Positions 1 through 28,713 of a stretch of 28,713 nucleotides of DNA are shown here, piece by piece. Position 1 is the stretch's first letter, and each line of letters begins with the position of its first letter. The stretch is taken from positions 1 to 28,713 of IMG/VR virus record IMGVR_UViG_3300033144_003554. One strand, written 5' to 3'. The DNA is from a virus. The notes under the pieces were generated by a model that was not told where the DNA came from, searched no databases, and saw only the letters and a list, made by a program, of their open reading frames with translations. The position numbers and the translations under genes are program-made.

Positions 1-13
1 ATATAATCTATCC

Positions 14-418
14 ATGAATAATATAATGTCAAAAAAAGAAATATCAGATTGGATATTGGAGCTGACAACCAGTGAAACCCCAGACATTACTCGTGGTGGT
101 AAAGTAGAACACGATAGGGCAATATCAAATTATAAACAAGTAAGGAAAGCCTTAGAAAAAACACTTGATCTTAAACTTGACGATAATCACCTTAAAATGT
201 CTATTTTGGCTGGTATGGCTGCATCTAAAACGACACAAAACCCTGACACATTTATAATGGAAACTAAACCTTTGTGGTCTGTCAGGAAAGAGTATCTTAA
301 CCTTGCGCTTAAATTTCTTGGTAAGCTTAATCCTAACTCAGAAGATATTGCCGGTATACTACTTAGACCTCTACCAGTAACTAAAGTGAGTATTTCGAGC
401 AAGAGTGAAACGAAGTAA
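14..418 (+). CDS. Hypothetical protein, possible terminase small subunit
   Basis: This 134-residue protein is mostly charged and probably helical. It lies directly upstream of the large terminase gene, the usual place for the small, DNA-recognising terminase subunit. I cannot recognise a helix-turn-helix or other family signature, so the TerS role is inferred from position only. The reading frame is open to the left edge with no in-frame stop before 14, and neither ATG 14 nor ATG 26 has a clear Shine-Dalgarno, so the true start may lie outside the window. The C-terminal tail is rich in Ser and Lys. Confidence 0.7.
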   Translation: MNNIMSKKEISDWILELTTSETPDITRGGKVEHDRAISNYKQVRKALEKTLDLKLDDNHLKMSILAGMAASKTTQNPDTFIMETKPLWSVRKEYLNLALKFLGKLNPNSEDIAGILLRPLPVTKVSISSKSETK

Positions 419-422
419 CCAG

Positions 423-508
423 TAACCCAGAAAGACTAACCACATGTCAATGCAAGAAGATAAATACTTAACACTAACCCAGGAAGACTAACCACCATGT
501 CAATGCAA
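423..508 (+). repeat. Direct duplication of the terL translation start
   Basis: Two near-identical copies lie at 423-455 and 475-508. Each reads taaccca, then aaagac or gaagac, then taaccac and atgtcaatgcaa. They differ by one substitution (cagaaag against caggaag) and one inserted C before the second ATG. Both carry a purine-rich ribosome-binding stretch and the start codons for Met-Ser-Met-Gln. The second copy is the real terL start. Confidence 0.85.
444..491 (+). CDS. 15-codon leader ORF made by the duplicated terL start
   Basis: The first repeat copy opens a short frame, MSMQEDKYLTLTQED, that shares its first four residues with TerL. It stops at TAA 489-491, five bases before the terL ATG at 497. 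It has a weaker purine stretch (agaaag) than the terL copy (aggaag). It could be an inert duplication scar or a leader peptide feeding ribosomes into terL by termination and re-initiation. The sequence shows the frame but not whether it is translated. Confidence 0.35.
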   Translation: MSMQEDKYLTLTQED

Positions 509-1897
509 CTCTTAAAATATATACCATCACCTACTATAGAGCGTTTTTTGGCTTGCTCTAACACTTTTCGGTGTGTTGTTGGTGCTGTCGGTTCTGGTAA
601 AACAGTTGGTGGTGTAATGGATATATGCTATTACATACCGCATTACATGTACGAAACATTTAATGTTACACGTACTAAATGGTGCCTGCTTAGAAATACA
701 TACGCGGAGCTGGAAGACACAACTCTTGAAACAGTTATTGAGTGGTTTCCCTGGGGTAAGCATCAGAAACAGCGTGGTATATATACAATAACATATCCTC
801 CACCATCGAATATAGAAGTGCGCCTGCTGTTGCGGGCTTGCGATAGACCAGAGCAGGTGAAGAAGTTTAAGTCACTTGAAATTACTGGTTATCTAATAGA
901 CGAAGCGAACGAGGTGGACGAGTCGATTAAACTGATGCTTAAAAATAGGATAGGGCGTTTTCCAAGAAAATCACCTGCTAAATTTGGTATAGAGCTAACC
1001 AATCCACCTACGATTGAACATGCAATATTTAGTAATTATGATTGGCAGACACCTATTCCTGGTTATCCAGACCATAAGCCTACTCAACCGCCCCTAAAGA
1101 ATCACATTGGTTTCTGGCAGCAGGAGCGGGAGAATGAGATTAATTTACCCAAAGGGTATTATGACGACCTCTACGAGTCATATGCTAATAACAAAGATTG
1201 GATTGACATGTATATAAAAGGTATGCCTGGCGTAATAACAAAGGGTAAGACGATATATAATAATTTTAAGCGTGATATACACATATCACCAACCACTCTA
1301 AAATACCACCCGTCGATACCAGTTCTTCGTGGTTGGGACAATTCTGGTAATACACCTGCTGTGGTTATCGCGCAACAACCATCACCTCTGTCATTAAATA
1401 TACTGTCTTCACAGCACCATGATAAGATGGGCACGATAGAATTTGCAAAACTTATAATTGCACAGTGTGCTATAGACTATCCGGACGCAACGTTTATAGA
1501 TTATGCTGATCCTGCTGGTGAGAATAAATTCAGTAAACGTGCTGGTGGATTTACATCTAATGCGACACTAATGCGTGACCTGGGGATAAACCCAATACCA
1601 TCAGACCAGAACTTCGAGGCCAGAATAGCGTCAGTTGATTACTTTTTATCGAGAATAGACGGGCTCATTATTGATCCCAGTTGTCACAGTTTAATTACTG
1701 GCCTGTCGGGTGCTTACATTTACCAGCGTGGGACACATTCACCAACGGATGAGGCAGAAAAGAACAGATACTCGCATGAACAGGATGCGCTACAGTATAT
1801 AACAGTAAAATTATTTAAAAATACACGGAAAAAGACTCCAGTAAAGCTCAAGAGAAGCAGGACTAAAGCACGCAAGCAGGGCTGGATGGGTCGGTAA
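497..1897 (+). CDS. terL: Terminase large subunit (packaging ATPase and nuclease)
   Basis: This is the motor that translocates DNA into the prohead and cuts concatemers. The 466 residues show both expected domains. The N-terminal ATPase has a Walker A motif GAVGSGKT at residues 29-36 and a Walker B motif YLIDE at 132-136, followed by a coupling-type LTNPP near 167-171. The C-terminal RNase H-like nuclease has candidate metal ligands at D281 (RGWDNSGN), D335 and D338 (FIDYADPAG) and D430 (HEQDALQY). Length fits headful-type enzymes, for example P22 gp2 at about 500 residues. The ATG at 497 has AGGAAG about ten bases upstream. The portal gene follows, as in most tailed phages. Confidence 0.95.
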   Translation: MSMQLLKYIPSPTIERFLACSNTFRCVVGAVGSGKTVGGVMDICYYIPHYMYETFNVTRTKWCLLRNTYAELEDTTLETVIEWFPWGKHQKQRGIYTITYPPPSNIEVRLLLRACDRPEQVKKFKSLEITGYLIDEANEVDESIKLMLKNRIGRFPRKSPAKFGIELTNPPTIEHAIFSNYDWQTPIPGYPDHKPTQPPLKNHIGFWQQERENEINLPKGYYDDLYESYANNKDWIDMYIKGMPGVITKGKTIYNNFKRDIHISPTTLKYHPSIPVLRGWDNSGNTPAVVIAQQPSPLSLNILSSQHHDKMGTIEFAKLIIAQCAIDYPDATFIDYADPAGENKFSKRAGGFTSNATLMRDLGINPIPSDQNFEARIASVDYFLSRIDGLIIDPSCHSLITGLSGAYIYQRGTHSPTDEAEKNRYSHEQDALQYITVKLFKNTRKKTPVKLKRSRTKARKQGWMGR

Positions 1898-1936
1898 TAC
1901 CACACTAAGCACTAAATATAATATAAGGATATAACT

Positions 1937-3976
1937 ATGGACGATAAAAAACTATCAGATCACGAGATAATTAAGGAAGCATCGGAAAGATATAGAGACT
2001 CTGAAACTTATTTTAGACAGAACAAGGCTGATGCTATTGATGATCTGGCCTTCTTAAAAGGTGATACTCAATGGCCAGAAGCGGAAAAGCAGAAAAGGAT
2101 AGATTCAGACAGGCCGCTAATAACTATAAACAAAATGCCAGCGTTTGTTGATCGTGTTGTTGGTGAGTTTAAAACTAAAAAAACATGCATACATTTAGTA
2201 TCGACATCATCTATAACAGACTCTCAGTCAAAAAAGGATGCAGAAACTAAAGAAGGGCTGATACGTGGTATAGAAAATAACTCGAACGCTGTAGACATAT
2301 ATAGCACAGCATCGAAACAAATGATTGAGTGTGGTTTTGGTGCGCTAAGAATTTTAACGGATTACATATCACCGACATCATTTGACCAAGAGATAAAAAT
2401 AGAATTAATAACTAATCCTCTGTCTGTCTCCTGGGACTCAGCTGCTGAAAAATATGATAGATCAGATGCTAATTATGGCTTTATAACATCATATATACAG
2501 CGTGAGATATTCGAGGCCACATATCCTGATGCGTCCCCGTCTGATTGGTCGTCAGAAGAGTTAACCCCTCTGGAACTAAGTTGGGACACAAGAGATACTG
2601 TGCGTGTGGTTGAGTATTGGAGCAAGGAAACAGCGCCGGAAACTCTATATCAGACCGTATCTGGTGAAGTAACAACAAAAAAACCTACTTTAAAATCAGA
2701 GATAGTAAATCAGAGGACAATACAGAATACTACTTTAAATTATTACAAGCTAACTGCAAATACAGTTCTGGAGCATAGTGTATTTCCAATAGCTGAAATA
2801 CCAATTGTTCCTTTCTTTGGTAAAGAAATAAATATAAATGGACAGAGTTATATTCGTGGCTTATTTAGACATGCGAAAGATGCACAGAGGATGTATAATT
2901 ATTTTAGAACAACATCAACTGAAATATTGTCATCTATACCAAAAGCACCTGTGACATTAACAGCGACACAGATTGAAGGTTATGAGGATATATGGACTAA
3001 AGCGCATGACGAGTCTGTGCCATATCTTCTATATAATCCTGATCCTGAATCACCAGCACCACCTATGAGAATGCCACCCCCTCAGATTCCATCTGGTATT
3101 CTTCAAGAAGCTATGAATTATTCTGATGATATAAAGTCTGTTATTGGCTTACATGATGCGAGCCTCGGTGCGAGGTCGAATGAAACATCTGGCAGGGCGA
3201 TTATTGCAAGGCAGCGTGAGGGAGATATTGGTACTTATGGTTTTATGGATAATGCTGATAAATCCATTAAACGTACTGGTGAGATTATTCTTAAATTAAT
3301 ACCTTATATATATGATACAGAGCGTGAAGTATCAATTATTGGTACAGACGAGAAAGAATCCACAACGGTGATCAATGAGGTAGAAGGCGTCAACCCGCTT
3401 ACTAATAAAACGATTTACAAAAATGATATGACAAAGGGCTCACATAATATAGTTGTTCGTACTGGTGCGTCATATGCTACACAAAGGCAGGAAGCAGCAG
3501 AAAGCATGGGGCTGTTTATTCAGAGTTTTCCAGATGCAGCACCGTTTATTGCTGACCTTATTGCCAAAGCTAATGACTGGCCGTACTCAGATACAATCGC
3601 TAAAAGGCTTGAGGCTATGGTACCACCAGAAGCACTGGCGAAAACACAAGACCAGGATGAACCGAACCCTCAGCAGCAGCAGATGCAACAAGCACAAGAG
3701 CAACAGATGCAGATGCAACAACAGCAGATGGAAATGGAATTAAAAATGAAAGAAATGGAGTTGCAGTTAAAAGAGCTTGAGGTGGTTAAAGAAAAACTTG
3801 AGATACAGAAAAAAGAGTTTGAAATTGAAAATGAAGACTTGCAAAATGATTTAATTGATGCTAAAGTAGATACAGAAGAAGCAAAAACAGCTTCCATTTT
3901 ATCCCCCAAACCGGACGCTCAAAAGAGCGTCCAAACTAAAAGTGCAACAAAGGGTGATAAAAAGGATAAGAAATAA
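1937..3976 (+). CDS. Portal protein, P22-like
   Basis: The 679-residue protein would form the dodecameric ring at the capsid vertex that binds terminase and then the tail. Its N-terminus (YFRQNKADAIDDLAFLKGD followed by QWP and RPLITINK) and length match the P22-type portal family, whose prototype has 725 residues. The last ~130 residues are a Gln/Met-rich stretch, a long charged coiled coil (repeated KEMELQLKELE-type heptads) and a Lys-rich tail. These correspond in position to the alpha-helical barrel of the P22 portal that projects into the capsid. An AAGGATA ribosome site precedes the ATG. A perfect hairpin lies in the coding sequence near the 3' end (see 3913-3932). Confidence 0.93.
   Translation: MDDKKLSDHEIIKEASERYRDSETYFRQNKADAIDDLAFLKGDTQWPEAEKQKRIDSDRPLITINKMPAFVDRVVGEFKTKKTCIHLVSTSSITDSQSKKDAETKEGLIRGIENNSNAVDIYSTASKQMIECGFGALRILTDYISPTSFDQEIKIELITNPLSVSWDSAAEKYDRSDANYGFITSYIQREIFEATYPDASPSDWSSEELTPLELSWDTRDTVRVVEYWSKETAPETLYQTVSGEVTTKKPTLKSEIVNQRTIQNTTLNYYKLTANTVLEHSVFPIAEIPIVPFFGKEININGQSYIRGLFRHAKDAQRMYNYFRTTSTEILSSIPKAPVTLTATQIEGYEDIWTKAHDESVPYLLYNPDPESPAPPMRMPPPQIPSGILQEAMNYSDDIKSVIGLHDASLGARSNETSGRAIIARQREGDIGTYGFMDNADKSIKRTGEIILKLIPYIYDTEREVSIIGTDEKESTTVINEVEGVNPLTNKTIYKNDMTKGSHNIVVRTGASYATQRQEAAESMGLFIQSFPDAAPFIADLIAKANDWPYSDTIAKRLEAMVPPEALAKTQDQDEPNPQQQQMQQAQEQQMQMQQQQMEMELKMKEMELQLKELEVVKEKLEIQKKEFEIENEDLQNDLIDAKVDTEEAKTASILSPKPDAQKSVQTKSATKGDKKDKK
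3913..3932. promoter_or_regulatory. Perfect 8-bp hairpin inside the portal 3' end
   Basis: GGACGCTC, loop AAAA, GAGCGTCC. The stem is GC-rich in an AT-rich region and lies 44 bases before the portal stop. No T-run follows on either strand, so it does not look like an intrinsic terminator. It may be an mRNA processing or stability element between portal and scaffold, or simply fortuitous. Confidence 0.5.
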
Positions 3977-3994
3977 TAATTGATAGGGGGAAAA

Positions 3995-4984
3995 ATGGCA
4001 GAAGAAAATACACAAAAACCAATACATTTGAGCGCGGAGGACGAGAGAAGATCGCTCCCGCTTTCAGATGAATTATCTTTGGTTGAAGAGGCTATAAATA
4101 TAGATAAACCAGCAGACAAAGACAACCAGGATAATAAATTAGATATAATAGATAATAAAAAAATAGATATAACACCGGAGTTTTCAAATGCTGACAACAA
4201 CGATAACCCCGATGCTAATACAGATACTACTGATGATGAAGGTGATAGCTCAGATGATAGTGGTACTGTTGACAGTGATTCTGACGGCAGCGATACTGAT
4301 GATAATAACAATGATAACAAAGATGGTAAAAAGAAGAAAAACAAAACACAAAAAAGAATCGAAAAATTAGCACGGGATAAAAACTACTGGAAAGACAGGG
4401 CGATAAACGCAGAAGCAACTCAGGCACCTCCTCCAACTTCTGATGCAAAACCTATAGCTAAGGTTGACTCTAAAATTCCAGCTGTTGATGACTTTGAAGA
4501 CTATGAGGACTATCAGAAAGCATTGATAGCCCATCACGTAAAAGATGCTCTATCCGAGCAAAATACTGGGCTAACTGAAACATCTGAAAGAAACAGAAAA
4601 AATATCCAGTTAGAAGATCATCTTGAACGAGGCGCAGAAAAATATGAAGACTTTGAGGAAGTGATAAGTGACGATACACTTCCTATAACACAGGGTATTC
4701 TCGATATTATGGTTGATTCAGACAATATGTCTGACATACTATATCATCTTGCTAATAATCCTGATGAACTGTCAAAACTATCAAGGCAATCTAAGACAAA
4801 GCAAACGCTTGCTATTGGTAGATTGGATAATAGATTTTCAGTAAAAACTACAAAAAAAACAACAACAAAAGCAAAAGCTCCAATCAAAAGCGTTAAATCA
4901 TCGGCAACTCCTGCTTCTAATTTAGCAGAAATGTCATACGGTGATTATAAAAAACACAGATTGGCACAGCTTAACAAAAAATAA
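3995..4984 (+). CDS. Probable scaffolding protein
   Basis: The gene lies between portal and coat, the position of P22 gene 8 (scaffold). The product (329 residues from ATG 3995) has the expected composition. The N-terminal ~115 residues are strongly acidic and low-complexity (Asp/Ser/Thr/Asn), then comes a basic helical stretch (KKKNKTQKRIEKLARDK), a mixed helical middle, and a very basic Lys/Thr C-terminus ending KKHRLAQLNKK. In P22 the basic C-terminal helix-loop-helix binds coat protein. I prefer ATG 3995, with AGGGGG just upstream, over the in-frame TTG at 3980. Identity rests on position and composition rather than sequence motifs. Confidence 0.8.
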   Translation: MAEENTQKPIHLSAEDERRSLPLSDELSLVEEAINIDKPADKDNQDNKLDIIDNKKIDITPEFSNADNNDNPDANTDTTDDEGDSSDDSGTVDSDSDGSDTDDNNNDNKDGKKKKNKTQKRIEKLARDKNYWKDRAINAEATQAPPPTSDAKPIAKVDSKIPAVDDFEDYEDYQKALIAHHVKDALSEQNTGLTETSERNRKNIQLEDHLERGAEKYEDFEEVISDDTLPITQGILDIMVDSDNMSDILYHLANNPDELSKLSRQSKTKQTLAIGRLDNRFSVKTTKKTTTKAKAPIKSVKSSATPASNLAEMSYGDYKKHRLAQLNKK

Positions 4985-4996
4985 GGATAACAAAAA

Positions 4997-6211
4997 ATGG
5001 CACAAGTATTAATAACTCCAAGTATAATAGCAAAAGAAGCACAGTTTCAGTTAGAAAATAAATGCGTATTTGCTGATAAAGCTTACAGGTCTTATGTTAA
5101 TGAGTTTCGGAAAATAGGTGATACAGTATCAATTAGAAAACCTGTAAAATTCAGAACAACCTCCGGTGCTGTAATTTCTGCTACTCCAGAGGTTCAGGAA
5201 TCATCTGTTGATTTAAAAATTGATCAGAGACATAAGGTTAATTGGAAGTTTAACACTAATGATCTTACATTAACAATAGAAGAATATTCAAAACGATATA
5301 TTGAGCCAGCGTGTAATGCTCTGGCTAATAAAATAGATGAGGTAGGACTCAACCTTTATTCCAGTATTTGGAATACAATTGGTACTCCAGGCACAACTCC
5401 TTCGACATTCGCAAACATTAAAGACGTTGCAGTAAGAATGGACAGATTGTCGATTCCACCTGAGAGAGAGATAGTTTGTAATCCCGATGGTGCTTGGGGT
5501 ATTGCTGGTGGGCTCGTTGGTGTTTATAATGAGTCAATGGTTGAGGGTGCCTATAGAAATGGTACAATCAAAAGAGTAGCTGGCTTCGGTGAAGTGTCAA
5601 TGGATCAGAATATTGTTGATCATACAGTAGGCGCTCACGGTGGAACACCTGTTATGGCTGGAGCAACCGCAGAGGGCGCAGAAGTTCTTGCAGTTGATGG
5701 CTGGACTTTCAGTACTGCTGGTATTTTAAAAGCAGGCGATGTATTTACTGTGGCTGATGTATATGACGTTAATGTTGTTTCTGGTCAAAAACAGAATTAC
5801 TTAAAACAGTTTGTTTGTACTGCTGATGTAACCAGTGGAGCTGACCCTGGTCTTTCGTCAATTCCGATAGCTCCTGTGATTTACTCTGCCGCCGCAACAG
5901 CAACAACTATGCTTCCTTATCAAACAGTTGACGTTCTTCCTCAAGATGGCGCAGCAATAACAGTTATAGGAACAGCAAGCACAGCATATCCTATGAACTT
6001 ATGTTTCCATAGAAATGCCTTTGCCTTGGCTTTCGTTCCTCTTGAAATGCCTGATGGATGTTCTTTTAAGGCAAGAAGCTCAGAAAATGGTTTCTCGATC
6101 AGAGTTATAAAAGATTATGACTACATTAATGATGAAGACAGAATAAGACTTGATATACTTTTTGGCTGGAAAGCAATTTACCCAGAACTTGCAGTAAGAC
6201 TTATTGGATAA
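4997..6211 (+). CDS. Major capsid protein, P22 coat family
   Basis: The 404-residue protein forms the HK97-fold shell. Its opening (residues 1-20, LITPSIIAKEAQFQLENK) and the following YVNEFRKIGDTVSIRKP and IEPACNALANKID stretches match P22 gp5-type coat proteins, which start with the same 'aLn..l....Lenn..f...V.r.y..ef...GdTv.irkP' pattern. The prototype has 430 residues. A variable middle (about residues 190-320) would hold the inserted surface domain. The gene follows the scaffold with AAGGATAA before ATG 4997, and is followed by a 99-base spacer with hairpins, typical of a highly expressed coat gene. Confidence 0.92.
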   Translation: MAQVLITPSIIAKEAQFQLENKCVFADKAYRSYVNEFRKIGDTVSIRKPVKFRTTSGAVISATPEVQESSVDLKIDQRHKVNWKFNTNDLTLTIEEYSKRYIEPACNALANKIDEVGLNLYSSIWNTIGTPGTTPSTFANIKDVAVRMDRLSIPPEREIVCNPDGAWGIAGGLVGVYNESMVEGAYRNGTIKRVAGFGEVSMDQNIVDHTVGAHGGTPVMAGATAEGAEVLAVDGWTFSTAGILKAGDVFTVADVYDVNVVSGQKQNYLKQFVCTADVTSGADPGLSSIPIAPVIYSAAATATTMLPYQTVDVLPQDGAAITVIGTASTAYPMNLCFHRNAFALAFVPLEMPDGCSFKARSSENGFSIRVIKDYDYINDEDRIRLDILFGWKAIYPELAVRLIG

Positions 6212-6249
6212 TAACTACTATTGTTCCCGTAAGGATATGACCCCTTGCT

Positions 6250-6299
6250 GGGTTAACAAATAATATATTAACCCCTGGGGGTAACTCCCCAGGATTAAT
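6250..6299 (+). promoter_or_regulatory. Two overlapping hairpins after the coat gene
   Basis: The first hairpin is GGGTTAA (6250-6256) with TTAACCC (6268-6274). The second is CCTGGGG (6274-6280) with CCCCAGG (6287-6293), which can be extended outward by ATTAA (6266-6270) pairing with TTAAT (6295-6299). The extended second hairpin and the first compete for the same bases. No T-run follows. The AAAGGATT ribosome site of the next gene comes immediately after. Likely roles are partial termination, mRNA protection or processing that sets coat above downstream genes. Confidence 0.6.
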
Positions 6300-6310
6300 A
6301 AAGGATTATT

Positions 6311-7015
6311 ATGGCAACAACAAACCAAGCTGTTATTGAGCGAGCAATGAAACTCTTAGGGTTGATTGATCCTGGTGAATCAGCAACAGCAGATGAGCTT
6401 ACAGAATGTACATATATAATCAAAAACCTGCTACATGAATATCAAGAGTTATATGGTGTAGCTGCTAATAATAATAGTATAACAATAGCTGTCGTGGCTG
6501 ATTCAACATCTGTAACCTCATCAACATTAGAAGCTAATCCTATTATGGCCTTCACTTATATTGATACTGATCCTACTGATGTATCAGAAGTTAATATGCT
6601 ATCAGTTAGAAATTGGAGTGCTAAATATAAAACAACAGCCACAACATCGGGAACAACAATTAAAGATATAAGTATATCTAAAGATGAGGATGGTGGTTGC
6701 AATATACTTGTTGCTCCAAAACCATCAGCTGATTCCAGCTTAGTTATAATGTATGAAACTCTATTTTCCCAGGTAGACCAGACTCCTTCCGGTGCTATAG
6801 CTATAAGATTTGAAGATGAGAGATTTCTTATAAATGCCTTGGCTATTGAAGTAGCTCCAATGTTTGGCGTTGAACCTGCATCGCAAGTATATAGAACATA
6901 TGGTATTCTTGAAAGTAAATTAAAGCGTAGGCATGCCAGAGATGTTATGACTAAAAATATTAAGTTCCCTTCAATTATGAATGGAAAATCTTCTTATAAC
7001 TTTATGGATGGTTAA
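6311..7015 (+). CDS. Tail accessory (head-completion) protein, P22 gp4-like
   Basis: In P22 twelve gp4 subunits bind under the portal and plug the packaged head. This 234-residue product has the family's look: an N-terminal helical start (VIERAMKLLGLIDPGES), a conserved helix ending in LLHEYQELYG, a beta-rich middle, and a C-terminal helical segment (YRTYGILESKLKRRHARD). P22 gp4 is shorter (166 residues). It sits directly after coat, exactly where gene 4 lies in P22, which strengthens the call. The start at 6311 has AAAGG seven bases upstream. The next gene begins one base after its stop. Confidence 0.75.
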   Translation: MATTNQAVIERAMKLLGLIDPGESATADELTECTYIIKNLLHEYQELYGVAANNNSITIAVVADSTSVTSSTLEANPIMAFTYIDTDPTDVSEVNMLSVRNWSAKYKTTATTSGTTIKDISISKDEDGGCNILVAPKPSADSSLVIMYETLFSQVDQTPSGAIAIRFEDERFLINALAIEVAPMFGVEPASQVYRTYGILESKLKRRHARDVMTKNIKFPSIMNGKSSYNFMDG

Positions 7016-7016
7016 C

Positions 7017-8222
7017 ATGAAAATACCTTTTATTGGAGGGTCTTATCGTGGCTACTCCAGGAAAGTTAATAATCAAGAAACACAAAATTTCTACCCAGCA
7101 CACAATCAACAATCATCTAAGCCTTTTACAATGTATAATTGTGAAGGGCTTAAAAACTTTTTAAGACCTGTAACTACTCCCACTGGTGCCGATACTGATT
7201 ATACAATATTTACACAACCCACAACACCTCCTATAAATACTAAAATTATTGAGCCACCTACAGGTGTTGTAGATGAGGGGATATTTGGCAAGGATGGTAG
7301 TTCTAATGATCTCCATTTTATCGGTACTGATATTTTTGCATTTGCAAGTGATCAGAATGTAGGAGATCAAGATGCTTATATGCGAAAGTTTGACACCCTT
7401 ACTAATACCACAACTATTGAGTTGACTCTTATAGGTAATTATCATAACTGCTGGGGTACATTACAAGCAGCAGACGAGACGATGTATTATGGAACGTGGA
7501 CATATATTGGATGTTCAGTAGGGTCACTTTTAAAATATAATCCAGTAACCAAAGCAATGGATATTATCGCTACTGGTTCAGGATTATTGAATAGTGGGAC
7601 ACATATGGCAGAGGACACATCAACTGGTTTTATATATATGACATCCAGCTCAGGTGGCCTTGATCACTGGGACACAGTATCGGGAACAATGACACATGAT
7701 ATAAATCAGAGAGGAACACAAACATGGCCTGATGGTTTATTTTATCAAAATGATGAATTATGGATGGTTGAGCAAGGTAAGATATTTCAAAAAGTAGGAA
7801 GCGCATGGTCTGAGGTTGTACCTATTTATGCTGGCGGTGGAGCGCTTATGCCGATATTTTATAAAGATAAAATCTATGCATGGAGTACAACCAGAGATGT
7901 TATTATGTGGGATTTTGCTGCTGCTACATGGGTTAAGTTTTGCGGTGATAATGGAGTAAGCGGTAATAATATTAAGAGCGAGATTATATTTGGTGACGAT
8001 AATACAGTTTATACTATAGGGTGGAATCCTGCATCAGGCGGATTTGCTTCTTTAGATTCTTATGATATAGTAGGGGACACATGGACTAAAGGAACGTTTG
8101 GGCTTCACGGAGGCAATTCAGGTGGACATAACTGTAAGTTTTTAATATTAAATAATAATCTATATGCTACTATCTGTGCTACTGGCTATACAGTCTCATA
8201 TCTCAATAGGTTTACACATTAA
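7017..8222 (+). CDS. Chimeric tail protein: gp10 N-terminal module fused to a beta-propeller
   Basis: I start this at ATG 7017, one base after the gp4-like stop, rather than at upstream in-frame ATG 6981, because MKIPFIGGS is the conserved beginning of gp10-type tail-hub proteins. The product has 401 residues. Residues 1-46 carry the module signature (MKIPFIGG, Q20-E21, N24-F25, E43-GLK). After residue 46 the gp10 body is absent. Instead come Gly- and aromatic-rich repeats of a kelch-like beta-propeller (LLKYNPVTKAMDII, LDHWDTVSGTM, LWMVEQGKIFQKV, IYAWSTTRDVIMWDF, LDSYDIVGDTW). Inference: an adhesin or sensor blade anchored to the gp4/portal ring by a borrowed gp10 anchor. It is the last gene of the + strand unit. 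Confidence 0.75.
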   Translation: MKIPFIGGSYRGYSRKVNNQETQNFYPAHNQQSSKPFTMYNCEGLKNFLRPVTTPTGADTDYTIFTQPTTPPINTKIIEPPTGVVDEGIFGKDGSSNDLHFIGTDIFAFASDQNVGDQDAYMRKFDTLTNTTTIELTLIGNYHNCWGTLQAADETMYYGTWTYIGCSVGSLLKYNPVTKAMDIIATGSGLLNSGTHMAEDTSTGFIYMTSSSGGLDHWDTVSGTMTHDINQRGTQTWPDGLFYQNDELWMVEQGKIFQKVGSAWSEVVPIYAGGGALMPIFYKDKIYAWSTTRDVIMWDFAAATWVKFCGDNGVSGNNIKSEIIFGDDNTVYTIGWNPASGGFASLDSYDIVGDTWTKGTFGLHGGNSGGHNCKFLILNNNLYATICATGYTVSYLNRFTH

Positions 8223-8247
8223 AAGTAGCGTACTAAGTACGCTACTT
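8223..8247. terminator. Bidirectional terminator between convergent units
   Basis: An 11-bp perfect stem AAGTAGCGTAC, loop TAA, GTACGCTACTT lies directly after the propeller gene stop (+) and 10 bases beyond the nrdD stop (-). On the + strand it is followed by AATTTATATTTTATTT. On the - strand it is followed by a short T-run (CTTTTAA). Its place between two converging gene ends fits a shared intrinsic terminator. Confidence 0.85.
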
Positions 8248-8257
8248 AATTTATATT

Positions 8258-10273
8258 TTATTTAAATGGTAGTACATTATAAAGCGTTCTGTTTTTAAAC
8301 TCTGATTGCTTCCCATCATTCCACTGGCTAATGGGTCGGATATAGCCTGCTACTCTGCTAAAAACTTCTGCAGGTTTTCCACATTTTTTACAGACTTTCT
8401 GCTCACCTTTTAAATATCCATGCTGTTGACATATACTAAATGTCGGTGTAATTGAAAAGTATGGGAGCTTGTAGTTTTCAACAATTGATTTTACAAGTGC
8501 TTTTACCTGGCCTGGTTCAATTTCTTGTGGTGTGTACATATGCATAACCGTACCACCTGTATATCTACATTGCAACTCATCTTGATGGTCAAGGGCATAC
8601 TTATAATTTTCTGTACAATCAGCCGGCAGCCAAGTACTATTTGTTAGATAGTCTTCTTTATGGTTTATAAGTTTTGCTAATCTTCTTGTTGCCCCTTCGG
8701 CCGGCGTTGCTTCTAAATTATAAACACAGTTATCTCTTATTTGAATTTGAGTTAACCATCTGTTTAATTCATCCATTATATTTAATGCAAATTCTTTCCC
8801 TTTTTCAGTATCTATCCCGCCCATGCCCAATCTTTCAAGAAGCTCATGCATTCCAATAATACCTATTGTACTAAAATGATTACTAAAGTAAGCTCCTGTC
8901 TTATCTTTAATTCCTTGTAGATAATATTTACTATAAGGGTAAAGCCCTTGTTCCATATATCTTTCAATTGTTTTACGTTTAATCCGTAAACTTTGAATAG
9001 CAAGCATAAATGCGCTTTTTAATCTGATAATAACATCTTTATTATCACCCCTTATATCTGCCAGTGCTGGTAAATTAAGAGTTACAACACCTATACTTCC
9101 AGTAAGAGGATTAGACCCAAACAGACCCCCGCCTCTTTTGCGTAACTCTCTGATATCTAAGGATATTCTACAACACATCGACCTTGTATCTTCGGGGTTC
9201 ATATCTGAATTGACAAAGTTTGCAAAGTACGGTATACCATATTTACCTGTCATTTTAAATATTGCCTTAGCTATTTTACCATTCCAATCAAAGTCTTTAG
9301 TTATATTATAAGTAGGAATAGGAAAGGTAAACACCTGGCCTTTACAGTCGCCCTCACTCATCAATTCACAGAACGCTAAATTGATCATATCCATTTGTTT
9401 TTGGAAATCACCATATGTTCTATCAGTTTCTATACCTTTTATTTTTACTGGTTGATCCTTAAATATTGGAGAGCATTCTATATCCATTGTTATATTGGTA
9501 AATGGTACCTGAAACCCTGCCCTTGTAGGAATATTAACATTAAATATAAAACTCTGCATAGTCTGTTTTACTTGCTTATATGTCAGCTTATCAAAATATA
9601 TATAAGGAGCAAGTAGTGTATCGAAATTACTAAGGGCAATAGCCCCAGCCGCTTCACCCTGGAGTGTATAAAAGAAGTTTACTATTTGGCCTACTGCACC
9701 GCTAAAGTGTTTTGGTGGTGCGCTTTCTGTTTTAAAATTAACACCACAGAACCCTTTAATTAAAAGGTCTTGTAAATCCCAGCCAAAACAGTAACCAGCA
9801 AGATGTCCAAGATCATGTATGTGGAAGTCACCTCGCACATGAGCATCTTTAATCTCTTTAGGGTATAATACATCTAACCAGTAATCACTTAATACTTTTG
9901 TGGTTATATAATTATTTAATCCCTGAGCTGAATAACTTGTGTTACTATTTTCTTTAATGCTCCAGTCAAGATTTTTTACATAATCAGCCACCACCGTATC
10001 TGAGTTTAAATTTCTTAACCGTTCACGCTGATATCTAAATTTTATATATGCCTTAGCAGTTTTTTTATATTTAGAAGTCATTAAAGTATCTTCAACAATA
10101 TCTTGTATCTCTTCAATAGTTATTAAGTCTTTACGGATGATAAATTTGTATGATAAAGCTTCTGCCTCCTCGCTATCAAATTCACCTGTGGCCTCTCCTG
10201 CCTTAGTTATTGCGCTAATTATTTTACTGTGGTCATACTCAACTATCTGTCCGTTTCTTTTTTTAACTTCCAT
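8258..10273 (-). CDS. nrdD: Anaerobic (class III) ribonucleoside-triphosphate reductase
   Basis: This glycyl-radical enzyme reduces ribonucleotides to deoxyribonucleotides without oxygen. The 671 residues hold an N-terminal ATP-cone (about 1-90, starting MEVKKRNGQIVEYDHSKI), a catalytic barrel with the Cys-Cys pair in SMCCRIS and the family sequence GGGLFGSNPLTGSIGVVTLN, a zinc site (CQQHG then CKKCG), and the radical motif RVAGY, with Gly643 as the expected radical site. All key elements are present and length is normal, so it should be functional. Activation needs the radical-SAM protein NrdG, which is not in this window. It is the last gene of the - strand array, with AAAGGGG inside the end of the preceding gene, an unusual place for a nucleotide-metabolism gene. 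Confidence 0.97.
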   Translation of the reverse strand: MEVKKRNGQIVEYDHSKIISAITKAGEATGEFDSEEAEALSYKFIIRKDLITIEEIQDIVEDTLMTSKYKKTAKAYIKFRYQRERLRNLNSDTVVADYVKNLDWSIKENSNTSYSAQGLNNYITTKVLSDYWLDVLYPKEIKDAHVRGDFHIHDLGHLAGYCFGWDLQDLLIKGFCGVNFKTESAPPKHFSGAVGQIVNFFYTLQGEAAGAIALSNFDTLLAPYIYFDKLTYKQVKQTMQSFIFNVNIPTRAGFQVPFTNITMDIECSPIFKDQPVKIKGIETDRTYGDFQKQMDMINLAFCELMSEGDCKGQVFTFPIPTYNITKDFDWNGKIAKAIFKMTGKYGIPYFANFVNSDMNPEDTRSMCCRISLDIRELRKRGGGLFGSNPLTGSIGVVTLNLPALADIRGDNKDVIIRLKSAFMLAIQSLRIKRKTIERYMEQGLYPYSKYYLQGIKDKTGAYFSNHFSTIGIIGMHELLERLGMGGIDTEKGKEFALNIMDELNRWLTQIQIRDNCVYNLEATPAEGATRRLAKLINHKEDYLTNSTWLPADCTENYKYALDHQDELQCRYTGGTVMHMYTPQEIEPGQVKALVKSIVENYKLPYFSITPTFSICQQHGYLKGEQKVCKKCGKPAEVFSRVAGYIRPISQWNDGKQSEFKNRTLYNVLPFK

Positions 10274-10274
10274 T

Positions 10275-13200
10275 TTACTTTGTCCCCTTTAAAAATTTTT
10301 TAATATTTTCTTCTTGTTTGCCAACTGCTGTAGGTAGTATTTCATTCTGCAACATAACGGCGATTACGGCCATTTTTTCCTCTTTGCTTCCAGCGCTCAT
10401 CATTCCCTTGACGTATGCATCACCATATTTTTTAACATAACTTCTTTGTGCTTTTGATAGTATCCTACTGGAAGGGATTGTCATTATAAGTTTCTTTTCT
10501 TCCAAAGACAAGCCTTTTTTATTTATTAATTTATTTACAATTTGTGTTACTTGTTTATTCTGGTCTGCTTTCATTTTTCTAACTTCATTTATTCCTTGCC
10601 ATATCTCTTCTGAAACACCACGGTCATTTACCTTTACATATCTTTTAAGAAAATTTAACCCATATGATCCAAGTAGTTCTTGGTACCACTCTCTACTTTC
10701 ATTATCTTTTGGTATTTTATAAAAAGTGTTTAACCCAAATGTTTTATATACATGCTTTGCCATAGCTTTTTTACCAACAACTTCTTTCCTGGTAAAGTTA
10801 TCTATTACTGGCTTACCTGAGATAGCATACGAATATAAATCTTTCGCTACTATTAGATATGGATTCATTCCGGCGTATGGAGCTAACCCCTCAGCTATTA
10901 ATGATATCGCACCTTTGTCACCAAAAAGTTTACCTTTAAGAGACTTTTCTACAACCGCCCCTATAATTCTTGAGTCATAATCACTTGGCAGTGTAAGATA
11001 AATACTTTTACCAGATTCCGTTAATCCAAGAGGTACTATATTGTAAAATGTTCTATCATATTCCGAGACACCTCTCAGTATCCTTTGATTCCATGCGATC
11101 ATATCTGCCGTCATATCACTGGCATCATCATCATTACCTCTTAAAGCACTTATTGTCCATGTAGCTATAGCTCCGGTTGCTGCCCATCTTATTAGTCTTG
11201 GTGCAATATCCGCCATACCTGCTTTCCAAAAGTATGCAGCAGGGTTTTCTTTTGCAGCTTCTACTGTAGCAAGCATACCTCTTATATGAATATTAGAGAA
11301 CAGGTATATATTATTCATAACAATAGCCCCTGTTCCTTTTTTCTTATAGTTTGGAGTACCAATACGCTCTCTAACTCTATGGGCTATCTCTGTATCAGAT
11401 AATTTTGTATGCTCTCTTAAATATTTATAACCAGACAATTTACTTGTTAGCTCCATAATCTGTCCTAATTGTTCTATTTGGTTTCCTGCATATTTAACCC
11501 CTCTCATAATTCTACTGTCCATCATTCGTCTTTGGACTTCTACTTGCCCAGGAGATATAGAATCCTTAATACTGTCTGCTATCATCTGTAGCTCCTCTTC
11601 TGTTGACAGTGCATTCCTTGCAGACATTGCCCTCTGTATAGCAAGCATCCTACCTGCTCCCATTTCTTTTATATCTCCAGAAACAATATCACGCTTTACA
11701 AACGCCTTAGATTCTTTAATAGAATTTTTATAAGCCTGGAAGAGTTTATACATATCTCTTATTTTTACTTCTGGGTTTTTGGCAACAGTTGACATAAAAT
11801 CAATAGGTACTGCAAATGCTAACCAAGCTGGGTTCATAGACACCAGTATGTTTTTTATAGGCTTCATCATAGCGTTGATTAACTTACCTATAAATCTTGG
11901 TGTGCCCTGATCAAAATTAAATATCTCAACAAATGCCTTTGGCACAAGATATACTTCAGCCTCTCCATTCTCCATAATTTTCATTACAGATAATCCAGAC
12001 TTACCTTTACTGGCTGCATCAATCATAGAACTTGTAACAACTTTCTGCAAGCCTCTTTGTTTAGCTGCTATATGCGTAGCGTTGTTAGTTTTTAATAAAA
12101 AATCAACTAATTTTCTTTTGGCATTATTAATTATAGACGCTCTCATTATGGCTATATTTTTATCTATTGTGGCCATAAACGGATTTTCTATTCCACTGAA
12201 TGTGCCTACCTGTTTAAAAATTGTTGATGATACATCGTTGCTTTTTCCTTGTACAAGTCCTTTCTTTTCAAAATGTTTCGTCACATTCCATGTAGCATAG
12301 TCTATAACATTTTCTTCTATCTTTTTTACAAGTTCCGGACTAAACAACCCCGATTCTATATAAGGCATTATCAATTTTGCATTAAGAGCTTTAAACTTTT
12401 TAGCAACATCAAATATGGCATTTGCTTTTTCTGCACCATAGACTTTAGATAGATTTTTTAAATCTTGCCCTGCTGTTTCTGGTGTGGTAAACAATGGATG
12501 CTGTTGTATCTTTGAGCCTGAAACTCTTTGCTCAAATAGTATTATACCAATCTCTTCTGGTGTTAGTTTTTTATCTTCAAGAAGAGCTACTATATCCTTT
12601 TTAAGATCTTGCATGTAAACACTTACTTCACCAGACATATAAGCCAGAGACTCAAGCTCCCTTTTTACAGAGTTGATAGCTGTATCTACTGCTGCACGAG
12701 TTTTCCCTTTATATTGTTTTGCTATATCTTTAAATCCCTGTAGGCTATCAGCATCTTTGTCGGATAAAACCTTACTTGTAAACACTTTGATTTTCTTTAA
12801 AGTGGGCTGATCTTCTTTTGCAATCTTTATATCTTTTTTTTCTTTGGCCTCTATATGCTCTTCAAACATTGTTGCAATGCTTTTTAATCTTGCTTCTGTT
12901 TTTTGCTTAACACCTCTTATACCTAATATTGGCAAGATAGCTTTAAGTAAAGGTTTATTCCCTTTTAGGTTTCTAATGATAGCACTATAAAATTCAGGGG
13001 CTATCTCTTTTACTTTTTCAGGAGCTATCATAATAGCTCCTATACCATCAGCAAGAACTTCTGATTTACTAAACAAATAATCTCTATTTTTTTTGGTTAA
13101 ATTTCTAATAGCTTCTGGATTTTTATAAAACTTACTTAAATTTGGCCTCCATAGCATTCTAAACTTTTGCCCTGCTATTAATTCTTTTGTTGATAGTTCT

Positions 13201-15020
13201 ACATTTTCAGATATATCTACAGGTGCAACTCCTTTCTTGGTAGTTTTAAGAATATCGCCAAGAGATGGGGTTAATCCTTTTTCTCCTTTGACTTCTGGGC
13301 TACCAAGAACAACTGCTATCTGATGTCCAATTTCATGAGCGAATGTAACATCTACTTCTGGCTGGCCAGTAGGATGAATTTCTTTACCTTTTAACAATCT
13401 TTTTGATAATTTAATTTCTTTTGTTTCTAAATTATATGTTCCACGTTCTTTCTGTTTCTTTACTGCTAAGTTTAAATCTTTACCCGTAAGAGCTTTATAC
13501 ACTTGATAAAGCTCAGGGCTTTCTATTCGCCTAACTTTATGTGGAATAGCTACAACCTTTTCTACTTTCTTAGGTTTCTTTGCTAACACTTTACCTGCAA
13601 CAGCTTTTTCCATCAAATTTAATTCTTTTTCTGGCAATATATCCATCTCTCTTGCAACTTCTATTGTCTTGCTGGCACTACCTGTCTCTCCTTCTTTTAT
13701 AAAATCCTGAATAACATTTCTAACATCTGTGTCTTTAAGTGGAGCTGCTGTCTCTGCTACATCCTCCCCTACTTCTATATCTTTCTGTTCCTTAGCATGT
13801 TCTGCTTTAACCTCTTCAATACTTTTAAGCCCTACTTCTGGAGCCGGCTCTTCTGGTAATTTAGTATCTGTAAGATCATTCAGGAGCCTACTCTCTTCTG
13901 ATGTAGGTTTTTTCTTACTTATTATACCTTTCATTGCTTTGCCAACCATCATATTACCACCGACAAAATAACCCATGCCTATCCCAGCTTGTTTTGCTGT
14001 GGTTATCATAGTATTAACAACTTGATCTCTTAACTCTACTGCTGTCTTTTGGTCTATCTTATTTTCTTTGATGGCATTATGTAGGGCAGTACTTACATAA
14101 TTTGTTACGTCATTTGTTACTCCCTGTCCTACTTCTATTAATGTTTCTTGGCCTACAGTTAGCAAACCTCTTTCCAATACCTTTTCTTTTACTTTTTTAA
14201 TCAACTGATTATTTTTCATTCCAGGAATAATTTTAGTAGCTATTTTAATTCCTACCACTTCAAGTGCTGTCTGGGCTATTGCGCCAAGCTTAGATACTGT
14301 ATTGGCAATCTCTGGATCAACCTTAGCTCTATCCATTTCTAATAGTAAATCACCACGGTTGATATCATACATGTTTTTAGCCATAGCAATATTAGATGCT
14401 CCGCTAACATATGGAGTTATCGGTGGAAACACACCACTAACAATTGCTGGTATCTGGTATTTACCAAACTCGTATATACTGGCGAATACTGATCCTGCAT
14501 TATCTGATCCCCACTCATTAGGTTGATACTTTGGCTGACCTTCATCTTGCATCTTTGCAAGATTTTTACGCTCTTCCTCTGTCCAGCCTTTGTTCCATTT
14601 TTCAGAAGCATATTTGCTGGTCTCCATACTTTTCATAGTACCACTCCAGCCTTGCCTGAATCCTTCAAACCACCCTGCCTCTGGTTTCTGCAATGTTTCA
14701 TAATCTTGATACTGCTTAGATATATCTTTTCTTAACTGGCTTTCTTTCCTGCCAAGGCCATCGGGGTCAATCATCATACTCCTGATGGCCTCTTCGTCTA
14801 TATTTGCTGACTTGCCATATCTATTAGTATATGCTTCGTATTTAAGTTTAATTCTTTCCTCTGGTGACAAGTCTTTTGTAGCTTCGTCAATCCCTGTTAA
14901 TAAATCTCTTCCTTTAAAATTGTTCACCATTGATTGTTTGTAGTTTTCTGATAAAACTTTTTTATCTTCATCAGATATGCTTTGATACTCTGGCGCTTGC
15001 TCTACGTCTTTCCACTGCAT
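10275..15020 (-). CDS. Very large internal virion / ejection protein with zincin motif (gp16 position)
   Basis: At 1581 residues this is the largest gene. It is third of three genes after the gp10 body, the place of P22 gp16, which enters the host with the DNA; P22 gp16 is far smaller (609). An N-terminal helical part (about 1-420) contains Gly/Ala-rich hydrophobic stretches near 180-215 and 330-370. A zincin-type HEIGH motif is at 562-566, with a plausible third ligand Glu654 in SEVLADGIGA, resembling HExxH...ExxAD peptidases. Residues about 1060-1420 (from MNPAWLAFAVP) resemble the C-terminal domain of phage 'large polyvalent' proteins (LPD38-like, from memory). A protease delivered with DNA is the likely reading. 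The ATG has AAAGGAAAA upstream, next to the preceding stop. Confidence 0.8.
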   Translation of the reverse strand: MQWKDVEQAPEYQSISDEDKKVLSENYKQSMVNNFKGRDLLTGIDEATKDLSPEERIKLKYEAYTNRYGKSANIDEEAIRSMMIDPDGLGRKESQLRKDISKQYQDYETLQKPEAGWFEGFRQGWSGTMKSMETSKYASEKWNKGWTEEERKNLAKMQDEGQPKYQPNEWGSDNAGSVFASIYEFGKYQIPAIVSGVFPPITPYVSGASNIAMAKNMYDINRGDLLLEMDRAKVDPEIANTVSKLGAIAQTALEVVGIKIATKIIPGMKNNQLIKKVKEKVLERGLLTVGQETLIEVGQGVTNDVTNYVSTALHNAIKENKIDQKTAVELRDQVVNTMITTAKQAGIGMGYFVGGNMMVGKAMKGIISKKKPTSEESRLLNDLTDTKLPEEPAPEVGLKSIEEVKAEHAKEQKDIEVGEDVAETAAPLKDTDVRNVIQDFIKEGETGSASKTIEVAREMDILPEKELNLMEKAVAGKVLAKKPKKVEKVVAIPHKVRRIESPELYQVYKALTGKDLNLAVKKQKERGTYNLETKEIKLSKRLLKGKEIHPTGQPEVDVTFAHEIGHQIAVVLGSPEVKGEKGLTPSLGDILKTTKKGVAPVDISENVELSTKELIAGQKFRMLWRPNLSKFYKNPEAIRNLTKKNRDYLFSKSEVLADGIGAIMIAPEKVKEIAPEFYSAIIRNLKGNKPLLKAILPILGIRGVKQKTEARLKSIATMFEEHIEAKEKKDIKIAKEDQPTLKKIKVFTSKVLSDKDADSLQGFKDIAKQYKGKTRAAVDTAINSVKRELESLAYMSGEVSVYMQDLKKDIVALLEDKKLTPEEIGIILFEQRVSGSKIQQHPLFTTPETAGQDLKNLSKVYGAEKANAIFDVAKKFKALNAKLIMPYIESGLFSPELVKKIEENVIDYATWNVTKHFEKKGLVQGKSNDVSSTIFKQVGTFSGIENPFMATIDKNIAIMRASIINNAKRKLVDFLLKTNNATHIAAKQRGLQKVVTSSMIDAASKGKSGLSVMKIMENGEAEVYLVPKAFVEIFNFDQGTPRFIGKLINAMMKPIKNILVSMNPAWLAFAVPIDFMSTVAKNPEVKIRDMYKLFQAYKNSIKESKAFVKRDIVSGDIKEMGAGRMLAIQRAMSARNALSTEEELQMIADSIKDSISPGQVEVQRRMMDSRIMRGVKYAGNQIEQLGQIMELTSKLSGYKYLREHTKLSDTEIAHRVRERIGTPNYKKKGTGAIVMNNIYLFSNIHIRGMLATVEAAKENPAAYFWKAGMADIAPRLIRWAATGAIATWTISALRGNDDDASDMTADMIAWNQRILRGVSEYDRTFYNIVPLGLTESGKSIYLTLPSDYDSRIIGAVVEKSLKGKLFGDKGAISLIAEGLAPYAGMNPYLIVAKDLYSYAISGKPVIDNFTRKEVVGKKAMAKHVYKTFGLNTFYKIPKDNESREWYQELLGSYGLNFLKRYVKVNDRGVSEEIWQGINEVRKMKADQNKQVTQIVNKLINKKGLSLEEKKLIMTIPSSRILSKAQRSYVKKYGDAYVKGMMSAGSKEEKMAVIAVMLQNEILPTAVGKQEENIKKFLKGTK

Positions 15021-15021
15021 A

Positions 15022-16521
15022 TTATTTTCCTTTCATTGCTTCTAATTTTTTTCTTTCTTTGTGAAGAACTAATATAGAGTTTATATATTCACTTCCAGTT
15101 AAATCTTTTGCTATATCATGCATAACTTTTGCTATATCTTTGATACCCTTATTTATAACCAGGAGTTGTGTTTTATCGAGGGCTTTACCTGTTCTATAAG
15201 GACTTCCAAGATCAGAGCTGACCTTAGCTACAATATCCTGTGCCTTTGTTATTTGACTTGTAACCCTATCTGCTGGTTTTTCCGCTGGCAATTCTCTGCG
15301 TTGCATTGTGAACTCTTCTTCTGGCAGCACTTCTTCTTCTGCGTCCATGTCTGGTAAGGGCTCTTCTTGTACTCCTGGATCAGCTTCTTGTAACTGTTGT
15401 TTATCTGACACATTTTCTAACTCCTTTGTTACTTTTCTAATATAGTCAATTGTTTCTTGTGGTAATTCTTTCTCACCTCTTTGGTATTTTCTAAAATTAC
15501 CGATACCCCAATTATAAGCTATCAATCTGTTTTCAAAGCTATCATCTTTTCCTAACATCTTCCCTATCTTTTTATAATATCTAACTCCTGCTCCAATGTT
15601 CTTTTCGGGATCAAGAACTGCCTTGCCTCTAAGGCCAAGAGATGCTGCTGTGTCAGGCATTAGTTGCATAATCCCTTGTGCCCCAACTGGTGATACTGCT
15701 TTAGGATCAAAACCGCTTTCAGTCTGAATTATAGCATTAATAATATTTGGATCAACCTCATATTTATCACTATAATAATTAACAGCATTGTTAATCTCTT
15801 CACCTTGTAGCACTTCTTTCCTTTGTTCAAGCTCACTGTGATATTTCTTACTTGCTGCTATAGCTTCTGTCCTTGCAGCCTTAACCTCAGCCGGATTAGT
15901 AGAGTTAAGCCCTGGAAGATCAATCCCTAATGCTTTCATTGTCATAAACATTTCTTTATTATTCGCTGCACCAGAAGTAATCCTACTTACTTTGACCTTA
16001 TTTGATGCAATATTCTTTGTTGCAGCCATAATATCTTTTTTTCTGGTGGTCATTATTTTTCGATAGTCTTTATCAGCTCTTGCCCGATCAGCTATCGCGC
16101 TTGTTTTTACAGGCGCTTTCCTTCTGGCCTCAATATCAGCTCTCCTTTGTTTGTCAAAGAATAATTTTTCACCTCCTCCAGAGATTTTAACTTTCATTTC
16201 TTCAAATGCTTCTGGGGTCATCCCTTTTACATCATTCTGGCTTGGATAATAAGAGGTGTCTATTCCAGCTTCTTTAGAATCCCGTACATATAAGCCCCAG
16301 TTATTTCTATCTGTCATGTGTACATTTTCTTTAATACTTCCTTGTACTATCTGTTGTTCTTTGGCTGCCTGATCTTGTGCTATCTGGTTCTGTTTTATTT
16401 CAAACTGTTGTATATTCTGCTCCCTTAGAGTATTTTTTAAAGTATTGGCCTTACTTTTTTGATAAAGGCCAATAGCGTTCTGAATACCAAATGGGTCTTG
16501 CTGTGGTGGTATATAGTCCAT
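15022..16521 (-). CDS. Internal virion protein with lytic transglycosylase domain (gp20 position)
   Basis: The 499-residue product has a clear SLT-type lytic transglycosylase domain at about 245-375. It shows IIQTESGFDPKAVSPVGAQG with catalytic Glu268, then GIMQLMPDTAASLGL, NIGAGVRYYKKI and LIAYNWGIGNF. Such domains open peptidoglycan locally when the virion ejects DNA. The rest is charged, helical and Gln/Lys/Glu-rich, with an acidic Pro-rich stretch (about 395-420). It is second of three genes after the gp10 body, matching P22 gp20. SLT domains occur on different ejection proteins in other phages. A GGAG lies upstream of ATG 16521, inside the end of the previous gene. Confidence 0.88.
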   Translation of the reverse strand: MDYIPPQQDPFGIQNAIGLYQKSKANTLKNTLREQNIQQFEIKQNQIAQDQAAKEQQIVQGSIKENVHMTDRNNWGLYVRDSKEAGIDTSYYPSQNDVKGMTPEAFEEMKVKISGGGEKLFFDKQRRADIEARRKAPVKTSAIADRARADKDYRKIMTTRKKDIMAATKNIASNKVKVSRITSGAANNKEMFMTMKALGIDLPGLNSTNPAEVKAARTEAIAASKKYHSELEQRKEVLQGEEINNAVNYYSDKYEVDPNIINAIIQTESGFDPKAVSPVGAQGIMQLMPDTAASLGLRGKAVLDPEKNIGAGVRYYKKIGKMLGKDDSFENRLIAYNWGIGNFRKYQRGEKELPQETIDYIRKVTKELENVSDKQQLQEADPGVQEEPLPDMDAEEEVLPEEEFTMQRRELPAEKPADRVTSQITKAQDIVAKVSSDLGSPYRTGKALDKTQLLVINKGIKDIAKVMHDIAKDLTGSEYINSILVLHKERKKLEAMKGK

Positions 16522-16522
16522 A

Positions 16523-17203
16523 TTATTTTTTCTCCATTCCTTTCCATGTTGCGTAAGCTCCTAAGCCCTGCTGTATACCTTGCATTAATGGGCTTGCTGC
16601 TGACCGCTCTTGATACCTTTGCCCTGCCATCTGTGTCAATGCATTTCCGTACTGGTTCGATGTATTGGCCATAGTAGTAGCCATTTGGCCTGAACCCTGC
16701 ATCTGCATATTTGCTTGACCTGTTGCTGCGTTAAATCCTTGCTGTGACATTTGCTTATATGGATCCATTTTTTGATAATATCTATTAATAAAGTTTTGGT
16801 ACTCGTTTGATGCCATGCCCTGTGACTGCTCCTGTAAGGCACTTAATGTCTGACCGCTAAGAGAACTACCTCTTGCTGCTGCACTTCGCTCCACGGCTTT
16901 ATTGGCTTGTTCCATCCTATATTTATAACCAGGACTTTCTTTAAATTCACCTGCACCTTTTGATAACATTTGTTGATATTTTCCAAGAGCATTAGCACCT
17001 GCTTGCCTCCATGGTGCTACATCTCCCCTTGCTGTTTCAAGGGACTCTTTTTGAAAAGCTAAAGTCTCTCTTCCAGACTGTTGCTGCATTTCTGCAATTC
17101 TTAACATAGTTTTTCGCATTCGTCTTGATTCTTTTTTGGCTGATCGGCCACCCATAATTCCACCGGCTGCACCAAGCGCGCCTATTGCTAAAGCTGCTAC
17201 CAT
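16523..17203 (-). CDS. Internal virion / DNA-transfer protein (gp7 position)
   Basis: The 226-residue protein begins with a Gly/Ala-rich hydrophobic segment (about residues 1-17), followed by a basic helical part, and contains the motif FKESPGYKYRMEQA followed by SAAARGSSLSGQT and ASNEYQNFINRY. This pattern recurs in podovirus ejection proteins encoded next to the transglycosylase protein. The C-terminus is Gln/Met/Gly/Ala-rich. It is first of the three-gene ejection block, the position of P22 gp7 (229 residues, almost the same length). Its ATG overlaps the gp10-body stop as TAATG, with GGAGGAAG ahead, so translation is probably coupled. Confidence 0.8.
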   Translation of the reverse strand: MVAALAIGALGAAGGIMGGRSAKKESRRMRKTMLRIAEMQQQSGRETLAFQKESLETARGDVAPWRQAGANALGKYQQMLSKGAGEFKESPGYKYRMEQANKAVERSAAARGSSLSGQTLSALQEQSQGMASNEYQNFINRYYQKMDPYKQMSQQGFNAATGQANMQMQGSGQMATTMANTSNQYGNALTQMAGQRYQERSAASPLMQGIQQGLGAYATWKGMEKK

Positions 17204-18621
17204 TAGTTTCTTCCTCCTTCAAGCTCCATATCTGCTCCAAGCACAACTACTTTTACTGGAGCTACGGTTCTTAGTTGATAGTTTCTGTTTCTGGCTCTAC
17301 CGAAATTCCTCATTGATATCCTTTTTTTTAATGTAGGGTCTGTCCCTATACTTGCTGTTCTTTCAGTAGAGTATGTATTACCAATATCGTCTGTCCATGA
17401 TATCATAACTTGTGGATCAGAGCAAGTCCATAAATCAGACTCAACCTCATCCCACCAATCAGTATCTGGTGGCGTATGCCCTGTGTTGTCCTCAGAGGTA
17501 TATGAGACATAATATTTACTATCATAGGTACAACAATGACCAGTTTTGTAAGTTACCCCTGAGTCGTAAGCTGCGACTTCTGGTGGGTAGCTACCAGAGT
17601 CATCAGGGATAAACCCTGTACCCATCTCCATATCAAGATTTAATTTTTTATGTTTAACAAACTTCTGATCTTTATCTATTCCTTGTGTAACTCTTACCCT
17701 CTCAACACTATGGAAATTATCAGTATAAGTATCAGTATCTAACTCATATACATTTCCAAGTTCATAATCGCCTATGAGGTGTTTTCCGTTAAAGTGTGTG
17801 TAAGCATTACCTCTCCATCTGCTATTATCTGGGTATGATGCCCGTTGATGCCAGTAACCAGTAGAAAAGTCATATGCCCAGGTTTTATTTGCTGTGGCAA
17901 ATGTTATCACATAATATGTATGACCGTTCTGGCTGTAACCAAGTGCCACAGCTGACTCTCTATCTGTTACTGAATAAGTCGATATCTGATAAGCAATCTG
18001 TTGTGTTGATATTGGCTTAGCTGAATATCCATCTGTGGTAACTATGTCGCCTTCTGGTGTAAGCCAAACGAGATTATTATTAATAACCACAAGCGAACTT
18101 CTTGATACAACTCCAGACTCTATAACTCCACCATCAATAGGACTAAATGGAAAATAAGCCCCTGCTGCGTTATAATATTTCTGTATGGTTTGTTTCCCAG
18201 CTACTAATAACTGACTGTTAACAGCTTCAACCCCTACGATATTATCTGGGGCTGCTTCTGCCTCTGCAAAGTCTAATGCATCCCATGTAGAACCATCATA
18301 TAGACCAGAGCAGTACAGTAGGTCGGAGTCAGGCTTGCTTATAACAAAGAACCCATCAATATAAGTAAGATCGGATGCTCCTGGAAAGTCTGGATCAGAT
18401 ATCTTCCCCCATGAACTATCTGAAAACTTAAATATATACCCATCAGTACCATCAACAAGCATCAGTTGGTTGCCATTGCTTCTAACTTTAACTGGTGTTG
18501 TTGTGCTATCTAACGCACCAAGGTAGGTAATATTGTCACTGGTATCCATTTTATAAAGGTAAGCCCCATGCACAATATAAACAAACTCTGGCGTACCCCA
18601 TAATGCTCTGACTTTAGCCAT
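17203..18621 (-). CDS. Tail hub / packaged-DNA stabilisation protein gp10, body only
   Basis: The 472 residues match the body of P22 gp10-type tail hubs: QLMLVDGTDGYIF, DPDFPGASDLTYIDGFF, LYDGSTWDALDFAEAEAAPD, a 'GHTYYVITF' to 'WAYDFSTGYWHQR' stretch, and the end RNFGRARNRNYQLRTVAPV. The N-terminal module that normally precedes this (MKIPF..GG to EGLK) is missing. The first residues, VRALWGTPEFVYIVHG, align with what follows the module in relatives. I choose ATG 18621 because its A is shared with the previous TGA (TGATG) and GAGGAG lies eight bases upstream. An upstream in-frame start at 18705 would lie inside the previous gene and looks non-coding. A carbohydrate-binding-like insert sits near 350-398. 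Confidence 0.85.
   Translation of the reverse strand: MAKVRALWGTPEFVYIVHGAYLYKMDTSDNITYLGALDSTTTPVKVRSNGNQLMLVDGTDGYIFKFSDSSWGKISDPDFPGASDLTYIDGFFVISKPDSDLLYCSGLYDGSTWDALDFAEAEAAPDNIVGVEAVNSQLLVAGKQTIQKYYNAAGAYFPFSPIDGGVIESGVVSRSSLVVINNNLVWLTPEGDIVTTDGYSAKPISTQQIAYQISTYSVTDRESAVALGYSQNGHTYYVITFATANKTWAYDFSTGYWHQRASYPDNSRWRGNAYTHFNGKHLIGDYELGNVYELDTDTYTDNFHSVERVRVTQGIDKDQKFVKHKKLNLDMEMGTGFIPDDSGSYPPEVAAYDSGVTYKTGHCCTYDSKYYVSYTSEDNTGHTPPDTDWWDEVESDLWTCSDPQVMISWTDDIGNTYSTERTASIGTDPTLKKRISMRNFGRARNRNYQLRTVAPVKVVVLGADMELEGGRN
17430..17574 (-). other. CBM5/12-like insert within the gp10 body
   Basis: Residues about 350-398 read AAYDSGVTYKTGHCCTYDSK, then YYVSYTSEDNTGHTPPDTDWW. This matches the 'Y..g..Y..Gd.v.y.gk.Yvs...n.g..P....W' pattern of small chitin/carbohydrate-binding modules (families 5/12) that are often grafted onto phage structural proteins. 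The gp10 fold resumes at QVMISWTDDIGN. The resemblance is by eye and rests on spaced aromatic and Gly/Pro positions. Confidence 0.55.
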
Positions 18622-19100
18622 CAAACTAACTCCTCTACTATAATTTTTACTGTTACAAGAAAATCCTGCCCAGCCTGAGACGCTCCAGCAAAACTTAAAG
18701 CACAACCTGGTTCTATGATGAAATCTTCGGCATAAGAAGTGGTATCTTTAAATAAATACTGTTGCATAAACCATCCATTAATACCATAATAACTTAAAAA
18801 GTTATGTGCATTTTTCCAATAGAAAATTATTTCTGGGTTTTCGCTTTGCCAATGAGCCATTAGCCTCATAGGAAATGGCCAGGCTCCAGAGTCAAATTCG
18901 CCATCGGCTATTTTAGTCATATAGATCGCAGGGTCTAAATTTCTCGGGACATAATTAAAAAATTCAACGTTTCTAACTTTATAATAATGATTACTGTCCG
19001 GCCTGTTATATAAACTTGCAATATTTTCCTGAGTTGTAGAACTTGAAAATAAAAATCCTGAATGTATCCATAATTTAGTTGCCTCTTTATCTTTGAGCAT
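18621..19100 (-). CDS. Hypothetical protein between adhesins and gp10 body
   Basis: I do not recognise this 159-residue protein. It is rich in aromatic residues (Phe, Tyr, Trp) and Asn, has no membrane segment or signal peptide, and ends in a strand-like FLVTVKIIVEELV. That is typical of a compact beta-rich virion protein. A strong AAGGAGGG precedes ATG 19100, and its stop shares a base with the gp10-body start (TGATG). Tight coupling to gp10 suggests a tail-hub partner made in similar amounts, but this is inference. Confidence 0.8.
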   Translation of the reverse strand: MLKDKEATKLWIHSGFLFSSSTTQENIASLYNRPDSNHYYKVRNVEFFNYVPRNLDPAIYMTKIADGEFDSGAWPFPMRLMAHWQSENPEIIFYWKNAHNFLSYYGINGWFMQQYLFKDTTSYAEDFIIEPGCALSFAGASQAGQDFLVTVKIIVEELV

Positions 19101-19127
19101 AACCCTCCTTTATATTATTTCTTTGCA

Positions 19128-19409
19128 TTATTCCTCCAGTTCTTTTATGCTTTCACCTTTAACAAGTGTTCCCAAAATGGAAACAAGTTTGTGAGTTACG
19201 TTTCTATTTTGTTCTGCTGTCTGCTGAACACCCATTAATCTTTGATCCCAATTTAATTGAAGTAGCAACGATCGTTTTGGCGCACAGTCCCATACTGTTT
19301 TCGTTTGGTTGCTTTTTTCTTCAATCCAAGAAGTCTTAACTCTAAATGGGCATTTATCTTTTTTCTTGTAAAACATACATCCTTTAAAACATGTAGCATC
19401 TATACTCAT
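19128..19409 (-). CDS. Small cysteine-containing hypothetical protein
   Basis: I place the start at ATG 19409, which shares its A with the previous stop (TAATG) and has GGGGGAAAA nine bases upstream, rather than at 19451, which would overlap the previous gene by 43 bases. The 93-residue product has cysteines at 7, 11, 20 and 42 (CFKGC, KCPF, WDC), a spacing that could bind zinc or an iron-sulphur cluster, followed by a helical C-terminus. It resembles no family I can name. Confidence 0.75.
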   Translation of the reverse strand: MSIDATCFKGCMFYKKKDKCPFRVKTSWIEEKSNQTKTVWDCAPKRSLLLQLNWDQRLMGVQQTAEQNRNVTHKLVSILGTLVKGESIKELEE

Positions 19410-19726
19410 TATAATTTTCCCCCATCTATCACTTTCTTTGTTCTTGTCCATGTAATATTATCAGTGTTTACATTTACTTTTACAGAATAACTACACTCTG
19501 TGGCTGTTATATCAGCTTCTATATCTGCAAGAGATAGATCGCTTGATCCTATTTCTGGTTTAAGATATCCCTCAAGCCTTGTAATTAGTCCATCTATTGT
19601 AACATCGTCTATCTGATAATTTGTTTGATTCTTTGTAAATGTTACTCTATAATGACCTTCTTCTGCATGAAATTCTAAGTCGTCTACTGTTCCCATTTCT
19701 TGAAATAATGTGTGTAAACTCTTCAT
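19409..19726 (-). CDS. Hypothetical protein in the tail-gene cluster
   Basis: This is a 105-residue acidic protein with alternating polar and hydrophobic stretches (HYRVTFTKNQTNYQI, SYSVKVNVNTDNITWTRTK) suggesting beta-strands, and no membrane segment. The start is supported by AGGATAAA directly before ATG 19726, and the stop overlaps the next start (TAATG). Function is unknown. Position among tail genes suggests a minor virion or assembly role. Confidence 0.75.
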   Translation of the reverse strand: MKSLHTLFQEMGTVDDLEFHAEEGHYRVTFTKNQTNYQIDDVTIDGLITRLEGYLKPEIGSSDLSLADIEADITATECSYSVKVNVNTDNITWTRTKKVIDGGKL

Positions 19727-19733
19727 TTTATCC

Positions 19734-19919
19734 TCATATGTTGTTTTTTTTTAAAGACTTGACATAAAGATCAAGGGCTGCTCTGTCAACTACTTTGTCA
19801 ATTTCGTTAGCAAGGGCAATCCGTGCTAACTTAATATGCCGTTTTATATGTTTGTTTAAATCTAATGCCATCTCGGTTTCTGTAAAACAAACTGGTTTAG
19901 CTTGATTTGTTGCTGACAC
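19734..19919 (-). CDS. Small basic helical hypothetical protein (GTG start)
   Basis: This 61-residue protein is probably a single helical hairpin (LNKHIKRHIKLARIALANEI, then DKVVDRAALDLYVKSLKK). The GTG at 19919 is chosen because AGGAGG lies eight bases upstream, overlapping the TAG stop of the preceding tip gene. No family is recognised. Confidence 0.65.
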   Translation of the reverse strand: MSATNQAKPVCFTETEMALDLNKHIKRHIKLARIALANEIDKVVDRAALDLYVKSLKKNNI

Positions 19920-19928
19920 TTTATCCTC

Positions 19929-20408
19929 CTATGTTGTTTTTGTGCAAACCACACTAATTAATGCTTGTGGCCTCCATGTTGTTAATGCTTGTGAATTACC
20001 TACTCCGTGAGTATGTGTGTTGTCTTCACCAGACTCTCCAGTCTCTGGATCAGTCTCTGTTGTTGGCATACCACCTGAATCTTTGCCCCATTCTGCTGGA
20101 TAATCCGTATTTTCTAAATATCTACAAGGGTAAAGATGTGTATGAGATGGTAGTTCAGCTATTGTTAACTGCCATCCCGCCATGGTATGAGTATGAGTGT
20201 TAATAACTTCAACACTTACAATACTACCTCCATCATAACCTCTGTATTTATTAACTGTATCTGAGATAGCCACAAGATGATCGCCTACGCTTTCGATTAC
20301 TACCCAGTATGTAGGTGCTGCTGCTTGGTAAAATATCATTTGTGTGCCATCATCAAGAACGCTATGGTCAATTTCTACATCTGAATGTGTTAATATGTAT
20401 TCAGCCAT
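19929..20408 (-). CDS. Fibre-tip paralogue 3 with HxH motifs
   Basis: This 159-residue free-standing protein resembles the metal-binding tips of phage receptor-binding fibres. It has FYQAAAPTYW near residue 27, a GD...D...GY segment, three HxH clusters (NTHTHTM, PSHTHLY, THTHGVG), and the ending TTWRPQALISVVCTKT. In T4 gp37 and gp12 such HxH motifs coordinate iron in a trimer needle. It is clearly related to the two upstream genes. It has no stalk, so it must attach to another protein or act as a short adhesin. Its ATG overlaps the previous stop (TAATG). Confidence 0.8.
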   Translation of the reverse strand: MAEYILTHSDVEIDHSVLDDGTQMIFYQAAAPTYWVVIESVGDHLVAISDTVNKYRGYDGGSIVSVEVINTHTHTMAGWQLTIAELPSHTHLYPCRYLENTDYPAEWGKDSGGMPTTETDPETGESGEDNTHTHGVGNSQALTTWRPQALISVVCTKTT

Positions 20409-20893
20409 TATGGTATATCCTTTTTAAATAGTGCTGATACTGCTGCTGCTGGCCTCCAACTTGCTGTATACCCATCATCCCCAGATACTCCATGCTCATG
20501 TTCTTGCCCTCCTCCAGCCTCTGTTGTAGGATAATCTTGATTCCAGCTATCTATATTATAATATTTGTAGTTATAAAATGGATGACCTCCAAGCCCTACT
20601 TGTTTTTTTCCAATAAAATAAACATGTGTATGGGTCGGCATTTCAGCAAGAGTCAGGGCGTGAGCGGCTGTTGTATGTATGTGGTCATCGATAGTCCATG
20701 TACCAGCATCCGATCCTGATGTCTCTTCTGAATCATAACCAGTTGTAGAATCCCTTAGCCCTACGAGTGTGTCTCCATGCCCTGCTACTATTGTCCAGTT
20801 ATCAGGGGCGGCTAATTGATATAAAATAATTGTTGTTCCTGGACTCCATACTGACTTTATTAATGTATTACTTGTATGTATTGATTCTCCCAT
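20408..20893 (-). CDS. Fibre-tip paralogue 2 with HxH motifs
   Basis: This 161-residue paralogue has LYQLAAPDNW where the others have FYQAAAPTYW, GDTLVGLRD, DDHIHTTAAHALTLAEMPTH followed by THVY, then QEHEHGV and SWRPAAAVSALFKK. The segment between the second and third HxH clusters, expected to be the exposed, receptor-contacting loop, is Tyr/Gly-rich and differs completely from its sisters. The ATG follows the preceding TAA by one base, with GGACGGA as a weak ribosome site. Role inferred: receptor binding or decoration. Confidence 0.8.
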   Translation of the reverse strand: MGESIHTSNTLIKSVWSPGTTIILYQLAAPDNWTIVAGHGDTLVGLRDSTTGYDSEETSGSDAGTWTIDDHIHTTAAHALTLAEMPTHTHVYFIGKKQVGLGGHPFYNYKYYNIDSWNQDYPTTEAGGGQEHEHGVSGDDGYTASWRPAAAVSALFKKDIP

Positions 20894-20894
20894 C

Positions 20895-21392
20895 TTATCC
20901 GTCCTTATTACATATAATACTTACAATAACTTTAGGATACCATGTTGAGTCCATATCTAATGAACTTGAGTCTGTAAGATAGCCATGATTATGAGAGTCA
21001 TTACTACCGGTTGATTGGGTAGGGACATCGTCAAGCATAATAATATGGCCATAGTTAGTATTCATCCAATACACATCATATGTTCCATTACCACCTGTGT
21101 CTCTGGTTACTGTATGGCTATGAGCTGGTATTTGAGCTGTTGTTAAATAATGGCTTCCAGTAGAGTGCTGATGGGCAATGCTATACCTTGTGCCTCTCAG
21201 TGTTCCTGGGTCGCCATCACTATAACCTCCGGATGCTGACGGATCAGATATACCAAGGAATCTGTCACCTACAGAACCGACAATGCTCCAGTATGTAGGT
21301 GCTGCGGCTTGATAAAAAACTCCTTTAGTTCCATTAGATAAAAACATTGAATCAAAATATTCACCAGTAAAAGGCCAATCTATATCTGCCAT
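20895..21392 (-). CDS. Fibre-tip paralogue 1 with HxH motifs
   Basis: This 165-residue first member of the tandem family has FYQAAAPTYWSIVGSVGDRF, then AHQHSTGSHYLTTAQIPAHS and HTVT, and SHNHGYL, ending WYPKVIVSIICNK. The conserved frame (aromatic start, HxH clusters, W-P-x(3)-S-I/L end) is shared with the next two genes, while the loop between the second and third clusters is unique. It is translationally coupled (TAATG) to the upstream lone gp10 N-terminal module, which may be its anchor. Confidence 0.8.
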   Translation of the reverse strand: MADIDWPFTGEYFDSMFLSNGTKGVFYQAAAPTYWSIVGSVGDRFLGISDPSASGGYSDGDPGTLRGTRYSIAHQHSTGSHYLTTAQIPAHSHTVTRDTGGNGTYDVYWMNTNYGHIIMLDDVPTQSTGSNDSHNHGYLTDSSSLDMDSTWYPKVIVSIICNKDG

Positions 21393-21628
21393 TAATATAC
21401 CCTCACATTGTCATAATCTGATGGGCTGAAATATGATCCCCCACCCTGTGACATTAACCAATCTGTAGGAGCGAATCTTTTATGTGGCTTCAACCCTTCA
21501 ACTGGAATTAAAACCCTCTTTGGTTCTGCCCCTTGATTATCAATTTCTACTTTAAAATTACGACACTCTTGTATATCATCTGCTGGTGACAGAGCGTCTG
21601 ATGTGCCACCAACAAATGGAATTTTCAC
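21392..21628 (-). CDS. Stand-alone gp10 N-terminal module
   Basis: This 78-residue protein begins MKIPFVGGT and aligns without gaps to the start of the propeller protein at 7017 (K2-I-P-F5, G7-G8, Q20-E21, N24-F25), and then reaches EGLK at 44-47 against 43-46. In gp10-type proteins this segment leads straight into the hub body, but here only ~31 unrelated residues follow before the stop. The body is encoded separately at 17203-18621. The GTG at 21628 overlaps the preceding TAG (TAGTG), with AAAGG upstream. It probably assembles with the body in trans or anchors the coupled tip proteins. It could alternatively be a decaying fragment. Confidence 0.8.
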   Translation of the reverse strand: MKIPFVGGTSDALSPADDIQECRNFKVEIDNQGAEPKRVLIPVEGLKPHKRFAPTDWLMSQGGGSYFSPSDYDNVRVY

Positions 21629-21777
21629 TATTTACCTTTCTTCTTTTTTGGTGTTGGTTTATCTGAAAAGAAAGAATCTATCATACTTTTCTTTTTCTTT
21701 CTTTGTTTCTTTAATTTATCAGACAAACTCCCTTTGCCAGCTAATACATCTGCTGGCCGCCTTATTTTTTTTGCCAT
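21628..21777 (-). CDS. 49-residue Lys-rich protein
   Basis: This small ORF begins MAKKIRRPADVLAGKG and ends with a Lys-rich tail (TPKKKKGK). The middle (KLKKQRKKKKS) is also strongly basic, so nucleic-acid or membrane-surface binding is plausible. The stop overlaps the GTG start of the next gene (TAGTG), and the ATG lies two bases after the previous gene's stop, with AAAGGAAAA upstream. It fits the coupled array and is probably real. No family recognised. Confidence 0.6.
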   Translation of the reverse strand: MAKKIRRPADVLAGKGSLSDKLKKQRKKKKSMIDSFFSDKPTPKKKKGK

Positions 21778-21778
21778 A

Positions 21779-21928
21779 TTATTTTCCTTTTTTGGCTAAA
21801 AATTTTGAAAATACTTTAATGGCAGCAACGATAATATCATTGTGTTTGCTCTTACTTACTAAGACAATCTTTTCCGCGAACATTAAGCCAGCAAGAACTA
21901 TCCCTGCATGATTAAACAACCATTCCAT
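21779..21928 (-). CDS. 49-residue membrane protein, holin-like
   Basis: The product starts MEWLFNHAGIVLAGLMFAEK, with a hydrophobic segment at about 8-24, then a Lys-rich amphipathic helix ending FLAKKGK. One membrane span followed by a short basic cytoplasmic tail resembles minimal phage holins, with a pattern like 'vG.i.fAa.ivdKiv..tk.k.Dd.vw.aik'. AAAGGATAG precedes the ATG. It is the best holin candidate here, but no endolysin is next to it. Confidence 0.6.
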   Translation of the reverse strand: MEWLFNHAGIVLAGLMFAEKIVLVSKSKHNDIIVAAIKVFSKFLAKKGK

Positions 21929-21929
21929 T

Positions 21930-22037
21930 TTATCTATCCTTTATTTTTTTAAAAAGTTTTTTAATACCATCTATTGAAAAATCAAGAATTACAAATATAA
22001 TATATATAATCCCTATGTTACATAAAATATCTATCAT
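21930..22037 (-). CDS. 35-residue membrane microprotein
   Basis: The ORF starts MIDILCNIGIIYIIFVILDF and ends with a Lys-rich amphipathic stretch (KKLFKKIKDR), i.e. a single transmembrane helix with a positive tail. It is wedged between two other tiny genes with no free space. The ribosome site is a weak GGATGG. A lysis or membrane-modulating role is inferred from composition and position. Confidence 0.5.
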   Translation of the reverse strand: MIDILCNIGIIYIIFVILDFSIDGIKKLFKKIKDR

Positions 22038-22040
22038 ATT

Positions 22041-22118
22041 TTACCATCCATATAATGCTTTTAACATAGCTTCAATTTGTGGATACCAGTTTTCTATATT
22101 ACCTATCCAATAAACCAT
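22041..22118 (-). CDS. 25-residue Trp/Tyr-rich microprotein
   Basis: The frame encodes MVYWIGNIENWYPQIEAMLK plus ALYGW. Three Trp and three Tyr in 25 residues suggest membrane-interface binding. A textbook AAGGAGG lies five bases before ATG 22118, one of the strongest ribosome sites in the window, which supports translation despite the size. A hairpin (22131-22156) fills the gap upstream. Function unknown. Confidence 0.5.
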   Translation of the reverse strand: MVYWIGNIENWYPQIEAMLKALYGW

Positions 22119-22130
22119 TTTGCCTCCTTC

Positions 22131-22156
22131 GCTGCGCTCATCTTCGAGCACTCAGC
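22131..22156 (-). promoter_or_regulatory. GC-rich imperfect hairpin ahead of the microprotein genes
   Basis: On the - strand: GCTG, AGT bulge, GCTC, loop GAAGAT, GAGC, G bulge, CAGC. It lies between the stop of 22158-22418 and the AAGGAGG of the 25-codon gene. Its GC content stands out from the surroundings. No T-run follows, so a role in mRNA processing or in setting expression of the small genes is more likely than termination. Confidence 0.4.
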
Positions 22157-22157
22157 T

Positions 22158-22418
22158 TTACTTTGTGTCTGTTAAAATTAATCTTATTAGTTCTTGTTCT
22201 GTCCTTACCTGTTCTATCGCTATCATAACCGATTGGTGGCGGCTCTCTACAATTCTTTCTATTTTTTCTTCCATTCGATAGACATCTTGCTTGTCCATCT
22301 TTTTGTTGAGGACTGAATATATTGTGGTTATACTACCACCAAGCATAATAATACTTGTTAATATTAAACCAGCGAGTGTTAACTTGTCAAATGATTTAAC
22401 ACTATATGAAGCTGACAT
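22158..22418 (-). CDS. Small membrane protein with coiled-coil tail (possible spanin or holin)
   Basis: I use ATG 22418 (MSASYS), preceded by GGAGGG, rather than 22430, whose ATG overlaps that ribosome site. The 86-residue product has a transmembrane segment (LTLAGLILTSIIMLGGSITT, about residues 12-33), then a charged coiled-coil helix. This type II layout fits inner-membrane spanins and some holins, but no partner outer-membrane lipoprotein is visible. The start follows the preceding TAA by one base. Confidence 0.7.
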   Translation of the reverse strand: MSASYSVKSFDKLTLAGLILTSIIMLGGSITTIYSVLNKKMDKQDVYRMEEKIERIVESRHQSVMIAIEQVRTEQELIRLILTDTK

Positions 22419-22419
22419 T

Positions 22420-22689
22420 TTACCCTCCATTATTTAAATTTTTTTCTTCTGTGATAATTAATTCAGACAATGGATAAACTTTTATTTCTGTTGTAAAATC
22501 TGGGCAATCGTTATTTTTATTTTTAATTAAACAACTTATATATGTAAAAGTATAGCTAATTGGAGCTTTTTCAAATACAATATGCTTTTGACATGTATAT
22601 TGATCTCTATTGCCACATTCAAGACAAAACACATCATTTGAATTGTCTATATTTCTTCTTGTTATTTCTTCTAATATTCTTTTACTCAT
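22420..22689 (-). CDS. Small zinc-knuckle-like hypothetical protein
   Basis: The 89-residue protein has C22-x2-C25-x7-C33-x2-H36 (CLECGNRDQYTCQKH), a spacing like a small zinc-binding site, followed by a beta-like stretch and further cysteines (SCLIK, NDCPDF). AAGGGAAAG precedes ATG 22689. It stands between the stalk gene and the small membrane genes. Function unknown. Confidence 0.65.
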   Translation of the reverse strand: MSKRILEEITRRNIDNSNDVFCLECGNRDQYTCQKHIVFEKAPISYTFTYISCLIKNKNNDCPDFTTEIKVYPLSELIITEEKNLNNGG

Positions 22690-22723
22690 TGTCTTTCCCT
22701 TATTTTACAATAATTATATCAGT

Positions 22724-22989
22724 TTATTTTCTAATTAGCAATAAGCTTTATAATCTCTGCTAATTTTTTCTTTATATTCGCAATATCTTTTTTGTTTGTG
22801 GCAATAGCATCTATGTTTGTTTCTATGTTATCTGCATTTGTAGATATATTATCTGCATTTATACTAAGATCATCTACAAATACAATTATATCATTTTTAT
22901 TTGTATCTATGTCATTTTTGTTTGTTTCTATCTTTTCCAATATGTCTATTATATTTCTATCCATTATATTCTCCTTATTTTCTAATTAG
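22724..22989. repeat. 15-bp direct repeat flanking the stalk gene
   Basis: ttattttctaattag occurs at 22724-22738 and 22975-22989, at the 3' ends of the stalk gene and the tail-fibre gene. The two genes read it in different frames (LIAN-stop and LLIRK-stop), so it is conserved as DNA and not as protein. This suggests the stalk gene arose by, or is a substrate for, recombination with the fibre 3' end. Confidence 0.7.
22731..22964 (-). CDS. Free-standing heptad-repeat stalk protein
   Basis: The 77 residues are almost entirely seven-residue repeats of the type ETNKNDI, DTNKNDI, SINADNI, STNADNI, ETNIDAI, ATNKKDI. This is a trimeric coiled-coil pattern as in fibre stalks and the P22 tail needle (gp26). 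Similar repeats (TNTTDIATNADDIDDLEADV) occur within the adjacent tail fibre. AAGGAGAATATA precedes ATG 22964 and starts in the fibre stop codon. It could be a needle component, a fibre-stalk extension or a duplicated remnant of the fibre. Confidence 0.75.
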   Translation of the reverse strand: MDRNIIDILEKIETNKNDIDTNKNDIIVFVDDLSINADNISTNADNIETNIDAIATNKKDIANIKKKLAEIIKLIAN

Positions 22990-25194
22990 TAACAACTCTG
23001 TTGTTGAAATTGCTATTCCTACCATAAGATTTGTTTTTGTCAAAGCAATACTTAAATCTTCGTCATAATAATATTTTTTACCAATTTCTAAACTGGATAA
23101 ACTATCAGTAACAGAGCCGTCCATGGCTACAGGTTTTGATTGTCCAGTTGTACCAGTCTCATTTAATATACCAATTGCCATATTTCCGTTTGTGGTATTA
23201 CCATCATCATAAACAAATAAGTAGGCAGTAGGCGTGGTTATAAACCCCACAACATATTTATAACCACAAAGCCTGACACTTTTAAGGGATAGATATGCTT
23301 GTGCTTCATATTCTAAAGGAGCGCGAATTTCTGTAAAATCTCCTATAGCAATAGCCTCTACAATTGCAGAACCACCAGAATAAGAATAGTTTACAAAAAA
23401 GTTTCCATCGAGAGCGCTCTTGCATCCAGACGCTCCAGTAAATCCACCATAATAAAAAAAATTAGGGCTACCGCTTGTAACTGTAGTTCCGACATCACAA
23501 ACTATTGTTTGCCCATAGTTTGATGCTGTTACATTTTGAACTATTAATACTATTCTTTTTCTGGCTATATTAACAGCATCGTAAATAGCTATTCTTGCGG
23601 TAATAATTGCCGCTCCTGCTCCCATAGAAATTTGAGCTGTAGCCCCTGTGCTTGTAACTGTTCCTACCCTTGCATAGCATTCAGCCGAATGCCCATAAAA
23701 AAAAACAAACTCATCATTAAATCCTGTCTCGGCTAATTTCATTGTCCATGCAGAAAATGATTGGAAATTATTAACATATCCGAGAGTGGATGTGCTACCA
23801 GAGATTGTCACTGGTCTAACTTTAAGACTTGTTCCTTCTACGAACCCAGCAACACACACGTCTTCATTAATCTTAACTAAATCAGAATAAAGACAGGGAG
23901 CTGCATTAAATGTAACTGTATTTCCAAATGTAAATGTGTCGCCAGAGATTGTGGCTGCAACACCTAATATATTTTGGTTGTTTTTATACTTGATAAATAT
24001 TGTGTCCTCGGAGACACGCTCTATAGCCATATCTGTAGGCACATTAGTTGTAAACTGATATGCCGTTCCATTCTCTATTAAATTTCCTTCGGCGATAGTA
24101 GATAGAATAACTGTTCCACGATAACCATTATCTTCATCAGCAAAAACAGTACATATTAAGCTTTCATTTATTACGCATATGTCATGGTCTCCGGCATCAC
24201 CATAATGAGATTTAAGATCTCCCTGGTCTATACATTCTTTTATTTTTGGTGTTCCGCTATCGTCATACGTATAAACCAGTTTGCCTGCTGATATATTCTC
24301 TCCAAGTGTAAACTCTCTATAAGGGATAACGTCATTAATAACAGCCACATCAGCCTCAAGGTCATCTATATCATCTGCGTTTGTGGCTATATCAGTTGTA
24401 TTAGTATTTACAAAACCTCCAAGAGTATTTATATCGTCTACATTATCGGCTATATCATCTATATTTACGTTTATTAATTCTAATTCATCCCCTCTGTTTT
24501 TGTTTAGATGTATTAATCCTTCTTCAATAATAATACCTACAAAATAATCAGTCTCTACAGTGCTGATTGTATTATCTGCCTGTAGATATAAGACATCTTG
24601 TGGAGTAAGGTCTCCAATTTCTTCTTCCCAGTAAAAACAACCGCCAAACAATATGCCGGTTACATAATCATCTGTAACTCCATCATCAGTTAATATACCA
24701 CAACAATATTTATAATCCATTGCAGATATATCAAACTGATAACCCTTGACTGTTGCTACTGGCATATCAAAGTAAAACAGCTCACCCTTGGACATATTTT
24801 CACCAAGCAGCACATCAACCACCTGAGTGTTAGCCATTAAAGCCTCAATGTTTGCAGTGTTTTGTGACACTCCAGCATGATCAGCCCCTCCGCCCAGTCT
24901 GTGATTAGTGTTTAATGTTATGGCGTTAGTGTTAGCACCTTCGCTGGCCTGGAGTGCTGCAATATCTGTCTGGTTATCTGTTACCAGCGAATGATCCGAA
25001 CCGTCACTTATTCTATGGGCATCATTTAAAACAACGTGAGAGTGGCTTGTACCGTCAGAGGTTGTATGTGTTGACTCTTCCTGTATAACCTCATCTATTT
25101 TTCTTCTGACTTGCAAAAACCACAATACCCATGCTGGAGATACAATGCCTTCTTTATTGGATATTTTATCCTCTGGTGGTGCTGGAGTTGTCAT
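22975..25194 (-). CDS. Tail fibre / receptor-binding protein
   Basis: In this 739-residue protein the N-terminus (SPAWVLWFLQVRRKIDEV, residues 19-36) looks like a podovirus fibre anchor. It is followed by His-rich repeats (SDGTSHSHVVLND, SDGSDHSLVTDN, GGGADHAGVSQN). Heptad stalk segments follow, and two related blocks start LGENMSKGELFYFD (about 128) and LGENISAGKLVYTY (about 294). The C-terminal ~400 residues are Gly/Ser/Thr-rich beta-structure with propeller-like strands. There is no depolymerase motif I can see and no chaperone gene next to it. It overlaps the primase gene by 29 bases, with AAGGAATG before ATG 25194. Confidence 0.82.
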   Translation of the reverse strand: MTTPAPPEDKISNKEGIVSPAWVLWFLQVRRKIDEVIQEESTHTTSDGTSHSHVVLNDAHRISDGSDHSLVTDNQTDIAALQASEGANTNAITLNTNHRLGGGADHAGVSQNTANIEALMANTQVVDVLLGENMSKGELFYFDMPVATVKGYQFDISAMDYKYCCGILTDDGVTDDYVTGILFGGCFYWEEEIGDLTPQDVLYLQADNTISTVETDYFVGIIIEEGLIHLNKNRGDELELINVNIDDIADNVDDINTLGGFVNTNTTDIATNADDIDDLEADVAVINDVIPYREFTLGENISAGKLVYTYDDSGTPKIKECIDQGDLKSHYGDAGDHDICVINESLICTVFADEDNGYRGTVILSTIAEGNLIENGTAYQFTTNVPTDMAIERVSEDTIFIKYKNNQNILGVAATISGDTFTFGNTVTFNAAPCLYSDLVKINEDVCVAGFVEGTSLKVRPVTISGSTSTLGYVNNFQSFSAWTMKLAETGFNDEFVFFYGHSAECYARVGTVTSTGATAQISMGAGAAIITARIAIYDAVNIARKRIVLIVQNVTASNYGQTIVCDVGTTVTSGSPNFFYYGGFTGASGCKSALDGNFFVNYSYSGGSAIVEAIAIGDFTEIRAPLEYEAQAYLSLKSVRLCGYKYVVGFITTPTAYLFVYDDGNTTNGNMAIGILNETGTTGQSKPVAMDGSVTDSLSSLEIGKKYYYDEDLSIALTKTNLMVGIAISTTELLLIRK

Positions 25195-26569
25195 ATCTCA
25201 TTCCTTTTTTTATTAGTTCAGTTATATCTACTGACCAGACCTTAACCCTTCCAGAACTCTCAGTCTGGTAGACAGTCTCTTTGCATTCCATGTTAATCAA
25301 GTCTGTCATAAGCTGCTCCATTTTTGTCTGGTTATCGCCAATTTTCTTTAACTCGGCTGCCATCCATTTAGTAGGAAAATAAATAACCTCATCTTTTATA
25401 CATGGCTCATAAATTAATAAGTCTTCCCTGTTATATAGGTCTTTATTTTCAGCCACCTCTTCAAAGATATTAATGTACTTTCTAAGTTCGCTGTGCCTGT
25501 AATCCAATGGCCTAATGTCTTTGTTCGCAAGGTCTATTAAACTCTGAGCAATCGGATCAAAGAATTTTTTTGTTATCTTATAAATTGTTACACCAGTAAA
25601 ATCAGCTATTACACTCCTTAGTTTTACAGAATCCAGCACAACAGAGGGTTTTGTCTGAACGGCCGCTCCTCTTTGCGTTTCTAAGACCAGAATAATTTCA
25701 CCCTTTATTGGTTTTCTTATATACACACAGCTAAGATCAATCCCTAATGACTCAGATATTAAATCTATATCCCCGCCCATCTCTTCTTTATCTCTCTTGA
25801 ATGTGTCCCTTTCTTTCTTTAATTTTTCACTTGTAATCTGTCCACGTTCTTTTTTGGCTATTGAATTAAATACAGCCTCAATTTCAATATCACCTAATGG
25901 TGGATCATTTTTATCGTTCCATCTAAACAGAGCTTTCAGAGCTTTCTTTTCGTTAGGTATTTTCCTAAGAAAATCACCAGCCATTACAGCTGCTCCTTCA
26001 TTACGCTCTCCCTTTTCACAACCCCTTTTAAATACCGATACTCTTGATATTCGCTCCTCTTCTACGTCTGATATAATATCCATCGGGAAGTCTGGCAAAT
26101 CAGTATTAAAAAATGTATTGTCTTCATCCTTCCAGCTATAATTTGTATCTGCGTTATACTCTGATGGCGGTAACATTATCGTACCTCCATCAGATTTAAC
26201 ATCTATATCTTTATATATTCTTTTAGACAGTATTTTTTTACCTGGATGTTTGTACCAAAAATGATACCCTTTACCAGTAGTTGTTACAATTTTTGATATA
26301 TTATCTGTTTTGCTTAAAAAAATCCTTAACCCCTCCGCGGAATCTACATCTATAATCGCAATACCAGAGACAGCGCCACATATAGCACCAAACCTGGCCT
26401 TGGGAAACTTTTCGAATGCATCTACTACTTCTTGTTCTGTCTGTCTTTCTGTAGTAAATCTTTTCCATTTTATATATGGTACTTTTGTTGCCCCTGCTTT
26501 ATTTGGGTGGTCATACCTCCGTATAGGGACAACATTTAATCCTTTGTGATAATAGTCTAATGCTTTCAT
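25166..26569 (-). CDS. Prim-pol type DNA primase/polymerase
   Basis: The 467-residue protein has the archaeo-eukaryotic prim-pol domain at about 1-170. The metal-binding pair is D74 and D76 in AIIDVDSAEG, then TTTGKGYHFWYKHP with H103, and D123 in DVKSDGGTIMLPPS. A PriCT-1-like segment follows at about 185-245 (KGERNEGAAVMAGDFLRK, DIEIEAVFNSIAKKER). The remaining ~220 residues show no Walker motif, so the helicase often fused to phage prim-pols is absent. The role is priming and possibly extending DNA in phage replication. AAAGGAGG precedes ATG 26569. Its 3' end overlaps the tail-fibre start. Confidence 0.88.
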   Translation of the reverse strand: MKALDYYHKGLNVVPIRRYDHPNKAGATKVPYIKWKRFTTERQTEQEVVDAFEKFPKARFGAICGAVSGIAIIDVDSAEGLRIFLSKTDNISKIVTTTGKGYHFWYKHPGKKILSKRIYKDIDVKSDGGTIMLPPSEYNADTNYSWKDEDNTFFNTDLPDFPMDIISDVEEERISRVSVFKRGCEKGERNEGAAVMAGDFLRKIPNEKKALKALFRWNDKNDPPLGDIEIEAVFNSIAKKERGQITSEKLKKERDTFKRDKEEMGGDIDLISESLGIDLSCVYIRKPIKGEIILVLETQRGAAVQTKPSVVLDSVKLRSVIADFTGVTIYKITKKFFDPIAQSLIDLANKDIRPLDYRHSELRKYINIFEEVAENKDLYNREDLLIYEPCIKDEVIYFPTKWMAAELKKIGDNQTKMEQLMTDLINMECKETVYQTESSGRVKVWSVDITELIKKGMRYDNSSTTRG

Positions 26570-26623
26570 TCAACCTCCTTTCATGATCTGTAGATAGAAA
26601 TACTAACTACAAATCAAATATTA

Positions 26624-26980
26624 TCACATATCAAGAATATTCTCAATGTCTTTTATACAATATGTAACACCTGCTAAACCTGCCATGCTTTTTATTTTTT
26701 CAATAAATGTTATTTGTTTTGGTGAGGGCTTCCCTTTTTCTGCTTTTTCCTCTATGGCTATAAACACTCCAATTTCTTTAACCCCTTTAGCCACAAGATC
26801 AATCACAGGTGTTCGTTTAACTCCAATAACATCTGATATTCCAGAGACTCCCCATCCACTACCATGAATCTTAAAGGCATACACATCTTCCCTGGACTTT
26901 AAGTATTTTGCGCTGGCCTTTCTAAAATCTTTTTCTAATTTATATTTTAGTAATTCTTTTTTCTGTATCATAATCCGCAT
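26624..26980 (-). CDS. VRR-NUC family nuclease
   Basis: The 118-residue single-domain nuclease carries the VRR-NUC signature: GVSGISDVIGV (D50), FIAIEEKAEKGKPSPKQ (E77-x-K79 and Q89) and ITFIEKIKSMAGLAGV. The D...ExK...Q set is the PD-(D/E)xK-type catalytic core. Stand-alone members from phages can cut branched DNA such as Holliday junctions, which would suit replication or packaging. The start is ambiguous: ATG 26980 has GAGAGG only three bases away, while ATG 26971 would have longer spacing. Confidence 0.85.
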   Translation of the reverse strand: MRIMIQKKELLKYKLEKDFRKASAKYLKSREDVYAFKIHGSGWGVSGISDVIGVKRTPVIDLVAKGVKEIGVFIAIEEKAEKGKPSPKQITFIEKIKSMAGLAGVTYCIKDIENILDM

Positions 26981-26995
26981 AATCCTCTCTTTTGT

Positions 26996-27208
26996 TTACT
27001 CTATATAGTAAGCACAATAACTTATTAATTCCTCTCTTCTATTGATATGTCCCCCATGTGGAGATGGAATCGTAGAAAACCAATATTTGGCTGCTGGTAA
27101 TTCTGGAATTTTATATGGATAAGTGCAACGCCCGTCCCCACTTGGATGCAAGCGTCCATTTTTTGTTTTGCGCCATTCAGCGTGTTTACATTTTAAGCAA
27201 TTTTCCAT
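26996..27208 (-). CDS. Small cysteine-rich hypothetical protein
   Basis: The 70-residue product from ATG 27208 has C4-x2-C7 (CLKCKHAEW), C28 (GRCTYP) and C65 (SYCAYY), a typical small metal-binding fold. Similar small C-x2-C...W...C proteins are common beside phage replication genes. ATG 27208 is preferred over GTG 27223 because GGTGGAG sits nine bases before it and GTG 27223 lies inside thyA. Probably zinc or iron-sulphur binding; role unknown. Confidence 0.75.
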   Translation of the reverse strand: MENCLKCKHAEWRKTKNGRLHPSGDGRCTYPYKIPELPAAKYWFSTIPSPHGGHINRREELISYCAYYIE

Positions 27209-27212
27209 ATTA

Positions 27213-27881
27213 CTATACTCCACCTATTCTTTGGGCGACAATACTTTCAGCGTAATCATAAATGTGCGCTCCAGAACAAAAATAATGAAAGCATCCTTGT
27301 TCTATTCCAATCTCCATAGCCATTGTTTTTTGTAAAAACTCTATAGCTACCATATTCGCAGGAAACCCAGACCACATATCATTACTCCTAAAATATATAT
27401 GGAAGTCAAGTTTATTGTCTTGCACCCTGCAAAAAATACTATTCAAACATGGAGGGTCAGTTAATTTTAAATCTTCTGGCCTGGAGAATCTAAGCACCAT
27501 CTGATTTGTTCGTGGTGTCTCTCTAAGGATATTAATTATACTACTTATCTGATCTATGGGATGTCTTAACCTGTAGCCATAAGTGTAAGCCTCGTTCTCG
27601 TGCTTCTCATCATCGATAAGACAGTAAGCATACATACCATTACCATAGAGATAATCAAGTGTCACTGGAGGTACTAATGACGAACTCTCAGGCATAGCTG
27701 GTATTATATCTTGTGTGCCTGACCCATGCTCTGGCTCTATAATATGTATGTGTAGAAAATCAACCTCAATTCTTACCTGGCCAGCAAATGACCCAGAGTC
27801 AATTTTAAATCTACGACCGTTTCTAATTATTTCATACCATGCCTGAAAACATGCATCGGGTATATTTTTTGCTTTAATCAT
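27213..27881 (-). CDS. Thymidylate synthase family protein (short, archaeal-like ThyA)
   Basis: ThyA enzymes methylate dUMP to dTMP using methylene-tetrahydrofolate. This 222-residue protein is short, like the methanogen-type branch, and not like the 264-residue E. coli enzyme. The match runs through YTYGYRLR, DPPCLNSIFC with catalytic Cys145, FRSNDMWSGFPANMVAIEFL and CSGAHIYDYAE. Asn176 stands where E. coli has Asn177; dCMP-specific hydroxymethylases have Asp there, so dUMP is the likelier substrate. Methyl or hydroxymethyl transfer cannot be settled from this sequence. The ATG overlaps the preceding stop (TAATG), with GGAG ahead. Confidence 0.85.
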   Translation of the reverse strand: MIKAKNIPDACFQAWYEIIRNGRRFKIDSGSFAGQVRIEVDFLHIHIIEPEHGSGTQDIIPAMPESSSLVPPVTLDYLYGNGMYAYCLIDDEKHENEAYTYGYRLRHPIDQISSIINILRETPRTNQMVLRFSRPEDLKLTDPPCLNSIFCRVQDNKLDFHIYFRSNDMWSGFPANMVAIEFLQKTMAMEIGIEQGCFHYFCSGAHIYDYAESIVAQRIGGV

Positions 27882-28114
27882 TACTTTTCTCCATAATATC
27901 TGAATTTATATTTGTTGAAAACAAACTCAATGATGTCTTCCCTGTACGATGCAACCCTACTGCCTACCATTGGTCTATGAACGCTAACTCCTCTCCTGTT
28001 AGAGATCATAGCACATGCTCTGCCTATTACCGACCTTGTTCGTGGTAGGTTTGTGATATTGTTTTCTTCTATATACTGGCCTACTTTTTTATATTCTAAT
28101 TGATTAACGTCCAT
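27881..28114 (-). CDS. Small basic hypothetical protein
   Basis: I take ATG 28114 (MDVNQLEYKKVGQYIEE), which has AGAGGGG five bases upstream and overlaps the previous gene's end by 11 bases, instead of 28177, deep inside that gene. The 77 residues are basic with several Arg-rich stretches (LPRTRSVIGRACA, SNRRGVSVHR), compatible with a small DNA-binding protein. No helix-turn-helix can be assigned with confidence. Confidence 0.7.
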   Translation of the reverse strand: MDVNQLEYKKVGQYIEENNITNLPRTRSVIGRACAMISNRRGVSVHRPMVGSRVASYREDIIEFVFNKYKFRYYGEK

Positions 28115-28367
28115 TATACCCCTCTGCTGTCCAGTCATATTTATAAGTCTTTTTATCAATAGTTTTTCTTGTGACACTTACTTTCATTTTGTGACCGTCA
28201 TTAATAATAAACCATGTTTCCTCATTATAACCAGGAGTTATAACAGAACTTATTTTTACAGGCTTAACGTCTGATGCTACAAAAACATAATTAACGCCTG
28301 AAACATCTTCACCTTTTACAAGCCCACTTACCACTGGTAAGCTATATCCAAAATCGTTAAATCTCAT
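28104..28367 (-). CDS. Hypothetical protein
   Basis: This is an 87-residue, probably beta-rich protein (VNYVFVASDVKPVKISSVI, WFIINDGHKMKVSVTRK) with no membrane segment. AAGGGATAAA precedes ATG 28367, and the start shares its A with the preceding stop (TAATG). No family is recognised. It is probably part of the replication/metabolism side of the operon. Confidence 0.7.
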   Translation of the reverse strand: MRFNDFGYSLPVVSGLVKGEDVSGVNYVFVASDVKPVKISSVITPGYNEETWFIINDGHKMKVSVTRKTIDKKTYKYDWTAEGYNGR

Positions 28368-28501
28368 TAGTTTTTATCCCTTATCTGCTGCTGCACATCT
28401 ATTGACATGCAGTCTTTTAGATTAAATAGAAATGAACATCCAAAACCATTTGTTCTTTGTCTATAGTTAGAACATTTGAACTGTTCTTCATCGCTCCCCA
28501 T
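28367..28501 (-). pseudogene. Downstream half of a cysteine-rich gene split by a 10-bp duplication
   Basis: The 44-codon frame starts at ATG 28501 within the tandem repeat and reads MGSDEEQFKCSNYRQRTN, with Cys at 10, 22 and 31, ending at a TAATG overlap with the next gene. Deleting one 10-bp repeat unit joins it in frame to the upstream ORF, giving a continuous CTACGSDEEQFKCSNYRQ. It is therefore most likely the C-terminal part of one metal-binding protein. It may still be translated alone from ATG 28501. Confidence 0.6.
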
Positions 28502-28713
28502 CGCTCCCACAGGCTGTGCAATTAACAACTCCATCTATATACACGCCAAAGTGTCCGATTGTTTTTACTGGTTCAGGCTGGGCAGCAGCCTCTGGTTGCT
28601 TTCTTATATTTTTATTAAGCTCTTCAAACTCTTCAAGCTCCTCATAGAGATCATTGTAATCATATATACCGACAATATGCCCATTTGTAAGCTTTGTAAA
28701 TTTGAAGGCTGAG
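28488..28713 (-). CDS. Upstream half of the split cysteine-rich gene, cut by the window edge
   Basis: The open frame enters from the right edge (first full codon at 28712) and runs 74 residues to TGA at 28490-28488. It includes an acidic helical part (DYNDLYEELEEFEELNK), a Pro/Ala linker (PEAAAQPEPVK) and ends VVNCTACGSDGER. The CxxC just before the stop looks like half of a zinc site whose other cysteines lie in the next frame. No start is visible, and the protein is not identified. Confidence 0.6.
   Translation of the reverse strand, partial: SAFKFTKLTNGHIVGIYDYNDLYEELEEFEELNKNIRKQPEAAAQPEPVKTIGHFGVYIDGVVNCTACGSDGER
28489..28508. repeat. Perfect 10-bp tandem duplication causing a frameshift
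   Basis: catcgctccc is repeated twice without spacer (28489-28498 and 28499-28508). Ten is not a multiple of three, so the second copy moves the reading frame and creates the TGA that ends the upstream ORF. Each copy also carries an ATG on the - strand (28491 and 28501). Confidence 0.9.

Follow-up and report, generated by a model that had tools for sequence, protein, structure and literature searches.

Can the tail hub of a short-tailed phage, normally a single chain, be divided among separate genes, and what would then complete it? In the DNA of an uncultured short-tailed phage analyzed here (the window, the whole stretch of 28,713 nucleotides), the hub protein is cut at the boundary between its platform and propeller domains. 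The gp10 split is real, and it is an unusual form of a known tail hub. Structures of the P22-type hub family (PHROG 578, "packaged DNA stabilization protein") have been solved (8eap, 8tvr, 7sg7, 7eeq and 9vyg). The T7 gp12 and SU10 nozzle proteins share the architecture of the gp10 hubs, with an adaptor-binding platform formed from the N- and C-terminal parts around the propeller (PMC6702177, PMC9509320). In T7 gp12, the 45-residue N-terminus supplies three strands to the barrel of the platform that binds the adaptor, and the authors of that study suggested a circular permutation of the platform, but no detachment of the N-terminal strands (PMC6702177). Both proteins are single chains.

The hub body and its missing N-terminal segment

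The hub (gp10/Hc3) body is encoded at 17203-18621 on the minus strand and comprises 472 residues, covering the propeller and the C-terminal platform part. It matched PHROG 578, also annotated as "head closure Hc3", with an E-value of 1.1e-94 (profile positions 60-429 of 486), and it aligned with positions 2-451 of 453 in an HMM of gp10 bodies and with positions 56-505 of 507 in our own full-length gp10 HMM. By these profile matches, the body is a full-length gp10 apart from the N-terminal module, and its first residues lie at the first strand of the propeller. The initial annotation had likewise described a body that lacks the module and begins at the second segment of the family. The start codon is an ATG at 18621 with AGGAG upstream, overlapping the preceding gene in a TGATG. 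The N-terminal platform segment is absent from this polypeptide and was located in two other genes. The body gene also lies away from the usual slot next to gp4, on the opposite strand and before the gene for a p32-type DNA-ejection protein (16523-17203, minus strand; PHROG 598, E-value 1.4e-24), which is directly downstream.

An AlphaFold model of an intact homologue (L003, pLDDT 77) follows the plan of the known hubs. The model has disordered residues 1-21, three N-terminal strands at residues 25-48, the propeller and six C-terminal strands at residues 369-458, and it matched the P22 gp10, Pam1 and Pan3 hubs with a query TM of about 0.8. Homology to P22 gp10, Sf6 gp8 and the Pam1 and Pan3 hubs extends along the whole body, and the N-terminus of this family is matched by the module; those hubs carry the N-terminal segment and body on one chain, whereas this phage encodes them in separate genes and has the segment twice.

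A survey of related loci found the module in the same ORF as the gp10 body in 233 of 239 cases, and the absence of the module from the body is therefore a derived state. The six loci without a same-ORF module match were considered as other natural splits and rejected, being explained by a contig edge (L230), frameshifted prophages (L213 and L216) and divergent in-frame N-termini (L131, L244 and L246). No intact gp10 gene among those sampled naturally begins where this body does. Acetobacter phage phiAX1 was also rejected as a second split: its 63-residue "phage stabilisation protein", encoded four genes ahead of gp10, is an unrelated basic protein, and its gp10 is intact by translation.

Two copies of the module apart from the body

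One copy of the module is a stand-alone gene of 78 residues at 21392-21628 on the minus strand, with a GTG start at 21628. Homology extends over residues 1-50 and is followed by a 28-residue private tail. The protein by itself had no match in Pfam or PHROG. Its assignment comes from an N-term HMM built from intact gp10 N-termini and searched against the 764 stop-to-stop ORFs of the window, among which it ranked second (E-value 2e-4, or 0.009 once its close homologue L003 was removed from the model). It scored 16.3 bits, above all 20,000 shuffles (maximum 9.0 bits), and with L003 left out it still scored 11.0 bits against a shuffle maximum of 9.7. It is 41% identical to residues 1-46 of the intact gp10 in L003, and its BLASTP matches, all to intact gp10s or to a module-propeller protein, align the N-termini of both proteins with each other (residues 1 to 32-47). 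These similarities identify the 78-residue protein as the gp10 N-terminal module, in agreement with the initial annotation, which had proposed the profile search with gp10 models that matched both parts. The copy retains MKIPF.GG and most conserved positions but lacks several family-conserved residues (Y10, R13 and P44). No close relative of the protein was found.

The other copy, which the initial annotation did not contain, is the N-terminus of a module-propeller fusion at 7017-8222 on the plus strand (401 residues counted from MKIPF, in an ORF open from 6981). It ranked ahead of the 78-residue copy in the N-term HMM search (E-value 4.6e-10) and is the less diverged of the two (33.5 versus 15 bits). 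In both proteins, the profile similarity spans the whole segment of about 50 residues from the N-terminus. The fusion occupies the canonical gp10 slot, directly after a gp4-like tail adaptor gene (6311-7015, plus strand; PHROG 12985, E-value 2e-14), which is assigned by its slot and a weak homology of about 24% identity to the gp4 genes preceding intact gp10s. The fusion is conserved in three further contigs (L188, L098 and L192), and the independent contig L188 has the same arrangement at 98.4% DNA identity over 9.4 kb. Between the window and L098, the module is 92% and the propeller part 66% identical, with dN/dS values of 0.14 and 0.21, respectively, and the fusion is under purifying selection in these relatives.

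The part of the fusion after the module appears to consist of propeller-like repeats and is a candidate Kelch-type beta-propeller. Residues from about 90 to 401 had no Pfam match, and a low-confidence structure prediction (pLDDT 40) gave 28 strands after residue 100 with loose propeller matches in Foldseek, on which no conclusion here is based. The fusion is not a divergent complete gp10, as the body HMM matched nothing in it, even unfiltered. A search of the phage collection returned no match for it. A census of the DNA pattern [MV]KIPF[VIM]GG in IMG/VR gave 14 contigs, of which 6 hold an intact gp10, 3 carry the module-propeller fusion and 5 are unrelated; none has a stand-alone module.

The N-terminal module is thus present twice apart from the body, in the 78-residue protein and in the 401-residue fusion. 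On the 507-position gp10 profile, the two modules cover positions 1-50 and 2-50 (the latter being the 78-residue protein) and the body positions 56-505, leaving a gap of 5 positions. This complementary coverage indicates that module and body are parts of one gp10 family.

The genes between module and body

The initial annotation had given the coordinates, strands and gene content of the body, module and insert correctly, including three HxH tip paralogues and four small genes, tightly coupled, between the two parts. All lie on the minus strand. The tip genes are at 20895-21392, overlapping the module stop in a TAATG, 20408-20893 and 19929-20408, and their products matched the tail protein family PHROG 5795 with E-values of 7e-8, 8e-9 and 6e-5, respectively; they are mutually paralogous (33-34% identity, E-values of 5e-18 to 3e-26). 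The 61-residue product of 19734-19919 resembles part of the coat protein (PHROG 283, E-value 2.4e-4), with 39% identity over 41 residues to residues 85-121 of the window's coat protein. The remaining genes encode 105 residues (19409-19726; no credible family match in Pfam or PHROG), 93 residues (19128-19409, overlapping the previous gene; no Pfam or PHROG match) and 159 residues (18621-19100, with the stop in the TGATG of the body start; no family match). The small genes and tips are separated by overlaps or short gaps, and because starts and stops overlap along the array, chance ORFs are unlikely.

Tip 2 and the 159-residue protein had no match in the phage collection, and the large ejection protein, used as bait, retrieved no relatives of the minus-strand array. 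A split intein or an intron-interrupted gene was rejected: no intron or other Rfam RNA was found in the whole window, and no intein-like extension was found by inspection at either protein end. Nor were long flanking or recombination repeats seen around the insert. The initial annotation had interpreted the array as an adhesin cassette inserted at the gp10 domain boundary. This is not the best history, since the canonical slot lies on the plus strand and holds a second, fused copy of the module. Judged from the sequences, the history is rather one of duplication, shuffling or relocation, in which the module was detached and used at least twice.

Proposed completion of the platform in trans and its alternatives

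We consider it about an even chance (roughly 50%) that this is a split P22-type hub whose platform is completed in trans by module-bearing proteins. The platform of known podophage hubs is discontinuous in sequence, with N-terminal strands, the propeller and then the C-terminal remainder. Here, the N-terminal platform segment would no longer belong to the hub chain but would be supplied in trans, by the fusion in the old gp10 slot and/or by the 78-residue protein that is produced together with the tips. The module strands would join the platform barrel of a body made as its own chain, contact the adaptor and complete the ring, which in the P22 type is a hexamer between adaptor and needle. Whatever is fused to the module, such as the variable, propeller-like and putatively receptor-binding domain, would then be docked at the neck, the usual tail-fibre site, and HxH tips bound to the module might dock in the same way. 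Trans-completion, docking and the adhesin role are what we infer from these arrangements. A hub made from two chains is plausible, and the body's partner could be the fusion, the 78-residue protein or both. Gene adjacency suggests that the module perhaps anchors the HxH tips specifically. It is a tentative and somewhat doubtful extension that the N-terminal platform strands are a detachable docking tag on several tail proteins, which would compete for the hub platform's six identical gaps, with receptor-binding parts attached by strand donation and not by fibre-type anchors.

The module may instead be only an anchor, which binds the adaptor or hub alone and was borrowed for accessory adhesins, the body being a hub without N-terminal strands. 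Podophage fibres are usually retained in this way, with an N-terminal anchor domain kept and distal parts exchanged (PMC10386132); here, the module adjoins the tip genes and also carries a propeller-like domain that is unrelated to it and evolves faster. Anchors of the T7 gp17 type likewise are conserved N-terminal pieces with exchangeable distal domains, but they belong to the fibre family, whereas the anchor-like piece here is the hub's own platform segment. The fusion, however, occupies the gp10 slot, not a fibre slot. A hub without this segment would be unexpected, given that it is in cis in nearly all related hubs and structural in the T7 platform, and we regard the anchor-only explanation as unlikely. 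It is distinctly unlikely, in our view, that the minus-strand array merely gathers duplicated fragments of structural genes, with the 78-residue protein as a non-functional remnant and at most the fusion mattering for the hub. The coat-like gene would be a second such fragment, and the stronger divergence of the 78-residue copy fits this picture, but both small genes are open and start/stop-coupled to their neighbours, the conserved motif is retained, and this reading does not account for the segment missing from the body, unless that comes from the fusion.

The sequenced fragment is linear, 28.7 kb long and without end repeats, whereas the genomes of relatives are 35-40 kb, and the real hub might be a whole gp10 encoded outside it, the body being a truncated second paralogue, e.g., of a second ring. 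The phiGT1-like and Bcep22-like phages have two adjacent tubeA ring genes (PMC10386132), likewise a non-canonical number of genes for an essential ring protein of the tail. However, those are two full adaptor paralogues, whereas in this phage a single hub protein has been divided and its N-terminal segment shuffled. The body is complete except for the module and is followed directly by the p32 ejection gene, the normal position after gp4 lies within the record and holds the fusion, and none of the 239 sampled loci has two gp10 bodies, all of which makes an unseen gp10 highly improbable. An assembly artefact in which DNA from different phages was joined is scarcely credible. Convergent plus- and minus-strand structural blocks do occur in one contig, and the junction of module and tip 1 is supported by one record only; however, the module stop overlaps the tip 1 start, and two independent assemblies agree with the window. 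L188 covers positions 1-9361, including the fusion and the plus-to-minus convergence, and L002 is 100% identical over the stretch from the tips through the body to the ejection gene, including the insert-body junction, and ends some 100 bp before reaching the module.

If the platform is indeed completed in trans, the split and the reuse of the module would mean that such completion is possible, and would represent a new way of attaching exchangeable host-binding parts. It would also explain, in a way that can be tested, why the platform fold described in T7 is discontinuous in sequence. Even without trans-completion, this phage would still be a case of domain shuffling in an essential tail ring protein.

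The tail-hub body and its detached module

The window contains a tail-hub gene at 17203-18621(-), encoding a 472-residue protein of PHROG 578 (Hc3, P22 gp10 family; E 1.1e-94, match from profile position 60). The protein covers positions 56-505 of 507 in a full-length gp10 HMM, and aligning it with 12 homologues from sequenced phages plus one from an IMG/VR contig places its start, MAKVRALW, at the family motif [PA].[IV]RG, i.e., the first propeller strand. About 60 extra residues (AYDSGVTYKTGHCCTYDSKYYVSYTSEDNTGHTPPDTDWW, about 17445-17590(-)) lie in its C-terminal platform region; they are reminiscent of small chitin-binding modules and had no Pfam match, and two relatives (L006 and L009) carry other inserts at the same place.

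The N-terminal module was found as a separate gene at 21392-21628(-), whose 78-residue product had no match in Pfam or PHROG. A search with this protein alone led to L003, an IMG/VR phage of 38 kb whose intact gp10 of 460 residues begins MKIPFVGGHYKGYS. Residues 1-46 of the two proteins are 41% identical, and the window body, too, matches this gp10, from body residue 4 on. In the phage collection, the module matched one sequence only, by itself without significance (E=2): the N-terminal end of an intact gp10, directly ahead of the place where the window body matches that gp10. With an HMM of 89 intact gp10 N-termini, the 78-residue protein ranked second among 764 window ORFs and scored above all 20,000 of its shuffled versions. 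Both parts thus match gp10 models, confirming the initial annotation's observation of a body and a module in separate genes.

The module was in the same ORF in 233 of the 239 body-start ORFs from all fetched viral and bacterial-genome loci, a set chosen by similarity with near-duplicates included and not a random sample; of the other six, three have divergent N-termini, two belong to broken prophages and one lies at a contig edge. All nearest IMG/VR gp10 relatives with upstream sequence carry the module in cis. In prophages of Rhodanobacter glycinis (L213) and Dyella jiangningensis (L216), gp10 lies in adjacent fragments with the module just upstream of the body; these are degraded copies, not designed splits. 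A candidate in Acetobacter phage phiAX1 (11393-11584, annotated 'phage stabilisation protein') proved to be an unrelated 63-residue basic protein; the true gp10 of this phage is annotated 'hypothetical'.

A second module copy in the gp10 slot

The best match of the N-terminus HMM among the window ORFs (E 4.6e-10) was a fusion gene at 6981-8222(+), outside the region described in the initial annotation, which made no link to it. Its start, 2 nt past the stop of the gp4-like gene, is at the place that gp10 takes in related phages. From 7017 on it encodes the module (MKIPFIGGSYRGYS to EGLK); a linker follows, and then a stretch of about 300 residues in which propeller-like motifs recur and which showed no gp10-body similarity and no Pfam match. 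Three other contigs share the fusion: L188 (98% identity), which is independent of the window record and likewise continues into NrdD, L098 (70%) and L192 (73%). In a comparison of the window with L098, identity is 92% for the module (dN/dS 0.14) and 66% for the propeller part (dN/dS 0.21). The lineage thus retains the N-terminal piece of the hub in the hub slot, joined to a different partner.

Gene order and history of the split

In this linear 28.7-kb uncultured-virus record of the IMG/VR type, the plus-strand block (1-8222) holds terminase, portal, scaffold, coat, the gp4-like gene and one further gene. The minus strand reads thymidylate-synthase-like gene, primase, long fibre, small genes, 78-residue module, three tips, four small genes, hub body, p32 ejection protein, transglycosylase ejection protein, a 1581-residue protein and NrdD. 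The phage-encoded anaerobic ribonucleotide reductase NrdD, with an ATP cone (8258-10273(-)), lies beside the point at which the two structural blocks converge and suggests an anaerobic host. A 739-residue putative fibre or needle (22975-25194(-)) had no relatives in any library searched; its start, SPAWVLWFLQVRRKIDEV, resembles by eye the N-terminus of a 170-residue gene product encoded after gp10 in L003. Directly upstream of the module gene (21629-22430(-)) are several tiny genes with one predicted membrane stretch, holin-like by eye. A second assembly, L002, confirms the tips-to-body stretch at 100% identity, and L188 confirms the plus block and its convergence with the minus block. The 21300-21700 stretch was seen in the window record only; within it, the module gene and the first tip gene overlap by TAATG.

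The initial annotation attributed the split to one insertion of an adhesin cassette into gp10. Such an event would leave the module only ahead of the tips and the gp4-adjacent slot empty; the module occupies both places, and therefore at least one duplication and at least one fusion or relocation occurred. As a whole, the initial annotation's interpretation is partly supported. Relatives carry their fibre genes in the interval from gp10 to p32; in the window, the body follows the tip and fibre genes and directly precedes p32. A 61-residue gene at 19734-19919(-) resembles coat-protein residues 85-121 (39% over 41 residues; PHROG 283, E 2.4e-4), which shows that the module array holds a second structural-gene fragment and that such pieces accumulate there. 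The 78-residue copy may therefore be a relic, though this is the less probable reading.

Proposed assembly of the hub

Relatives with solved structures are P22 gp10, Sf6 gp8 and the hubs of Pam1 and Pan3, with which an AlphaFold model of the L003 gp10 aligned at query TM 0.78-0.81. In this monomer model the N-terminal 21 residues are disordered, three strands fall within residues 25-48 and a further six lie beyond residue 369; the cut therefore parts the N-terminal platform strands from the propeller and the remaining platform. On this ground we infer that the platform would be completed in trans by a separate module-bearing chain. The window presents a new podophage hub variant with its N-terminal segment detached and reused, as judged on an incomplete genome record, with hub assembly read from sequence and a monomer model. 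Slot, score and conservation favour the fusion as the candidate chain that completes the hub; strand and the operon-like array common with the body favour the 78-residue protein. Both may complete the hub, in which case it would be a hub with mixed partners.
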